Part shown: piece after piece, positions 1-64,000 of the stretch
Position numbering within the stretch: position 1 is the first letter of the stretch
How the letters are laid out: every line of letters begins with the position of its first letter
Assembly: GCF_026191725.2 (NCBI RefSeq)
Contig: NZ_CP120863.1
Coordinates: forward strand, 5,126,001 to 5,190,000
Direction: 5' to 3'
DNA: 64,000 bases
Origin: Roseibium porphyridii
GTDB taxonomy: Bacteria > Pseudomonadota > Alphaproteobacteria > Rhizobiales > Stappiaceae
Notes under the pieces: model-generated
Databases searched by the model: none
Told to the model about the DNA's origin: nothing
The model's input: only the letters and a program-made list of their open reading frames with translations
Translations under genes and position numbers: made by a program

Positions 1-43
1 AGTCGCGCCGGGGTCTTCCGGCGATCAACAAGCCGGAACACCG

Positions 44-832
44 ATGACAAGCCGCCTTCCCCTCTCCGTATTCATCATCGCTCGAAATGAGGCCGACCGC
101 ATCGCCCGGCCGATCGAGAGCGTGATCGACTGGGTGCACGAGGTCATTGTGGTCGACAGCGGGTCGAGCGACGACACGGTTGCAATTGCCGAAAACCTTG
201 GTGCTCGCGTGGTGTTTCACGAGTGGCTTGGATACGGTCCACAGAAGCGCCATGGCGAAGACCAGTGCAAACATGACTGGATTTTGAACCTCGATGCCGA
301 TGAAGAGGTGACACCGGAACTGGCGGCGGAGATCAAAGCGAAATTCGCAGACCAAACTTACAATGACGCCGATGGCTGGCGGATCATGATCCGGGATATG
401 TACGCGCACGAAAGCACACCAGCACCGTGGGCTTACGGATATCACCAGATACGGCTTTATGACCGGCGCAAAGGACGGTTTTCAGACTCCACGGTTCACG
501 ACACCGTCCGGCCTGAACCTGGTGCCAAGATCGAAAACCTGTCAGGCATCATGGCGCACCGGTCGATCCGATCTCTTGATTTTCAGGTCGAAAAATACAA
601 CCGCTATTCCGCCATGCAGGTGGAAGACATGCGAAGCCGCGGCAGGCGACTGCCTAAAAGCCGCTTGATAACGGAATTTCCCGTCAGCTTTTTTAAAGCC
701 TATTTCGTGCGCAGATACCGGAAATACGGCTGGTGGGGACTAATCCTGTCCATGAATTATGCCCATGCCCGTTTCTTGCGTGTCGCCAAGGCCTATGAGG
801 CCGAGTTGCGGAATAAAAAGAACGCACCCTAA
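44..832 (+). CDS. Family 2 glycosyltransferase, LPS-core type (WaaE/KdtX-like)
   Basis: A 262-residue GT-A fold glycosyltransferase that probably adds a sugar to the lipopolysaccharide core at the cytoplasmic face of the inner membrane. The N-terminus carries the family pattern SVFIIARNEADRI and VVDSGSSDDT (about residues 8-45), and the metal/nucleotide-sugar binding DAD lies at residues 84-86. Length is usual for WaaE-like enzymes. A 7-bp perfect stem (16-22 with 32-38) sits just before the start codon and may end an upstream transcript or shade the ribosome site. The 3' end overlaps the convergent next gene by 4 bp. The acceptor sugar cannot be read from the sequence. Confidence 0.85.
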   Translation: MTSRLPLSVFIIARNEADRIARPIESVIDWVHEVIVVDSGSSDDTVAIAENLGARVVFHEWLGYGPQKRHGEDQCKHDWILNLDADEEVTPELAAEIKAKFADQTYNDADGWRIMIRDMYAHESTPAPWAYGYHQIRLYDRRKGRFSDSTVHDTVRPEPGAKIENLSGIMAHRSIRSLDFQVEKYNRYSAMQVEDMRSRGRRLPKSRLITEFPVSFFKAYFVRRYRKYGWWGLILSMNYAHARFLRVAKAYEAELRNKKNAP

Positions 833-2040
833 GCCGGATCAGGTACGGCTTTTTGTACAACTTCATGGCGCTCGACACGAATTGGTTGGCGAACACCCGT
901 TGTCTGATGGAAATGCTCAAGGCGGCGGATCGTCGTCGGGGTCAAGGTGTGCCCACGAGACAGAACCAATTCATGGCTGCTTTCGGTCAATGCATCATCA
1001 ACAAGGATATCGCCGGGCCGCAGCGACCGGATATGGCATTCTGCCACATGCTTTTTCCGTTCTTCGGGAACATCGTCCATCAGAACATTCTTGGCCAGCT
1101 CCAACAGCTTGGGGTCGTATTTCCGACGATTGATGGTCACAGCCTCAAACGCTGCAGCATCCGGTCCGGCTTCGGGACTGGCATACCAGAGATCTGTCAG
1201 CAACTTCAGTATTCTGGAGATTTGGGGAATATCTGATCCCGTCGGCCCGTCCTTAGGAAAACCGGAGCCATCGTACCCGCGTGCGGACAAATAGAGATAG
1301 TCCGACACCCGCTCCAATTGCGGGATGTTTTTCAAAAGTTCCTGCGTCTGGGCAGGAGATTTGTCGAGCACATCACGCTCCTGTTCGGTCAGGCTGCGCG
1401 CGGCGCGATAGCGGGCAAGGACCTGTTTGGGCAGCAACGCTTCACCCAGGGGCGACAGCATGACCGCCATTTCAAGTTCCCAGGTCTTTTTCATGCCCAA
1501 TGCCTTGGCAAGCTTTAAGGCTTGTTTGCGCACGACGCCCGTACGCCGGAAGGCTTCGGGGTGAAAAAGGGCCATCATGTCTATGAGAAGTTTGACAGAA
1601 CCTGCCAAGGTTCGTTCAAGCAACGCCCGGTCCTTGAACAGCTGACGGTGATGCGCAAGTGCCGTTTCCATGGCCGCAACGAGATCTGCCGGCTGACTCG
1701 GCTTGTCCAGAAACATGAAAGCATGGCCTTCATTCAGCGCCTGTTTGACAGCTTCTGCAGAACGCTCCCGCGTCAACATCACTCTTGCCGCCATTGGCGC
1801 AATGATTTCCGAAGCTCTCAAAAACGCGGACCCACCGCGACCCGGCAAGTTGAAGCAGGAACAGACGATGGCAGCACTGGGTTGCTGCTTCAGGAAAATC
1901 AAAGCTGAGTCAGAGTCAGAAAAGCAGGCGACTTCCATCTGACCGCCAAACAGTTTCTGGAAACCGGATTGAACATTGGGATCCGGGTCGGCGACGACGA
2001 TGAGGTCCCTGGTTTTTTCCATGCCAAATACCCTTGCCAC
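829..2040 (-). CDS. Degenerate response regulator with degenerate HD-GYP-like domain
   Basis: 403 residues. Residues about 12-125 form a receiver domain that keeps the acidic pair (D18, D20), T90 and K113, but the phosphoacceptor aspartate is replaced by Cys62 in the CFNLPG stretch. Residues about 150-300 align with an HD-GYP region: GYDGSGFP (255-262) recalls the GYP loop, while the metal-binding His-Asp is replaced by Ser196-Pro197. The protein is therefore unlikely to be phosphorylated in the usual way or to cleave cyclic di-GMP; a binding or scaffold role is inferred. It converges on the glycosyltransferase gene. An alternative start at residue 7 is possible. Confidence 0.75.
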   Translation of the reverse strand: MARVFGMEKTRDLIVVADPDPNVQSGFQKLFGGQMEVACFSDSDSALIFLKQQPSAAIVCSCFNLPGRGGSAFLRASEIIAPMAARVMLTRERSAEAVKQALNEGHAFMFLDKPSQPADLVAAMETALAHHRQLFKDRALLERTLAGSVKLLIDMMALFHPEAFRRTGVVRKQALKLAKALGMKKTWELEMAVMLSPLGEALLPKQVLARYRAARSLTEQERDVLDKSPAQTQELLKNIPQLERVSDYLYLSARGYDGSGFPKDGPTGSDIPQISRILKLLTDLWYASPEAGPDAAAFEAVTINRRKYDPKLLELAKNVLMDDVPEERKKHVAECHIRSLRPGDILVDDALTESSHELVLSRGHTLTPTTIRRLEHFHQTTGVRQPIRVERHEVVQKAVPDPA

Positions 2041-2239
2041 TTCAGCTCAGGCCGGAACATCCAACCGTTGGACCGGATAGTCTCATGAGACGGATAACAA
2101 AAACTTGAGAAGTTCATCTTGCGCAAAGGCACGGCTGCAGAGCACTTGGAAGCAACCTGCCATACGCCTGAGATGCAAGTCTTTGCTGAACATGAAAATG
2201 CCGGTGGCCAAGCAAGGCCAGTCCAACTAATAAAGCGCC

Positions 2240-3463
2240 ATGACCGATGTTCTGATCATAGGTGCCGGACCGGCCGGGCTGTTCGCTGCCGAGCAACTAT
2301 CGGCGAAGGGCCTTGAGGTGACCGTTGCCGACAAGATGCCTTCGCCAGCCCGCAAGTTTCTGATGGCCGGACGTGGTGGTCTAAACCTGACCCACAGCGA
2401 AGACATTGATGTTTTTCTGGGTCGGTATCGCGAGGCACGCAACTTCCTGGACCCCATGATCCGTGCTTTTTCGCCAAATGATCTTCGCGACTGGTGTCAT
2501 AGCCTTGGCGAAGAGACCTTTGTCGGCAGCAGCGGCAGGGTGTTTCCAAAGTCCATGAAAGCCTCGCCCCTGCTGCGTGCATGGCTTCGGCGGCTCGACC
2601 AACGCGGTGTCAAACTGCTGACACGCCACACCTTCACCGGACTGACCGCAGAAGGCGCGGCACTCTTGAAACCCGAGGGTGGAGAGCCGAAAACCTTTCC
2701 TTGTCGCGCCCTTCTGCTTGCCCTTGGCGGGGCAAGTTGGCCAAGGCTGGGTTCCGACGCGGCATGGACCCCGGCACTTGAAGAACACCAGATCAACATA
2801 TCCCGGTTTCAGCCCTCCAATTGCGGCTTTCTCGTCGCCTGGAGCGAGATCCTGAAAGACAGGTTTGCGGGTACGCCCTTGAAGCGCATTGCTCTGAGCC
2901 TCGATGGCAGCCAATGCAGTGGAGAAGCGCTGCTGTCAGCAAAGGGGATCGAAGGCGGCGCGGTTTATGCTCTTTCCGCAGAATTACGCGAGAAGATCAA
3001 CAGCAACGGCTCCGCAGAGCTCTTGATTGATCTGCGCCCAGCTATGTCGATAGACACGGTGCGCCAGAAACTCTCCCGGCCGCGGCGCAAACAATCCATC
3101 TCGACTTTTTTGAAAAAGGCGCTGAAACTGAACCCTGTCGAACAAGCGCTCTTGCGCGAAGTTGGCCCCCTTCCCGAAGATCCAGAAGGCCTTGCCGCGC
3201 GGATCAAGGCCTTGCCCGTTCTGTGCTCCGCCCCTTACGACATTGACCGCGCGATTTCATCGGCTGGTGGCATCGCACTTGGCGACATTGACGATGGACT
3301 GATGTTGCGCGCTCAACCTGGTGTGTTTGTGGCCGGCGAAATGCTCGACTGGGAGGCGCCAACCGGCGGCTATCTGCTTCAAGCCTGTTTTGCCACCGGT
3401 CGACAGGCCGCAATCGGCATTCAAAACTATCTAAGCAATATCGTGGAGGGCGAACGCGCATGA
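2240..3463 (+). CDS. HI0933/BaiN-like FAD flavoprotein
   Basis: 407-residue NAD(P)/FAD-dependent oxidoreductase of the HI0933-like group. An FAD-binding GxGxxG motif (IIGAGPAG) opens the protein, followed by the family-typical MAGRGGLNLTHSE segment near residues 47-60 and a C-terminal GGY motif by the flavin. The substrate is unknown. A second, diverged member of the same family lies at 17490-18668. The stop overlaps the start of the next gene (ATGA), so the two are probably translated together. Confidence 0.82.
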   Translation: MTDVLIIGAGPAGLFAAEQLSAKGLEVTVADKMPSPARKFLMAGRGGLNLTHSEDIDVFLGRYREARNFLDPMIRAFSPNDLRDWCHSLGEETFVGSSGRVFPKSMKASPLLRAWLRRLDQRGVKLLTRHTFTGLTAEGAALLKPEGGEPKTFPCRALLLALGGASWPRLGSDAAWTPALEEHQINISRFQPSNCGFLVAWSEILKDRFAGTPLKRIALSLDGSQCSGEALLSAKGIEGGAVYALSAELREKINSNGSAELLIDLRPAMSIDTVRQKLSRPRRKQSISTFLKKALKLNPVEQALLREVGPLPEDPEGLAARIKALPVLCSAPYDIDRAISSAGGIALGDIDDGLMLRAQPGVFVAGEMLDWEAPTGGYLLQACFATGRQAAIGIQNYLSNIVEGERA

Positions 3464-3915
3464 CTGTGCTTTATGTGGACGCCGATGCCTGTCCGGTAAA
3501 GAACGAAGCCGTCCGTGTTGGTGAACGGCACAATGTTGCAATCAAGTTTGTGTCCAACAGCTGGATGCGTTTGCCGGAAGGTGATCTGGTCGAGCGAGTT
3601 GTCGTGCCGGAAGGCCCGGATGAAGCAGACAATTGGATTGCGGAGCGCGCTCAGACAGGCGACGTCGTCGTGACAGCTGATGTGCCGCTGGCGTCCAGAT
3701 GCGTCAAGGCAGGCGCACTGGTAATCGGGCCGACCGGCAAGCCTTTCAGTGAAGACGGGATCGGTATGCGTCTCGCGATGCGGGACTTGAAAACGCACTT
3801 GCGCGAAATTGGTGAAATCCGGGAAGGTGGCCCCTCCTTTACCAAAGCCGACAGATCGCGGTTCTTAAATCAGTTGGAAACAATCATGCGGGCAGCAAAG
3901 CGCGCTGTAACTTAA
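3460..3915 (+). CDS. UPF0178/YaiI-YqxD family protein (DUF188)
   Basis: 151 residues, the normal length for the family. The diagnostic N-terminus YVDADACPVK with its two aspartates is present, as are the internal VVTADVPLA and GPTGKPF stretches. The fold is PIN/NYN-like by family knowledge, but no reaction has been established, so no function is assigned. It is translationally coupled to the preceding flavoprotein by a 4-bp overlap. Confidence 0.85.
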   Translation: MTVLYVDADACPVKNEAVRVGERHNVAIKFVSNSWMRLPEGDLVERVVVPEGPDEADNWIAERAQTGDVVVTADVPLASRCVKAGALVIGPTGKPFSEDGIGMRLAMRDLKTHLREIGEIREGGPSFTKADRSRFLNQLETIMRAAKRAVT

Positions 3916-3959
3916 GGCTAACGCCTTTGTCAGATCCGGCTGCAAACCGCTGATCAAAT

Positions 3960-4044
3960 GAAAACTCCCCGCAAGGTTGGGAGGAATACCTTGCAGGGAG
4001 TAGAGCCGGAAACCCATTCTTGGGGATTACGCCCCGGCTTTATG
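3960..4044 (-). ncRNA. Candidate small RNA or structured 3' region
   Basis: On the minus strand, TTGGAA (4068-4063) and CATAAA (4044-4039) are spaced 18 bp apart like a sigma70 promoter. They precede a short GGGG/CCCC hairpin and then a strong 13-bp stem (4000-3988 with 3977-3965, one mismatch) followed by TTTT. The loop of the strong stem exposes UUCCUCCCA, which resembles an anti-Shine-Dalgarno sequence as in several alphaproteobacterial small RNAs. The same hairpins could instead terminate the BA14K transcript (minus) or the UPF0178 transcript (plus). No homology search was possible. Confidence 0.35.
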
Positions 4045-4083
4045 TTGCTTTGTCCAAGCCCGTTCCAATGACGGGTGTTTCGT

Positions 4084-4425
4084 TTATCGGCAGAACGTGT
4101 ACTGACCTGAATACGCCAGAAAGTAGCCGGTGTTCGGATTAAACGAGCGATACTTGCGGCTGCAGTAGTTGTACCAAGCCGGAGACCAGGGCGCCGGGCG
4201 GTAGGTCACGACCGGGGCCGGTGCCGGGTAATAGGCCGGCGGCGGTGCAACATAGCGCGGCTGCGACAATGCGGAGCCAAGGATCGCACCGGCAGCAAGG
4301 CCACCTGCGATGCCAACGCCGACCTGCCAGCCTTCGGCGGCATTTGCAGATTGCGTCTGAGTGGTGAGGGCTGCACCGGCAACAAGAGCCAGCGCGATTG
4401 TGGTGTTAGCTACTTTCTTGAACAT
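4084..4425 (-). CDS. BA14K-family secreted protein
   Basis: 113 residues from the ATG at 4425, chosen because AAGGGA lies at ribosome-site distance and a signal peptide starts there (MFKKVANTTIALALVAGAAL, then cleavage near ANAAE). A glycine-rich membrane-like stretch and a Pro/Tyr-rich linker follow. The C-terminus SPAWYNYCSRKYRSFNP...FLAYSGQYTFCR is the BA14K signature with its Cys pair. The family includes a Brucella immunoreactive lectin-like protein; the role here is probably envelope-associated. A longer reading frame upstream lacks a good start. Confidence 0.8.
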   Translation of the reverse strand: MFKKVANTTIALALVAGAALTTQTQSANAAEGWQVGVGIAGGLAAGAILGSALSQPRYVAPPPAYYPAPAPVVTYRPAPWSPAWYNYCSRKYRSFNPNTGYFLAYSGQYTFCR

Positions 4426-4801
4426 GACGGTGTCCCTTCGTTTTTCCGAGGCCCCTGCGTGCCTCAGTTCATGAATGGACAATAGCCACGGCAGCAATTT
4501 GTCTCTGTGACCGGGGTCACAAGCTGTCACTTTCCAAAAAAAGGGCTGAAAAACGTTTGTTTGACCAACTTACGCATCTTTCACTTGTCGGAACAGGCTG
4601 CGCGCCTTACATTATGCAGCGTCGGCGCAAGCTGCGTCGTACGGGACATGACGAAAGACCCGGTGAGACTGACGACTTCGGCAACGGCTTCATCAAGCTA
4701 CGCTCTGAATTACAAAGCTTTCCGTTTCTTATTTGACTTCTCGTTTATCCGCGCTCTGCCGGAAACGGACGGGCGCATTTAACCAACGGAAAGGTTTCTC
4801 C
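4426..4801. other. Intergenic region between BA14K and cspA
   Basis: This 376-bp stretch separates divergently transcribed BA14K (minus) and the cold-shock gene (plus), so it should hold both promoters and the cold-shock leader. Small open frames in it have no recognisable content or ribosome sites. No clear palindrome was seen. Confidence 0.5.
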
Positions 4802-5014
4802 ATGCGTGAGAACGGCACAATCAAATTCTTCAACCACGACCGCGGCTTCGGCTTCATCACGCCTGAAAACGGCGGCAAGGACGTATTCGTTCACGTCACT
4901 GCATTTGAGCAGGCTGGTATCGGTACGCCGGTTGAAGGCGCAAAAATCTCGTTCGTCGCCGAAGACGATCGTCGCGGCCGCGGCAAGCAGGCTGCTCAGC
5001 TCGAGCTTCTCTAA
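4802..5014 (+). CDS. cspA: Cold-shock protein, CspA family
   Basis: 70 residues, a single cold-shock domain. The start ATG at 4802 follows GGAAAGG at good spacing. The RNA-binding RNP1-like motif (RGFGFI, residues 13-18) and RNP2-like motif (DVFVHV, about 27-32) are intact. It should bind single-stranded RNA or DNA in the cytoplasm and melt RNA structure. A strong terminator follows, so it is a single-gene transcript. Confidence 0.93.
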   Translation: MRENGTIKFFNHDRGFGFITPENGGKDVFVHVTAFEQAGIGTPVEGAKISFVAEDDRRGRGKQAAQLELL

Positions 5015-5063
5015 GTTCAGAGGCTTTGCCGCTCAGATCGAGTGGCTATGGGTCGAAAACGCG

Positions 5064-5090
5064 AAAACGGGGCCGATTGGCCCCGTTTTT
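5064..5090 (+). terminator. Rho-independent terminator after cspA
   Basis: A perfect 11-bp stem (AAAACGGGGCC with GGCCCCGTTTT, loop GATT) is followed by further T residues. It stands about 50 bp after the cold-shock stop codon. Confidence 0.9.
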
Positions 5091-5142
5091 GTTTTGCCAC
5101 ATCACGCGTGCAACTTCAGCATGACGACGGCGTTCGGTTTCT

Positions 5143-6186
5143 TTAGAGCATGCAATCGAGCAGCTCGTTTTCCCCGATCACACCGACAATCGCACCGTCC
5201 TTTTGAACGACAACAGGTTCGGTGCTCGACTTTTTCAGTTTGGCGACTTCGCGGATCGGCGTTCCATCTTCACAGGACAGGGCACTGGCCAGCGATCCGG
5301 CAAGGCTCCCTGGAGGCACCATGATGTCACGCGCCCTCAGAACATTCAGCGGGTTCATGTGACTGACAAAATCGGCGACGTATTCAGTTGCCGGCGATTT
5401 GACGATCTCCTGAGGAGTTCCCAGCTGGATGACCCTTCCGCCTTCCATGATGGCAATACGCGAACCGATCTTGGCGGCTTCGTCGAGATCGTGGCTCACG
5501 AAAATAATGGTTCGATTGAGTTCCTTCTGAAGATCAAGGAGCTCGTCCTGCAACTTGTCACGGATCAGCGGATCCAGCGCCGAGAAAGGTTCATCCATCA
5601 ACAGGATCGGAGCGTCGGTTGCAAATGCCCTGGCCAGACCGACGCGCTGCTGCATGCCGCCGGAAAGTTCATGAACGAATTTCTCGCCCCAACCGGACAG
5701 CCCGACCAGCTTCAGTTGTTCCTCAACCTTCGCCAGTCGTTCCTTCGCTGACATACCGGCAAGTTCCAGACCAAAGCCGACATTTTCGGCGACCGTACGC
5801 CATGGCAGCAAGCCGAACTGCTGGAACACCATCGCAATCCGGTGTCGTCGCAATTCACGCAGATCGTTTTCCGAACAGGTTTCCGGGTTCACGAACTGCT
5901 TGCCGTCATGAACCTGGACTTCACCGCGAATGACCGGGTTCAGTCCGTTGACGGCCCGCAAGAGCGTTGACTTGCCGGAACCGGACAACCCCATGAGGAC
6001 GATGACCTCACCCTCATGAATGTCAAAACTCGCACCGGCAACACCAAGAATCTGACCTGTTTCAGCCTGGATATCCTGCCGCGTTTTCCCTGCATCGATC
6101 AGAGGAAGAGCGCTCGCGGGTTTGTCGCCAAAGACGATGTCGACATCTTTGAAGGAAACGACCGGGGTCGATTGTTCTACACTCAT
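5143..6186 (-). CDS. choV: Choline/betaine ABC transporter ATPase
   Basis: 347-residue ProV-like ATPase that powers import of a quaternary amine. Walker A GLSGSGKS is at residues 66-73; the signature LSGGMQQR and Walker B LLMDEP follow, with the ProV-family N-terminal extension (about 50 residues) before the Walker A region. The C-terminal about 70 residues correspond to the CBS-like regulatory part in this family. The start overlaps the choW stop (ATGA). Location next to choX and divergent from betI-betA-betB supports choline as substrate. Confidence 0.88.
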
Positions 6187-7025
6187 CGTTTGCCTCCTTC
6201 CTGAGCCCGGAAAAACCGGTCAAGCACGATGGCAATCAGAACGATGCAGACACCGACTTCAAAACCCTGTGCAATGTTGACGGTATTCAGCGCCCTGAGG
6301 GTCGGCACACCGAGACCGTCAGCGCCAACAAGTGCGGCAATCACCACCATCGACAGCGACAGCATGATGGTCTGCGTCAGGCCGGCCATGATTTGCGGCA
6401 GCGCGTAGGGCAATTCGATCTTCCAGAGAAGCTGGCGTTTCGTTGCCCCGAATGCCTGACCGGCTTCCAAAAGCGCTGTAGGGGTGGAGGACACACCAAG
6501 CTGGGTCAGGCGAATGGGAGCCGGAATGGCAAAGATCACTGTCGCGATCAGTCCAGGCACCATACCAAGCCCAAAAAGAATGAGTGCCGGGATAAGATAA
6601 ACAAAGGTCGGGATTGTCTGCATGAGATCCAACACCGGGCGGATCGCTGCATAAAAGCGCGGATTATGCGCGCCGAGCACACCGATCGGCACGCCGACTG
6701 CCATACATACGACTGAGGCCGCAATGACCAGCGCCAGCGTTTCGGTTGTTTCTTCCCAGTAGCCCTGATTGATGATGAGCAGCAGCGACACAGCAACGAA
6801 CACCGCGAAGGCGAGCGTGCGATGAACCGCGTAACCGATGGCCACAGCCACAACGACAATGACCAGAGGATGCGGCGTCTGCAACAACCACAAGATCCCA
6901 TCGATCAGTGTTTCCAGGAATAACGAGATGCCGTCGAATACCCAATAGGCATTGTCAGTCAACCAGTCGACCACGGACCGTGCCCATGGGCCGATCGGAA
7001 GTTTATTGTCTGTCAGCCAGTCCAA
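6183..7025 (-). CDS. choW: Choline/betaine ABC transporter permease
   Basis: 280-residue ProW-like inner-membrane permease with about six to seven hydrophobic segments. The family EAA-type loop is visible around QLGVSSTPTALLEAGQAFGA. It forms the channel with ChoV and receives ligand from ChoX. It is separated from choX by about 80 bp that contain a terminator-like hairpin, so it may be expressed at lower level than the binding protein. The specific substrate rests on context. Confidence 0.87.
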   Translation of the reverse strand: MDWLTDNKLPIGPWARSVVDWLTDNAYWVFDGISLFLETLIDGILWLLQTPHPLVIVVVAVAIGYAVHRTLAFAVFVAVSLLLIINQGYWEETTETLALVIAASVVCMAVGVPIGVLGAHNPRFYAAIRPVLDLMQTIPTFVYLIPALILFGLGMVPGLIATVIFAIPAPIRLTQLGVSSTPTALLEAGQAFGATKRQLLWKIELPYALPQIMAGLTQTIMLSLSMVVIAALVGADGLGVPTLRALNTVNIAQGFEVGVCIVLIAIVLDRFFRAQEGGKR

Positions 7026-7060
7026 CCCGCCTCTCCGTTCTTTTTGTTCTTAAAAAGGAA

Positions 7061-7088
7061 AACGCCGGCGGGGTGATCCACGCCGGCG
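7061..7088 (-). terminator. Intercistronic hairpin between choX and choW
   Basis: Arms CGCCGGCG at 7088-7081 and 7070-7063 enclose a 10-nt loop, and the minus-strand sequence continues TTTTCCTTTTT. It looks like a partial terminator or an mRNA 3'-end stabiliser that would raise choX relative to choW-choV, as is common for binding-protein genes. Confidence 0.6.
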
Positions 7089-7104
7089 CTGATTTCGCTT
7101 CAGG

Positions 7105-8049
7105 TTAGAGGCCAAGTGCCCCTTTAACGGCAGCGAAGCTGTCACCGCCATCAAACGTTTTTACGCCGACAAGCCAGTTTTCGAAGGTTGCCGGATGCTC
7201 TTTCAGCCACGCAGCGGCTGCCTTGTTGGGATCCTCGCCATCAATCAGGATCGCACCCATGATCTCATTTTCCATGGCCAGCGAGAACTCAAGGTTTTCA
7301 AGAAGCTTGCCCACATTCGGGCACTCGCCGGTGTAGCCAGCGCGCACGTTTGTGTAGACGGTCGCTCCACCGTAGTTGGGGCCAAAGATGTCATCGCCAC
7401 CTTCAAGATACGCCATTTCGAAGCTGGCGTTCATCGGATGCGGCTCCCAACCGAGGAAGACAATGTCATTCTCACGGCGGTTCGCACGAGCGACCTGAGC
7501 GAGCATGCCTTGTTCGGAGGACTCGACGACTTCAAAGCCCTTCAGTTCAAAAAGGTTTTCGTCGATCATTCCGATGATGAGGCGGTTGCCATCGTTGCCC
7601 GGCTCGATGCCGTATATCTTGCCGTCGAGATCGTCGCGGAACTTGGCAATATCCGAAAAGCTCTTCAGGCCCTTGTCGTAGGTGTATTTCGGAACAGCAA
7701 GCGTGTATTTCGCGCCTTCAAGGTTGGCGCGGACCGTCTCGACGGAACCGTCTTCGCGATACGCCTTGATGTCACCTTCCATGGTCGGCATCCAGTTGCC
7801 GAGGAAAATATCGATGTCCTTGTTCTTCAAGGAGGCGTAGGTAACCGGCACGGAAAGGATTTTCACTTCCGGCTCATAGCCAAGCGCTTCGAGCACGACG
7901 GATGTGGCAGCGGTCGTTGCTGTGATGTCGGTCCAGCCTACATCAGAGAAACGAACGGTCTTGCAGGCTTCCGGGTCATTTGCCAGTGCGGTTCCGGACA
8001 TCATCAGTCCAATTGCAAGTGCCCCAGCGAGTTTCGCTGCAATTTTCAT
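7105..8049 (-). CDS. choX: Choline-binding periplasmic protein
   Basis: 314 residues from the ATG at 8049, which has GGAGG upstream; the longer frame above it lacks a start signal. A signal peptide (MKIAAKLAGALAIGLMMSGTALA) is followed by a type II solute-binding fold. The tryptophans in GWTDI, GNWMPTM and GWEPHPM and the tyrosine in KYTL match the positions of an aromatic cage that holds trimethylammonium ligands in ChoX/ProX proteins. It begins the choXWV operon and is divergent from betI, so choline uptake and oxidation are physically linked. Confidence 0.87.
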   Translation of the reverse strand: MKIAAKLAGALAIGLMMSGTALANDPEACKTVRFSDVGWTDITATTAATSVVLEALGYEPEVKILSVPVTYASLKNKDIDIFLGNWMPTMEGDIKAYREDGSVETVRANLEGAKYTLAVPKYTYDKGLKSFSDIAKFRDDLDGKIYGIEPGNDGNRLIIGMIDENLFELKGFEVVESSEQGMLAQVARANRRENDIVFLGWEPHPMNASFEMAYLEGGDDIFGPNYGGATVYTNVRAGYTGECPNVGKLLENLEFSLAMENEIMGAILIDGEDPNKAAAAWLKEHPATFENWLVGVKTFDGGDSFAAVKGALGL

Positions 8050-8193
8050 TTGAGTACCTCCTTCGGAAAGTCGCTTTTTGTATGTGCAGTGGAAAGTGAG
8101 TACTGCCCAGCGTTCAGCTGTCTCGTTCCCCTCACTACAGCTTGAATGAACGCGATCCAAACATCCACCGGGAAAATTTGCAAGTTTTCATTG

Positions 8194-8207
8194 ATTGATT
8201 AGTCAAT
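8194..8207. promoter_or_regulatory. Putative BetI operator
   Basis: ATTGA-TTAG-TCAAT is a perfect 5-bp inverted repeat, AT-rich like known BetI sites. It lies in the choX-betI intergenic region 35 bp before the betI start, where it could control both directions. Confidence 0.55.
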
Positions 8208-8241
8208 TAAAAATAGATTTCGCTGAGATGTGGAGATCATT

Positions 8242-8844
8242 ATGCCCAAGGTCGGAATGGAAGCGGAGCGGCGGCGAAGCCTTATTGACGCAACTGTCGA
8301 TGCTATTCATGAGCGCGGATACAGTGACATAACGATGGCTCAGATCGCCAAACGCGCCGGCGTTTCTGGTGGTCTGGTGCACCATTACTTCGGGTCGAAA
8401 GATCAATTACTTGCAGCGACGATGCGCCATCTTCTGACGGAGCTCGGCCGCGCAATCAGCGATGGCCTTGCGATGGCGGAAACGCCGCGGCAGCGCATCT
8501 CCGCCATCATTGCCGGCAATTTCGCCGTTGATCAGTTCCAGCCGACGGTCATTGCGGCCTGGCTGGCCTTTTATGTTCAGTCCCGGACGACAGACAGCAA
8601 CCGACGCTTGCTGCGCATTTATGCAGCCAGGCTCGCCTCAAATCTCACGCACGCGCTGCGCGCCTTCCTGCCACGGGATGAGGCGCGACGCGTTGCCGAA
8701 GGTACCGCCTCCATGATCGACGGTGTCTGGATCCGCCAGGCTCTCAGCGACACAAAGACCGACCGACAGGCGGCAATCGCCATGGTCGAAGACTATGTCG
8801 AAACGCAAATCGCGGCGCATGTCGCACGAACTTCAAACACATGA
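8242..8844 (+). CDS. betI: TetR-family choline-responsive repressor BetI
   Basis: 200 residues from the ATG at 8242, preceded by GGAG; a GTG 12 bp upstream is a weaker choice. The BetI N-terminus (PKVGMEAERRRSLIDATVDAIHERG) and the TetR HTH (ITMAQIAKRAGVSGGLVHHYFGSK) are recognisable, followed by the conserved WLAFYVQSR region of the ligand domain. It should repress betine-synthesis genes until choline is present. First gene of betI-betA-betB. Confidence 0.92.
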   Translation: MPKVGMEAERRRSLIDATVDAIHERGYSDITMAQIAKRAGVSGGLVHHYFGSKDQLLAATMRHLLTELGRAISDGLAMAETPRQRISAIIAGNFAVDQFQPTVIAAWLAFYVQSRTTDSNRRLLRIYAARLASNLTHALRAFLPRDEARRVAEGTASMIDGVWIRQALSDTKTDRQAAIAMVEDYVETQIAAHVARTSNT

Positions 8845-8863
8845 TTAGCCGCGCGGAGCGCAG

Positions 8864-10522
8864 ATGACGGACACGTTCGATTTTATCATTGTTGGTGCGG
8901 GCTCGGCCGGTTGCGCCATGGCATCCAGACTGTCGGAAGACGGCACCAATCGCGTTCTGGTACTGGAATTTGGCGGCACAGATGCTGGGCCGCTGATTCA
9001 GATGCCAGCGGCTCTTTCTTACCCGATGAACATGTCGCTATACGACTGGGGTTATTCCAGCGAACCCGAACCGCATTTGGGCGGTCGACGCTTGGCCACA
9101 CCCCGGGGCAAAGTCATCGGTGGCTCGTCCTCCGTCAATGGCATGGTCTATGTTCGCGGTCATGCCTGCGATTTCGACACCTGGGAGGAAATGGGGGCCG
9201 CCGGCTGGGGTTATCGGCATGTTCTGCCCTACTACAAGCGACTGGAAACGAGCCACGGCGGCCAGACAGGTTGGCGCGGGAGCAACGGTCCCCTTCATGT
9301 CCAGCGGGGATCAAAGTGGAACCCACTGTTTCAGGCATTCAAGGATGCGGGTGAACAGGCCGGCTACGGTGTGACAGGCGATTATAATGGCGAGCGCCAG
9401 GAAGGCTTTGCCGATATGGAGATGACGGTCCATCGGGGACGCCGATGGTCCGCAGCGAATGCTTATCTGAAGCCGGCTCTGAAACGCGGAAACCTTGATC
9501 TGATCAAGGGCGCGCTTGTGCGCAAGGTCCTGATCGAAAACAATCGCGCAGTCGGCGTGGAATTCGAGACAGGCGGGGAAATTCGCACGGCGCGCGCGGA
9601 ACGCGAAGTCGTGCTGGCGGCTTCCTCCATCAATTCTCCCAAAATCCTTATGCAGTCGGGCATCGGCGCAGCTGCTGACCTGAGTGCGCTTGGGATCGAT
9701 GTCGTCGCCGACAGGCCGGGTGTTGGTGCCAACCTTCAAGACCATCTGGAGCTCTACATTCAGCAGGCCTGCGTTCAGCCGATCACGCTCTATAAGCACT
9801 GGAACCTTATCTCAAAGGCCGTGATCGGAGCACAGTGGCTGTTTTTCAAGAAAGGCCTTGGCGCGTCAAACCAGTTCGAAGCCGCTGCCTTCATTCGCTC
9901 AAAAGCCGGGGTGAAATATCCCGACATCCAGTATCACTTCCTGCCATTTGCAGTCCGCTACGACGGACAGGCCGCCGCTGAGGGCCACGGATTCCAGGCC
10001 CATGTTGGTCCGATGCGGTCAAAGTCACGCGGGGCCGTAAAACTGACGTCCAGCGACCCGCGCTCAAAACCCTCAATCTTCTTCAACTACATGTCTCACG
10101 AGGAAGACTGGGAAGATTTCCGCAAATGCATCAGGTTGACCCGTGAGCTCTTCGGTCAGGAAGCCTTTGCGGACTACCGCGGCAAGGAAATCCAGCCCGG
10201 TGACCATGTTCAAAGCGATGAAGCTCTGGATGATTTCATCCGGGAACACGCGGAAAGTGCTTATCACCCCTGCGGCACCTGTCGGATGGGTGCAAAGGAC
10301 GATCCGATGGCGGTTGTCGATCCTGAATGCCGTGTGATCGGCGTCGATGGATTGCGAGTTGCAGACAGCTCCATCTTTCCGTTAATCACCAATGGCAACT
10401 TGAATGCACCTTCGATAATGGTCGGAGAGAAAGCCTCCGACCATATTCTGGGCATCGACCCTCTTCCGGCATCCAATCAGGAACCCTGGATCCATCCGGA
10501 CTGGGAAACGTCCCAACGCTGA
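8864..10522 (+). CDS. betA: Choline dehydrogenase
   Basis: 552-residue GMC-family flavoenzyme that oxidises choline to betaine aldehyde at the membrane. Motifs: FAD-binding [16 protein letters not shown] at the N-terminus, GMC signature [14 protein letters not shown] near residue 85, and the catalytic region [12 protein letters not shown] followed by [14 protein letters not shown]. Length matches BetA. It starts 19 bp after betI with GGAG before the ATG. Confidence 0.95.
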
Positions 10523-10569
10523 AACGACCAACCGGTGCGCCGGTACCAAAAAAGATCAGGAGCCATTTC

Positions 10570-12033
10570 ATGCGCGCCCAACCTCAAGCCTCGCACTATG
10601 TCGGTGGCTCATACCTTGAAAGCCAGTCCGGCACGCCATTCGATTCGCTTTATCCGGCGACCGGAGAAGTCATTGCACGCATCGTCTCGGCCGATGACGC
10701 GATTGTCGACGCGGCGATAAAGTCCGCAAAAGAGGGTCAGAAAGTCTGGGCGGCGACACCGCCGGCCGAGCGTGGCCGCATCTTGCGCCGCACTGCAGAA
10801 ATCCTGCGTGAGAAAAACCGCGAACTGTCGATCCTTGAAACTCTGGACACAGGCAAACCCCTTCAGGAGACGCTGATTGCCGATGCCGCATCTGGTGCCG
10901 ACTGTCTTGAATATTATGGCGGTCTTGCCGCGACACTGACAGGCGAACATATCGAGCTCGGCGGTGCCTTTGCCTATACCAAGCGTGAGCCGCTCGGTAT
11001 CTGCTTCGGTATCGGTGCCTGGAACTACCCAATCCAGATCGCGTGCTGGAAAGCCGCTCCTGCGCTTGTCTGCGGCAATGCCATGATTTTCAAACCTTCC
11101 GAAGTGACGCCACTGAGCGCCCTGAAGCTTGCGGAAGCTTTCTCGGAAGCCGGTCTGCCGGACGGTGTTTTCAACGTCTTGCAGGGCTTTGGAGACGTCG
11201 GCGCAAAAATGGTGGCCCATCCGGACATTGCCAAGGTGTCGTTGACAGGATCTGTGCCGACAGGTGCCAAAGTCGCGGCCCTTGCCGGTGAACATCTCAA
11301 GAAAACAACCCTGGAACTTGGCGGCAAGTCACCGCTGATCATTTTCGACGATGCGGATATCGAGAACGCTATTTCCGCAGCAATCAACGCAAACTTCTAT
11401 TCAACGGGTCAAATCTGCTCGAACGGCACCCGGGTTTTCGTTCATAGCGGCATCAAGGAAGAATTCCTGAAGCGGCTCGCGGAGCGCACCAAGACAGCCA
11501 TTCTTGGTGATCCACTGGACGAAGCGACTTCCATCGGACCACTGGTTTCCCGGCAGCAGCTGGACAAGGTGATGCACTACCTCAAGGTCGGTCAGAATGA
11601 AGGGGCCCGGCTTGTCTGCGGTGGGAATGCGGCAAAGGTAGACAGTTTCCCTGATGGTTATTTCGTCGAACCAACAGTCTTTGCGGATGTCAGCGACGAT
11701 ATGACCATCGCGCGTGAAGAAATCTTCGGCCCAGTGCTGAGCGTTCTTGATTTTGACGACGAGACGGATGTCGTTGACCGGGCAAACGACACGGAGTTCG
11801 GCCTCGCCGCCGGCGTTTTCACCCGAGATATTCAGCGCGCACACCGGGTCATCGACCGCTTGCAAGCAGGTACCTGCTGGATCAACACCTACAACCTCAC
11901 CCCCATCGAAATGCCGTTTGGCGGTTACAAGAAATCTGGTATCGGTCGCGAAAACGGTCATGCTGCGATCGACTATTACAGCCAGATCAAAAGCGTCTAT
12001 GTGGAAATGGGCGGGGTCGAAGCTGCATTCTGA
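10570..12033 (+). CDS. betB: Betaine aldehyde dehydrogenase
   Basis: 487 residues from the ATG at 10570 (AGGAG upstream); a longer in-frame extension runs into betA and is rejected. NAD(P)-dependent aldehyde dehydrogenase with the nucleophile Cys283 in TGQICSNG and the general base in LELGGKSP. It converts betaine aldehyde to glycine betaine, completing the pathway begun by BetA. It follows betA by 47 bp and is closed by a terminator. Confidence 0.95.
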
Positions 12034-12061
12034 CCACAACGACCAAGTGGCACTCTCGATC

Positions 12062-12090
12062 ATCCCCGGCACGAAACGCCGGGGATTTTG
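12062..12090 (+). terminator. Rho-independent terminator after betB
   Basis: The 9-bp stem ATCCCCGGC/GCCGGGGAT with a 7-nt loop is followed by TTTTG. It ends the betI-betA-betB transcript. Confidence 0.85.
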
Positions 12091-12173
12091 TTTGCCCAGC
12101 TATTTTGCGAACCTGAGTTTGAACTATATGTCCTGTTGACCCATCTGATCCCGGCGACACCATCGGAGCCCGC

Positions 12174-13457
12174 ATGAACCAGGCAATGCTTGACCCCACC
12201 CCACGCAGCTATGCCCCGCATGTGCATCTTCTGAACCGCTCCCAACGAGGTCCTTCCAGCGCTCCAGCAAAACAGACACTTGACGATCTTCACGGCTGGC
12301 TTTTGCACGACGCCACCAAGATCGACAATGTCATGCTGATGTTCGAAGAGTTCATGTGGCGCTGCAAGGCGGCCGATCTCGGCATTGACCGCTGTACCCT
12401 TCACATCGGGACGCTTCATCCGCGTGTCATCGGCTTTTCGTGGTTCTGGAGCAGCAAAGACGAAATTTGCGATGAGATCGCAGCAGATTCAAATGCCATC
12501 AATCAAGAGGCCTTCACCCGCAATCCACTCTACAAAGTCATCATGCAGGGTGAGACGATCAAGGTTGACCTTGAATCGGAAGAAGGTCGAAACTCAGCGC
12601 CTCTCATGGGCGAGCTTGCGGAGCAAGGCTTCACTGTCTATGCCGCGGTGCCCCTGAGCGCGACCGGACAGACGTTCAACGCGATGACTTTCGCATCCAC
12701 CAAGCCCGGTGGTTTCCCTGTCGATGGCAAGGAAAAAATCCGTGGCCTGATCGACCTTCTGGCGCTGCATGTCGAGCGTCACATCGTCCAGCGGATAGCA
12801 CGCAACGTCGCTGACACGTATCTCGGCCCGATTGCAGGTCGACGTGTCCTGGACGGGGAAATTCGCCGTGGAGACGGAGAGGCAATCGAAGCCGTCGTTT
12901 TCATGTCGGATATGCGCGGGTTCACGCAGCTCGCCGATCGGCTCAGCGGCCCGGAAGTCACAGCGATCCTCAACGCATATTTCGACCGAGTGTCCGAAGC
13001 CGTCTTGTCCCATGGCGGCGACATCCTGAAATTCATGGGGGACGGCATCCTTGCCGTCTTCGATCAGAAAGCGATGGGGGAAACGGCAGCGGCCAACGCT
13101 GCGGTGAAAGCCTCCAAGGCAGCGCTGAACGCAATAGATGAACTGAATGAAGCGCCATTGGATGAATTGCCGGATCCGGCACTCTGGCACCCACTGAAGA
13201 TCGGTATCGGTCTGCACCGGGGCGAAGTTTTCTTTGGCAATGTCGGAGGCGAAGAACGTCTGGACTTCACAGTTATTGGTCGGGCGGTGAATGAAACCAG
13301 CCGCGTGGAATCACTTTGCAAACCACTTGGCCGGGAACTTCTACTGACCGAACCTGTTCGTGCATCCTTATCAGGAGACTTGCGCACGGATTTGAATGAG
13401 ATGGGAGAACATGCGTTGCGCGGTGTTGGCAAGCCAGTTGCCATTTTTGCAGCCTGA
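12174..13457 (+). CDS. Class III adenylate/guanylate cyclase, soluble
   Basis: 427 residues. The C-terminal half (about 230-425) is a class III cyclase domain: metal aspartates in FMSDMRGFT and in KFMGDGILAVF, and the transition-state Asn and Arg in RAVNETSR. The N-terminal about 220 residues have no membrane segment and look like a GAF-like sensory region shared by many rhizobial cyclases. The protein should make cAMP or cGMP in the cytosol in response to an unknown signal. It stands alone; a hairpin separates it from the convergent hemP. Confidence 0.85.
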   Translation: MNQAMLDPTPRSYAPHVHLLNRSQRGPSSAPAKQTLDDLHGWLLHDATKIDNVMLMFEEFMWRCKAADLGIDRCTLHIGTLHPRVIGFSWFWSSKDEICDEIAADSNAINQEAFTRNPLYKVIMQGETIKVDLESEEGRNSAPLMGELAEQGFTVYAAVPLSATGQTFNAMTFASTKPGGFPVDGKEKIRGLIDLLALHVERHIVQRIARNVADTYLGPIAGRRVLDGEIRRGDGEAIEAVVFMSDMRGFTQLADRLSGPEVTAILNAYFDRVSEAVLSHGGDILKFMGDGILAVFDQKAMGETAAANAAVKASKAALNAIDELNEAPLDELPDPALWHPLKIGIGLHRGEVFFGNVGGEERLDFTVIGRAVNETSRVESLCKPLGRELLLTEPVRASLSGDLRTDLNEMGEHALRGVGKPVAIFAA

Positions 13458-13466
13458 TCAACATTC

Positions 13467-13493
13467 GGTCGCCTAACACTGACTTAGGCGACC
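13467..13493. terminator. Hairpin between convergent cyclase and hemP
   Basis: A perfect 10-bp stem GGTCGCCTAA/TTAGGCGACC with a 7-nt loop lies between the two convergent stop codons. There is no long T run on either side, so termination strength is uncertain. Confidence 0.6.
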
Positions 13494-13518
13494 CGCATTC
13501 TTGTCGGCTCAGGTACTG

Positions 13519-13731
13519 CTATTTCGTCAGAATGAGCTTGCCCTGTTTGGTAATGGATAGCCGGTAGGTTTCGTCGTTGTGCTGGATCTCGATCTGACGG
13601 AGATTTCCGAATAGCTCACGGGTATCCAGCTCAGTTTTTTCTCTTTTCGAGCTTGCAGGCAATGGCGGCCTGTTCCGGCTGGAGGAAGCGAGAGACAGAC
13701 GTTGCTTCTGGCTGTTAGCGATCAGTGTCAT
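13519..13731 (-). CDS. hemP: Hemin uptake protein HemP
   Basis: 70 residues from ATG 13731. A TTG at 13740 (three residues longer) has the better-placed AAGGA and could be the real start. The C-terminal half carries the HemP hallmark: ELFGNLRQIEIQHNDETYRLSITKQGKLILTK. HemP proteins are small iron-regulated proteins needed for heme uptake expression or transport; no receptor gene lies beside it here. A long leader of about 100 nt contains a hairpin with GCCCGC/GCGGGC arms (13765-13799), and an iron-type palindrome lies at the promoter. Confidence 0.85.
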   Translation of the reverse strand: MTLIANSQKQRLSLASSSRNRPPLPASSKREKTELDTRELFGNLRQIEIQHNDETYRLSITKQGKLILTK

Positions 13732-13845
13732 GGCGCGCAAACGGTCCTTGGCCCTTATTGTGCTGCCCGCTAAGGCCTCCTAGAGGAGCAACAGCGGGCG
13801 ATTTCGACGGCAAAAACAAAAGATGAGTTTTTAACTCCACTTTAT

Positions 13846-13866
13846 ACTTGACACTCATACTCAAGT
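13846..13866. promoter_or_regulatory. Iron-responsive (RirA/IRO-like) operator
   Basis: ACTTGA-N9-TCAAGT is a perfect palindrome containing the TGA-N9-TCA core described for the RirA iron-responsive operator. It abuts a TATAAA (13846-13841) facing hemP, and it contains a perfect TTGACA (13848-13853) that, with TATCAA 18 bp on (13872-13877), forms a plus-strand promoter. rirA itself lies 230 bp away. Confidence 0.65.
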
Positions 13867-13883
13867 TTTCCTATCAAAGCAAT

Positions 13884-14067
13884 GCCTGATCGAAACGGAA
13901 TTGGAAATCGCGTCCTCTGGTTTCGTTTCGGACAGGACCCCCGAGCAATCGGGGGTAAAAATGCCAGGCCAGCCAACCGCCCTCTCCTCTCCCTCAGCGG
14001 CAAGCCAGCCCGGCCTTTTCTCCAAAGGCATATCAAAAAAGGCGCTTACCGATTGGTAGCGCCTTTT
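13884..14067 (+). ncRNA. Candidate iron-regulated small RNA divergent from hemP
   Basis: A plus-strand transcript from the TTGACA/TATCAA promoter inside the iron box would start near 13884 and end at the hairpin with T runs at 14037-14067. It contains a perfect 8-bp stem capped by a GCAA tetraloop (13937-13956) and a C/U-rich single-stranded stretch (about 13979-13995) suited to pairing with ribosome sites. An overlapping frame of 65 codons looks non-coding and runs through the terminator. Position and control recall RyhB-like RNAs; homology is not claimed. Confidence 0.4.
14037..14067. terminator. Bidirectional terminator between candidate sRNA and rirA
   Basis: AAAAGGCGCT(T)ACC pairs with GGTAGCGCCTTTT around a GATT loop. 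A/T runs on both sides allow use by rirA (minus) and by the candidate plus-strand small RNA. Confidence 0.75.
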
Positions 14068-14090
14068 GCGTTTTCATGAGCGTCTAAGTA

Positions 14091-14555
14091 TCAGGCGTTG
14101 GCAGCGATCGGTGTTTTTGCGTTATCGATCTTCAACAGGTCGCGCATGCCAAACCGGTCTTCCGACAAATCCGCAATCGACTTTCCGTCGAGGACTTCCA
14201 TGAACGCTTCAAGCGCTTCATGCAGGAGACCATTGAAACCACAGGACACGATCAATGGGCAATCCTTGCGGCCGCTGTCAAAGCACTCTGCCAGCAGGAA
14301 GCTTTCTTCCGCAGCACGCACCACCTCACCGACTGTGATCTGCTCGGCCGAGCGGGCAAGCATGACGCCGCCATTTCGTCCACGAATGGTTCTGATCAGA
14401 TTGGCATCGACCAGCACCTTCATGATTTTGAACAGATGGGTTTCGGACATATCGAAGCTGGCGGCAATATCTGCGACCTTGCTTGGTTTGTCCGGGTTCA
14501 CGGCGCAATACATGAGCGCACGAACGGCATAGTTGGTTTGTTGTGTCAAGCGCAT
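14091..14555 (-). CDS. rirA: Rrf2-family iron regulator RirA
   Basis: 154 residues. The N-terminus MRLTQQTNYAVRALMYCA and the wing RGRNGGVMLAR are typical of Rrf2 proteins. Three cysteines, C91, C99 and C105, in the pattern ECFDSGRKDCPLIVSCGFN match the Fe-S cluster ligands of RirA. It should repress iron-uptake genes when iron is plentiful. A half-site resembling the hemP box (TTTGAGTATTAG, near 14599-14610) lies upstream, so autoregulation is possible but weakly supported. Confidence 0.88.
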   Translation of the reverse strand: MRLTQQTNYAVRALMYCAVNPDKPSKVADIAASFDMSETHLFKIMKVLVDANLIRTIRGRNGGVMLARSAEQITVGEVVRAAEESFLLAECFDSGRKDCPLIVSCGFNGLLHEALEAFMEVLDGKSIADLSEDRFGMRDLLKIDNAKTPIAANA

Positions 14556-14658
14556 GGCATAGATATGCGGTGCGCTGTCACAAAGGTCAATTCAAAATTT
14601 GAGTATTAGAGGCGACTTTTCGTCCTAGCCGCCACTTTATCATTGCTTCCCTGTTACT

Positions 14659-16272
14659 TCAGACAAGGTTTCGATAGCTGAAATAGTCAAAGTCTGCCGT
14701 TTTGGCCTGACCGGACGTATCCATCGCGTGCATTCCGACAAAAGCACCGGTGAAATTGCCATGAGCACCGCGGCCCGCAGCTTCGTCGGACAACAGAGTT
14801 GCATCAAATGCCGGACCGATCCGGTCCCAGTCACTTCCGGATGTCCGATACCAGAATCGCAGAGCCATTTCCTCAACTGTGACTTTCAATGCAACGGGAC
14901 CGCTTTCCGGCAACGAAACGGATTCTTGCAGAGGCGCTTTGATATGTCCCTCCGGATCGTCACCGGGAGAGCTCAGAATTGTCAGAACGCGCCCCTTAAC
15001 CTCGTCATGCGTTACAGCAAGATAGAAAAACTGCAATTGACCGTAGTATGCGATCAGTCCGGCTGTCTGTTGAAACGTTTCCGGTTGAAAATCGACAAGA
15101 GTTTCAGCCTCGTAGTCGTAGTGTGTCTGCCGCCTGGCAACAAACGCCTGTTCGAACCAGCTGCCAACGGATTCGCGTCCAAAGAGCCTCAAATGACCCG
15201 GCCGCTCCCTGAGCGAAAACAAACGGTCAGGATAGGGTGTGCGTAGCCACTGAAAAACATCCGGGAGTTCAGGACTGTCGAATTCATGTCGAGCGATTTC
15301 CTCTGGGAATACATGTTCCGGCAGGTTCGGTCCTGGTACGCTCGATTGTGGCGCAACACCGCCAGCTTCCAGCCGCAACCATCCATCATCGCCCCAGACG
15401 CATTTCTGGATCGCGGTCTCTCGACCCATCTGACAACGATCCTGACCAAGACGTGGTCGCCCCATCAAATGCACCAGATAGGTTTCACCAGTCTGGGTTT
15501 CGACAAAATCACCGTGCCCAGCCCTTTGGATCGGGTTGTCCGGATCGAACCGTGCCGTGACAACATGTTGTTCAGGATGGACGTCATATGGCCCACCAAT
15601 TTGCCGGGATCTGGCTAGTGTCACCGCGTGATCATAGGCAGTCCCTCCCTCTGCGGTCAGCAGGTAGTACCAACCATCACGCTTATAAAGATGCGGGCCT
15701 TCGGTCAGGGCGAGCGGAGTGCCCTTGAAAATATTCTGGATGGGTCCGATCAATGCCTGTTTGACGGGATCGTATTCCTGAAGCGCGATGCCGGCGAAGG
15801 AATTGTGGCCCACCCGATGGTCCCAGATCATGTTCAAAAACCATTTGCGTCCGTCTTCATCATGGAATAGCGACGGATCAAAGCCTGAGGAATTTGTGTA
15901 GACAGGATCTGACCAGGGACCCTCGATGTCAGGAGCGGTAACAATATAATTGTGCGCATCCTTGAAGGATCCGTCTTTGCGTTTCACATCTGTGTAAACA
16001 AGCCAGAAAAGACCATCGGCATAGGTGAGGCAAGGTGCCCAGATACCGCAGGAGTCCGGATTGCCGCGCATGTCCAATTGCTCGGGCCGGGTCAACGGAC
16101 GCATAACGAGCCGCCAGTTTTTCAAATCCCTGGAATGATGGATTTGAACGCCCGGAAACCATTCGAAGGTTGACGTTGCGATGTAGTAGTCGTTTCCCAC
16201 CCGGCAAATGGACGGATCAGGATTGAATCCGGGCAGGATGGGGTTTTGAATATCCTGAGGTGCGTTACTCAT
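14659..16272 (-). CDS. GH43 beta-xylosidase
   Basis: 537-residue glycoside hydrolase family 43 enzyme of the XynB type (five-bladed propeller plus C-terminal beta-sandwich). Catalytic residues are visible: base D19 in GFNPDPS, pKa modulator D132 in GFDPSLF, acid E191 in TEGPHLY. There is no signal peptide, so it is likely cytoplasmic and acts on imported xylo-oligosaccharides. It lies 62 bp downstream of a LacI-type regulator on the same strand, suggesting one transcript. No xylose transporter is present in the window. Confidence 0.9.
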   Translation of the reverse strand: MSNAPQDIQNPILPGFNPDPSICRVGNDYYIATSTFEWFPGVQIHHSRDLKNWRLVMRPLTRPEQLDMRGNPDSCGIWAPCLTYADGLFWLVYTDVKRKDGSFKDAHNYIVTAPDIEGPWSDPVYTNSSGFDPSLFHDEDGRKWFLNMIWDHRVGHNSFAGIALQEYDPVKQALIGPIQNIFKGTPLALTEGPHLYKRDGWYYLLTAEGGTAYDHAVTLARSRQIGGPYDVHPEQHVVTARFDPDNPIQRAGHGDFVETQTGETYLVHLMGRPRLGQDRCQMGRETAIQKCVWGDDGWLRLEAGGVAPQSSVPGPNLPEHVFPEEIARHEFDSPELPDVFQWLRTPYPDRLFSLRERPGHLRLFGRESVGSWFEQAFVARRQTHYDYEAETLVDFQPETFQQTAGLIAYYGQLQFFYLAVTHDEVKGRVLTILSSPGDDPEGHIKAPLQESVSLPESGPVALKVTVEEMALRFWYRTSGSDWDRIGPAFDATLLSDEAAGRGAHGNFTGAFVGMHAMDTSGQAKTADFDYFSYRNLV

Positions 16273-16334
16273 TCATTGTCTCCAAAATGCTCACGCTCAT
16301 ATTCCAGGGTCTCACGGAGTGTAGGGCGTTGTTC

Positions 16335-17390
16335 TCAGACTGGTTGGGTGAGTTCGGGACTTTCCGGCAAATTGTCCTTCAAAAACACATCGATACCGAT
16401 GCGTTCCTGCCCCTCAATGATCGGTGCGCCATCGCTGAGCGCCTTCAGAACCCGGATCGCACTGCGAATTTCGTGTCCAGGATCCTGCGCTATCACGGCG
16501 TCAAGAATGTTCAATCTCAGGGCCTGGCTGGTATAGGGTGTCAGTTCATGCCCCACAAAGACGATGTCACGCGCACGCCCTGAGGCCTGCAAAGCAGCAA
16601 TCGCGCCACGGTTTCCTGCGCCAATGTTGTAAAGACCGGCCACATCCGGGTGGTCGTTCAAAAGCCTTTGAACCAGATCCTGGTTGCGCGCGTTGTCATC
16701 GCGCCCTTCGCGCACTTTCAAAAGCTCCAGATGAGGGAAATCCGCCTCGATCACGGACCGGCAACCGGCAAAGCGATCCGCATGATCCCGCAACCCGAGT
16801 GAGCCCGCTATAAGACCAATCTTTGCCGGCTGACTTGGTAGGAAACGCCCAAGAAGCCGCCCTGCTGTCCTGCCGGCGGCCACATTGTCGATGCCCACAA
16901 AATGTTGACGTGTCGAAGATGGATGATCCGACACAAGCGTGACCACCGGCACTCCACGATCCTGAAGCCTGTCAATTGCCGCGCGCACTTCCGGGAAAGC
17001 CGGAGCAACGACCGCAACACCGTCGCAAACCGAACTGTCCAGAATGGCCAGGGTCCCAGCGACACGGTGGCCATCGAACGCATCAATCGGCTCGACATGG
17101 ACATGCATCCGGTCGCTGCTCAAGGATTGCGCATGGGTGGCAGCTTCGCGGGTCAGGTCTTCCATGAAGGCATTCGGACCGTTGGGGATCAGGAAATGGA
17201 AACGGTAAAGGCGCTTCTTCGCAAGCCCGGCAGCAAACACATCGGGCTTGTAGTTTAACGTGTCGACAGCCTTCTTGACCTTTTCGATGGTTGTTTTGCG
17301 CACACCCGGGCGTCCGTTCAGCACCCTGTCAACGGTTGCAAGGCTAACGCCGGCTGTTTCGGCCACATCGTGTATCGTTACGCGCTTCAT
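16335..17390 (-). CDS. LacI-family transcriptional regulator
   Basis: 351 residues. The LacI HTH and hinge occupy residues 1-60 (TIHDVAETAGVSLATVDRVLNGRPGVRKTTIEKV), followed by a periplasmic-binding-protein-like sugar domain. Gene order (regulator then GH43) suggests control of xyloside use, but the effector is unknown. A perfect palindrome 57 bp upstream of the start is a plausible autoregulatory site. Confidence 0.88.
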   Translation of the reverse strand: MKRVTIHDVAETAGVSLATVDRVLNGRPGVRKTTIEKVKKAVDTLNYKPDVFAAGLAKKRLYRFHFLIPNGPNAFMEDLTREAATHAQSLSSDRMHVHVEPIDAFDGHRVAGTLAILDSSVCDGVAVVAPAFPEVRAAIDRLQDRGVPVVTLVSDHPSSTRQHFVGIDNVAAGRTAGRLLGRFLPSQPAKIGLIAGSLGLRDHADRFAGCRSVIEADFPHLELLKVREGRDDNARNQDLVQRLLNDHPDVAGLYNIGAGNRGAIAALQASGRARDIVFVGHELTPYTSQALRLNILDAVIAQDPGHEIRSAIRVLKALSDGAPIIEGQERIGIDVFLKDNLPESPELTQPV

Positions 17391-17446
17391 TCCGACCTCT
17401 TCTCCGGCGCAAGTATACCGACGAATGAGGTGCGGTCATCAAAAAA

Positions 17447-17460
17447 TACGCATCTGCGTA
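17447..17460. promoter_or_regulatory. Putative LacI-type operator
   Basis: TACGCA-TC-TGCGTA is a perfect inverted repeat upstream of the LacI gene, flanked by A residues on both sides. Size and symmetry fit LacI-family sites. Confidence 0.5.
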
Positions 17461-17489
17461 AACTGCTGTAGCTATTAATTATTTCTGGG

Positions 17490-18668
17490 TCAGACGACCT
17501 GCCCCGCTGCATGGCCCGAAGACCAGGCCCACTGGAAGTTAAATCCGCCAAGATGCCCGGTGACATCGACCACTTCGCCAATGAAGTAAAGGCCTGATAC
17601 CTTGCTGGCCTCCATGGTTTTTGACGACAATTCCCTGGTGTCGATACCGCCAAGCGTCACTTCCGCGGTTCGATACCCTTCTGTTCCGACCGGTGTCAGT
17701 TGCCAGCGGTTCATTTGCTCACCGGCCCGGCGCAGAACCTTGTCTGATTGGTCCGCAAGCCGGCCCTTGAGCTTGTAAACTTCTGCGAGTTCATCTGCCA
17801 GCCTGTTCGGCAGCAGGGAGCCAAGAGCAGTCTTGAGGTCCTGTCTTGGCACCTCGTGCCGCGCTGTCTTCAAGACATCGAACACATCCGCCTCGGGAAC
17901 AAGATTGACCGAAATCGGCTTGCCTTCCTCCCAATAGGATGAAATCTGCAGGATCGACGGACCAGAGAGCCCGCGGTGCGTAAACAAAAGCCCTTCGCGG
18001 AAGGTCGTTTTCTGAAACGACACATTCGCGTCCAGTGAAACACCAGCCAGGCGGCCACACAGGTCTTTGTTCGCATCAGAAAAGGTCAAGGGAACGAGAG
18101 CGGCGCGCGGAGCAATAACTTTCAAGCCGAACTGTTTTGCCAGATCGTAGCCGAACCCCGTCGCCCCCATTTTCGGGATGGAGGGCCCACCCGTTGCAAT
18201 AACCAGCGACTGCGTCCTGAGAGGTCCTTTGGAGGTTGAAACGGAAAACCTGTCATCCGGTTTTTCAACGGCTTTGATATCCGTTTCCAACTGAAGCTTG
18301 CCACCGGCGCGTTCCAGTTCGTCAAGTAACATCCGGATGATGTCCTTTGCACTCTCATCGCAAAAGAGCTGGCCAAGCGTTTTCTCATGCCAGGCAATGC
18401 GGTGCTGATCAACAAGTGCCAGAAAGTCATGCTGTGTGTAGCGCTTCAAAGCAGAGACACAAAAACGCGGATTCTGAGACAGGAAATTCGCAGGCGTACA
18501 ATGAAGGTTGGTGAAATTGCACCGCCCGCCACCGGAAATGCGGATCTTGTCGGCGGGTCGTTTGGCATGGTCGATCACCATCACCTTGCGCCCACGCTTG
18601 GCCGCCTCAATCCCGCACATCAAACCCGCGGCTCCGCCGCCGAGCACCAATACATCCAGATCACGCAT
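17490..18668 (-). CDS. HI0933/BaiN-like FAD flavoprotein (second copy)
   Basis: 392 residues. FAD-binding LVLGGGAAGLMCGIEAAKRG at the N-terminus, the family motif KIRISGGGRCNFTN (about 42-55), and C-terminal LGGFNFQWAWSSG near the flavin. It is diverged from the copy at 2240-3463 and is closer to the YhiN-type branch. The reaction is unknown. It reads in the same direction as the LacI-GH43 genes but is about 100 bp upstream of them with an operator between. Confidence 0.83.
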   Translation of the reverse strand: MRDLDVLVLGGGAAGLMCGIEAAKRGRKVMVIDHAKRPADKIRISGGGRCNFTNLHCTPANFLSQNPRFCVSALKRYTQHDFLALVDQHRIAWHEKTLGQLFCDESAKDIIRMLLDELERAGGKLQLETDIKAVEKPDDRFSVSTSKGPLRTQSLVIATGGPSIPKMGATGFGYDLAKQFGLKVIAPRAALVPLTFSDANKDLCGRLAGVSLDANVSFQKTTFREGLLFTHRGLSGPSILQISSYWEEGKPISVNLVPEADVFDVLKTARHEVPRQDLKTALGSLLPNRLADELAEVYKLKGRLADQSDKVLRRAGEQMNRWQLTPVGTEGYRTAEVTLGGIDTRELSSKTMEASKVSGLYFIGEVVDVTGHLGGFNFQWAWSSGHAAGQVV

Positions 18669-18752
18669 GGGCGGCTGTATAGCGGCTTTCAGAGGCAGCG
18701 GTAAGAGATAACTTCATCTCGTTCCGGATCAAAGTTCGGCGGTCAATTGTCG

Positions 18753-19274
18753 CTATGAGCCTAGCTCGATCGCTTCCAGTCTTCGAACCATGATGATGTC
18801 ATCTACCTGGCGGCCCTCGTGCACGAAACCAGCGGGGATTCGACCTGCTTCGACAAAGCCTTCACGCCGATAAAACCGAAGAGCCGACTGATTTTCCGCA
18901 CTTGCGGAGAGTTCCAGCTGCTGCACGCCATGCGCAACCGCATATGCTACGACAGCCTCCAGAAGATCCTTGGCAACCCCCTTGCCGCGCAGACCCGCAC
19001 GGACATAGACCATCACAATCGTGGCACGGTGCGCCATCTTGCTTGCGCTTTGTCGAAGCAAACCGGTGATGCCCACAGGCTCTTCATTGAGGAAAGCTAC
19101 AAATACGGGACTTTCCAGACGTCGGCGCCATTCATCGTCTGAAAGTTTTGTCCAGTCTTCATAGCTGCTTGCGAAAGACGCCGGTTCCAATTGGAGAGCT
19201 TCCAATCGGATGCGCTTGAAAACCTCAACTTCATTGCTTCCGATACGTCTGACGTTTGCAATTTGATGGTTCAC
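18753..19274 (-). CDS. GNAT-family N-acetyltransferase
   Basis: 173 residues using a GTG start at 19274, chosen because GGAGG is five bases upstream; the GTG at 19280 overlaps that site. The acetyl-CoA binding motif V.AGLRGKGVAKDLL (about residues 105-118) and the ENQSALRFYRREGF motif mark the GNAT fold. The substrate cannot be told. It stands alone between the flavoprotein and the liv operon. Confidence 0.83.
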   Translation of the reverse strand: MNHQIANVRRIGSNEVEVFKRIRLEALQLEPASFASSYEDWTKLSDDEWRRRLESPVFVAFLNEEPVGITGLLRQSASKMAHRATIVMVYVRAGLRGKGVAKDLLEAVVAYAVAHGVQQLELSASAENQSALRFYRREGFVEAGRIPAGFVHEGRQVDDIIMVRRLEAIELGS

Positions 19275-19353
19275 ATGCACCTCCGGAACATGTTTGTCAT
19301 GCGAAATTCAAGTCTGCGGGTCAAGACACTCTGCAAAGCCAAGGACAGCAAAA

Positions 19354-19382
19354 AACCGGCGACCCTTTAAGGTCGCCGGTTT
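19354..19382 (-). terminator. Terminator of the liv operon
   Basis: An 11-bp GC-rich stem (AACCGGCGACC/GGTCGCCGGTT) with a 6-nt loop is followed on the minus strand by a T run. It lies 30 bp beyond livK. Confidence 0.85.
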
Positions 19383-19411
19383 CGTTGCTTCGCCTTATTG
19401 CTTGAAAGGGC

Positions 19412-20617
19412 TTACTTCATTTCCGTCAGCATCTCGAAACCGTTGGAGCCGACTTCCCAGAGCGCATAAGTGCCCGGGACATCGCCATTGGCGTCGAAAT
19501 TATGGTCGCCCGCAGCACCCTTGTAGTCGATGGCAGTGCCGGCTGCGATCAGCTCTTTCGCCTTTTTCCACTCACCCGGCAGAATGGCTTCACCTTCGCC
19601 GTTGGAAACCTCGACCATGGCAGCAGCCGCACCGGCCTTGTCGCCGCCGGCCTTTTCAAGCGCAAGCGCCATCAGGAAAGCTGCATCATACGACGTGCTG
19701 ACGAAGATCGCATCCGGATCGCCACCGACAGCCTTGAAAGCTTCGTTGAAGACATCAAGCGACTGAGACTGTTCACCGACCGGTGAAGAGGCCACAAAAG
19801 TGCCGAGGTTTTCAGCGCCCAGTTCATTGATGATGGCGTCGGATTTCATGCCATCACCACCGACAAACTTGTCGAAGAAGCCGTTTTCCAGTGCCTGACG
19901 CAGGATCGTGAGACCTGTGCCATCGCCATAGTCGAAGATGACCAGCGTGTCAGCGCCACCCTTCACAAGTTCTGCAAGGTTCGAGCGATAAGACGCCTTG
20001 CCCTCTTCATGGGCTGCAAACTGGGTGATGTCACCGCCGAGTTCATCGACATATTCGGCCTTGAACGCATTGGCGAGGCCGGTGCCGTAGTCGTTGTTGA
20101 GGTAAGCAACCGCAACCTTGCCATAGCCCTGTTCTTTCAAGGTACGCGCCAAGGCACGACCCTGATAGTCATCGGACGGCACAGTGCGGAAAACAGTTCC
20201 CTTGTCCTCAAGGCTTGTGATTTCCGGAGACGTGCCGGACGGGGTGATCAGCGTGATGCCTGCAGGAATGGTGACGGACCCGGCAGCCGCCAGAACTGCG
20301 CCGGAGCAATGCGGGCCGACAATACCGGCAACGCCTTCAATGTTGACCGCTTTGGTGGCGGCGTCCGTACCATTTTGCGGATTGCAGGCACTATCGCCGA
20401 CAACGCCGACCAGCTTTTCGCCGTCGCCGATGCCGCCTTGTTCGTTCACCTGCTGGATCGCAAGCTGCGCAGCGTCGACCATGGCTGGCGCCATGGCGGC
20501 GATCGGTCCTGAAATACCGCCGATCAGGCCAATCTTGACATCTGCCTTTGCAGGAACAGACGCAAGCGCAGTCGCGGTCATCAGGCCAGCTGCAAGCGCA
20601 ATAAGCTTGGTTTTCAT
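19412..20617 (-). CDS. livK: Branched-chain amino acid ABC transporter binding protein
   Basis: 401 residues from ATG 20617 (GGAGG upstream). The signal peptide MKTKLIALAAGLMTATALA ends near PAKA. The mature part is a type I solute-binding protein: KIGLIGGISGPIAAMAPAM at the N-terminus and the GDSACNPQNGTDAATKAV and VAGIVGPHCSG stretches of LivJ/LivK proteins. It delivers leucine-type or related amino acids to LivHMGF. It is the last gene of the operon, 94 bp after livM, an arrangement that allows separate control. Confidence 0.88.
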   Translation of the reverse strand: MKTKLIALAAGLMTATALASVPAKADVKIGLIGGISGPIAAMAPAMVDAAQLAIQQVNEQGGIGDGEKLVGVVGDSACNPQNGTDAATKAVNIEGVAGIVGPHCSGAVLAAAGSVTIPAGITLITPSGTSPEITSLEDKGTVFRTVPSDDYQGRALARTLKEQGYGKVAVAYLNNDYGTGLANAFKAEYVDELGGDITQFAAHEEGKASYRSNLAELVKGGADTLVIFDYGDGTGLTILRQALENGFFDKFVGGDGMKSDAIINELGAENLGTFVASSPVGEQSQSLDVFNEAFKAVGGDPDAIFVSTSYDAAFLMALALEKAGGDKAGAAAAMVEVSNGEGEAILPGEWKKAKELIAAGTAIDYKGAAGDHNFDANGDVPGTYALWEVGSNGFEMLTEMK

Positions 20618-20711
20618 AATGAGTACCTCCTCATAAATCCGGTCTTTGCCGGGTCTTTGGGTTCTTTTGCCCCCGTGTCGCAGTGTTGCAGGCACGGGAC
20701 CTGGGAACGGA

Positions 20712-21677
20712 CTAGTGTGGCTCCGTACCCGATTGCGATGTCCGCCTGTCGCCTCGCAAAGGCTCCGGTAACAGGCCCTCTGGCCGAAACCGCAGAACCA
20801 GCTGCAGCATCAGGCCGATCAGGAACAGGCGGATGTATTTCGCCTGGACCGCATATTCATGCGGAAGTCGGTCCGTTGCAATCTCTGAAACAGACCAAAT
20901 GATCCACACAACCGCAGCACCCAAAATCGCGCCCCGATTGTTGCCTGACCCGCCGAGGATCAACATGATCCAGACGAGGAACGTGGCAACCATTGGGTCG
21001 ATCGCCTCAGGCGTGATCGAGCGGTTGAAATGGGCGAACATCGCCCCGGCGAGCCCCATCAGGGCTGCGCCGAAAATGAATGCTTCAAGACGGCGGAACT
21101 CAACGTCCTTGCCCATCGCCTTGGCCGCGCTTTCATTGTCACGGATCGCCCGCATCATGCGCCCCCAGGGAGCATTGAACTGACGCTCCACCAGAAAATA
21201 CGCTGCGGCCAGAACCGCAAGCACGATGGCGAGATAGGCAATCTGGGACTCCATGTAGCCAATGTCGCCAGCCGGGCGCGGAATGCTGGATATGCCCCGC
21301 GCACCATTTGTGAGCGCCGGTTCGGACTTGATCACCAGGCGAATGATTTCGGCAACGCCAATGGTGGCAATTGCCAGATAGTCCGAACGAAAGCGAAGAC
21401 ATATCTTACCGATCGGCCATGCAATCAGCCCAGCGGCAAGCATCGCACCGAACCAGCCAAGCACGAAGTGCAGATCGAAACCGCCAATACGCCCGTCATC
21501 GGCGGCCGTCGACAGGATTGCAGATGTATAGGCGCCAACAGCAAAGAACCCGGCAATACCAGCGTTGAAGAGACCGGCGAAACCCCATTGGATATTAAGA
21601 CCAAGCGCAAGGAGCGCATAGATCGCGATAAAGATCGCCATGAAGAGGGCGTAGTTGACAAGACCCAGAATTTCCAT
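20712..21677 (-). CDS. livM: Branched-chain amino acid ABC transporter permease LivM
   Basis: 321 residues with about eight to nine hydrophobic segments. LivM features: GLNIQWGFAGLFNAGIAGFFAVGAY and the cytoplasmic loop GRMMRAIRDNESAAKAMGKD with GAALMGLAGAMFAH. It starts 14 bp after livH and pairs with LivH to form the channel. Confidence 0.92.
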   Translation of the reverse strand: MEILGLVNYALFMAIFIAIYALLALGLNIQWGFAGLFNAGIAGFFAVGAYTSAILSTAADDGRIGGFDLHFVLGWFGAMLAAGLIAWPIGKICLRFRSDYLAIATIGVAEIIRLVIKSEPALTNGARGISSIPRPAGDIGYMESQIAYLAIVLAVLAAAYFLVERQFNAPWGRMMRAIRDNESAAKAMGKDVEFRRLEAFIFGAALMGLAGAMFAHFNRSITPEAIDPMVATFLVWIMLILGGSGNNRGAILGAAVVWIIWSVSEIATDRLPHEYAVQAKYIRLFLIGLMLQLVLRFRPEGLLPEPLRGDRRTSQSGTEPH

Positions 21678-21691
21678 GTCCGACCCTCCTC

Positions 21692-22564
21692 TTACAAGAC
21701 CTTGCCCTTGAGCAGCCCCGTGGGGCGCACAAGCAGCATGAACAACAAGATGGCAAAGGCCATTGCGGCCTTGTATTCGCTCGGAATGAAGAGAACCGAC
21801 ATCTCTTCCGCGATGCCGACGATCAGTCCGCCAAGCACGGCGCCTTCAACCCGCCCAACACCCCCAAGAATGGCGGCTGCGAACATCGGCAGCAGCATGT
21901 GCCAACCCATCATGGATTTCAGCTCGGTGTTCAGGCCGAGGAAGAAACCGGAAGCCGCACACAACCCACCGGCGATCCCCCAAGTCAGCATGACCACCTT
22001 TTTGTTGTCTATGCCGGACAGTAGCGCAAGGTTCGGATTGTCCGACATGGCACGCATCGCCTTGCCCCATTTCGACCGGGTCAGAAACAGTTGCAGGACA
22101 CCCACAAGGGCGACCATCGCCAGAACCGTATAGATTTCACGGTCGCGAATGCGCAGGCCGAAATAGTCTTCCGGTCGCACAATCCCGCGCGTGTAGGTTT
22201 GAGTGTCGACACCCCAGACGACCTGAACCACCGACCTGACCATAAGCGCAATGCCGAGCGAGGCCATCACAGTGACGATTTTCGGGCGCTCGCGCAGGTG
22301 CTCATAAAAGACCTTGTCGATGCCAATTGCGACGGCTCCCGTTGCAATGATGGCAAATGGCAGAGCCACAAGCGGCGATATGCCCAAACTTGTCACAACG
22401 GCCAGAGCGATGAACGCACCAAGCGTCGCCAGATCCCCGTGCGCAAGGTGGGCGTAGCGCAGAATGGCGAAAATCAACGTGATGCCAACAGCGCCGAGCG
22501 CATAGATGGATCCCAGCACGATACCTGGAATGAGATAGAAATTTATCAGCTCCAAGAGGTCCAT
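21692..22564 (-). CDS. livH: Branched-chain amino acid ABC transporter permease LivH
   Basis: 290 residues, about eight hydrophobic segments. LivH features: GSIYALGAVGITLIFAILRYAHLAHGDLATLGA and KWGKAMRAMSDNPNLALLSGID. It begins 5 bp after livF, within the same transcript. Confidence 0.92.
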   Translation of the reverse strand: MDLLELINFYLIPGIVLGSIYALGAVGITLIFAILRYAHLAHGDLATLGAFIALAVVTSLGISPLVALPFAIIATGAVAIGIDKVFYEHLRERPKIVTVMASLGIALMVRSVVQVVWGVDTQTYTRGIVRPEDYFGLRIRDREIYTVLAMVALVGVLQLFLTRSKWGKAMRAMSDNPNLALLSGIDNKKVVMLTWGIAGGLCAASGFFLGLNTELKSMMGWHMLLPMFAAAILGGVGRVEGAVLGGLIVGIAEEMSVLFIPSEYKAAMAFAILLFMLLVRPTGLLKGKVL

Positions 22565-22569
22565 TCCGG

Positions 22570-23277
22570 TCAGCCTCCCAAGAACATTTCGGCGACTTCA
22601 CGGTCGGCAAGGAGTTCGCCCCCGGAGCCTTCGTGCCTGTTTTTACCAGCTGCAAGGACATAGCCACGATCGGCAAAAGCGAGTGCCTGCTTGGCGTGCT
22701 GCTCGACCAGCAAAATGGCAACACCGGTATCACGCACATCGCGGCAGATCTGAAAAATCTGTTCCATGTATTTCGGCGACAGACCTGCTGTCGGTTCGTC
22801 CAACAGCAGCAGCTTCGGGTCCAGCATCAGGGACCGGCCCATGGCCACCATCTGGCGCTGGCCGCCAGACAAACTTCCGGCCAGTGTCTTGCGTCGTTCT
22901 TTCAGGTCCGGAAACAAGGCATAGACGCGATCATAGGCCGCCGAGAGGTCACCCTGCTTCAGAAACCCGCCCATTTCGAGATTTTCGTGGATCGTCATTT
23001 CCCGGAAGATATTGTCGACCTGGGGTACATAGCAGATACCACGCTGAACGATCCTGTTGGGTGCCCATCCGGTGATGTCGTCACCGTCGAACAGCATCTT
23101 GCCGCCCCGGATGTTCAAAAGACCGAAGACGGATTTCATCGCTGTGGATTTCCCGGCTCCGTTTGGACCAACGATGACAACGATCTCGTCCTGATCCACA
23201 TGGATGGTCACGTCCTGCAGGATGTCGGCTTCGCCGTAGCCACCCGTGATTTTGTCCATCGAAAGAAGTGCGTTCAT
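22570..23277 (-). CDS. livF: Branched-chain amino acid ABC transporter ATPase LivF
   Basis: 235 residues from ATG 23277, which overlaps the livG stop (ATGA); a longer frame extends into livG and is rejected. Walker A GPNGAGKST, signature LSGGQRQM and Walker B LLLLDEPTAGLSP are all intact. The LivF-type GGYGEADILQDV N-terminus is present. Confidence 0.92.
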   Translation of the reverse strand: MNALLSMDKITGGYGEADILQDVTIHVDQDEIVVIVGPNGAGKSTAMKSVFGLLNIRGGKMLFDGDDITGWAPNRIVQRGICYVPQVDNIFREMTIHENLEMGGFLKQGDLSAAYDRVYALFPDLKERRKTLAGSLSGGQRQMVAMGRSLMLDPKLLLLDEPTAGLSPKYMEQIFQICRDVRDTGVAILLVEQHAKQALAFADRGYVLAAGKNRHEGSGGELLADREVAEMFLGG

Positions 23278-24044
23278 GCAGCATCTCCCGTGGTTTCGCC
23301 AAGATAAGCTTCCAGCACCTGCGGGTTCGAGCGTACGGTTTGAAAATCCCCCTGGATAAGGACCTGACCCTCTGCCATGCACACAACCGGCGCGCAGAGT
23401 TTTTCAATCATTTCCATGTCGTGTTCGATCAGAATGAAAGTGTAACCGCGCTCCTTATTCAGGATATCAATCTTTGCTTCCAGTTTGCGCAACAAGGTTC
23501 TGTTGACACCAGCAGCCGGCTCATCAAGCAGAACCAGTTTGGCGTCGGTCATCATTGTCCGACCCAGTTCCAAAAGCTTCTTCTGCCCGCCGGACAGGTT
23601 GCCGGCCGGCTCGTGAGCGACATGGCTCAGCTCCAGAAACTCAAGTGTTTCATACGCTCTTTTCTCGACATCTGACTCTGATACCCTGACGCTTCCCCAA
23701 GCGAACCAGTTGGAAAAGAGGCGCTCCCCAGGCTGTGACGGCGGCACCACCATCAGGTTTTCCAGAGCGGTAAGCTTGTGGAATTCGTGCGGTATCTGAA
23801 AGGTGCGCACCAGGCCTTTGTGAAACAGTTGGTGGCTTGCCAGCGGAGTGACGTCTTCGCCGAGGAACCGAATACGCCCGTTTGTCGGCTGCAGAGCACC
23901 GGCTATCAAATTGAACAAGGTGGTCTTGCCCGCGCCGTTCGGACCGATCAGCCCAGTAATACTGCCCTTCTCGACACGGAACGAGCAGCCATTGACCGCC
24001 TTGAATCCGCTGAAATCCATAACGAGCTCTTCAAGCTCAAGCAT
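23274..24044 (-). CDS. livG: Branched-chain amino acid ABC transporter ATPase LivG
   Basis: 256 residues. Walker A GPNGAGKTT (about 34-42), signature LSGGQKKLLELGR, Walker B LVLLDEPAAGVN, and the LivG-specific GLVRTFQIPHEFHKLTALENL region. First gene of livG-F-H-M-K; its promoter should lie in the large gap above 24044. Confidence 0.92.
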   Translation of the reverse strand: MLELEELVMDFSGFKAVNGCSFRVEKGSITGLIGPNGAGKTTLFNLIAGALQPTNGRIRFLGEDVTPLASHQLFHKGLVRTFQIPHEFHKLTALENLMVVPPSQPGERLFSNWFAWGSVRVSESDVEKRAYETLEFLELSHVAHEPAGNLSGGQKKLLELGRTMMTDAKLVLLDEPAAGVNRTLLRKLEAKIDILNKERGYTFILIEHDMEMIEKLCAPVVCMAEGQVLIQGDFQTVRSNPQVLEAYLGETTGDAA

Positions 24045-24660
24045 TCATGCTCCCCGCCGATCCCACGGCCTGTTTTTTTCTTTCATTGACCGCAGCGTAT
24101 CGGCGAACAGTTCTTCAAACAGGGCGCAAAACGGCCCGCATCAGCGCGGCATTCAGCCCTTCTAACTTCATTGTCAGGGCAATCAACTCAAAATCTCCAG
24201 GTTCCACTACAGAAAGGGCAAGATTTTTCAAATTCCCAAGAACTCTGGAACGTTCAATCCAGTTACTGCGTCGGTCATCAAAAACTTACGGCGCACAAGA
24301 AGCAACACCGCCACCTGGTGGTTTCTACCGCCTGCACTTCGCGCATAGTTGCTGCGAGCGAAAGAGCGCACCCAAAAACGCCCATCATTGCCTTGGCTCA
24401 CGTCACTCTTGAAGGGGGACTTCTTCGATCGGTCTGGCGATGAGCAAGTGCACATGAGTGACAGACTTCGATGACACTCTCCTTGGAAAGTCAGAGACTT
24501 CGGCTTTTTTGATACTGGCAAAAATTACAATACCCGGCCTCTCTGCTTTAAAAAGCGTCTTTTGTGTACAGATAAGGTCCGGTTTCTCTGCAGTTCTTCT
24601 TATTTGGAATTGCGCAGCTGTTTACGCCAGCTAAACTGAATTGGTGATTCACTCGGACTT
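24045..24660. other. Intergenic region between livG and the GGDEF-EAL gene
   Basis: 616 bp between divergent genes. Several short frames cross it but none has a ribosome site or recognisable content. It must hold the livG promoter and that of the downstream diguanylate cyclase/phosphodiesterase gene. I see no strong palindrome or RNA fold. Confidence 0.5.
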
Positions 24661-26787
24661 GTGGGCCCAGTCCATTTAGCATTTGGCACCCAATCGCGAG
24701 GCACCAAACTGGCCGATACAGTAAACCTGCGTTACCTCGATGCTGAAGCCGGGCATCTGCCGACGGACACCACCGCCGGTCATTTGATTGATACTGGTTT
24801 GATCGGGTCAATCTATGACCGGCTTGATACCGCCGTCTGGATCTTTGATTTCGACCAGAAACGGGTTTTGTGGGCCAATCGCAAAGCGCTTGAAGTCTAT
24901 GACGCGTCGACGCTCGAGGAACTCAAGTCCCGCGACCTGGGTGCCGACATGTCTCATTCAGTGGATCAGCGGCTCAGGCAGTACCAACAGGACTTCACCA
25001 ACCGCGACGTCAGCTTTTCGGAAATCTGGACACTCTATCCCCGAGGGAAGGCTCAGGTTCTCCAAGTTGTTTTCAGCGGCATTCATCTTCTCGATGGGCG
25101 TGTTGCAATGCTCTGCGAAGGCCGCCCCCACCACGAGCAGCAACCTGAAACACTGCGCAGTGCAGAAGCGCTTCTGCATACACCTGTCATGATTTCGCTG
25201 TTTTCGATGGACGGCCATCCGATTTACCGCAACACCGCATCGCGTGCGGTTTGCTGCACGTTTGAAACCACTTTCGCGGACCAATTTGTCGATCCTGGTG
25301 AAGAAGCTCACCTCATTCAACTCCTCGAGGAAGAACGGTCGTCCAGGCGTGTCTCGCGTGTGAAAACCCGCGGAGGCAATCGCTGGCATGAATTGACAGT
25401 GCGCACATGCCACGATGCGGTTTCTGGCCAACAGGCCTATCTAGTCAGCGAAATTGACGTCACCGAATTGCATGAAACCAAGGAGAGAGCCCAGTATCTT
25501 GCCAGCCACGATACGCTGACAGGCCTTTCAAACAGAACCTACCTGAAAGAGCGTCTTGCTCAGGTGCTCAAGACGGCGTCCGATTGGGGACAGAGTGCGA
25601 CGCTCTATCTGGTCGACCTCGACGACTTTAAAATGGTCAACGACTCGCTCGGCCACGCAGCCGGAGATGCGTTGCTGCAGCTGATCGCCAACAAGCTGAC
25701 GGAACTCGCCGGCCCGGACGATATCGCAGCTCGTCTTGGCGGTGACGAGTTTCTGATCTGCCACATCGAGAAGCCCGGAGGTCGCAGTGCGGACTGGTTC
25801 GGCCAGGACCTGTTGCAAGCCTTCGCGGCGCCGCAACTGATCGACGGCAAACCCCGACATATCGGACTGAGCATCGGTTACGCACATTTTCCGGGCGATG
25901 GCCAGACCATTGATGAATTGATGCGGCACGCGGACCTTGCCCTCTATCAGGCGAAAACGGACCCGAAAGAAAAATGCGTCCAGTTTCAGCAACACATGCG
26001 CCTGCTGAGAGATCAGCACCTGGCAATCAAAAAGGATCTTGAACGCGCTATCCGCGAACATGAATTCACGCTTCATTTCCAGCCGATAGCCTGCACGCAG
26101 ACAGATCGGGTGATCAGCGCCGAGGCCCTGATCCGCTGGCAACATCCCGAAAGAGGCCTTGTAGCGCCAGATGACTTCATTCCCGTTGCGGAGGAAACCG
26201 GGCTGATCAATGAGATCGGCGAATGGGTCAACCGGCAGGTCTGTTCCATGCAGGCGCGTCTGGCGGAAATGTCGCTGCCGCTTCCGCTGGCGCTCAATGT
26301 TTCACCGCGCCAACTTTCAGATCCTGATTTTGTCAGCAAGATGAAGGCCCTGCCAATGGAAACAGGGTGCGATCCTTCTATGCTTTCGATTGAAATCACC
26401 GAGGGTGTGCTGCTGGGTGACATACCAAATGCGCTGGAAACACTTTCCAGTTTGAAAGAAGCTGGCTACCGGATTGTCATTGATGATTTCGGAACGGGTT
26501 ACTCCAACCTTGCCTATCTGCACAACTACCCGATTGACGGCATTAAGATAGACCGGGTTTTCATGGAAGATGTTGAAGCCGGTGGTGCGATCGTGAAGCT
26601 GGTCCTCTCCTTGGCGTCGGCACTTGGCGCAGATGTTGTGGCGGAAGGTGTCGAAACCATCGAACAGCGCCGATGGTTGTCTGAGAACGGTTGTCATCGG
26701 TTTCAGGGTTACCTTTATTCAAAACCTGTTCCGGAAGACCGGTTTCTTTCTATGCTCCATACGCAATCGCGTATCGCGACGATGTAG
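24661..26787 (+). CDS. PAS-GGDEF-EAL cyclic di-GMP signalling protein
   Basis: 708 residues from a GTG with only a weak ribosome site, so the start is uncertain. A PAS-like domain (about 50-150, IYDRLDTAVWIFDFDQKRVLWANRKALEVYD) and a second sensory stretch precede the GGDEF domain (intact LGGDEF) and the EAL domain (AEALIRW, EITEG, DDFGTGYSNL, EGVET). Both active-site sets look complete, so it could make or break cyclic di-GMP. No transmembrane segment is seen, hence cytosolic. It is a single gene. Confidence 0.88.
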   Translation: MGPVHLAFGTQSRGTKLADTVNLRYLDAEAGHLPTDTTAGHLIDTGLIGSIYDRLDTAVWIFDFDQKRVLWANRKALEVYDASTLEELKSRDLGADMSHSVDQRLRQYQQDFTNRDVSFSEIWTLYPRGKAQVLQVVFSGIHLLDGRVAMLCEGRPHHEQQPETLRSAEALLHTPVMISLFSMDGHPIYRNTASRAVCCTFETTFADQFVDPGEEAHLIQLLEEERSSRRVSRVKTRGGNRWHELTVRTCHDAVSGQQAYLVSEIDVTELHETKERAQYLASHDTLTGLSNRTYLKERLAQVLKTASDWGQSATLYLVDLDDFKMVNDSLGHAAGDALLQLIANKLTELAGPDDIAARLGGDEFLICHIEKPGGRSADWFGQDLLQAFAAPQLIDGKPRHIGLSIGYAHFPGDGQTIDELMRHADLALYQAKTDPKEKCVQFQQHMRLLRDQHLAIKKDLERAIREHEFTLHFQPIACTQTDRVISAEALIRWQHPERGLVAPDDFIPVAEETGLINEIGEWVNRQVCSMQARLAEMSLPLPLALNVSPRQLSDPDFVSKMKALPMETGCDPSMLSIEITEGVLLGDIPNALETLSSLKEAGYRIVIDDFGTGYSNLAYLHNYPIDGIKIDRVFMEDVEAGGAIVKLVLSLASALGADVVAEGVETIEQRRWLSENGCHRFQGYLYSKPVPEDRFLSMLHTQSRIATM

Positions 26788-27025
26788 GCGCGCCAGAAAC
26801 GAACCACAGTCATCGCCTGAAGAAGGCGAAGTCGGGTGCTTTCCCGGTTCGTTCGGGTATTTGCATTTTTTCCTGAAAAATCCGGCAGAAGCGCGCGACT
26901 GTTTCGTGCAATGTCGCAAATGGCACAAATTTTCGCGTTTGAACGCTCCAGCCACATACTCTATCTGGTAGTGTCAATACGTAGTTCAAACCCCATATTT
27001 CTTCTTCCTTGATGGCTCTGGTGAC

Positions 27026-28420
27026 ATGTTCATAAGCGTCTTCGACATCTTCAAAATCGGCATTGGGCCGTCCAGCTCACACACGGTTGGTCCAATGGTG
27101 GCTGTAGCTCGTTACCTTGACCGGGTCCGGGGTCTTGCCGGTGCAGAGGCCAAGGCCTCGCGTCTTACAGTGACACTTCATGGTTCGCTCGCATTCACAG
27201 GCAAAGGCCATGCCACGGACAAGGCTGTCTGCCTGGGACTGCTCGGTGCCAAACCGGACACGCTTGATCCCGATGACGTTGAACCGCAGCTTGACGTGTT
27301 GGCGCAAAGGAAGACGCTCCAGATACCGGGACTTCCCGAACTACAGTTCGATCCGGACCGTGACGTGATTTTCGACTACGGTCCTTCGTTGCCTCTCCAT
27401 GCCAATGGCATGACATTCCATCTCTTGGATGCAAGCGGCGCTCTTATCGATACGTTTGTCTATTACTCGATCGGTGGAGGTTTCGTGGTCAGTGAAGCGG
27501 AACTGCGCAAAACCACAAACGAACCAGTGAATGAGCTGGCCACCCAGGATGTGCCGCATCCCTTCACCAGCGCCAAAGAGATGCTGGAAATGGGGAAAGA
27601 AGCAGAGCTGTCGATTGCGGAAATGAAACTGCAAAACGAGTGCAGCGACATACCTCAGCATGAGGTCGAAGAGGGTATCGACCGGCTCTGGTCGGCAATG
27701 GACGCCTGCATCAATCGCGGCATCACTCAGACGGGCATCCTGCCCGGTGGACTGAAGGTCAAACGCAGAGCAGCCGACATTTATCAAAAACTCATCCGCG
27801 AAGGCCGGACGAACCCGCCTTTCGAGCATAATGTCGTCGACTGGCTCGGGGTCTATGCCATGGCTGTTAATGAGGAAAATGCCGCCGGAGGCCGGGTTGT
27901 GACAGCGCCGACAAATGGCGCTGCAGGCGTCATCCCGGCCGTGACGCGATATTACCTCGATCATTGCGCGGACGCCGACCAGGCCGGCATTCGCACATTT
28001 CTCCTGACGGCTGCGGCTGTCGGCGGCATCATCAAGGCGAATGCCTCCATTTCAGGCGCGGAAGTCGGATGCCAGGGAGAAGTCGGCTCTGCCTCAGCTA
28101 TGGCTGCCGCAGGTCTGTGCGCTGCACTTGGCGGCACCAACGAGCAAATCGAAAATGCGGCGGAAATTGCCCTGGAGCATCACCTCGGTATGACCTGCGA
28201 TCCCATTGGAGGTCTTGTTCAAGTCCCTTGTATTGAGCGAAACGCACTTGGTGCGGTGAAGGCTGTTACGGCGGCCTCCCTTGCCTTGCGCGGTGATGGC
28301 TCACACTTCGTTCCGCTTGATGGTTGTATAGAAACCATGCGGCAGACCGGTATGGATATGATGGAACAATACAAGGAAACGTCGAAAGGCGGACTGGCAG
28401 TCAACATCGTTGAATGCTGA
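27026..28420 (+). CDS. sdaA: L-serine ammonia-lyase, single chain
   Basis: 464 residues, the size of single-polypeptide iron-sulfur serine dehydratases. The N-terminus [21 protein letters not shown] and the C-terminal Fe-S region [40 protein letters not shown] with its cysteines are diagnostic. It deaminates serine to pyruvate and ammonia in the cytosol. The downstream cyclase begins only 12 bp after its stop. Confidence 0.95.
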
Positions 28421-28432
28421 GCCGACGCCGGA

Positions 28433-29452
28433 ATGCCTGCCGCCAACAGACTTAGTCGGAATTTGCGAAAAATTCTGCTGATCACTGCCTTGTCGGGGCT
28501 GGCCGGTCTCATGATTGGTGTGGTTCGCGCAGGCGAAAACAACTTCGCAATCGAAGCGGCATATGGTGCGTTGACTGGCACGATCATCGGTTGCGGTTGC
28601 ACATGTTTTGAGTTTATCGGTTTCTCGAACTCCAGACTGCGCGCTGCGCGGCGCCTTCCACCTGTTGCACTCCTGATTGGAAGAACCCTTGCCTACAGTC
28701 TGGTTATCCTCTTTGGTCTCGGCATCTCGAGTGTCCTGGTAGGGGACGTCCTGCCCTGGCAGGAGCCTGAATTTTCTGAAGTCTTCCTGATATCCGCGAC
28801 CGTTGCATTTTTCATGTCCGGCGCTGTGGAAGTCACCCGGCTGCTGGGTTCGGAAGCAACACTTTCGCTGGTGTCGGGACGCTACAACACGCCCCGACTT
28901 GAAACCCGTGTCGTCCTCTTTGCAGATCTTGTCGGCTCGACCGCCCTGGCCGAAAAGATCGGCGAACTTGAGTTCCATGTGTTTCTGCAAGATGTCGCCC
29001 TTGACCTTGCCGGCCCCATCGAAGACACGCGTGGCGCTGTCCACCGATATGTCGGCGACGCGGTGATTGTGACCTGGCCGCTGGAAAGCGGGGTGAAACA
29101 GGCTGACTGCCTGAGTTGCGCACTGGAAATGCATAGGACGCTGGCCACACATGCCAGCCGCTATCGCAAAAGGTTCGGCACCGAACCAAGCCTGCGTGTC
29201 GCCCTGCATTGCGGCCAGGTGGCCGCAGGTGAAATTGGTGACTGGAAGAAAGAAATTGCCCTGCTCGGCGACACGATGAACACCACGGCGAGAATAGAAC
29301 GCGCAGCGAACTCTCTTGGCAGTGACACAGTGCTTTCGGATGCGCTCGTAAAACATTTACCTGAACAGGCCCGAACGAGCCTTCGCCGGCTGCCCGATTA
29401 TAAAGCCCACGGAAAACAGGAACCGCTGCGTCTCTGGACAACGAAGATCTGA
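28433..29452 (+). CDS. Membrane-anchored class III nucleotidyl cyclase
   Basis: 339 residues. About four hydrophobic segments fill residues 12-140, followed by a class III cyclase domain (about 155-335): metal aspartates in LFADLVGSTALAEKIG and HRYVGDAVIVTW, and the Asn and Arg of MNTTARIERAAN. The lysine usually before the second aspartate appears as Arg. It begins 12 bp after sdaA, suggesting co-transcription; a functional link between serine breakdown and cyclic nucleotide is not known. Confidence 0.83.
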   Translation: MPAANRLSRNLRKILLITALSGLAGLMIGVVRAGENNFAIEAAYGALTGTIIGCGCTCFEFIGFSNSRLRAARRLPPVALLIGRTLAYSLVILFGLGISSVLVGDVLPWQEPEFSEVFLISATVAFFMSGAVEVTRLLGSEATLSLVSGRYNTPRLETRVVLFADLVGSTALAEKIGELEFHVFLQDVALDLAGPIEDTRGAVHRYVGDAVIVTWPLESGVKQADCLSCALEMHRTLATHASRYRKRFGTEPSLRVALHCGQVAAGEIGDWKKEIALLGDTMNTTARIERAANSLGSDTVLSDALVKHLPEQARTSLRRLPDYKAHGKQEPLRLWTTKI

Positions 29453-29558
29453 ATGGCAATTGTTTGAGTATTGAACCGGGCCATCACACATTGAGGCCGG
29501 TTTGCGCACATAATTGCACTCTTTCTGGCTGTGTCAGTTTCTTACCTGCCGAAACACA

Positions 29559-30536
29559 TCACACATCATGTCTGTCGGCACTGAGCAGCACGCGTACGAG
29601 TGCGGGCTGTGACCTGACACCGACTTTGTCATAGATGCGCTGCAAGTGGGTTTTCGCCGTATTCGGGCTCATATCTAAGGCAAGGGCTGCTGTGGTCAGG
29701 TCCTGACCGTCGACGAGTTGACGTGACAGTTTCTCCTGTGTCTCAGAGAGGCGATAAACCTCAGAGGCAGTGGTTATCTGCAAACTGAGACGCTCAGAAT
29801 CGTCAAACGTTACCAGAAGCTTCCCGTCTCTCAACATAGCCCAGCAAACATGCGCAAAACCTTCATCATCCTGTCCCAGCGCCACGACACGGGTGACCGC
29901 CTCTTCACCGACACGCGGCGTGTGATGGGCCCGCATCTGGGCAATCCAGGTTATTGCGTCTTGCAATTCATTCAGGGCTTCCGGTTCTTTTGCCCAGAGC
30001 TTGCCAGCCCTTGCACAAAGCCTTGGATGATGGGGAAGCCGTTCCTTGGCCGCTTCGTTTTGCCAAAGCAACCGTCCAGTTTCGTCAACCTCCACCAAAG
30101 GGGCGTTGACATGGTTGACGTGTATCTGAGTGCTGACGACACATGAGATCTTCCAGGTCCCCTTGACCTTCTGCAAGATCTTTACCTCGTGATACTGTCC
30201 GGGGCAGGCCTTCGGAATTTCGGACATATCTCCGATTTGATCGTAGCTGACCCATGCCATTTCAGGGCTCAACACAACATTGAAATTCTTTCGCTGGAAT
30301 CTCCAGGGTGGTTGCCACTCGAACGGGCCGGACGTGATGCGCTTCATCTGCGCCCGTATTTCAGCGCCGGCCGTGACGGTGACACCGGTACGTACATGCG
30401 TTTGTATACGCCGGATTTCAGGGGACTCGAGCCAATAGCTTTGCCAGGCCTCGTAGTTACGCTGCAGATAGGCCTCCGTTTCAGCCTCAATAACTTGCAT
30501 GATGGCAGAACGATCATCTGCGGGGTCCAGTGTCAA
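29559..30536 (-). CDS. SnoaL-like domain fused to LuxR-type HTH regulator
   Basis: 325 residues. The N-terminal about 125 residues form an NTF2/SnoaL-like cup (AIMQVIEAETEAYLQRNYEAWQSYW), the middle about 135-255 resembles a PAS-like ligand region (VEVDETGRLLWQNEAAKERL), and the C-terminus is a LuxR HTH (LTTAALALDMSPNTAKTHLQRIYDKVGVRSQPALVRVL). Receiver and autoinducer domains are absent. The start overlaps the small gene upstream (ATGA). The combination suggests a one-component sensor of a small hydrophobic molecule, which is inference. Confidence 0.75.
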   Translation of the reverse strand: MTLDPADDRSAIMQVIEAETEAYLQRNYEAWQSYWLESPEIRRIQTHVRTGVTVTAGAEIRAQMKRITSGPFEWQPPWRFQRKNFNVVLSPEMAWVSYDQIGDMSEIPKACPGQYHEVKILQKVKGTWKISCVVSTQIHVNHVNAPLVEVDETGRLLWQNEAAKERLPHHPRLCARAGKLWAKEPEALNELQDAITWIAQMRAHHTPRVGEEAVTRVVALGQDDEGFAHVCWAMLRDGKLLVTFDDSERLSLQITTASEVYRLSETQEKLSRQLVDGQDLTTAALALDMSPNTAKTHLQRIYDKVGVRSQPALVRVLLSADRHDV

Positions 30537-30754
30537 ATTGCAGCCCTTTGTTTTTCCAGTCTTCGAAACCTTGCAGCTTCTGATGATCGCAAGAACCGGA
30601 CAAACCGTTTCAAGCTGGCAACCGCCTCAACCATACCATCCACAAGGCCGGTCATTTTGCCAGATTGCACATAATATTCGTCTTCTCCGGCAGGATCGAA
30701 GCTGTTCATTTTGTGCTGGTGAAGCCCAACGGCGGTGAGTGCTTGCAGGTCCAT
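30533..30754 (-). CDS. Small conserved-looking hypothetical protein
   Basis: 73 residues, not recognised. The start at 30754 has an excellent AGGAGG 7 bases upstream, and the stop overlaps the regulator start by 4 bp, so the two are translationally coupled. The C-terminal half is basic and probably helical (VEAVASLKRFVRFLRSSEAARFRRLEKQR). There is no signal peptide or membrane segment. It may be a partner or modulator of the SnoaL-LuxR regulator. Confidence 0.65.
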   Translation of the reverse strand: MDLQALTAVGLHQHKMNSFDPAGEDEYYVQSGKMTGLVDGMVEAVASLKRFVRFLRSSEAARFRRLEKQRAAI

Positions 30755-30933
30755 TTGAAACCTCCTGTCCCAATTTTGATGAACACGAGGATAGAAGGTG
30801 CGACGCCGACAGCCTGTCATACGCGAGGACTACAGCAGCCTGTATTTAGTGCTTTGAGCTGCCCTGGAAGAGATTTATCCAGGCGAACAGTCGGTCTGCT
30901 CGCAAGCCAAATGAAGCGTTGTGCACAAGAACA

Positions 30934-31551
30934 TCAATTCTGTTGCAGGCGGGTCTTGTGCGCGTGGGAAATGTGACGGCGCGCAGCAGTTTCGGCAGCT
31001 GTGCAATCGCCCTCGGCGATTGCCTCAACGATGGCCGCATGTTCTTCAACCGCAGTTTCACGGCGCTCAGGCGTATCAAGCGTCGTGCCTGCCATCAGGA
31101 TCAGTGAAAGGCGCAGGTGCTCGATCTGATCGACCAGATATCGGTTGTGCGACGCCAGACACAGGCGGCGATGAAACTCCCTGTTTGAACGCACGAGGCC
31201 TTCTTTGTCGGCAATACGCTTGCGGTCTGCCTCGACAAGGTCCTGCAGTATCTCGATTTCGGGACGGGAGGCATGTTTGGCCGCCAGTCCTGCAGCTGTT
31301 CCTTCCAGGACCTCGCGCATGAAATAGACCTCATTGATCTGCCCGTGATCGAGCGTCGGAACGACCATGCCCCTGTTTGGCTCATGGACGGCAAGCCCCT
31401 GTGCTTCCAGACGCTTCAATCCTTCGCGGATCGGTGTGCGAGAGACGCCGAATTCTTCGGCAAGATCGGCCTCTCGCAGGCGATCACCGGGTTTCAAAAC
31501 CCGTTCTTCAATGAGGCCAATAAGCCGCCGATAGATTTCAGATCCATTCAT
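30934..31551 (-). CDS. GntR-family (FadR/FCD) regulator
   Basis: 205 residues. The N-terminal winged HTH (LREADLAEEFGVSRTPIREGLKRLEAQGLA) is followed by an all-helical FCD ligand domain whose metal-binding-type residues lie in NREFHRRLCLASHNRYL and the later EEHAAIVEAI and ARRHISHA stretches. It lies just downstream of, and reads in the same direction as, the FAD oxidoreductase-anmK-aminotransferase genes, so it may control them. Effector unknown. Confidence 0.87.
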   Translation of the reverse strand: MNGSEIYRRLIGLIEERVLKPGDRLREADLAEEFGVSRTPIREGLKRLEAQGLAVHEPNRGMVVPTLDHGQINEVYFMREVLEGTAAGLAAKHASRPEIEILQDLVEADRKRIADKEGLVRSNREFHRRLCLASHNRYLVDQIEHLRLSLILMAGTTLDTPERRETAVEEHAAIVEAIAEGDCTAAETAARRHISHAHKTRLQQN

Positions 31552-31633
31552 GCAATCTGGTTAGCTGCTTGCCGGGGATTGCGCAAGAGACGCACCGGAA
31601 CCTGATGGCTTCAGCTTGAACAATTGGCATCGC

Positions 31634-32995
31634 CTAGTGCAAACGCACACCCTGACGCACTAGCTCCGCCTGCAGACGGACAATGTCCATTGAGGCCAGA
31701 TCCATGCCGTACTTGATCGAGAGCGCAGCGGCAACGCCCGCACCTTGCCCGGTCACGGTGCAGCACATCATGTTGCGTGTGGCGGCGTGGCTGACCTTGT
31801 CACCACCTGTGGCCCGGCCGGCAACCAGAAGATTCTTAACGCCCTTTGGAAGCAACGTTCTATATGGGAGCTGAAAATAGCGGCCCGTTGTCGGCAGGAT
31901 CAAGATGCCATAGCCATCGATGAATTCCGGAAAGATCCCGATGCTATCCTCGAAGCGGCCTTGTTCACGAACATCAGTCTCAGTCATGTCATAGGCGGCC
32001 AGAATTTTTCGGGTGTCGCGGATCCCGACAGTCATTCCAAAATTTCTGAGTTTTGCGCCGCTGCAGCCTGGCTGAAAGCGCTTCAGGGCTTCCACGGCCA
32101 GCATTGCCTGGCGTCGCCCTTCAATTTCATTCCGTGTCATTGATGCCGGGTCGGTACCATCGCACTCAGGGAGGTGAACGAGATTCAAATAGGTCAGGTC
32201 ACCACTGTCATAAACGGCCCCCCAAGTGCCGGAGATGGTGGACAGGGATGCCGGAATGAGCCCCGCGTCCATGGCCTGTTCGAACGGCTTACGCAGAAAG
32301 GGTGAAAACATCTGGTCTTCCTTGCCGGTTGTTTCCACCGACCATTCCCCGCTTTCCCAGTCCTTATAGGTTTGTGGGTCGGCCTTGACGGCGTCCATGA
32401 ACTTCTTCTTGTCGACACCTGTCATGGAAAACATCACCGAGGCCGCCTGCATTTCTTCGACCGGGGTTTTCTTCGTGGCGGCACCGGCACGAAACGCGAC
32501 ATCGGCATCCCCGGAGGCATCGATTACCCGTTTTGCCAGGATCGCTTCCCTGCCCGCTTTGCTTTCGGTGATGATGCCGCAGATCTCATCGCCATTCATG
32601 ATTGGCGCAGCGAAAGACCTGTGCAGCATCGGGTGTATACCGGCCTCTTCCACAAGATTGTCGGCAACCAGTTTGAAGCCTTCTGCGTCGATTGCGTGGC
32701 TGTCTGATTGCGGTTCCGGCGTTGCTGCTCCAGCAGCGCGCGCCCGATCTTCAAATTCCCTGCCAACCCCTTCCGTGTCGATTGTTTGCTCATGCCTGTA
32801 CCAGGCAAACCCTTCAACACCGACCGCTGTAATGTTTCCGCCAAAACACCCGAACCGCTCGACCAGTGAGACATCCACACCCGCGCGAGCCGCCCCAAGC
32901 GCTGCAGCAAGACCGCCAGGACCCGAACCAACCACCAGCACGTCGGTTTCATGAACAACGTCAATGTCGCGCGCGGGCTCGGTTATCCTCTTCAC
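31634..32995 (-). CDS. FAD-dependent oxidoreductase (FAD_oxidored family)
   Basis: 453 residues from a GTG start with GGAGA upstream. FAD-binding VLVVGSGPGGLAAALGAARAG at about residues 19-40, then GGNITAVGVEG and VIDASGDADVAFRAGA, and a C-terminal NLLVAGRATGGDKVSHAATRNMMCCTVTGQGAG that completes the dinucleotide site. It resembles the group often annotated near sugar or sugar-acid catabolism; the substrate is unknown. It follows anmK by 31 bp and is probably the third gene of the aminotransferase operon. Confidence 0.8.
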   Translation of the reverse strand: MKRITEPARDIDVVHETDVLVVGSGPGGLAAALGAARAGVDVSLVERFGCFGGNITAVGVEGFAWYRHEQTIDTEGVGREFEDRARAAGAATPEPQSDSHAIDAEGFKLVADNLVEEAGIHPMLHRSFAAPIMNGDEICGIITESKAGREAILAKRVIDASGDADVAFRAGAATKKTPVEEMQAASVMFSMTGVDKKKFMDAVKADPQTYKDWESGEWSVETTGKEDQMFSPFLRKPFEQAMDAGLIPASLSTISGTWGAVYDSGDLTYLNLVHLPECDGTDPASMTRNEIEGRRQAMLAVEALKRFQPGCSGAKLRNFGMTVGIRDTRKILAAYDMTETDVREQGRFEDSIGIFPEFIDGYGILILPTTGRYFQLPYRTLLPKGVKNLLVAGRATGGDKVSHAATRNMMCCTVTGQGAGVAAALSIKYGMDLASMDIVRLQAELVRQGVRLH

Positions 32996-33026
32996 GCTGT
33001 CTCCAATTCATGCGTCATCTGTCTGG

Positions 33027-34109
33027 TTACGTCATCGGATGAAAAAGCTTCCCGCCAATGGTGGGCCGGCTCACGCCGGTGGTGCCTGGAAATGTTGTAG
33101 GTAAGTCTGCTTTCAGACGAGCACCCAGAAACGCCATCGCCTGTGCTTCAAGCGCATCTCCATTGATGTGGTGATCGTCGGAGGAGACAACTTCTCCTGA
33201 AAGCAAATCCGACAGCGCGCTCATCAGCACAGGATTGTGACGCCCACCGCCACAGACCAGCCAGAGCTTTGCAGGTTGCGGCAACAATGTCTCGGCCTTG
33301 GCTATGGCTTCGGCCGTAAAAGCAAGCAGGGTTGCTGCACCATCTTCCAGACCCAGTCCATCTGCAAATTCTCCGGAAAAACTGTAGCGATCCAGAGACT
33401 TTGGCCCAGGCTCGGAAAGAAACGGATGATTGAGCGCGCGGGCCAGCCGCTTCTCGTCGACAGTGCCTTTTTTGGAAATCTCACCGCCAGCATCATATTC
33501 TCCAGCACCGAGGCGGTTTATCCAGTCATCGAGCAATGCGTTGCCAGGCCCGATATCAAAGGCCAACAGGTCTTCACCCTCAATGTAGGTGAGGTTCGAC
33601 ACACCGCCGATATTGAGAAAGCAAAGCGGTTCCCTGCGCTCACCCAAAAGCGTCTTGCAAAGTGCCTGATGATAGACAGGTACCAGTGGCGCTCCTTCTC
33701 CTCCGGCAGCCATATCGGCCAGACGCACATCACCGATCACAGGCAGATCCAGCGCATCAGCCAGAGACTGCGGGTCACCCAGCTGTATCGTTTCTCCTGC
33801 CTTTGGATCGTGCCACACAGTCTGGCCGTGGAACACGACAGCGTCAGGAGACAGTTTGTTGTCGTTCAAGAAACGTTGGATTGCCGTGGCATGGCCATCG
33901 GTGACAGCCCTTGCAATTTCAGGCCACTGCTCCCGGTCCGTCCCCTTTTTTGCAGCGGCATCCAATACACTGCGGCGCGTTTCAGGCCTATAGGAAGTGG
34001 TTGTTGCCGGGCCGAACTTCGTCACGCGCTGGCCGTCGGTCTCAATGGAAGCCAGATCGATGCCATCCGCGGACGTGCCGCTGATCGTTCCGACGATGGA
34101 CCAACTCAT
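33027..34109 (-). CDS. anmK: Anhydro-N-acetylmuramic acid kinase
   Basis: 360 residues from ATG 34109, which overlaps the aminotransferase stop (ATGA). Family motifs are clear: GTISGTSADGIDLA at the N-terminus, FHGQTVWHDP, PVYHQAL, CFLNIGGVSNLTYI and LVCGGGRHNP. The enzyme cleaves and phosphorylates 1,6-anhydro-MurNAc from recycled cell wall to MurNAc-6-phosphate. The usual partner MurQ is not in the window. The presence of an RpiR/MurR-type regulator upstream fits amino-sugar control. Confidence 0.92.
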   Translation of the reverse strand: MSWSIVGTISGTSADGIDLASIETDGQRVTKFGPATTTSYRPETRRSVLDAAAKKGTDREQWPEIARAVTDGHATAIQRFLNDNKLSPDAVVFHGQTVWHDPKAGETIQLGDPQSLADALDLPVIGDVRLADMAAGGEGAPLVPVYHQALCKTLLGERREPLCFLNIGGVSNLTYIEGEDLLAFDIGPGNALLDDWINRLGAGEYDAGGEISKKGTVDEKRLARALNHPFLSEPGPKSLDRYSFSGEFADGLGLEDGAATLLAFTAEAIAKAETLLPQPAKLWLVCGGGRHNPVLMSALSDLLSGEVVSSDDHHINGDALEAQAMAFLGARLKADLPTTFPGTTGVSRPTIGGKLFHPMT

Positions 34110-35461
34110 TTCAGACTGTCCGATACTGTCTTGAGACCTGCTTCTGCAATGTCGAAAAGCTCGTTGATCTGGTTTTCTGTGATGATCAATGGCGGGCAAA
34201 AAGCCATCGCGTCAAGCATGGCACGGGAGATCAGACCCTTTTCCTGAAACGCGGCATTGGCTCTTGCTCCAAGCGCACCCGGCGTCTGCGCAAGGGCGTC
34301 ATGGGAAAGCTCCGCCGCGCCGATCAAACCGACACCGCGGGTTTCGATCACGAGCGGGTTTTCTCCCAGCTCGGCCAGACGTTTTTGAAAAACCGGTGCA
34401 ACGTTCCTCACATGACCGACAAGGTCGCGCTCCTCGATGATCTTTAGGTTCTCCAGTGCGACCGCTGCCGCGACCGGGTGCCCGCTTCCGGTATAGCCAT
34501 GGCCCAGTACGCCGATCCTGTCACTTTCGTCCGCGATCGTCTGGTAGACAGCATCGTTGATCAATAACGCGGAAATCGGTTGGTAAGATGACGAGAGGGC
34601 CTTTGAAAGGGTCATCATGTCTGGTTCAAGGCCGTAAGTCTGCGTGCCGAACATGTTGCCTGTGCGGCCGAAGCCGCAAATAACTTCGTCGGCAACAAAG
34701 AGGATGCCGTATTTCTTCAAGACCGGTTGTACGGCCTGCCAATAGCCGTCCGGTGGCACAACGACACCGCCCGCACCCATGACAGGTTCCGCGAAGAAAG
34801 CGGCGATGGTTTCCGGCCCCTCAGAAAGAATCAGGTCTTCCAGATCCACGGCACAGCGCCGGGCGAAGTCGGCCTCGCTTTCGCCGTCTCTTTTCATGGT
34901 CCGGTAGTGCGGACATGTGGTGTGCAGGACCTGCGGCAGCGGCAGATCAAAGGATTTGTGGTTGTTGGGCAGTCCCGTCAGGCTTGCGGATGCAATCGTC
35001 ACACCGTGATAGCCGCGCACGCGCGAGATGATTTTCTTGCGGTCCGGCTGGCCGAGCGCATTGGAGCGGTACCAGATCAGCTTTATCGCTGTGTCATTCG
35101 CTTCTGATCCGGAATTGGTGAAATACACTTTCGACATTGGAACCGGCGCCATCTCGATCAGCTTTTCAGCAAGTTCGATCGATGGCCCGTGGGTCTTGTA
35201 TGTGAAGGTGTGATAGTAGGGCAGCTTCTCCATCTGCCGTGTTGCTGCGTCCACCAGACGCTTTTCGCCAAACCCGACCGCGACGCTCCAAAGGCCGGCC
35301 ATTCCCTCAATGTATCGTTTGCCGGAAATGTCCTCGACGTAGATCCCTTCACCCTTTTCGATCACCATTGCGCCCGTTTCTTCCTGTCGGCGAGCATTGG
35401 CATAAGAATGAAGCTGAAAGGCCGTATCTCGAGCCTCAAGAGAATTGGGGAGCTGCGCCAT
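34106..35461 (-). CDS. Class III omega-aminotransferase
   Basis: 451 residues, PLP-dependent class III aminotransferase. Recognisable: GLWSVAVGFGEKRLVDAA, FTNSGSEANDTAIKL, AEPVMGAGGVVVPP, LFVADEVICGFGRTG, and the PLP lysine in MMTLSKALSSSYQPISAL. It resembles omega-amino acid or polyamine:pyruvate transaminases. It is the first gene of an operon with anmK and the FAD oxidoreductase and is divergent from the RpiR regulator, with a long inverted repeat between. The true amine donor is not known. Confidence 0.87.
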   Translation of the reverse strand: MAQLPNSLEARDTAFQLHSYANARRQEETGAMVIEKGEGIYVEDISGKRYIEGMAGLWSVAVGFGEKRLVDAATRQMEKLPYYHTFTYKTHGPSIELAEKLIEMAPVPMSKVYFTNSGSEANDTAIKLIWYRSNALGQPDRKKIISRVRGYHGVTIASASLTGLPNNHKSFDLPLPQVLHTTCPHYRTMKRDGESEADFARRCAVDLEDLILSEGPETIAAFFAEPVMGAGGVVVPPDGYWQAVQPVLKKYGILFVADEVICGFGRTGNMFGTQTYGLEPDMMTLSKALSSSYQPISALLINDAVYQTIADESDRIGVLGHGYTGSGHPVAAAVALENLKIIEERDLVGHVRNVAPVFQKRLAELGENPLVIETRGVGLIGAAELSHDALAQTPGALGARANAAFQEKGLISRAMLDAMAFCPPLIITENQINELFDIAEAGLKTVSDSLK

Positions 35462-35594
35462 TGCGGCCTCACTTGCAAAGTGGTGAAGGTTCTAGGGTCA
35501 CAAGCGACTCAAATTGCCACTCCACCCAGACTGTCACGCTAGACCCGCAATCGGCTGAAGACAATCGGGGCCTTCTGTATCGGAAGGAAAAATG

Positions 35595-35649
35595 AATCTG
35601 CAAGTAATATTGCAATCGAATCTGAATCATGCAATTTTACTTGCAGATT
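35595..35649. promoter_or_regulatory. Long inverted repeat, putative RpiR operator
   Basis: Two 20-bp arms (35595-35614 and 35630-35649) are inverted copies with one mismatch and a 15-bp spacer; each contains CTTGCAGAT/ATCTGCAAG. It ends 14 bp before the RpiR start and lies between divergent operons, so dimer or tetramer binding could control both. Confidence 0.65.
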
Positions 35650-35663
35650 GACGAAGGAAGATC

Positions 35664-36500
35664 ATGTCGCTGTTTGAGAAAATTTCACATCAGGCAACCA
35701 CACTCACACCCAGTGAGCGCAGGCTCGTTGAGAACGTGATCGACAGCCCGACAACCGCAGCGCTCGGCACGGCCGGTGAACTTGCCCGGGCCGCAGGCGT
35801 TCATGAAGCAACGGCGTCGCGCCTTGCCAAAAAGCTGGGGTTTGAAAGTTACGCAGCCTTTCGTGACGCATTGCGCGACGAATTCATCGCTACCCGCGAA
35901 ACCGCAACCCGGTTTGAAAAAACCATCGCAGAGAGCACGTCCGATACAATTCTTGGCGAACTGGCCAGGGAAGAAACTCAGGCACTCGGACGGATCGAAG
36001 AATTCATTACACCGGAGCAGATCGCAGAAGCTGCACAGATCTTGATGAGCGCGAGACGGATCTTTGTCTATGGCTACGGCAACGCGGAAGTGCTCGCGCT
36101 CATGATGGTCAAACGGTTCCGCCGTTTCGGCAAAGACACCCACCAGCTCGATACAGATCCGCGCGGCCTCGCCGAACAAATGCTGGGTCTCGATTCAGAC
36201 GATGCTGTTTTGAGCTTTGCCTTCCGTCGACCGCCTCGCGGCTATGCGGCGTTGATGGAAACCGCAAAAGAAGTGGGTGCAAAGACAGTCATGATTTCCG
36301 GCAAGTCGGGCGCATTGCTAACGCCGCGCCCCGACCGCCTTTTGGCCGCACCACGCTCAGGTGATCAGGATGCCTTCCAGACCCTGACCGTACCGATGAC
36401 AATCTGCAACGCCATCGTCATCGCGGCCGGACTGACAGCGAAAGAGGAATCGCTGAAAAAACTCGATCGACTGGGACAGCTGATCGAGCGTTTTGAATAA
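35664..36500 (+). CDS. RpiR/MurR-family transcriptional regulator
   Basis: 278 residues. The N-terminal HTH_6 domain (LTPSERRLVENVIDSPTTAALGTAGELARAAGVHEATASRLAKKLGFESYAAFRDALRDE) is followed by a SIS sugar-phosphate domain (about 120-260, RRIFVYGYGNAEVLALMMVKRFRRFG). Regulators of this type respond to phosphosugars. It starts the plus-strand ABC transporter operon and faces the aminotransferase-anmK operon across a long inverted repeat. Confidence 0.9.
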   Translation: MSLFEKISHQATTLTPSERRLVENVIDSPTTAALGTAGELARAAGVHEATASRLAKKLGFESYAAFRDALRDEFIATRETATRFEKTIAESTSDTILGELAREETQALGRIEEFITPEQIAEAAQILMSARRIFVYGYGNAEVLALMMVKRFRRFGKDTHQLDTDPRGLAEQMLGLDSDDAVLSFAFRRPPRGYAALMETAKEVGAKTVMISGKSGALLTPRPDRLLAAPRSGDQDAFQTLTVPMTICNAIVIAAGLTAKEESLKKLDRLGQLIERFE

Positions 36501-36526
36501 CGAAAGAAACCCTTAGGGAGGGATAC

Positions 36527-37648
36527 ATGAATGTTCTCGGAGCAACACGCCTCGGCGTGATCGGTATATTTTTGTCTTCAGCTGCCTTGGCTGATGGGCA
36601 TCTGAACGAAATGGGACCTGAGGAACTGCTGCCACTTGCCCAGGAGGAAGGCAAAGTGACCGTTTATTCCTTTACCAGCCGGATAGGCAAAGTGGAGGCC
36701 GCGTTTGAAGAGACCTATCCAGATATTGACCTGCAAGGTTTCGACATCTCGTCCACAGAACAGATCGCACGCCTCCAGGCGGAAGCGCAGGCTGGCGTCA
36801 CCAATGCCGACGTTATCTACATTTCCGATACTCCCGTCGTACTGACAGAACTCTTGGAGACCGGCATCATCGCACCCTTTGTGCCGCCGCGCGTCGCCGA
36901 TCGTGTCCCGCAGGAGTACCAATCGCCGCTGCTGGCGCAACGTTTGTCGACCAAAGTGCTGATGTACAACGAAGAAGCCAACCCGGACGGTGCGCCGGTC
37001 ACGAATCTTTGGCAACTGACAACCGGCGACTGGCGCGGCCGGGTGGTCATGGTCGATCCCCTGCAAAGAGGTGACTACCTCGATCTGATGACAGAAATCG
37101 TATTGCGTTCCGACGCAATGGCCGCCGCTTATGAAGAGCAATTCGGAAAAGCAATTGAACTCGGAGATGCTGCCAATGCCGGTGAAAAATTCATCATGGA
37201 TCTCTTTGCAAACGATGTGATCCTTGTCGGCTCCACCGATGATGTGAATGTGGCTGTCGGCGCAAAGGGGCAGGAAAACCCACCTGTCGGCTTCACCAGT
37301 TATTCCGACCGCCGGGACAACGAGGAAGAAGGCTGGGCGCTTCAAGTGGCCAACAGTGTAGAGCCTGCACCCGGCATCATCTTTCCTGCCGTGCTTGCGC
37401 TGGCCGCAGAACCCAACAACCCTGCCGCAGCACGGCTTGTGATCGATTTCCTGATGGGAGACGAAAGTGAGACCGGTGGTGCAGGCCTCGCACCGTTTTA
37501 TGTTGCCGGCGATTACGTGACACGCACTGATATCCCGCCGCACCCGGACGCAGTTTCACTGAGCGACTTTACCGCCTGGCGCATTGCACCGAACGAGACC
37601 GCCAAGATCAGATCCGAAATCGGCGACCTGATCCTGACACTGCAATAA
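36527..37648 (+). CDS. ABC transporter substrate-binding protein (Fbp-type)
   Basis: 373 residues with a short signal peptide (MNVLGATRLGVIGIFLSSAALA) and a family 1 extracellular solute-binding fold (GKVTVYSFTSRIGKVEAAFEETYPDI). It starts 26 bp after the regulator with GGGAGG at good distance. Fused-permease and PotA/FbpC-type ATPase partners follow, so it belongs to the iron(III)/phosphonate/polyamine group. The paired tyrosines that bind iron in FbpA are not obvious, so the ligand may be organic. Confidence 0.8.
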   Translation: MNVLGATRLGVIGIFLSSAALADGHLNEMGPEELLPLAQEEGKVTVYSFTSRIGKVEAAFEETYPDIDLQGFDISSTEQIARLQAEAQAGVTNADVIYISDTPVVLTELLETGIIAPFVPPRVADRVPQEYQSPLLAQRLSTKVLMYNEEANPDGAPVTNLWQLTTGDWRGRVVMVDPLQRGDYLDLMTEIVLRSDAMAAAYEEQFGKAIELGDAANAGEKFIMDLFANDVILVGSTDDVNVAVGAKGQENPPVGFTSYSDRRDNEEEGWALQVANSVEPAPGIIFPAVLALAAEPNNPAAARLVIDFLMGDESETGGAGLAPFYVAGDYVTRTDIPPHPDAVSLSDFTAWRIAPNETAKIRSEIGDLILTLQ

Positions 37649-37716
37649 AACTCCCCGACCAGGAGCAGGCGTGGCCATACGCCTGTTTCCTGTCTACCCT
37701 GAAATGACCAACAAGG

Positions 37717-39471
37717 ATGACGTTGATGGTGGATGTCACCATGAACAGGCAGGGAAGACGTGTGCTTTTCAAGCACGGAACGGTGCTGAAAACTGTCGTG
37801 CTTGCACTGTTGATCGCGCTGATCGTTTTGCCGCTTCTCAGAACAGTCCTGTTCACGCTGCAGCCTGACACCGTGAAAGCGTGGTCGGACGTGCTGACGG
37901 GGCGCTTGTCGACCAATCTGTTTTATAAACCACTGGGCAACACACTTCTGATCGGCGTTGTGGTGGCGTCAGGCTGTGTCCTTCTCGGCGGTTTTCTTGC
38001 CTGGCTTGTCGTCATGACCAACGTGCCGTTCCGCAAGACAATCGGTGTCATGGCCACGCTGCCATTTATGATTCCGTCCTTCGCGGCAGCTCTCGCCTGG
38101 GGCGCACTCTTCCGCAATGACAGGGTCGGAGGCCAGGTTGGCTGGCTGCAAGGCATGGGTCTGGATATTCCGGACTGGCTGGCATGGGGCATCACCCCGA
38201 CGCTAATCGTGTTGACCCTGCACTATTTCAGCCTCGCCTTTACGATTATCGCTGCAGCACTCGCCACCGTGAACTCCGACCTTGTGGAAGCTGCACAGAT
38301 CGCGGGAGCCAAAGGTGGCCGGATCCTTATGGGTATTATTCTGCCGGTCACGACCCCTGCCCTGGTCGCTGCAGGGTCGCTTTGTTTTGCCGGTGCGGTT
38401 TCAAATTTCGCAACACCGGCGCTGCTTGGACTGCCGGTTCGAATGCAAACCCTGTCGACCCGCCTGTTCGGCATGATCGAGGTAGGTCAGGTTGGAAGAG
38501 GTTATGTCATCGGCATTCTGCTCGTACTCATATCCGGCGCTTTCCTCTGGGCCGGAAACCGGATTGTGTCGGGGCGCAGGTCCTATGCCACGATCACCGG
38601 AAAGGGAGGACGTGCAAAACGTTTCGACCTGCGTAGTGCACGCTGGCCGCTCTGCGCCGTGGCCATGGTGATCCTGATCAGCTCCACCATTCTGCCGGTC
38701 GTCATCTTGTCCGCGTCAAGCCTTGCTCCATCATCTGCAAATCTGTTTTCAAACTGGACGCTGCATTACTGGATCGGTCCGAGCAGTCAGTCGATCGCAC
38801 AGGGCATTCCGGGCATTGTTCACAACCAAGATATCGTGCGGGCGTTAACCGTTACCCTGGGTCTCGGCCTGGCAGTGGCCTTCACGGGCATGTTCGTGGG
38901 GCTCCTGGCGTCCTACACCACAGCTCGGTTTCGCAAGGGCTGGATGTCGGCTGTCATCACACAGGTCAGCTTTCTTCCACTGTTGGTGCCCGGGATCGCA
39001 TTTGGTGCTGCGTACATCGCTTATCTGGGTGCTCCTATCGGGCCGTTTCCAGCGCTCTATGGAACCTTCGCGTTGCTCGTGATCGCAGCGACTGCGTATC
39101 TGCTGCCTTTTTCGGTGCAGACAGGACGCGCCGTCATCCAGCAAGTTGGCGGCGAACTGGAGGAAAGCGCACGCATCACGGGAGCAAGCTTTGCCCGCCG
39201 GTTGTCTGCCATCACCGTGCCGCTTGCGATACGCGGCCTGACGGCGGGCGGCATTTTGATCTTTGTGAAAATCATCCGTGATCTGTCGCTGGTTGTTCTG
39301 CTCTTCACGCCAACGATGCCGGTACTGTCTGTTCTGGCTTATCGCTATGCGTCTGAAGGGTTCGGACAATTCGCCAACGCGATCACAGTCGTCATCCTGT
39401 TCATATCCATCGCAGCCACGCTGATAGCAAACTGGCTACAAGCCAAATCGCAGCCCTGGCTGAAGAACTGA
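37717..39471 (+). CDS. ABC transporter permease, two fused domains (FbpB-like)
   Basis: 584 residues with about twelve hydrophobic segments, two permease repeats in tandem as in FbpB. Each repeat has an EAA-type loop: DLVEAAQIAGAKGGRILMGIILP and ELEESARITGASFARRLSAITVP. A start at 37741 (MNRQGRR) has a better-placed purine-rich site than 37717 and may be the real one. It forms the membrane channel of the importer. Confidence 0.87.
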   Translation: MTLMVDVTMNRQGRRVLFKHGTVLKTVVLALLIALIVLPLLRTVLFTLQPDTVKAWSDVLTGRLSTNLFYKPLGNTLLIGVVVASGCVLLGGFLAWLVVMTNVPFRKTIGVMATLPFMIPSFAAALAWGALFRNDRVGGQVGWLQGMGLDIPDWLAWGITPTLIVLTLHYFSLAFTIIAAALATVNSDLVEAAQIAGAKGGRILMGIILPVTTPALVAAGSLCFAGAVSNFATPALLGLPVRMQTLSTRLFGMIEVGQVGRGYVIGILLVLISGAFLWAGNRIVSGRRSYATITGKGGRAKRFDLRSARWPLCAVAMVILISSTILPVVILSASSLAPSSANLFSNWTLHYWIGPSSQSIAQGIPGIVHNQDIVRALTVTLGLGLAVAFTGMFVGLLASYTTARFRKGWMSAVITQVSFLPLLVPGIAFGAAYIAYLGAPIGPFPALYGTFALLVIAATAYLLPFSVQTGRAVIQQVGGELEESARITGASFARRLSAITVPLAIRGLTAGGILIFVKIIRDLSLVVLLFTPTMPVLSVLAYRYASEGFGQFANAITVVILFISIAATLIANWLQAKSQPWLKN

Positions 39472-39480
39472 AGGTAGTCC

Positions 39481-40539
39481 ATGCTGGAAATTTGCAATCT
39501 GTGCAAACGCTTCGGTGCTTTCGAGGCTGTTAAAAATGTATCGCTCAAGGTCCCCGATGGCGCTTTCCTTGTTCTGCTGGGGCCATCCGGTTGCGGCAAG
39601 ACAACTTTGCTCCGCATGTTGGCAGGTCTGGAATTGCCGTCTGAAGGGCAAATCATATTTGACGGCCAGACCGTGTCGGACGGAGATCGGAGCTGGGCTG
39701 TCGATCCGGCGAAACGCAATTCGGGACTGGTTTTCCAGTCATACGCACTTTGGCCACACATGTCCGTGCGCGGCAATGTTGAGTGGCCGTTGAAGGTCAT
39801 GAAGATGCCGAAGGTCGAGCGCGCGGCACGGATCAACGAAGTTCTGAACCTGCTTGAAATCAATCAACTGGCCGACAGGTATCCAAACGAGATTTCGGGC
39901 GGCCAGCAACAGCGGGTTGCCATTGCCCGCACAATTGCACCCAAACCGTCTGTTCTGTTGTTTGACGAACCGCTTTCAAATCTCGATGCTAAACTTCGGG
40001 TCGAAATGCGTACCGAACTGATGCGTCTGCATCGCGCAACCGGCGCAACGACTGTCTATGTCACACATGATCAGATTGAAGCCATGACGATGGCCACCCA
40101 TGTTGCGGTAATGAACCACGGCACGGTGCAACAATTCGGAACGCCTGCCGATTTGATCAACACCCCTGAAACCGCATTCGTTGCGACATTTGTCGGCACA
40201 CCTCCCAACAACATGGTCCCTGTGGTCAAGAACGGAAGTGGCTACAAGGTCGGCGGGCGGGCCATGCAGCTGTCCCCGCCCTCAGATGATTGCCTGGCTA
40301 TGTACCGGGCCGAAAAGATGTCGGTAAGCGAGACGGAAAGCGCGATGACCTTGCCAATGGAACTTGTTGAAACCAGCGCTATTGCCGGACGCACCATGGT
40401 TACGGGCTTGCGTGATGGCCTGCGCCTGACAGCCATCGTGGACAGCGCGCCACCTATGCGAATTGGCGACACAGTTCAGTTTTCACTGCCGCCTGAACCG
40501 GATTGCTGGTTTAGCCGCACTGGCGAGAGGCTGGGCTGA
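39481..40539 (+). CDS. ABC transporter ATPase (PotA/FbpC type)
   Basis: 352 residues. Walker A GPSGCGKTT (about 36-44), Q-loop LVFQSYALWPHM, signature ISGGQQQR, Walker B VLLFDEPLSNLDAKLR, then a C-terminal TOBE-like regulatory domain. It energises the Fbp-type importer. The stop overlaps the next start (TGATG). Confidence 0.92.
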   Translation: MLEICNLCKRFGAFEAVKNVSLKVPDGAFLVLLGPSGCGKTTLLRMLAGLELPSEGQIIFDGQTVSDGDRSWAVDPAKRNSGLVFQSYALWPHMSVRGNVEWPLKVMKMPKVERAARINEVLNLLEINQLADRYPNEISGGQQQRVAIARTIAPKPSVLLFDEPLSNLDAKLRVEMRTELMRLHRATGATTVYVTHDQIEAMTMATHVAVMNHGTVQQFGTPADLINTPETAFVATFVGTPPNNMVPVVKNGSGYKVGGRAMQLSPPSDDCLAMYRAEKMSVSETESAMTLPMELVETSAIAGRTMVTGLRDGLRLTAIVDSAPPMRIGDTVQFSLPPEPDCWFSRTGERLG

Positions 40540-41138
40540 TGCGACTGCTGCTCGTACGACACGGACAATCAGAATGGAATGCCTCAAGGCGTCTTCAGGG
40601 ACAGGCCGATATCGGGTTGTCCGAACTCGGTAAGTCGCAAGCCGATGCACTGCGGAGTGTCATCACAGGCATTGGCCACTGCCGGGCGGTGTCCTCCGAT
40701 CTCAGGCGGGTAACCGAAACGGCTCAGCGAATAGGCGCGGAAGAACCTCGTTTCACGGAAGGCCTGCGGGAAATTGATGTCGGGGACTGGACCGGGCGCC
40801 CGATCGATGACATTCGGGCCGAAGACGATGCTGCCTATCTTGGATGGCGCGCGGGCACGTTCGCACCGCCTGGAGGCGAAGAGTGGGACGCCTTCGCAGA
40901 CCGCATTTGCTCTGTCATCGAAGATGAGCGCCAAACCCCCTGCCAGAACCTGCTTGTCGTTTGCCATGGTGGGGTAATCCGCGCGATCTTGCAGCGCTAC
41001 CTCGGTCTTGCTCCTGCTTGCGTGATACCGGTCGCTCCGGCCAGCCTGAATGCCTTGCGACTGGGAAACGGCAAACCTCCCCGACTGGAACTCTTCAATT
41101 ATTTGCCCGATAGCCTGGAATTCGGAGCACCCGATTGA
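40539..41138 (+). CDS. Histidine phosphatase (phosphoglycerate-mutase-like)
   Basis: 199 residues. The catalytic RHGQSEWN near the N-terminus and the second active-site motif VCHGGVIRA near residues 145-153 are intact. It is fused by 1-bp overlaps to both neighbours in the importer operon, so it may dephosphorylate a metabolite brought in by that system. Substrate unknown; cofactor-dependent mutase activity is unlikely at this length. Confidence 0.85.
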   Translation: MRLLLVRHGQSEWNASRRLQGQADIGLSELGKSQADALRSVITGIGHCRAVSSDLRRVTETAQRIGAEEPRFTEGLREIDVGDWTGRPIDDIRAEDDAAYLGWRAGTFAPPGGEEWDAFADRICSVIEDERQTPCQNLLVVCHGGVIRAILQRYLGLAPACVIPVAPASLNALRLGNGKPPRLELFNYLPDSLEFGAPD

Positions 41139-42049
41139 TGCTGATGGAAATGTTGTTCCTTGTCGCTGGTTGCACCCTGCTTTTTTATGGTGGTGACTGG
41201 CTTGTTGACGGGATTGCAGGCCTGGCCAACCGGCTGCGCGTCTCTCCGATTGTCGTGGCATTTGTCGTCATGGGCTTCGGAACATCCGCTCCTGAACTCT
41301 TTGTTGCGGCCGACGCAATGATGGCCAACAAACCCGATATCGCGGTCGGCAATATAGTTGGCAGCAATATAGCCAATCTGTTGCTCGTTTTGGCCTTGAC
41401 CGGACTGATCGCACCTCTGACCATCGACCGGGATGTGCTTCGGATCGACGGCAGTGCGATGCTCGTTGGAGCGCTTCTATTCTGGACAACCGCGTATGAC
41501 GGGTCTGTTTCCAGGATGGATGCGCTGCTGCTGGTCATGGCAATGCTGACCTACCTGACCCTGCGGTGGCGCAGCCTTGAACTCCGGGATGAGGTTCCGG
41601 ACACCTGCGAAAAGGGTCTGTTTCCTTGCCTTGCCAAGTGCGGCCTTGCGTTGGTTGCACTGCCTGTCGGGGCGCATGTGTTCATAGAGGCCGCCGTCGA
41701 AATCGCCGGCATGCTCGGAGCATCCGATGCCGTGATCGGACTGACGGTTGTGGCAATCGGTACATCCTTGCCAGAGATGGCTGCCTGTGTTGCTGCAGCT
41801 CTGAGGCAAAAATCCGGCGTTATCCTCGGCGGGATTCTGGGCAGCAATGTCTTCAACGGTAGCCTCGTGATCGGAGGCGCTGCCTTTGTCGCTCCTGTGG
41901 CTGTGGCGCAAAGTTTTCTCGATTTCTGGATACCGGTCATGATCCTAGCGACAACGGCGTCGCTGTTCTTCCTGCGCACGGGTTTCACGCTCAGCCGCAG
42001 GGAAGCATCGGTCATGCTGGCAAGCTATGCCGCAATCTTCGCAATCTAA
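41138..42049 (+). CDS. Calcium/sodium:cation antiporter (CaCA, YrbG-like)
   Basis: 303 residues from ATG 41138, overlapping the previous stop (TGATG); a TTG one codon earlier is less likely. About ten hydrophobic segments with both alpha repeats: GFGTSAPELFVAADAMM...VGNIVGSNIANLLL and AIGTSLPEMAACVAAAL...GGILGSNVFNGSLV. It exchanges a divalent cation for sodium or protons across the inner membrane. Its place at the end of a sugar-regulated importer operon is unusual. Confidence 0.9.
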   Translation: MLMEMLFLVAGCTLLFYGGDWLVDGIAGLANRLRVSPIVVAFVVMGFGTSAPELFVAADAMMANKPDIAVGNIVGSNIANLLLVLALTGLIAPLTIDRDVLRIDGSAMLVGALLFWTTAYDGSVSRMDALLLVMAMLTYLTLRWRSLELRDEVPDTCEKGLFPCLAKCGLALVALPVGAHVFIEAAVEIAGMLGASDAVIGLTVVAIGTSLPEMAACVAAALRQKSGVILGGILGSNVFNGSLVIGGAAFVAPVAVAQSFLDFWIPVMILATTASLFFLRTGFTLSRREASVMLASYAAIFAI

Positions 42050-42416
42050 CTGTCAACATTGAGCACCTCGCAGACGCGGTGCCTGCGACAGACCAGATGA
42101 TCGACCCAGACAAATGGACCGGTCATTTGAATTGGAGCGACGCGCAGTTTCGCCATTCGGGGCACCTTAGTCATTGATCCAAAATGGCTCATAAACTGCC
42201 GACGCCGCCAAGTTACCTTTTGCGAGAGAGAGTATTTGTGACCGGACAATTCGGACCTTCGTGCATTGTGCGGCGAAGGTCGGCCGTGCGCTCATTTCGG
42301 CCGATGTAGCGTTGGGCACAAATGGCGGCTAAGACGTCGCGAACAATTCAGATTCAGCAATACAAGCATACTCGACCCGAAATATGTTTTTCGGAGCAAA
42401 TTCGGGAGATATTGGA
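42050..42416. other. Intergenic region before the AraC gene, with a dispersed-repeat-like segment
   Basis: Holds a small stem (GCACC/GGTGC near 42061-42082) after the antiporter gene, and at about 42240-42320 a stretch resembling the degenerate GCGAAnG...CTCnTTTCGG element also seen near 51250. Open frames here show no recognisable protein. The AraC promoter presumably lies in the AT-rich part near 42340-42400. Confidence 0.4.
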
Positions 42417-43274
42417 ATGGCAGCGGACGACCGCCCGTTTGTTGGATATGAAGATAGGCTCAATCGCGTCCTATCCTACATCTATGAGAACCTGGATGAG
42501 GATCTGAACCTCGACAAACTCGCCGATGTAGCCTGCATGTCCAGGTATCACTGGCACCGTGTCTTTCGTGCAATGACGGGTGAAACATTGTCCGAAGTTG
42601 TGCGAAGGCTGCGGCTGAACAAGGCAGCCAATGCGCTGATTGAGGATAACACTCCTGTTCGGGCTATTGCTGAGCAAGTTGGCTACAAGAACTTGGCGAG
42701 CTTTTCCCGTGCTTTCAAACTCACGCACGGTGTTTCCCCGAACGCATTTCGCGAGCAAGGCAACAAGATCAACAGTTTCTTGACCGTAAATCCCAAAGAA
42801 GACGGTATGTATCCTGTCACCGTGATGGAATTTGAAGGCGCTCAAGCGGCAGGCGTTGCACACATTGGTCCTTACCGGCTGATTGGCAGCGCTTTCAAAA
42901 AACTAGGCTGCTCGCTCATGGCCAATTCTCTGATGGATAACGTTGGCGAGCTTTTTTGCATCTACCACGATCTGCCAGAATCCAAACCGGATGCAGAGCT
43001 ACGGTCTCATGTTGCAGTTTCAATCCTGAGTGGATTTCCAGACCAGTTGAATGGTTTTGACTATTTCGATGTCAGCGGCGGAAAATATGCTGTTCTGGAA
43101 CACACAGGACCGTATCCGACGCTCAAGTCAGCTTATGATTGGCTGTATGGAAATTGGCTGCCTAACTCTGGCTTGGAACCACGTGATCTGCCTCCACTAG
43201 AGGTATATCTGAATGATCCAAGAGCGACGCCGTCGTCAGACCTGAGAACAGATATCCGGCTTCCATTGCAATAG
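42417..43274 (+). CDS. AraC-family regulator with GyrI-like effector domain
   Basis: 285 residues from ATG 42417 (GGGAG upstream); the frame is open 11 codons further. The N-terminal half has two AraC HTHs (LNLDKLADVACMSRYHWHRVFRAMTGETLSEVVRRLRL and VRAIAEQVGYKNLASFSRAFKLTHGVSPNAFR), and the C-terminal half is a GyrI-like small-molecule domain (Rob/SoxS-like sensors of drugs). It is probably an efflux or stress regulator; no target gene is adjacent. Confidence 0.87.
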   Translation: MAADDRPFVGYEDRLNRVLSYIYENLDEDLNLDKLADVACMSRYHWHRVFRAMTGETLSEVVRRLRLNKAANALIEDNTPVRAIAEQVGYKNLASFSRAFKLTHGVSPNAFREQGNKINSFLTVNPKEDGMYPVTVMEFEGAQAAGVAHIGPYRLIGSAFKKLGCSLMANSLMDNVGELFCIYHDLPESKPDAELRSHVAVSILSGFPDQLNGFDYFDVSGGKYAVLEHTGPYPTLKSAYDWLYGNWLPNSGLEPRDLPPLEVYLNDPRATPSSDLRTDIRLPLQ

Positions 43275-43460
43275 GTCGAGACATCAAGCGCATGAGGGCA
43301 ATGCAGTCCCCTGATTTGCTGTGGTGCTAAATCCAAATTTCTTTCCGACCGGACGTTCGACGCACACCAACAAAACCCACCTTTCCGTCGTGCATCGAAT
43401 TCCCAAGAAACGTCCGTTTTGGTCCTGTTCTGACATGCGGCCTGGTTGCGTCGTCATCGC

Positions 43461-44081
43461 TCAAAGCCCATTGCTGACGCTCATATTCTGTTCGCTTTTC
43501 AGGCCGTCGACATAGGTCTTGATCAGTGTTTTTGCCAGAGTAAACGCGGTTTCACCGTCTTGAAGTCGACCGGAGCCTTCCAGGATAGTCATGCCAAAAA
43601 GGCTCATCCACAAAACACGTGCATGTTGATGAATTTCGGTTTCGCTTTGATCCGACAGAATGGGTGCGAGCGTGCTTTCGATGATGGCAAGCAGCCTGGA
43701 GACCTTCTCTGAAAACCATTCGGGCACCGGCCGGTCTTCGGGCAATTTATGTTCAAAGATCGCGTTCCACAGCTTTGGGTATTCATGTGTGAAACTCAAA
43801 TAGCAATGTACGAGCCTTTCCAGGTCCATAGTCGGGTTCTGTGTGAGCTCGACCTTTGAAACTGCCTCCATGAGCTGATCCAAAGTCTCCCCATTCATAT
43901 GCATGATGAGATCATCGAGATCCTCGAACAAATTGTACAAAGTCCCAATCGTATACCCGATATCACGCGCAATCTGTCGGGCACGAAGGCCTCTAAGGCC
44001 TTCTTTTTCAACGATCTTCCTTGATGCATCTATGGCAAGCCACCACAGCTCTTCGCGCGTATGATCAGACCGTCGGGCCAC
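43461..44081 (-). CDS. TetR-family regulator
   Basis: 206 residues from a GTG at 44081 that has TGGAGA 5 bases upstream; a TTG four codons earlier overlaps this site. TetR HTH: GLRGLRARQIARDIGYTIGTLYNLFEDLDDL. The C-terminal ligand domain is of the WHG type. It is divergent from the VIT/VWA gene, and two perfect palindromes lie between them, so it very likely represses itself and that gene. Confidence 0.88.
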   Translation of the reverse strand: MARRSDHTREELWWLAIDASRKIVEKEGLRGLRARQIARDIGYTIGTLYNLFEDLDDLIMHMNGETLDQLMEAVSKVELTQNPTMDLERLVHCYLSFTHEYPKLWNAIFEHKLPEDRPVPEWFSEKVSRLLAIIESTLAPILSDQSETEIHQHARVLWMSLFGMTILEGSGRLQDGETAFTLAKTLIKTYVDGLKSEQNMSVSNGL

Positions 44082-44107
44082 GTCTTTCTCCAAGAATCAT
44101 CAAAAAA

Positions 44108-44122
44108 ATGAACATTGTTCAT
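44108..44122. promoter_or_regulatory. TetR operator 1
   Basis: ATGAAC-ATT-GTTCAT, a perfect palindrome just upstream of the TetR start. It shares its GAACAT/GTTC core with a second site 29 bp away. Confidence 0.7.
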
Positions 44123-44136
44123 ATTTTATCTTGAAA

Positions 44137-44151
44137 TTGAACATCGTTCAA
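44137..44151. promoter_or_regulatory. TetR operator 2
   Basis: TTGAAC-ATC-GTTCAA, a perfect palindrome about 70 bp before the VIT/VWA start. Its centre is 29 bp from that of operator 1, close to three helical turns. Confidence 0.7.
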
Positions 44152-44221
44152 TTTATTTAAATGAGCACTGATCAATTATCAGTCATTGCACTTCGAAACT
44201 TCACGAACGGGAGTATTCATC

Positions 44222-46354
44222 ATGGTTCAGATCTCAAGAGACTGGTGTGCCGCAACGGCATTTGCTGCAGGGCTCTGCTTGAGCGTCTCAGCTGTATCAC
44301 CGGCCAATGCTGTTGGCCTGCTCACGCCATCTGATCAATCGCAGTCGCTGGATCTTCTCGATCACAGGGTGAGTGTGGTGGTGGAAGACGGTTACGTGAT
44401 GACCACGGTCAATCAAACGTTCAGCAATCCGCACACAAGTGACATGGAAGCGACTTATTCGTTTCCAGTTCCGCACAAGGCCGCTGTTTCGGAGTTTACC
44501 TACTGGATTGACGGAAAACCGGTATCGGCCGAGGTCGTCGACAAGGAAAAGGCCCGTCAAATTTATGAAGGTGAGAAACAGGCAGGCCGGAACACCGCGC
44601 TTGCGGAGCAGGATGACTACAAGACTTTCGACATCAGTGTCTGGCCGGTGCGCGGCAATGATGACGTTGATATTCGCTTCTCTTACATCCAACCGGCAAA
44701 ACTCGACACAGGTATTGGCCGATACCTTTATCCGCTCGAAGAAGGCGGCGTCGACGAGGAAAAACTCGCCTTCTGGACCGCCAAGCAAACCGTAACCGGG
44801 ACGTTCAGTTTTGATTTGCATTTGCGGACGGATTATCCGGTCGAAGCCGTTCGCCTGCCGAAGCACCCTGGAGCTCAAATTACACAGGAGCAGGATGGGA
44901 GCTGGCGCATTCACATGAGTAATACGGACCTGGCAGACGGTCTGGCGAAAGACGCCGACTTGGATTTGCAACCGTCCCAGCCCATCGATGAAACCGGCAT
45001 CAACGAGGGCGAAGCAACGGCAAGCCGCATCCCAGTGACACTGGATCAGGACATCGTCGTCTATTGGCGGCAAGCGCAAAATCAACCGGCGCGCGTCGAT
45101 CTGGTGCCCTACAAGACAGATCCATCCGGTCGCGGAACGTTCATGCTGACTTTAACGCCGGGGATGGATCTCAAGCCTATCACCGAAGGGCGTGACTGGA
45201 TCTTTGTTCTGGACCAGTCAGGATCCATGGGAGGCAAGATCGCAACGTTGAGCGAAGGCGTCGCGAAAGCGCTCGGAAAACTAAGGCCAGAAGACCGATT
45301 CCGGATCATCTTTTTCAACAACGATACAACTGAGCTTACAAACGGTTTCACTCCGGCATCCCCCGACCAGATCACACATGCGCTGAACAGCATCCACAGC
45401 GTTCAAGCCGGTGGCGGCACCAACCTTTATGCCGGACTGAAGAGAGGTCTCGATGCCCTGGATTCCGATCGCACGGGCGCCATTGTCCTGGTGACTGACG
45501 GCGTTGCAAATGTGGGCACCACGGAGACCAAAAAATTCCTGGAGCTGGCGCAGCAAAAGGATGTTCGTCTGTTCACTGCGATCATGGGCAACAGCGCCAA
45601 TGAACCCTTGCTTCAACCGATGACGGATGCTTCCGGCGGCTTTGCGCTCAGAGTTTCGAATGCTGACGACATTGTCGGCACCCTCCTGCAGGCAACATCA
45701 AAGGTTACGCACGAAGCCCTCCATGGCCTGAAACTGGATTTGACACAGAAGGACGGGTCGCTGCGTATCAACGATATCAGGCGGCGCAACAATCCGTCGC
45801 TCTATCGCGGTGAGCAGCTGGTTCTGTTTGGTCACTATTGGGGAAACGGCGAGGCTTCGTTCAAACTCACTGGCGAAATCTCAGGGTCTCCTGTCAGTTA
45901 CGAAACCAGCTTCACCTTTCCCGAAACAGCCAAACGCAACCCTGAAATCGAACGTCTATGGGGCTATGCGCAAATCGAAAAGGACATGCAGACCCTCGCT
46001 CTTCTTGGCCCCGACGCGGACCTGAAAACGTCCATTGTCGACACGTCGAAGGAATACGGAATTCTGTCTCCCTATACGTCGATGTTGATCGTTGAAGAAG
46101 CGCGGTTTGAAGAACTTGCGATTGACCAGACCAACAAAGAGCGTCTTGCCACCGAGCAGGTTGCCCAACAGGAGCGCAAGTCAAAGCCGGTCCAATCGAC
46201 CCGTGTCGACACGAAGAAGCCAATGTTCAAGGGCAACCAACCAAGCCACTCGGGTGGTGGTGGCGGCGGCTCCGGATCACTGGGCATCCTGGGTCTGCTG
46301 TTGGCACTCTCTGCATTGACCATCGGCCTCAAAATGCGCCGTCGGAACGCATGA
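44222..46354 (+). CDS. VIT/VWA surface protein with GlyGly-CTERM tail
   Basis: 710 residues from ATG 44222; an earlier in-frame ATG is 12 codons upstream. A signal peptide ends near SPANA. A VIT domain (about 35-170) and a VWA domain (about 325-500) follow, with the MIDAS motif DQSGSMGG intact. The C-terminus is a tripartite sorting signal: six glycines, a hydrophobic stretch (LGILGLLLALSALTIGL), then KMRRRN. This matches GlyGly-CTERM, the substrate tag of rhombosortase, whose gene follows directly. VIT/VWA proteins of marine proteobacteria usually carry a sortase motif instead; no LPXTG-like motif is seen here. Confidence 0.88.
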   Translation: MVQISRDWCAATAFAAGLCLSVSAVSPANAVGLLTPSDQSQSLDLLDHRVSVVVEDGYVMTTVNQTFSNPHTSDMEATYSFPVPHKAAVSEFTYWIDGKPVSAEVVDKEKARQIYEGEKQAGRNTALAEQDDYKTFDISVWPVRGNDDVDIRFSYIQPAKLDTGIGRYLYPLEEGGVDEEKLAFWTAKQTVTGTFSFDLHLRTDYPVEAVRLPKHPGAQITQEQDGSWRIHMSNTDLADGLAKDADLDLQPSQPIDETGINEGEATASRIPVTLDQDIVVYWRQAQNQPARVDLVPYKTDPSGRGTFMLTLTPGMDLKPITEGRDWIFVLDQSGSMGGKIATLSEGVAKALGKLRPEDRFRIIFFNNDTTELTNGFTPASPDQITHALNSIHSVQAGGGTNLYAGLKRGLDALDSDRTGAIVLVTDGVANVGTTETKKFLELAQQKDVRLFTAIMGNSANEPLLQPMTDASGGFALRVSNADDIVGTLLQATSKVTHEALHGLKLDLTQKDGSLRINDIRRRNNPSLYRGEQLVLFGHYWGNGEASFKLTGEISGSPVSYETSFTFPETAKRNPEIERLWGYAQIEKDMQTLALLGPDADLKTSIVDTSKEYGILSPYTSMLIVEEARFEELAIDQTNKERLATEQVAQQERKSKPVQSTRVDTKKPMFKGNQPSHSGGGGGGSGSLGILGLLLALSALTIGLKMRRRNA

Positions 46355-46998
46355 TGACCGGTATTCTTTCCTCTCTCTCCCATGGCGGCTCAAAGCTGCC
46401 ATGGGTTTCCTTCGCCCTGGCTGCGATTTGCCTGGCTTTCTTCGCTGTACTCGGCGGTAAACCTGAGGCTCTCATCTATGACCGGGAGCTGATTGAAAAC
46501 GGAGAGGTCTGGCGGCTCGTGACTGGCCATTTCGTTCACCTGGACCACCAGCATCTACTCATGAATGTCGGTGCCCTGATCGCACTCGGATTTCTTTATG
46601 AAACCTCCCCGCATGGTGGTGCGCGCAGGCTCATATTGGGTTGCTTCGTTCTTTCCGGCAGCCTGGTTTCTTCCGTCTTGTTTCTTGGTGACCTCAAGAC
46701 ACAGTTCTATTGTGGCTTATCGGCAATCCTGAATGCGCTTTACATGGTCACGATGATTGCAATGTGGCGTGAAACACGCAGCCGGATATGGCTTGTTGGC
46801 CTCGGCCTCCTGTTCGCAAAAACTGGATATGAAGCTCTGTTTGGCTCGGTCTTTTCAAGCAGTCTCGAATGGCCCCCCCATATCGGCGCCCACCTCACCG
46901 GGCTCCTCTCAGGCACACTGCTTTTGTCTTCGGACTATGTGAAAGGAGGCTATTTGAGACTGAGACGATCTTACGTCAGCGCCTTTGAACCCAGCTAG
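46351..46998 (+). CDS. rrtA: Rhombosortase (rhomboid-family intramembrane protease)
   Basis: 215 residues, about six hydrophobic segments. Rhomboid hallmarks: GHFVHLDHQHLLMN, the serine nucleophile in CGLSAILNALY, and the catalytic histidine in HIGAHLTGLLSG. The short length and overlap (ATGATG) with a GlyGly-CTERM gene identify it as rhombosortase, which cleaves the C-terminal tag of its substrate in the inner membrane so that the protein can be processed to the cell surface. The pair is probably controlled by the divergent TetR protein. Confidence 0.85.
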   Translation: MMTGILSSLSHGGSKLPWVSFALAAICLAFFAVLGGKPEALIYDRELIENGEVWRLVTGHFVHLDHQHLLMNVGALIALGFLYETSPHGGARRLILGCFVLSGSLVSSVLFLGDLKTQFYCGLSAILNALYMVTMIAMWRETRSRIWLVGLGLLFAKTGYEALFGSVFSSSLEWPPHIGAHLTGLLSGTLLLSSDYVKGGYLRLRRSYVSAFEPS

Positions 46999-47329
46999 GC
47001 GCGACGGGTGCCAGATTTGGGTTTTTGTCTGGACATTGCGGTTCTCCACGATGGGCGTCGAAGGTCTGTTCTCCGATCCTCATCCCGGCACGGCAAGCCA
47101 TCCGCATTCTCACTCTGCAAGCGCGCGCGGCGGTGTGTCCGCAGCACGCGAATGACTCACTCCTTCTGCTTGGTTACACGGTAGTCTTCGCCTCGCTGCG
47201 AATGCAGCAGTGCAACCAGTGGCTCTGAAGCATCGACTACATAACGACAGTTTGGGGACCGCATGCGGAATGACGGGTTGCGTCCAAAAAAGTTGTAGAA
47301 GCAGACGTTCACCCATAACGAGTTCGCGG

Positions 47330-47400
47330 TAGATTTCGGCCCAAAGCGGTCATTGGTGTCTCGTGCAACAAACGTCCACTTCGAGCCCAAAGTGCAAATT
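47330..47400. repeat. Degenerate dispersed repeat, left copy
   Basis: A 60-70 bp segment containing TCTCGTGCAACAAA-CGTCCACTTCGAGCCCAAAG. It matches TCTCTTGTGCATAAAAGGTCCGTTCTGAGCCCAAAT near 51390 in order and spacing, with several differences. Confidence 0.4.
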
Positions 47401-47683
47401 ACTGCACCGTGTATCAATGCCGGAAGTGCGCAGGAACCGGACTTTGCAAACTCGTAGACGGCACTACCAATCTCATTCGATGTGGCCCCGAAGCTGTCGT
47501 TGATCGCAGCCTCCGATGCTGCAATGCAGTTTCTTCGAAGCGGACCCTAGTCGAACCAGAACCATTCACGCGCTTTAGACGACCCCAATTTTGGGAATTG
47601 TGTATCCTCGTGACCTGGCCAGAGCTTCCCTAAATTCAACATCAGAACTTGAAGTGGTCACCATAACCGCTTAAGAAATGAAG

Positions 47684-47700
47684 GTGGGTATTGTACCCAC
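47684..47700. promoter_or_regulatory. Putative autoregulatory operator of the HTH gene
   Basis: GTGGGTA-TTG-TACCCAC, a perfect 7-bp inverted repeat 43 bp before the HTH start codon. It is the only strong palindrome in front of the operon. Confidence 0.65.
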
Positions 47701-47743
47701 TCAAGCAAGGCAACGGACTTCTACCAGTTGAGAAGGGTTATTC

Positions 47744-48199
47744 ATGATCGCAGCAGGACAGGTCCAGAAACTTACTGATTTGACCGCCAACCAGTTGCGT
47801 GAGTGGTCACAACGGCGCGACCTTGTACCACCAGACGTCGAAGCACAGGGGCCGGGTCGCCCAGCTCTTTATAGCTGGCAGACAGTATTGTTGCTTCGGT
47901 TGGCTGTCGTCTTGCGAGAGAAGTTTAAAATTGAGTTGCAAGCTCATAAAGATCTACTCCACGCATTGCGTGATCTCTTTTCCGGTGCTCCGTTTCCAAC
48001 ACTGCGTGGCTCCATGCTTGCTCTCCGTGCCATGGAGCACGGCGAGATAGTCCCAGAGGGTATGGTCCGCGTGGGTAGTGATGACGCAGATACCCTGTTC
48101 CTGCGTCTTGATCCGCATCTCGACGTTTTGGAGGCCGAATTTTCGCCACAAGATCAAAGCGACCAGTTTCCATTGTTTCGTGCGGTGCAGGTTCGATGA
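47744..48199 (+). CDS. MerR-like helix-turn-helix regulator of a defence-like operon
   Basis: 151 residues. Residues about 8-60 form a MerR-type winged helix (LTDLTANQLREWSQRRDLVPPDV ... GRPALYSWQTVLLLRLAVVLRE). The remainder is predicted helical and mixed, with an acidic end, and matches no ligand domain I recognise. AAGGG precedes the ATG. The stop overlaps the methyltransferase start (ATGA), and a perfect palindrome lies upstream, so it probably controls its own operon. Confidence 0.75.
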   Translation: MIAAGQVQKLTDLTANQLREWSQRRDLVPPDVEAQGPGRPALYSWQTVLLLRLAVVLREKFKIELQAHKDLLHALRDLFSGAPFPTLRGSMLALRAMEHGEIVPEGMVRVGSDDADTLFLRLDPHLDVLEAEFSPQDQSDQFPLFRAVQVR

Positions 48200-50694
48200 A
48201 CGCGCTTGCCTCCATAAAGAGTGGACTTCGTGAAATCGGCTATGAAGCCGAGGCGATGCATCATGCCTATAGTTTTGCAGATGTACTCGAACAAGGCGCG
48301 ACCACTCGAACGGTTGCCCTTGCAGCCTTCACTCAAACACCTGAATCCTTTCGGTCAGCAGCATTTGGGGTTGTTCAGAATGAACCGAACAGCGCCTCCG
48401 CGATCATGGCAAACAGAGCTCTTGGCGCTCCCATCTTTTTTTCCATTGACGATGAAGATGTTGGGGTGTGGGCAGTGGACGCACGCAATGCGCCTCGTCT
48501 CATCGAACGTCTGCCAGTTGAGAAATTGCCCGACCTGTTCGCACGCAATCGCGAAATTTGGAGCCCACAGGCGTTACATCGGGCAAAATCCGTAAGCCTT
48601 CCCCGCGATGCAGTTCAGACTGATTTTATCGATTTGGGCTTGCTGCCTGCGATTGAGCAAGAAGTGCAGCTTAAGCTCCACCAAACTATGGCAGAAGTCC
48701 TCGAACTACTAATGCCCCAGAACAGCGATCAAGATGATGAAAAAGCAGCTTTCCGGCTAACTTTCCGTTTGCTTGCTGCAAAAATCCTCATTGACCGAGA
48801 GCACCCAGCGGCCGCAGGTTGGGAGGCTGATGATGTAGAAACGGTCTTGGAAGGAATACAAGGCTACTACGGTCTCAAGCTCCTTGGAGCTGACGTGGCT
48901 AATGTCAAAGCAGATCATGTTTCAGCAGCTTGGGCGCGATTGAGAAGCGCGATTACTTTGCGGAACATATCCTCGGACAGTCTTGCATTTGTCTATGAAA
49001 ATACACTGGTAACCGCTGATACCCGAAAGCTCTTTGGTACGCATAGCACGCCCCGGTCAATTGCAGAGTATGTGCTCCGGCGGATCAATCTATCACGCTT
49101 CGACCCTAAAGCTGTGAGGATTGCTGAGCCTTTTGCTGGTGCTGGTATATTTTTAGTTGCAGCCATTCGTGAACTTCGTGATCTATTGCCTCACAGTTGG
49201 TCTGCAGAACGGCGTCATCAGTTCTTAGTGGAACGTCTGATAGGAGCTGAACTCGACGTATTCGCGTGCGAAGTTGCAACGCTTTCACTTATTTTGGCCG
49301 ATTACCCTAACGCCAATGGCTGGCACGTGGGTTCGATAGACCTATTTGAGCAGAACGAACTCGAAGAGTTCCTCACGGACTCAACCATCGTTCTCTGCAA
49401 TCCACCATTTGAAGACTTTTCGAAGGCTGAAAGAAATGATTATCCGAAAGCCGTTACTACCTCGCCGTCTAAAGGAATGGTCGCGCTTAGCGCCGCCATA
49501 GACGCCGCACCGGAGGCCCTCGGTTTTGTGTTGCCACGCGGTGTACTTCAGCAGAGCAAATACAAAAAGCTTCGAAAGCGGCTTGCAGCCACCTTTGAAA
49601 GCATCGAGCTGGTTTCGCTACCTGATCGAATCTTCGAAAAAGCTTCGTTTCCGTGTGCTCTGGTAATCGCAACGGACCGCCGACAAAAAGCAGACATTTC
49701 GAAACCTGTAAGACTAACATCGAAAGCTGTGTCGGATGCAGACGGAAAGAAATTCCTTACTTGTGGCGCGGTGACGTCAACACGCCAAGTATTTCGGACC
49801 GCACAGACAGGTGATTTATGGATCGGGGAACTGGCCTCACTATGGACATATCTTGAAGACAACCCACGGCTGGGAAACTACGCGGAAATTGCTCGGGGTC
49901 TGGAATGGCGTTCTCAAAGGGCTGGTGTATTAGACGAACCGGGACCAATGGCAAAGCGCGGGGTCTATAGACCCATCGACAGCCTTGCTCCATACCGTCT
50001 GAGAAATCCAGTTTGGCTCAACTCAGATCCTGCTCAAAATTACAGACGAGGACCTTTGGGGAGGCCTTGGGATGCGCCGAAGGTCCTTATTAATAAAAGC
50101 CGTGTTTCTCGAGGTCATTGGCGACTTGCCGCAGCGGCTGATGAGAATGGACTTTGGGCATCCCAGAAGTTCATTGGAGTTTGGCCTTCCGCTGAGTATG
50201 ATATTTATGTGCTCGCAGCGGTCCTTAATGGACCATTAGCTAATGCATTTGTCACTGAACACTCAACTGATCACGACTTCACCAACGTGATGCTCTCAAG
50301 CATGCCGTTGCCGACTAAGTTGGATACTGAAGCGATCAAGGAAGCAGTTCTTGAGTATCAAGATGCTATTGACCAACAGCAGCAAACACTGCTCTCCAAC
50401 GATGATTACAACGAAAGACTGAATAGCCTCCTTTTGTGGATCGATGCGCTCATCCTAGACGGTTATGATCTTCCGCCGCGCCTCGAGCGACAACTACTCA
50501 CCTTTTTTGACGGCCATGAACGGCCAGTTCAACATAATTTTCAAGGCTGGTTACCGGAGGATACGAAGGGATATGTTCCTCTATATGAACGACTAACAAG
50601 CGACGAAAAAACCAACCGTGGAAGCTGGGTGCTTGATGTGTTCAAACCCGTGCCTGATGAAGAGAATGACGCAATTGCAAGGTTTATCGCTTGA
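48196..50694 (+). CDS. Adenine-specific DNA methyltransferase-like protein (type IIG/ISP-like, no nuclease seen)
   Basis: 832 residues. The core methylase has FGTHSTPRSIAEYVL (280-294), SAM motif I EPFAGAG (311-317) and catalytic motif IV NPPF (402-405), as in N6-adenine enzymes. The C-terminal half (about 540-830) resembles a target-recognition region of TaqI/Eco57I type. The N-terminal about 270 residues are unassigned; I see no PD-(D/E)xK motif or helicase. Codon use is AT-richer than the surroundings, suggesting transfer. It overlaps the HTH gene by 4 bp and the PIN gene by 1 bp. Confidence 0.78.
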   Translation: MNALASIKSGLREIGYEAEAMHHAYSFADVLEQGATTRTVALAAFTQTPESFRSAAFGVVQNEPNSASAIMANRALGAPIFFSIDDEDVGVWAVDARNAPRLIERLPVEKLPDLFARNREIWSPQALHRAKSVSLPRDAVQTDFIDLGLLPAIEQEVQLKLHQTMAEVLELLMPQNSDQDDEKAAFRLTFRLLAAKILIDREHPAAAGWEADDVETVLEGIQGYYGLKLLGADVANVKADHVSAAWARLRSAITLRNISSDSLAFVYENTLVTADTRKLFGTHSTPRSIAEYVLRRINLSRFDPKAVRIAEPFAGAGIFLVAAIRELRDLLPHSWSAERRHQFLVERLIGAELDVFACEVATLSLILADYPNANGWHVGSIDLFEQNELEEFLTDSTIVLCNPPFEDFSKAERNDYPKAVTTSPSKGMVALSAAIDAAPEALGFVLPRGVLQQSKYKKLRKRLAATFESIELVSLPDRIFEKASFPCALVIATDRRQKADISKPVRLTSKAVSDADGKKFLTCGAVTSTRQVFRTAQTGDLWIGELASLWTYLEDNPRLGNYAEIARGLEWRSQRAGVLDEPGPMAKRGVYRPIDSLAPYRLRNPVWLNSDPAQNYRRGPLGRPWDAPKVLINKSRVSRGHWRLAAAADENGLWASQKFIGVWPSAEYDIYVLAAVLNGPLANAFVTEHSTDHDFTNVMLSSMPLPTKLDTEAIKEAVLEYQDAIDQQQQTLLSNDDYNERLNSLLLWIDALILDGYDLPPRLERQLLTFFDGHERPVQHNFQGWLPEDTKGYVPLYERLTSDEKTNRGSWVLDVFKPVPDEENDAIARFIA

Positions 50695-51191
50695 TGGACC
50701 ACATTCTTCTCGACACGAATTTTGTGTCCGTACTGTTTGATCCTCGACGCCCAAATTACAACGCCGTTGAGGCTCGTGCCCAAGCATTTGGAAAAACTGA
50801 CCTTGTCTATCTCTCAGCCATTGTTTTGGCGGAGCTTCGCTACGGAATGGAAGCGGCTCAACGCCTTGGACAAGACGTCTCCAATATCCGCAGAATCCTC
50901 ACTCAAGCTGGATCATTTCCGCTAGCAGAAGTCGGCCGCCACACTTCCGAGGCCTACGGAGACGTCAAGTCTCGGCTTGCAGATCACTACTTAGATATGT
51001 CACGCCGCATACCGAGATGGTTGGAAGATTGGTCGGATCGAGCTTCCAGCAAAACCCTTCAAGTAGATGAAAATGACCTTTGGATTGTGGCGCAGGCCAT
51101 TGAGCGAGACTACCTACTGGTAACAAGTGACCAACGTCTGGCGGATCGGTTTTGTCCAGCCATTCCGGAACTCAGGATATCAGTGGTCTAG
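50694..51191 (+). CDS. PIN-domain nuclease (VapC-like)
   Basis: 165 residues from ATG 50694, which overlaps the methyltransferase stop (TGATG); a TTG one codon earlier is less likely. The four acidic residues of the PIN active site are present: D7 (LLDTN), E47 (LAELRYG), D128 (ENDLWIVAQA) and D146 (TSDQRLA). VapC-type proteins cut RNA. No VapB-like antitoxin gene is adjacent; the partner in the operon is instead a methyltransferase and an HTH protein. Confidence 0.85.
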   Translation: MDHILLDTNFVSVLFDPRRPNYNAVEARAQAFGKTDLVYLSAIVLAELRYGMEAAQRLGQDVSNIRRILTQAGSFPLAEVGRHTSEAYGDVKSRLADHYLDMSRRIPRWLEDWSDRASSKTLQVDENDLWIVAQAIERDYLLVTSDQRLADRFCPAIPELRISVV

Positions 51192-51541
51192 CGTGCTGCA
51201 TAATGTCTCCTTTAGTTCGAAACGATTGCAAAACCACATCCGCAGCGAATGACCGCTTTTCGCGGGCTCTTTCGGATCGCTCAGATGCTGTGGCGGCAAA
51301 CGTCATGTCCGCTTTGGGCTGAGACCGGTCCTCAACAACCATTGAACCTACGGCAGCAAAGTCCGCGAAGCAGTCTCTGCTCTCTTGTGCATAAAAGGTC
51401 CGTTCTGAGCCCAAATTGCGTGATGCTGCGCGTTTCGCCAAGGCCAGCTTTTCCGGCCCTTGCGATCTTTAGAGTTGTAGCGGAAGCTCATTTCAAGACG
51501 CGAATTTGAGGTAGAGATGTCAGTGATAGTACAGCCAGTAG
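51192..51541. other. Non-coding stretch after the PIN gene
   Basis: 350 bp up to the transposase remnant. It carries copies of a degenerate GTCCGCTTTGGGCTGA-like element, at about 51230-51320 and 51355-51425. No gene with a ribosome site is visible. Confidence 0.45.
51355..51425. repeat. Degenerate dispersed repeat, right copy
   Basis: Same element and orientation as 47330-47400, followed by AATTGCGTGATGCTGCGC where the left copy has a similar GCAAATTACTGCAC. Together they flank the HTH-methyltransferase-PIN operon. Confidence 0.4.
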
Positions 51542-51769
51542 CCGAGCATGATCGACAAAAAGTCGCGGAGCAACCGGAACGAGAGCGATCATGCCGCTAT
51601 GAAGCCGCTGTTTGGGTATCGTCAGAGCTTTCAGTCTTTGAAATCAGCCAAAACGACACTGAGCGGGATCGAGACGATAAGAACAATCAAACGCGGTTAC
51701 ATCCAGAACAGAAATCCAGGCATCCGCGGCGAGATCCAGTTCATCAGCCAGCTCTTCGAAATAGCATGA
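51542..51769 (+). pseudogene. IS6-family transposase remnant (C-terminal end)
   Basis: The frame reads SDHAAMKPLFGYRQSFQSLK SAKTTLSGIETIRTIKRG and ends QLFEIA, which follows the end of IS6/IS26-type transposases (EQDHR.IK..., GF.SF.SA..T..GIE..H.I.KGQ). The catalytic N-terminal part is missing and a stop codon lies just upstream of the remnant. No terminal inverted repeats were identified. Confidence 0.6.
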
Positions 51770-51833
51770 CCCAATGCGCCGCATCGACAATTGCGCACCT
51801 CAAAAAACGAACGCACCAATCCCGGAGGACGAC

Positions 51834-52886
51834 ATGACAAAGATGACCAAACTGGCCCTAGCTGTCTTACCCTTTATGGCCATGAGCGGGCCGAGCCTTG
51901 CGCAGGATGTCACAATCACCCTGCAATCGGCTTTTCCGACCAGCCTTCCCGTCATCAATACGATCCGGCAGTTCGAAGCAGAGGTCGAGGCAGCCTCCGG
52001 CGGGACAATCCAGATCGAGCTGGCGGAACCTGGTGCGATTGTCCCACCGTTCGACATTCAACAAGCGGTCTCTGACGGCAAGATCGAAGCGGGCTATACC
52101 GCTGCGGCCTACCTTCATGGGTCCTTGCCCGTTGCGTCGTTTTTCACGTCGATGCCGTTCGGGCCGCAAGCGCTCGATTATATGGCTTGGTTCTACGAAG
52201 GCGGCGGGCTCGAGCTCAATCAGCGCATGTATGACGATGCGGGCTTTGACCTCGTGACTATGCCACTAACCTTCACCGGTATGGAATCGGGCGGCTGGTT
52301 CAACTCACCCATCGAAGGGACCAACGATTTTGCCGGGCTCAAGCTGCGCTGGTCCGGGCTTGCCTCGGAAGTGCTGGCAAGCCTGGGTGCGGATACCGTG
52401 CTGATCGCAGGTGGAGAGATCTTTCCATCGCTTGAAGGTGGCGTCATCGACGGGACCGAGTTCAGCTTTCCCCAGGTGGATCTTGCGCTTGGTTTTCCGG
52501 ACGTGGCTTCTTTCAACTATTTCCCCGGCTGGCACCAACCCTCGACGATGATTGAGTTGGTCATCAACCGCGACGTTTGGGACGGCCTGACAGACAGCCA
52601 GCGCACGATCATCGACATGGCGGCCAGAACCAACGCGATGCGTTCGGTCCTGCGGATGGAATACTCACAAGCCGCCGCCGTCGAGCAAATGGCAGAACAG
52701 GGCGTGGACGTCCGCCTTTACAGCCCCGAGACCCTGGACAGCCTCCGGGTAGCCTGGGACACGCTTGTCTCCGAGATGGCCGCGGCCGACCCCTTTGTGG
52801 CAGAGGTCTGGGACAGCTTGCAGGCCGCGCGAACACAAGAAGACACCTGGGACGCCTTAACCGTAACACCTATGCAGCGCCCATGA
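51834..52886 (+). CDS. dctP: TRAP transporter substrate-binding protein
   Basis: 350 residues from ATG 51834 (GGAGG upstream). The signal peptide MTKMTKLALAVLPFMAMSGPSLA is followed by a DctP-type fold, with LKLRWSGLASEVLASLGAD and GGEIFPSLEGGVIDGTEFSFPQ near the ligand arginine. The group binds organic acids. The membrane partners are missing: the next gene is cut after 16 codons, so this protein is an orphan unless another dctQM exists elsewhere. Confidence 0.87.
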   Translation: MTKMTKLALAVLPFMAMSGPSLAQDVTITLQSAFPTSLPVINTIRQFEAEVEAASGGTIQIELAEPGAIVPPFDIQQAVSDGKIEAGYTAAAYLHGSLPVASFFTSMPFGPQALDYMAWFYEGGGLELNQRMYDDAGFDLVTMPLTFTGMESGGWFNSPIEGTNDFAGLKLRWSGLASEVLASLGADTVLIAGGEIFPSLEGGVIDGTEFSFPQVDLALGFPDVASFNYFPGWHQPSTMIELVINRDVWDGLTDSQRTIIDMAARTNAMRSVLRMEYSQAAAVEQMAEQGVDVRLYSPETLDSLRVAWDTLVSEMAAADPFVAEVWDSLQAARTQEDTWDALTVTPMQRP

Positions 52887-52933
52887 TCGACCGTCCCAGC
52901 GCGATCCTTGGGCTTCTGCGCCCGTGGGGCTGA
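52883..52933 (+). pseudogene. dctQ: Truncated dctQ (start only)
   Basis: An ATG overlapping the dctP stop (ATGA) opens a frame MIDRPSAILGLLRPWG and then a stop. This is the expected position and style of a DctQ small permease N-terminus, and nothing further matches a TRAP permease. It is inferred to be the remaining tip of a deleted or replaced gene. Confidence 0.5.
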
Positions 52934-53379
52934 GACGAGCCTATTACACAACATGAAGCCGGGCCACAAAGGGCTCTGACCGGCCATCTTCTGCATTGCG
53001 ACATGAATTGAGTCGGAGCCGATGGTCCCGCCGCTCTTACTTCTTGGGCCAGCGGGATTTGGGCAAGCCAAACGCCCCTGGCCGTCAAGGGGAAGCCGCC
53101 GCCCTTCCCTACAGGCAACCCCATTAGACAGGGCCGTGTCCGCGGCTGCGCCTGTGGGCCACACTACCCTTGTCGAATAGCATTGCCTCGCCCCCTCCCG
53201 CGTTCACCACGTGGCAGATCAGCAGAACAGGCGGTTTCGCCGTCTGAACCTGCAAATCAGACCTGATTTTCTGAATGGGAAGTCAGATCAATCGACACAG
53301 TCCGCGGAAGCAAAATGGGGACGCTGACTCAGTTTATGACGCGAAGGTCAATTTCGTCTGACGTTCAACATGGGAAATA
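52934..53379. other. Non-coding stretch between broken dctQ and tRNA-Arg
   Basis: 446 bp with GC-rich character in the first half and no recognisable gene. It lies directly against the 3' end of the tRNA-Arg gene, where genomic islands commonly join. No integrase or tRNA-end duplicate was seen. Confidence 0.45.
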
Positions 53380-53456
53380 TGGCGCACCGGGGAGGATTCG
53401 AACCCCCGACCCCCAGATTCGTAGTCTGGTGCTCTATCCAGCTGAGCTACCGGTGC
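53380..53456 (-). tRNA. tRNA-Arg (anticodon ACG)
   Basis: 77 nt including an encoded CCA. Acceptor stem GCACCGG/CCGGTGC, D-arm GCTCAGCTGGATAGAGC, anticodon loop CTACGAA giving ACG, and T-arm GGGGGTTCGAATCCTCC are all standard. Its 3' end faces the accessory region on the left. Confidence 0.95.
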
Positions 53457-53685
53457 TTATAGGGCGAAGATCGTATCATCGGCCAGACTGGCATTTTCAG
53501 ATGATCGTCTTGCGGTGTTCAGGGCCGCTTTGTGTGCCCCGGACAGGGCGCTTACCTACTGCGGACAGGCGGGGAATGCAAGGAACTTTTTGAACTTTTT
53601 TTCAAGGAATTGTCACATCCCAAGCAAAGCCCTTGATTTCCTTCGATCCACCGCTTGAAGCCAGGGATTGTACACAGCCTGCGCC

Positions 53686-55158
53686 TCAGATTGCACGATC
53701 GGGCACTTCAAGACAGAAACAGGTGCCGGGCCTTGTGTCATCGAGTTTGATCTTGCCGCCGTGTGCCTTCAGGAGCTCCGCAACGATAGCCAGGCCAAGC
53801 CCGATGCCACCCTGCTTGGACCCGGAGTGAAATGCCTTGAAGAGCGCCGATTTGATGTTGTCCGGGATGCCGGGGCCGGTGTCGGATACGGTCACATGAA
53901 CGCATGTTCCCCTGCGCTCGGCTTCCAGCGTGATCCGCCGTACCAGCGTTTCGTCTTTTTCGGTTTCCAGGGCCTGAACTGCATTGCGAACAAGGTTGAG
54001 AAGAACACGGAAAATCTGCTCAGGATCCGCGTCGATCTCGATTTCGACCGGCACCTTGTTTTCAAAGGCCACGTTCTCATGATCCACCAGACCAAGCACG
54101 TCGGCGACATCGTCCCCTACCCGCTGCAACGCAAGGAGCCTGCGTTGCGGAGCGCTTTCCTGGGCCTTGCCGTAAGACATGACGGCCTGCGTGTAACCGA
54201 CGGCGCGGTCAAGCGTTGCCAGGATCTTTGGAGCAAGTCGGCTGACCGTCGGGTCGGGTACATGTTCCAGGCGTTCCAGGAACAATTGCGCGGAGGCCAG
54301 AAGGTTTCTCAGGTCGTGATTGATCTTGGAAACCGCGAGACCAAGATCGGCAAGACGCTGCTTTTGGTGCAACGCCCTTGAAAGGGCCTCTTCCATGGCG
54401 GCAAGGCGGATTTCCGCGTCCCCAAGTTCGTCGCGACGGCCTGAAATGCGCATGATGCGCGAACTGTCTTCAGGACTTTCAGCAAAGCGTTCCATGGACC
54501 GCGTCAGCCGGCGCAGCGGCCTGATGAAGAGTGCACGCAGCGTGATGTAGACAAGGCTTGCCGTGATAACGGAGATCACCAGGGACAACGCCAAAATGCG
54601 CCCGGAAAAGGCCAGCATGTCCTGTTGAAGAAGCGCAATCGGCAGCACGACGTCGACACGCTCGGTGTGCCCCATCTGCCCGGCGCCAATCACCCGCATG
54701 ACACCGTTGCCGCGATAGAAGAGCACCTCGAAACTGCCCACAATGGATGCCCAGGGGGTCACGTTGGCCATATCGATGACAACATCGACGTCACCGGGCA
54801 CGTCGCTCATGGCAATCAGGCTGCGGCGCGTTCCCTGGTCAAGCGAGATCGCAACGGCGCCCGTGGTGCGCAAGAGCTCTTCCTGAAGCCGCGGCGCGAT
54901 TGTGTTGGTCTCCGCCAGAACGGAGGCGGCCACGCCCGCGGTCGTCAAGCGATCCATCAGCCAGGTGTTGCGGAAGTTTGCTATCGACGGAACATAGATG
55001 AATACCTCGGCAAGCATGACGAACAGCACCGTCATCATCAACAGCTTGCCCGAAAGGCCACCGAACATATAGCGACCGACAAGATCGCTCTGGCCGGAGG
55101 AGCCGGCTTCATCTTTGGATGGGACAACCGACCCTTGCGGTGCGCCCTCATGCTTCAT
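53686..55158 (-). CDS. Membrane sensor histidine kinase
   Basis: 490 residues from ATG 55158 (GGGAAG upstream); a TTG five codons earlier is possible. Two transmembrane segments (about 40-60 and 195-215) flank a periplasmic domain, followed by HAMP, a HisKA-like helix with the phospho-acceptor in INHDLRN, and the ATP-binding boxes NLVRNAVQAL, DTGPGIP and GGIGLGLAIVAELL. No response regulator gene is adjacent, so its partner is elsewhere. Signal unknown. Confidence 0.88.
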   Translation of the reverse strand: MKHEGAPQGSVVPSKDEAGSSGQSDLVGRYMFGGLSGKLLMMTVLFVMLAEVFIYVPSIANFRNTWLMDRLTTAGVAASVLAETNTIAPRLQEELLRTTGAVAISLDQGTRRSLIAMSDVPGDVDVVIDMANVTPWASIVGSFEVLFYRGNGVMRVIGAGQMGHTERVDVVLPIALLQQDMLAFSGRILALSLVISVITASLVYITLRALFIRPLRRLTRSMERFAESPEDSSRIMRISGRRDELGDAEIRLAAMEEALSRALHQKQRLADLGLAVSKINHDLRNLLASAQLFLERLEHVPDPTVSRLAPKILATLDRAVGYTQAVMSYGKAQESAPQRRLLALQRVGDDVADVLGLVDHENVAFENKVPVEIEIDADPEQIFRVLLNLVRNAVQALETEKDETLVRRITLEAERRGTCVHVTVSDTGPGIPDNIKSALFKAFHSGSKQGGIGLGLAIVAELLKAHGGKIKLDDTRPGTCFCLEVPDRAI

Positions 55159-55209
55159 GTCTGATCTTCCCAAACTCGTCGGCCAATACGCGGCCCTTGC
55201 AGCAATCGA

Positions 55210-56655
55210 CTATCCAAATTTGCGCAGCAAACCGATTGCGCGGCGCACCCAAACATTTTTCGGTGCATCCGCATAGTAGGAAATTGCGGCGCGGCGCACC
55301 AGCTCTCCCAGGGTCGGATAAGGTGAGATAAACCCGGCAAGATCTTTCATCGCCATCTTTTTTGACACAGCCAGCGAAAGGAGGTTGACGATTTCCCCGG
55401 CCTGAGCACCGACGATATCGGCACCCAGCAGCCGCCCGCCGGGTCCGGCAATCAGCTTGAGCTTTCCGATCGTCTCCCCTTCGGCAAGAGCCCGGTCATT
55501 GCGGTCATATTCCGCCGTGAGCACTTTGATCTTGTCGCCATGCTTCTTGAGCGCGTCAGCTTCGCTGAGACCGACATGACCAAGTTCCGGAGAGGTGTAG
55601 GTAACCCACGGAACAACATCATCGTTCATGGCAATCGGCAACCTGAAGAGGATAGACCGAATGACAAGACCGGCCTGATATCCCGCCACATGGGTGAATT
55701 GCAGTCCACCGGCAACATCACCGATTGCATAGACCTTGCGGTTGGTCGTGCGCAGTCCCTTGTCAACCTTGATGCCGCGCCGGTCAAAGTCGATACCTGC
55801 CTGCTCCAATCCAAGATTGTCGACATTCGGACGGCGACCAGCGGCAACCAGCAAGTGGCTAGCCGAAACCTCGATCTCCTCACCCGATTTGGTCTTGCCT
55901 TTCACCGTCACACCAGCGTCCGTTTCGGAAACTGCTTCAACGCCGGTTTCTTCCAGGATTTCGACACCGTCGCTTTTCAGCTGCGCCAGCACGACCCCGG
56001 CAAGTTCCGCATCATCCTTGCCAAGAGCTTTTGCGGCCTCAAAGACAGTCACCTTCGCGCCCAGCCGCCTGTGCGCCTGGGCCATTTCCAACCCGATCGG
56101 GCCGCCGCCGATTATGACGAGGTGATCCGGCTTTTCGCGCAACTCGAAAAGCGTCTCATTGGTCAGGTAGGGGACGCCGTCCAGGCCGGGGATCGGAGGA
56201 ACAAGCGCGCTTGAGCCGGTTGCCACCACAAAACGGCGTGCCTTGATTTCCGTCTCCCCTGAAACAACTGTGTCGGGCGCAGTAAATCTTGCCTCGTCGC
56301 GCAGAACCGTCACACCCAGGCCCTCGAACCTTTCTTGCGAATCGTGAGGCTCGATTGCGGCGATGACATTGCGGACATGATCGTTTGCCTCGGCAAACTC
56401 AATGGTCGGTGGTGTGCCTGCATGGACGCCAAATTTTTCGCCCTTGACGTTTGCCTGCGCCGCCTTGCCGGCGGCAATCAGCGCCTTTGACGGTACGCAG
56501 CCATAGTTCAGGCAATCACCGCCCATCAGGCCCTTTTCGATGAGAACAACGTCGACCCCGAATGCAGCTGCAGCGGCCGCAACCGACAGGCCACCGGAAC
56601 CGGCACCGATCACACAAATATCCGGGGTCAGCACATTCGCCATATCAGTATCCAT
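55210..56655 (-). CDS. Pyridine nucleotide-disulfide oxidoreductase (Lpd/MerA-like)
   Basis: 481 residues; ATG at 56643 is an alternative start. FAD-binding VIGAGSGGLSVAAAAAAFG, redox-active disulfide GGDCLNYGCVPSKAL, NAD-binding IIGGGPIGLEMAQAHRRLG, and a dimer domain at the C-terminus. It resembles dihydrolipoamide dehydrogenase and mercuric reductase, but lacks a MerA metal-binding N-terminus and the C-terminal Cys pair. It lies next to a TVP38 membrane protein, a pairing often seen in proteobacteria. Confidence 0.87.
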   Translation of the reverse strand: MDTDMANVLTPDICVIGAGSGGLSVAAAAAAFGVDVVLIEKGLMGGDCLNYGCVPSKALIAAGKAAQANVKGEKFGVHAGTPPTIEFAEANDHVRNVIAAIEPHDSQERFEGLGVTVLRDEARFTAPDTVVSGETEIKARRFVVATGSSALVPPIPGLDGVPYLTNETLFELREKPDHLVIIGGGPIGLEMAQAHRRLGAKVTVFEAAKALGKDDAELAGVVLAQLKSDGVEILEETGVEAVSETDAGVTVKGKTKSGEEIEVSASHLLVAAGRRPNVDNLGLEQAGIDFDRRGIKVDKGLRTTNRKVYAIGDVAGGLQFTHVAGYQAGLVIRSILFRLPIAMNDDVVPWVTYTSPELGHVGLSEADALKKHGDKIKVLTAEYDRNDRALAEGETIGKLKLIAGPGGRLLGADIVGAQAGEIVNLLSLAVSKKMAMKDLAGFISPYPTLGELVRRAAISYYADAPKNVWVRRAIGLLRKFG

Positions 56656-56778
56656 TTAATTGAGTTTTTATTGCCCTGGCTAGGGTGGGAGGGATCAAGC
56701 CGTGTACTTGGTGCTCGGCACGATCTGGTCGGCATGCCCGAAAGGCCTGGCTCGGTTTTTCATCCGGGATCCGCTTTC

Positions 56779-57588
56779 TCACCGCCCGCGCAATTTCTTC
56801 ATGACAACGGGAATGAGGCTGGCCAGTCCGAGGGCGAAAAAGGCGGCAAGCAACTGCGGTGTCACGAGTGCGGAAATATCGACCTGGCATGTGCCGGCAG
56901 CTGCACAGCCGGGATCCGCAGCCTCCTGGGCTTCGATGACACTGTCGAGCCCGGACCCGATAAAGGCGAAGGCAAAAGTGCCCGGAACGATACCAATAAA
57001 GGTCGCCAGCGCGTAAGACGGCAAAGCCATCTGAAAGATCGCCGGCGCAATATTGACAAGCCAGAAGGGGAAAAGGGGTGTCAGCCGCAGGAACAGGAGA
57101 TAGTTGAAGGCGTCCTTGCGAAACCCTTCGGCAAGTTTCGACAAGAACGGCCCTGCACGTTTGGTCAGAACCTCGCCGATCGATGAACGGGCCACGAGAA
57201 ACAGCGCGCAGGCACCGATCGTGGCGCCAAAGACCGTTGCAAAGCCACCGACTATCCAGCCGAACAGAAAGCCACCGGCAATCGTCAGGAGCGATGCACC
57301 GGGAAAGGAAAGTGCAACAGCAATGGTGTAGATCGCGACATAGGCGAGAATCGCCAGAACGATGTTCTGGTCGACGAAGGCCGCAAGTTCCTGTCGCTCC
57401 ATGATCAGGTTGGACAAGGTCAACTGCTTGTGCAGCCCTTGCGAAAATGCCAGCACCATCAGTCCAACGAGCACGGCAACCGGAAGCCATCTCTTGACGG
57501 ACGCGAACACAGAACGATCCGCCGTTGAAACGACTGGCGGGTCCTGGTCCTTTTCTGCTGTCATGGTTTTGGCCTCGTCCCCCGACAT
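56779..57588 (-). CDS. TVP38/TMEM64-family membrane protein
   Basis: 269 residues with about six hydrophobic segments. The VTT/SNARE-associated domain motif is seen in SFPGASLLTIAGGFLFGWIVGGFATVFGATIGACALFLVAR and the reentrant FLRLTPLFPFWLVNIAPAIFQM. By family knowledge these are DedA-like proteins, some implicated in lipid scrambling. It precedes the disulfide oxidoreductase on the same strand. A competing frame at 56645-57490 is a shadow. Confidence 0.87.
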   Translation of the reverse strand: MSGDEAKTMTAEKDQDPPVVSTADRSVFASVKRWLPVAVLVGLMVLAFSQGLHKQLTLSNLIMERQELAAFVDQNIVLAILAYVAIYTIAVALSFPGASLLTIAGGFLFGWIVGGFATVFGATIGACALFLVARSSIGEVLTKRAGPFLSKLAEGFRKDAFNYLLFLRLTPLFPFWLVNIAPAIFQMALPSYALATFIGIVPGTFAFAFIGSGLDSVIEAQEAADPGCAAAGTCQVDISALVTPQLLAAFFALGLASLIPVVMKKLRGR

Positions 57589-57921
57589 ACCTGTTCCTGC
57601 TTTATCTTTTTTGCTGGGCGCTTGCCCGTGACTTGTTACAAATATGCAGATGTACCTTAAATCTTCTAAAAAGAAGCGTGGATCACCGATAAGTGACGCT
57701 TTCCCGCCTTCGGTTCACCTGTACGTGATCGGGTGAATTTCTTCAGAATTTTGACACGCAAAGTTGACTTGCGGCTGCATGGACCGTATAAGCGCGCTCG
57801 ATCGGGACATGCATTCGGACCCAAGGCTTATAGAGCCGCGCTCTTCAAGCGCTTCGAGTGCTTCCTCCATAGAATTTATAAATGAACAAGGGCCGCGCAG
57901 TAAGCAGCGCGGGGAAGAACA
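57589..57921. other. Intergenic region upstream of rpmH
   Basis: 333 bp between the divergent TVP38 and rpmH genes. It holds a good sigma70 promoter facing rpmH and a leader of about 120 nt. No DnaA boxes or origin-like features were seen. Confidence 0.55.
57764..57792 (+). promoter_or_regulatory. rpmH-rnpA-yidC promoter
   Basis: TTGACT and TATAAG separated by 17 bp. A second TTGACA lies 13 bp upstream but lacks a matching -10. Transcription would start near 57800, leaving a leader of about 120 nt before rpmH. Confidence 0.65.
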
Positions 57922-58056
57922 ATGAAGCGTACGTATCAACCGAGCCGTCTTGTCCGCAAGCGCCGCCACGGCTTCCGCGCACGTATGGCCACCAAAAACG
58001 GTCGTCAGGTGCTTGCTCGCCGCCGCGCAAAGGGCCGCAAGAGCCTTAGCGCTTAA
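57922..58056 (+). CDS. rpmH: 50S ribosomal protein L34
   Basis: 44 residues, [20 protein letters not shown] and on to GRKSLSA, a textbook L34 sequence and length. It is part of the large ribosomal subunit. GGGGAAG precedes the ATG. It leads the conserved rpmH-rnpA-yidC cluster. Confidence 0.98.
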
Positions 58057-58115
58057 TCGGCGCCCTGCCCGCAGCGCGCCGGGTTGGCGGCGTCTGCCAA
58101 CACCAATCCGCGGCT

Positions 58116-58517
58116 ATGGACACACTTAAAAAGCGCTCCGAATTCCTGGCGGTCGCCAAAGGCGGCCGGCTGGGTCGGCGCGCTTTTGTCGTTCAGGGGC
58201 TGGAGCGAAAGAGCAATGATGCACCGCGTGTGGGCTACACGGTCACGAAGAAGACCGGTAATTCCGTCGCACGCAGCCGGATCAAAAGGCGCCTCAGGGC
58301 GGCCATTGCCGAGCTCGACACCAAAGAAATTCCGCAAAACGCCGATTTTGTGCTGGTTGCACGCTCAAGTGCGCTCACTCTTCCCTTTCAAAATCTCGTT
58401 GCAGACCTTAAATCTGGCCTAGGCCAAGTCTTGGATCCGGGGACGCCACGCGGACGGGGAAAGCCGCGCCGGGGACCAAAGCAAGCGCAAACGACATCGC
58501 GCAGGAAACAGGGGTAA
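58116..58517 (+). CDS. rnpA: Ribonuclease P protein component
   Basis: 133 residues. It matures the 5' ends of tRNAs together with RNase P RNA. The family signature is SVARSRIKRRLRAA (variant of the RNR motif), after the typical FLAVAKGGRLGRRAFVVQ start. The C-terminus is a basic tail. It starts 59 bp after rpmH and ends 6 bp before yidC. Confidence 0.95.
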   Translation: MDTLKKRSEFLAVAKGGRLGRRAFVVQGLERKSNDAPRVGYTVTKKTGNSVARSRIKRRLRAAIAELDTKEIPQNADFVLVARSSALTLPFQNLVADLKSGLGQVLDPGTPRGRGKPRRGPKQAQTTSRRKQG

Positions 58518-58523
58518 CTCCAG

Positions 58524-60359
58524 TTGACGTCAGATAACCGAAATACGATTCTCGCGGTCGTTCTGTCCCTGATTGTTCTGATTGGCTGGCAGATGTTCAT
58601 CGCCGTGCCTTATCAAGAACGCCAACAGGCAGACCTTGAGGCCCAGCAGCGCGCGCAAGGCACAAGCCAGACGGCAGCGACCGGAGTCAATCCGGATGCA
58701 CCGCAACCGTCAACGGCCACCCCAGGCGCCGGAACCACTGCGCCGGGTCAAACAGCGGGCGGGCAGGTCAATTTCGCCAATCGCGACCAGGCCCTTGCCG
58801 CTTCCCAGCGCGTGGTCATCGACACGCCCCGCCTTGAAGGATCGATCAGTCTGACCGGCGGCCGGCTGGATGACCTGCGTTTGAAGGACTATCACGAGAC
58901 AGTCGACAAGAGCAGCCCAACCATTGTGCTGTTTTCGCCCAAGGGCAGCCCCACGCCTTATTACACCGACTACGGCTGGGTCGCCGATCCGGGTGCCGAG
59001 GTCACACTCCCGGGACCTGACACGCTCTGGTCCGTTGAAGGCTCTGCATCCCTCACGCCAACCACGCCTCTTACGCTGTCCTGGGACAATGGCGAAGGCC
59101 TGACCTTCAAGCGGACCTATTCGGTCGACGAGAACTACATGTTCACCGTCGATCAATCCGTTGAGAACGCCTCGTCAAACGAGGTCACGCTCTATCCGTA
59201 TGGATTGATTGCCCGCAACGGCATTCCGGAAACCAGCGGCATCTGGATCCTGCATGAGGGGCTTCTCGGGGTCTTCGGTGAAGAAGGCCTTCAGGAAGTC
59301 GATTATTCCGACCTTGAAGACGAAGGCTCTGTCCGCCCGGCCAAAGTCGACCAGGGTTGGCTCGGCATCACCGACAAATACTGGGCCGCAACACTGATTC
59401 CCGTTCCGGGTCAGGAATTCCAACCCGGCTTCAGCCATTCGGCAGCGACCGGAAATTTCCAGGCCGACTATCTCGGCAATGGCGTGGTTGTTGCCGCAGG
59501 TGGCAGCGGAGAAACCAGCTCCTATCTCTTTGCAGGTGCCAAGGAGACCAAGCTCCTGGATGCTTACGAGGAAGCCCTCAGCATCAAGCAGTTCGAACTT
59601 CTGATCGACTGGGGCTGGTTCTACTTTCTGACCAAGCCGATGTTCTTTGCCATCGACTACTTCTTCCACCTGATCGGCAACTTCGGTGTGGCCATTCTCG
59701 TGGTGACGGTGTTGATCAAACTGGTCTTCTTCCCGCTCGCCAACAAGTCCTACGTGTCGATGAGCAAGATGAAACTTGTTCAGCCGCAGATGACCGAAAT
59801 ACGCGAAAAATACGCGGACGACCGTCAAAAGCAGCAGCAGGCATTAATGGAGCTCTACAAGCAGGAAAAGATCAACCCGTTGGCAGGCTGTCTGCCGATC
59901 CTGATTCAGATCCCCGTCTTCTTTGCGCTCTACAAGGTCCTGTTCGTCACGATCGAAATGCGCCATGCGCCCTTCTTCGGCTGGATCCAGGATCTTTCGG
60001 CGCCAGATCCGACCTCACTTTTCAATCTCTTCGGACTGATCCCCTGGGACCCACCGCAACTGCTTATGCTCGGCGTGTGGCCGCTGATCATGGGCATCAC
60101 CATGTTCGTCCAGATGAAAATGAACCCGGCTCCGCCCGATCCCACTCAGCAGATGATCTTCACCTGGATGCCTGTCGTGTTCACTTTCATGCTGGCATCT
60201 TTCCCAGCCGGACTGGTGATCTACTGGGCCTGGAACAACTCGCTCTCGATTGCCCAGCAATATGTGATCATGCGCCGGCAAGGTGCCAAAGTTGAGCTTT
60301 GGGACAATCTCGGCGCCATGTTCAAGAAAAAGAAACCGGCCGCAAACGACAAGAGCTAG
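58524..60359 (+). CDS. yidC: Membrane protein insertase YidC
   Basis: 611 residues starting at a TTG (58524); no in-frame ATG fits, and the protein begins [24 protein letters not shown] as in other alphaproteobacterial YidC. A periplasmic domain (about 60-360) is followed by five hydrophobic segments of the insertase core, including [40 protein letters not shown]. It inserts and folds inner-membrane proteins. Unusual start codon aside, it is complete. Confidence 0.96.
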
Positions 60360-60395
60360 AGGGGCTGACAAGTCCTGGTTGAACTGCTAAACACC

Positions 60396-60425
60396 AAGGC
60401 CTCGCCAACTGGCGGGGCCTTTTTT
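60396..60425 (+). terminator. Terminator after yidC
   Basis: AAGGCCTCGCC pairs with GGCGGGGCCTT (one G-T pair) around AACT, then TTTTT. It separates the rpmH-rnpA-yidC unit from the acetyltransferase. Confidence 0.85.
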
Positions 60426-60560
60426 GTTCTTAGAGGAGTGCATCGACCAATGATCCGATGAAGCAAGACCTGACCAACAAGGCGAAGTCGCCGGCCGGCA
60501 GGTCGTCCGCGCAATCAGCGCAGTTCTCTCTTCCCTTGAATCTTGCCAATTGGAGGTCAC

Positions 60561-61241
60561 ATGCACGGCCCATCCCCTGATACACTTCATCCATTCAAAG
60601 GCGAACCGCACACGGTTTTCCTTAAAAACACGATCACGCGACCGAATATCGAGGTTGGCGACTATTCCTATTACCATGATGCACAGGACGCGACCGATTT
60701 TGAGAATCGCAACGTACGGTATCATTTTGAATTCATCGGTGACCGGTTGAAAATCGGCAGGTTCTGCGCGCTTGCACAGGGCACCACCTTCATCATGAAC
60801 GGCGCCAACCATGCGATGACCGGGTTTTCGACCTATCCCTTCCACATCTTTGATGAGGCCTGGCATGAGCAATTCGAACCGGGCAGCATTTTCGACCACC
60901 TGCGTGGTGATACGCTTGTTGAGAACGATGTCTGGTTCGGCACCAATGCCACGGTAATGCCAGGTGTCACAATTTGCTCAGGCGCTATCATAGGTGCCCA
61001 TTCCGTGGTCGCATCGGATGTGCCGCCCTACGCAATCGTCGTAGGCAACCCGGCACGCGTCGTCAGGCTTCGCTTTGACGAAGCAACAATTGAGCGACTG
61101 CTGGAAATTGCCTGGTGGAATTGGCCAATAGCCAAGGTCAGCCGGCATCTGAGAGCCATCTGGGGTGCCGACATTGCCGCCCTCGAACGCGCTGAGTGCG
61201 AGCCAGAAGGTGATCTCGACGTGAAAGCTGAAGCAGGGTAG
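60561..61241 (+). CDS. Hexapeptide-repeat acetyltransferase (Vat/CatB-related)
   Basis: 226 residues from ATG 60561 with GGAGGTC upstream. A left-handed beta-helix of hexapeptide repeats ([44 protein letters not shown]) with the family active-site His in [15 protein letters not shown]. The family includes streptogramin and chloramphenicol acetyltransferases, but most chromosomal members have other or unknown substrates, so resistance is not claimed. It sits between yidC and engB after a terminator. Confidence 0.85.
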
Positions 61242-61251
61242 AAGGCCGGTC

Positions 61252-61899
61252 ATGACAGACGATCAAGACTTTTCTCCTGAAGATCTGGAGGCGGGCAGAT
61301 TGCTTTTTGCTCGCCCCTGGGAGTTTCTGACCAGCGTAACCGACATGGCCAATCTGCCGGATGCGGCGGAAGCGGAAATTGCATTTGCAGGACGCTCCAA
61401 TGTGGGCAAATCCAGCCTGATCAACGCCCTGACGGGGCGAAAGGGACTGGCACGGACATCGTCGACGCCCGGGCGAACCCAGATGCTGAACTTCTTTGTC
61501 GCGCCGGACACACCACTGACGATCGTCGACATGCCCGGCTATGGTTATGCCCAAGCGCCCAAGGAGCTTGTCGAAGCCTGGACCCAACTCGTGTTTTCCT
61601 ACCTCAGGGGCCGCCCTAACCTTCGCCGGGTCATCCTGTTGATCGACAGCCGCCACGGCATCAAGAAAAACGACCTTGAAGCGATGGACCTGCTCGACAA
61701 GGCAGCTGTTGTCTATCAGGTGGTTCTGACCAAGGCTGACAAGATCAAGCCTCCACAGCTGAAACGTCTGATCGCCGACACCCAGGCCGCCCTTGCAAAA
61801 CGCGTTGCCGCGCACCCGCAGATCATCGCCACATCTTCAGAGAAGAACCACGGGGTCGATGAGCTGCGCGCCGAACTCTGCCTGCTGGCCAATCAATAG
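61252..61899 (+). CDS. engB: Ribosome biogenesis GTPase EngB (YihA/YsxC)
   Basis: 215 residues. P-loop [14 protein letters not shown], switch [13 protein letters not shown] and TKADK motifs of the TrmE-Era-EngA-EngB family. It aids assembly of the large ribosomal subunit. It starts 10 bp after the acetyltransferase, so the two may be co-transcribed. Confidence 0.96.
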
Positions 61900-62017
61900 T
61901 AACAGCACGATTGTGCCGCCAAGCACGCGGAGCTGGAGATTGTGAACACCCGGCAAACCAGCTATAGCAGGGATCCTTCGCGTTCCGTTCCGAGAAGTTG
62001 TTGAGTATTCCACACCT

Positions 62018-62905
62018 ATGACCACCCCCGAAACCGCCAATCGCGCTCATATCATTGCTCACGCGCTGCCCTATATGCAGCGCTACGACAACAAGACCGT
62101 TGTCGTGAAATATGGCGGCCACGCCATGGGTGATCCCGAGTTGGGCCAGGCGTTTGCGCGCGACATTACATTGCTGCGCCAATCAGGCGTCAATCCGGTC
62201 GTGGTTCATGGGGGCGGCCCGCAGATCGGCAAGATGCTGCAAAGGCTCAACATCGTCAGCGAATTCAAGGGCGGCCTGAGGGTCACCGACAAGGCAACGG
62301 TTGAAGTTGTTGAAATGGTGCTCGCCGGTGCCATCAACAAAGAAATCGTTCAAATGATCAACTCCGAGGGTGGCCGGGCCGTCGGATTATGCGGCAAGGA
62401 CGGAAATCTCGTAACGGCGCGCAAACTGCAGCGAACCGTGGTCGATCCCGACAGCAATATCGAAAGCGTTGTGGATCTGGGTTTTGTCGGCGAACCGGCC
62501 AATGTGAATCCGACAGTACTCAGGCTGGTTCTGAAGGAAGATATCATTCCGGTCATAGCACCGGTTGCCCCGGGTGAGGACGGAGAAACCTACAACATCA
62601 ATGCCGACACCGCAGCCGGTGCTATCGCCGGGGCGCTGAATGCCACGCGTCTGCTGTTCCTGACAGATGTGCCGGGCGTTCTCGACAAGGACGGCAAGCT
62701 TATCAAACAGCTGACGGTCGCCAATGCTCGGGCGTTGATCGCCGACGGCACGATTTCAGGCGGCATGATACCCAAGGTCGAAACCTGCATTGAAGCGCTC
62801 GACCGGGGCGTGGAAGGGGTTGTGATTCTGAACGGCAAGGTTTCGCATGCTGTGCTTCTGGAGCTGTTCACAGATGGCGGCGCCGGAACGTTGATCAAAC
62901 CGTGA
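62018..62905 (+). CDS. argB: Acetylglutamate kinase
   Basis: 295 residues. Amino-acid kinase motifs [12 protein letters not shown] and [13 protein letters not shown] near the N-terminus and the C-terminal [14 protein letters not shown] are typical. It phosphorylates N-acetylglutamate in arginine synthesis. The stop overlaps the GTG start of the next gene. Confidence 0.97.
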
Positions 62906-63651
62906 CGGGAAAACGCCCCCTGCCCCATGAGGGCCCGCACGCGCACCGTCATGACCTCCGCCTCTTTCAGGGAGTCGAAGCCTGGATCTTTGATCTCGAT
63001 AACACGCTTTATCCCCATGATGCGGACCTGTTCTCGCAGATCAACGAACAGATCGCGCAGTTTGTTCAAGACCTGCTGGGACTTCCGCGTGAGGAGGCGA
63101 TGGCGCACCAGAAAGCGCTTTATCACGCACATGGAACGACGCTGCGTGGCCTGATGAGCGAGCACAGCATCGACCCTGATGCCTATCTCCGCTTCGTTCA
63201 TGACATTGATTATTCAAACCTGGCGCCGAACCCAGAACTCGGTGGCGCGATTGAAGCCTTGCCGGGCAAGAAGTTCATTTTCACCAATGGCGACCGCCCG
63301 CATGCGGAGCGAACCGCAGCTGCACTTGGCATTTCCGATCATTTTGAAGATATCTTCGACATTGTGTCAGCGGACCTGATTCCGAAACCAAACCGGGAAA
63401 CCTACGACAAGTTTCTGGAGCGAACCGGCGTGTCGTCTGCCCGCTCAGCCATGTTCGAGGACCTTTCAAAGAACCTGAAAGTGCCGCACCAACTCGGCAT
63501 GTGCACGACACTGATCGTGCCAACCGGTTCCAGGGAACTCTTTCGCGAAAGTTGGGACATGGAAGGCGATCCCTATCCGCACGTGGACTTCGCTACCGAT
63601 GATCTGACCGGATTCTTAAAATCCGTCCTGGGTGCTCTGGCACAAGCCTGA
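62902..63651 (+). CDS. HAD-family pyrimidine 5'-nucleotidase-like hydrolase
   Basis: 249 residues from a GTG overlapping the argB stop (GTGA). HAD motif [17 protein letters not shown], motif [14 protein letters not shown] and motif III/IV NLKVP...EDLSKN region match the SDT1/pyrimidine 5'-nucleotidase branch. It dephosphorylates a nucleotide or other small phosphate. The argB-HAD pairing is common in Rhizobiales. Confidence 0.87.
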
Positions 63652-63688
63652 TCTGCGGCTCTGGTGGTCAGGTGCCAACTTCGTTAGA

Positions 63689-63703
63689 TTGAGGAAAACT
63701 CAA
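63689..63703. promoter_or_regulatory. Possible LysR-type site
   Basis: TTGAG-GAAAA-CTCAA, a perfect inverted repeat 20 bp before the LysR start codon. Its symmetry suits LysR binding, but its position so near the start makes it tentative. Confidence 0.35.
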
Positions 63704-63722
63704 CGACGGAGTTCAACCGCTC

Positions 63723-64000
63723 ATGGCGTCCCTGCGCGCACTTCACGCCTTTTCCCTGTTGGCCCGCCATGGCCGCGCCGCTATGGCAGCGGAAAAACTC
63801 GGTGTCTCTCCCTCCGCATTGTCACACCTGATGCGCAAGCTTGAGAGTGAGCTTGGCGCGACACTCGTCAATCGGGATGGGCGCGGCCTGACACTGACGG
63901 AGGAAGGGCAACGGCTTGCACTGAGCCTTGGTGATGCGTTCGACCGCATTGAAGAGGCCGTCGACAGTTTCAAGCGGCGTGGACGTACCGAACTCAGGAT
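63723..64000 (+). CDS. LysR-family regulator (truncated by window end)
   Basis: The first 92 residues are in view and the frame runs off the window. LysR HTH: ALHAFSLLARHGRAAMAAEKLGVSPSALSHLMRKLESELGATLVNRDGRGLTLTEEGQRL. The ligand domain and target are not visible. Confidence 0.85.
   Translation, partial: MASLRALHAFSLLARHGRAAMAAEKLGVSPSALSHLMRKLESELGATLVNRDGRGLTLTEEGQRLALSLGDAFDRIEEAVDSFKRRGRTELR

Follow-up and report, generated by a model that had tools for sequence, protein, structure and literature searches.

A conserved operon of three genes, which encode a MerR-type HTH protein, an N6-adenine methyltransferase (MT) and a PIN nuclease, was recognized in a 64-kb stretch of the Roseibium porphyridii chromosome (termed the window), and sequence comparison indicates that this trio is a real unit. 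The explanation we prefer, which is held at about even confidence, is that the trio forms a self-contained and horizontally moving toxin or defence cassette, in which DNA modification would be coupled to, and would gate, a PIN toxin. Such a cassette may represent a hybrid type without a name, part restriction system and part toxin-antitoxin system. According to this proposal, the HTH protein would repress the operon and the MT would mark the host DNA at a specific site, while the MT, together with the HTH protein, would keep the PIN effector inactive as long as the host remains intact and carries its modification. The PIN protein would be freed when unmodified DNA of a phage or plasmid enters, or when the complex is lost, and would then cut RNA (possibly DNA) and stop the infection; the whole would amount to a restriction-modification system in which restriction is no longer carried out by a fused nuclease but by a toxin encoded separately. 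Should this hold, one cassette would unite restriction-modification with toxin-antitoxin functions, a dead cutting part being swapped for an exchangeable toxin under methylation control, and a common reading would be provided for proteins that are now nameless or listed as 'hypothetical protein', 'N-6 DNA methylase' or 'PIN domain protein'.

Table 1. Features of the cassette and its surroundings (positions in the 64-kb window; gene overlaps from the open reading frame positions)
Feature	Position	Strand	Remarks
Cassette in strain-variable slot	47389..51406	.	GAGCCCAAA at both edges; same-species genome comparison
Operator-like 21-bp repeat 1	47652..47672	+	16/18 to AARYGGGNANNATACCCGYTT
Operator-like repeat 2	47682..47702	+	14/18; GTGGGTA-TTG-TACCCAC, perfect 7-bp arms
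Degenerate operator-like repeat 3	47710..47730	+	10/18
MerR-type HTH gene, CvkR-like fold, predicted operon autorepressor	47744..48199	+	151 aa
QFPLF, beta-clamp-binding-like motif	48164..48178	+	HTH residues 141-145, disordered tail
N6-adenine MT gene, type IIG-like layout	48196..50694	+	832 aa; 4-nt ATGA overlap with HTH gene
MT N-terminal domain, PD-(D/E)XK-like layout, catalytic ExK absent	48196..48585	+	residues 1-130
MT motif IV NPPF	49399..49410	+	residues 402-405; NPPF in 38 and NPPW in 20 of 58 rows
PIN nuclease gene	50694..51191	+	165 aa; 1-nt overlap with MT gene (TGATG); PF01850, 49.5 bits vs cut-off 23.6 (Pfam)
Transposase remnant	51548-51769		match to DDE_Tnp_IS240

Layout and Genomic Slot

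The three tightly overlapping genes, including a MerR-like HTH gene and one for an 832-residue N6-adenine MT, had been described in an earlier sequence-only reading, and the open reading frames proved to be as described, with Pfam matches above the cut-offs. A genome of the same species (G958, L042), which matches positions 44000-47388 of the window at 98.5% and positions 51407-53425 at 97.8%, carries 1,064 bp of other DNA instead of the slot given in Table 1, and the trio is therefore considered to be the whole cassette. The AT-rich composition claimed earlier holds in that GC is lower, but it is only mild (50.8% in the insert versus 56.0% in the remaining window). Likewise, the neighbouring transposase remnant is real but is not part of the module, since it sits in the right flank that is also present in the genome without the trio; as the vehicle of the cassette it was ruled out on the same ground.

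Recurrence and Distribution

With the MT alone as query, 16 distinct loci were gathered, all of which carry the HTH gene and 15 of which carry the PIN gene (located by tblastn in L002, L004 and L006), with the MT placed between the two in all 15; the trio thus recurs in other genomes, a point on which the sequence-only reading had staked its proposal. The three genes diverge together and are coinherited, to judge from the distance matrices of 15 loci, which correlate at r values of 0.96 (HTH-MT), 0.98 (MT-PIN) and 0.96 (HTH-PIN), with none of 2,000 permutations as high for any of the three pairs; for the window's own group of seven loci, the values are 0.91 (HTH-MT) and 0.77 (MT-PIN). A profile of the PIN subfamily returned two matches (E 1e-12 or better) in 318 genomes of the class, both at the trio; in these genomes the PIN subfamily was not met apart from the MT, which would have spoken against the sequence-only reading. 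Among the first 83 of the 120 listed PIN relatives, the longest contig reaches at least 3.4 kb in 50, and 29 of these contigs equal in exact length the contig of one of 79 listed MTs; 33 of the same 50 are length-matched to an MT or HTH and 17 to neither, compared with 0.23 matches expected by jitter.

The cassette is sparse, being found in 1/87 genomes of the family, 2/199 of the order, 3/385 of the class and 3/398 of the phylum (its own genome is counted in each), and 3 of 72,556 plasmid records match at E 1e-30. A phage origin was ruled out, because no match at E 1e-10 was obtained in 50,697 phage records and none of the stretches that fitted the pattern in viral contigs was confirmed, whether the query was a single sequence (7 stretches) or alignment A1 (59 stretches). 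At E 0.001 or better, 489 HTH and 256 PIN relatives were counted, which are relatives rather than complete loci.

The HTH Protein, Its Promoter and Its Tail

The HTH protein matches MerR_1 (PF13411) with 29.5 bits against a Pfam cut-off of 21.6, and its winged HTH is of the MerR type, with MerR-type chains at the top of the VIA structure table. Among the families listed in the VIA tables, the closest solved fold is CvkR, which spans model residues 1-135 of 151 and hence nearly the full length, as in the CvkR subfamily. CvkR is a repressor of type V-K CRISPR-associated transposons, whereas the trio forms a different operon, its HTH protein bears a disordered tail with QxxLF, and its promoter is devoid of the CvkR DNA motif AnnACATnATGTnnT, whose single window match with up to one mismatch lies at 31762 (1 observed versus 0.98 expected, none near 47744). 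For four CvkR proteins, fusion to an hsdR-restriction domain is mentioned in PMC9938897.

The HTH gene sits below tandem operator-like repeats (Table 1), and its product would be expected to repress its own operon. In 300 shuffles of the upstream stretch, the best score was 13 and the mean of the maxima 10.5, where the AARYGGGNANNATACCCGYTT consensus was drawn from the same loci; the third repeat is therefore at chance level in the window itself, and its position scores 13-15/18 in six relatives. The start coordinate 47684 of the sequence-only reading lands on an inverted repeat. A comparable arrangement, in which a small repressor, by way of three repeats at the promoter, governs the modification operon of a restriction-modification island, is reported for RptR in PMC12255303, where RptR is likened to bZIP proteins and binds 9-bp repeats around TAGCTA; the trio differs by its 21-bp inverted repeats and MerR fold.

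The tail of the HTH protein matches the beta-sliding-clamp-binding motif as defined in PMC12309361, namely QL[S/D]LF or a QxxLF-type sequence located within a flexible terminus, and is predicted to bind the clamp. QLPLF/QxxLxF occurs in this tail in 16/16 loci, which were picked without the HTH, and in 119/120 homologues among the matches listed; residues 137-146 and 148-151 have a pLDDT below 50 in the predicted structure. The tail might thereby hold the complex at the sliding clamp of the DNA polymerase, which is a weaker suggestion than the rest of the mechanism. A fuller version, which we advance tentatively and at less than even confidence, is a clamp-docked modification-toxin system, in which the MerR/CvkR-type subunit would tie a nuclease-dead type IIG-like MT and the PIN protein to the beta sliding clamp, with QLPLF/QxxLxF as the anchor; the complex would mark new DNA leaving the host fork and sense foreign or altered replication, upon which a replaceable toxin (PIN or RES) would be freed. 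The marking of self and non-self would then take place at the replication fork instead of depending on diffusion, and the system would parallel, in bacteria, DNMT1 on PCNA. In DNMT1-PCNA and SocB-DnaN, a short peptide motif recruits a methyltransferase or a toxin to the replication clamp (PMC9690074), whereas here the motif is on a small HTH protein and binding is predicted. A search of the accessible open-licence PubMed Central literature for clamp docking in defence did not bring up an HTH-methyltransferase-PIN system, which is no proof of absence. The clamp-binding-like tail, the operator-like repeats and the nuclease-dead N-terminal domain of the MT go beyond the sequence-only reading.

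The Methyltransferase

The MT matches N6_Mtase (PF02384) with 42.5 bits against a Pfam cut-off of 20.4 and keeps the motifs EP[FY]xGAG and NPP[FW] in 58/58 rows, and thus has the SAM and NPP[FYW] motifs of an N6-adenine (gamma-type) DNA methyltransferase. By fold it shares with the type IIG/IIL enzymes BpuSI, DrdV and MmeI the arrangement of an N-terminal PD-(D/E)XK-like part, a helical linker, an N6-adenine methyltransferase and a target-recognition-like C-terminus in one chain, where the PD-(D/E)XK-like call for the N-terminus rests on few type IIG rows. In contrast to these enzymes, it has no nuclease motif and is accompanied in the operon by a separate PIN and a MerR-type protein: the first 140 residues contain [DE]xK in 1/58 rows, position 43 is A in 54/58, and the catalytic D...(D/E)xK is absent, which bears out the earlier impression of an MT without visible nuclease. 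The profile search of solved structures reaches residues 257-526 at best, short of the N-terminal domain, with the adenine methyltransferase CamA as the best match (residues 257-500); in an hhalign comparison of A2 with the MmeI-type protein found at L005, the alignment was confined to a 117-column methyltransferase part and left the N-terminal domain outside. The cutting step may have passed from the MT N-terminus to the PIN protein.

The PIN Nuclease and the RES Exception

The complete D-E-D-D active site noted previously was confirmed, as D7, E47, D128 and D146 are invariant in 29/29 aligned rows, which is the four-acid set of VapBC toxins. Because 104 of the 120 listed relatives have 165 aa, the ATG start at 50694 is preferred over the TTG at 50691. 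The single exception among the loci is L013, a Rhizobium plasmid, in which a RES toxin (E 1.5e-16) replaces the PIN protein and the HTH gene is kept. Directly upstream of the RES gene, the MT of this locus is fused to Xre/MbcA/ParS-like antitoxin domains (PF23125, E 0.011; PF09722, E 1.5e-4; neither reaches the curated cut-off), and L013 would be one natural case linking the methylase side to toxin control. This antitoxin-like fusion, resting on a single locus and sub-threshold domains, could also reflect a chance RES-Xre insertion; a search for more toxin swaps with the L013 MT returned the same three plasmids.

That the PIN protein is instead a DNA nuclease delivered by the MT-HTH complex, following ordinary restriction-modification logic with PIN in place of PD-(D/E)XK and no toxin-antitoxin behaviour, appears unlikely, although a nuclease that is encoded on its own, with its acids intact, has a fixed place beside a type IIG-like MT that lacks the nuclease motif. 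The PIN protein matches a VapC-type family model (NF047863, 37.9 bits, well below the cut-off of 140), VapC proteins being RNases, and the RES toxin in the place of PIN in L013 is not a DNase.

Toxin-antitoxin operons commonly have operators and an autorepressor, and the operator-like repeats and the VapC-like PIN protein would also suit a plain pair of MerR-type antitoxin and VapC-like toxin, with the MT between them as a separate modification gene. We regard this as distinctly unlikely, since the MT lies between HTH and PIN in the 15 PIN-bearing loci, the PIN subfamily was never met without the MT among the 318 genomes, and L013 retains the HTH despite its PIN loss. The trio resembles VapBC in its four acids and in being a small operon with operator-like repeats; as already supposed, its make-up is not that of VapBC, for the partners match MerR_1 and N6_Mtase/MmeI_Mtase and no VapB-type family.

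Named Systems and Defence Context

Screening against PADLOC (2023) and NCBIfam yielded no named-system model that accounts for the trio; a match of that kind would have spoken against the sequence-only reading. MADS and BREX, whose MAD2 and PglX have an adenine methyltransferase core related to the MT, were ruled out by their scores (MAD2 15.0 bits versus a cut-off of 720; PglX 11.9 versus 500), and the insert, unlike them, holds the trio alone. PIN-type RNases are reported as occasional additional effectors next to BREX (PMC12839542), and the PIN systems of DefensePredictor are described in PMC13092281, namely DS-3, which consists of a single protein, and DS-5, whose partner is DUF5830/AcrIF4-like. 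An HTH-methyltransferase-PIN system was not found in the open-licence PubMed Central literature as far as accessible, again no proof of absence.

The earlier suggestion of a mobile defence module gains some support from the variable slot and from defence-gene neighbours at some loci, but the window itself is not a defence island as judged by a scan of its 42 other genes with PADLOC models. An epigenetic regulator, in which the MT controls host genes and the PIN protein trims RNA in the same programme without any defence function, would fit the profile match to CamA, an orphan methyltransferase, but is very unlikely given the sparse distribution, the slot that varies within the species and these defence-type neighbours. 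At the search bar of 1e-4, 6/12 scanned loci have a PADLOC match, but several of the 42 control genes also match, mostly to ATPase-type models, with as many as 4 genes for a single family and a best E of 3.2e-31. When the bar is tightened to E 1e-40, a value chosen after the results, matches remain beside 5/12 loci versus 0/42 other window genes. The scan of the loci used 20 hand-picked open reading frames and covered all but L001, L002 and L006, the window being scanned separately.

A Recurring Three-Gene Cassette

The helix-turn-helix (HTH, MerR-type), N6-adenine methyltransferase and PIN nuclease genes were recovered as the three overlapping reading frames previously described, with overlaps of 4 nt (HTH/methyltransferase) and 1 nt (methyltransferase/PIN), and all their domain assignments lay above the Pfam cut-offs. 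At least 1,407 methyltransferase relatives were detected at E 0.001 or better from 7,996 scored candidates, the best 120 of which, the window's own included, displayed 51-100% identity and a length of 828-836 aa, bar two of 812 and 770 aa. Sixteen distinct loci were chosen by the methyltransferase alone (the window, L001-L006, L008, L009 and L010, the plasmid loci L011-L013, and L018, L019 and L025 of one family), some of them close kin, as the methyltransferases of L002 and L006 are 92% identical (766/832). The same gene order was sought there, and the HTH gene was located directly upstream of the methyltransferase in 16/16 loci and the PIN gene directly downstream in 15/16. Protein distances of the three genes were correlated at 0.96-0.98 over 15 loci, which holds despite an identity to the window's HTH as low as 17-19% (45-46% for L018 and L019); within the window's group of seven loci, the correlation was 0.91 for HTH and methyltransferase and 0.77 for methyltransferase and PIN.

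That the PIN gene might usually occur without the methyltransferase was not borne out, since both matches of a PIN profile search in 318 genomes of the class fell within the trio; G513, another trio genome, is absent from these matches, and its inclusion among the 318 is not evident. The module is rare, being present in 1/87 family, 2/199 order, 3/385 class and 3/398 phylum genomes, counts that all include the own genome and derive from overlapping genome sets under different E limits, and in 3/249 genomes of a family picked for two already known matches. No already named system was matched: neither HTH nor PIN gave a PADLOC hit with an E value of 1 or below, the methyltransferase was matched best by generic type I/II methyltransferase models, with weak MAD2 and PglX rows, and no NCBIfam model cut-off was reached by the trio proteins. 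The trio is a real, recurring cassette for which no name was found.

Coordinates and assignments of the cassette genes and of neighbours matched in PADLOC at E 1e-40 or better
Locus	Feature	Position	Strand	Remarks
Window	HTH gene	47744-48199	+	
Window	Methyltransferase gene	48196-50694	+	
Window	PIN gene	50694-51191	+	ATG start; alternative TTG at 50691 adds one residue
L003	PDC-M60A	2123-5581		1,488 bits; 1,152 aa; close to trio
L005	Type IIG/MmeI-type restriction enzyme	3595-7269		Matches to each of the four MmeI domains; lies directly before the trio
L011	PDC-S28	6538-9012		PADLOC candidate, 1,010 bits; annotated DEAD/DEAH helicase; just upstream of trio
L011	SduA			
L013	Type IIG-like enzyme			
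L016	SoFic			

Methyltransferase and Putative Toxin Modules

The top Foldseek row for the predicted methyltransferase model (pLDDT 83.8) was the type IIG enzyme BpuSI, with a poor overall superposition (rmsd 19.4); in VIA, the top places went to HsdM proteins and CamA for the middle of the protein, and to DrdV over residues 1-757. In our reading, residues 1-130 would follow the PD-(D/E)XK strand/helix order, and the place of the nuclease lysine appears to be A43. The methylation motifs are intact in 58/58 rows, while a [DE]xK triplet occurs within the first 140 aa in 1/58, which together indicate a methyltransferase of type IIG-like layout that, unlike BpuSI and DrdV, lacks a working nuclease motif.

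The PIN residues D7, E47, D128 and D146 are invariant in 29/29 rows, so the complete D-E-D-D active site is kept. The exceptional locus is L013, on plasmid 8 of Rhizobium sp. Q54, where the methyltransferase family match ends near residue 778 and is followed by sub-threshold matches to the middle and C-terminal domains of Xre/MbcA/ParS antitoxins; a RES toxin gene follows immediately, with a 4-nt overlap. Xre/ParS antitoxins are the partners of RES toxins. This single event, with its weak domains, is what would be expected if the third gene were an exchangeable toxin and the methyltransferase stood on the antitoxin side. The trio is taken as a probable hybrid of restriction-modification and toxin-antitoxin logic, in which the toxin would be controlled by the methyltransferase side.

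A Clamp-Binding-Like Motif in the HTH Tail

Eight columns are invariant among 44 HTH sequences, including Q141, L144 and F145. The pattern Q-x-x-[LMIV]-(x)-F was present in the HTH of 16/16 loci, which had been chosen regardless of HTH. Of 489 homologues, 120 were listed, and 119 of these carry it 11-24 residues before the C-terminus (the other has QASFRF), although this list came from a profile of 15 motif-bearing rows and is biased toward such members. In the last 30 residues, it was found in 0/120 methyltransferases, 0/120 PINs and 1/42 other window genes, and in 4.4% of shuffled HTH tails. The predicted model (pLDDT <50 at residues 137-146 and 148-151) places it as a short motif within a loose tail.

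Motifs binding the DNA polymerase beta sliding clamp include a six-residue class. One HTH set carries the five-residue QLPLF and another the six-residue QxxLxF. Passages of PMC12309361, PMC4549789 and PMC9690074 give the five-residue clamp motif as QL[S/D]LF, more generally QxxLF, and QLSLPL serves as an example for the six-residue class; the six-residue HTH set seldom has L at the second position, a departure from the consensus. Clamp docking is predicted from these tails as the most surprising and directly testable feature of the trio. Alternatively, the partner could be another protein, for instance the methyltransferase; PIN is argued against by L013, whose HTH retains the motif (QHELAF) though PIN is missing.

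Genomic Neighbourhood and Mobility

Twenty hand-picked neighbouring ORFs from 12 loci were scanned against PADLOC, and six proteins from five loci matched at E 1e-40 or better, a bar chosen after the results. The 1,152-aa neighbour in L003 had no Pfam match. Weaker matches were SIR2 (L004) and SoFic (L013), and further neighbours comprised a serine recombinase (L014), relaxase-type and DUF6119 proteins (L015) and an nSTAND3 protein (L025). The other 42 window genes gave 0/42 at E 1e-40, several of them having weaker matches to ATPase-type and other models (best 3.2e-31). The own window is not a defence island, and the neighbours at the other loci support a defence role without proving it.

In G958, a same-species genome without the trio, window 44000-47388 and 51407-53425 are matched at 98.5% and 97.8% identity, and 1,064 bp of other DNA (L042 3948-5011) replaces window 47389-51406. 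GAGCCCAAA stands at both edges of the insert in the window. The AT-rich composition noted in the sequence-only reading amounts to 50.8% GC in the insert vs 56.0% in the rest of the window. The nearby transposase remnant is real (IS240/IS6-type, PF13610, 51548-51769) but lies outside the insert, in a right flank common to the trio-less G958.

The different segment that G958 holds in this slot has an ORF that we take by eye to encode a GrpB-type protein, and the site may be a minor hot spot. At the left edge of the insert, 55 bp of intergenic sequence (window 47334-47388) has a second copy (91%) in the own genome at G000:C1:4014654. On plasmid pAtA74a, the trio and a Shedu gene are followed by genes annotated as Mu-type transposase, TniB and TniQ (L011 15333-18748); this trio may be transposon cargo. 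In L009, a perfect 40-bp palindrome (20-bp arms) precedes the HTH gene, upstream of position 1013.
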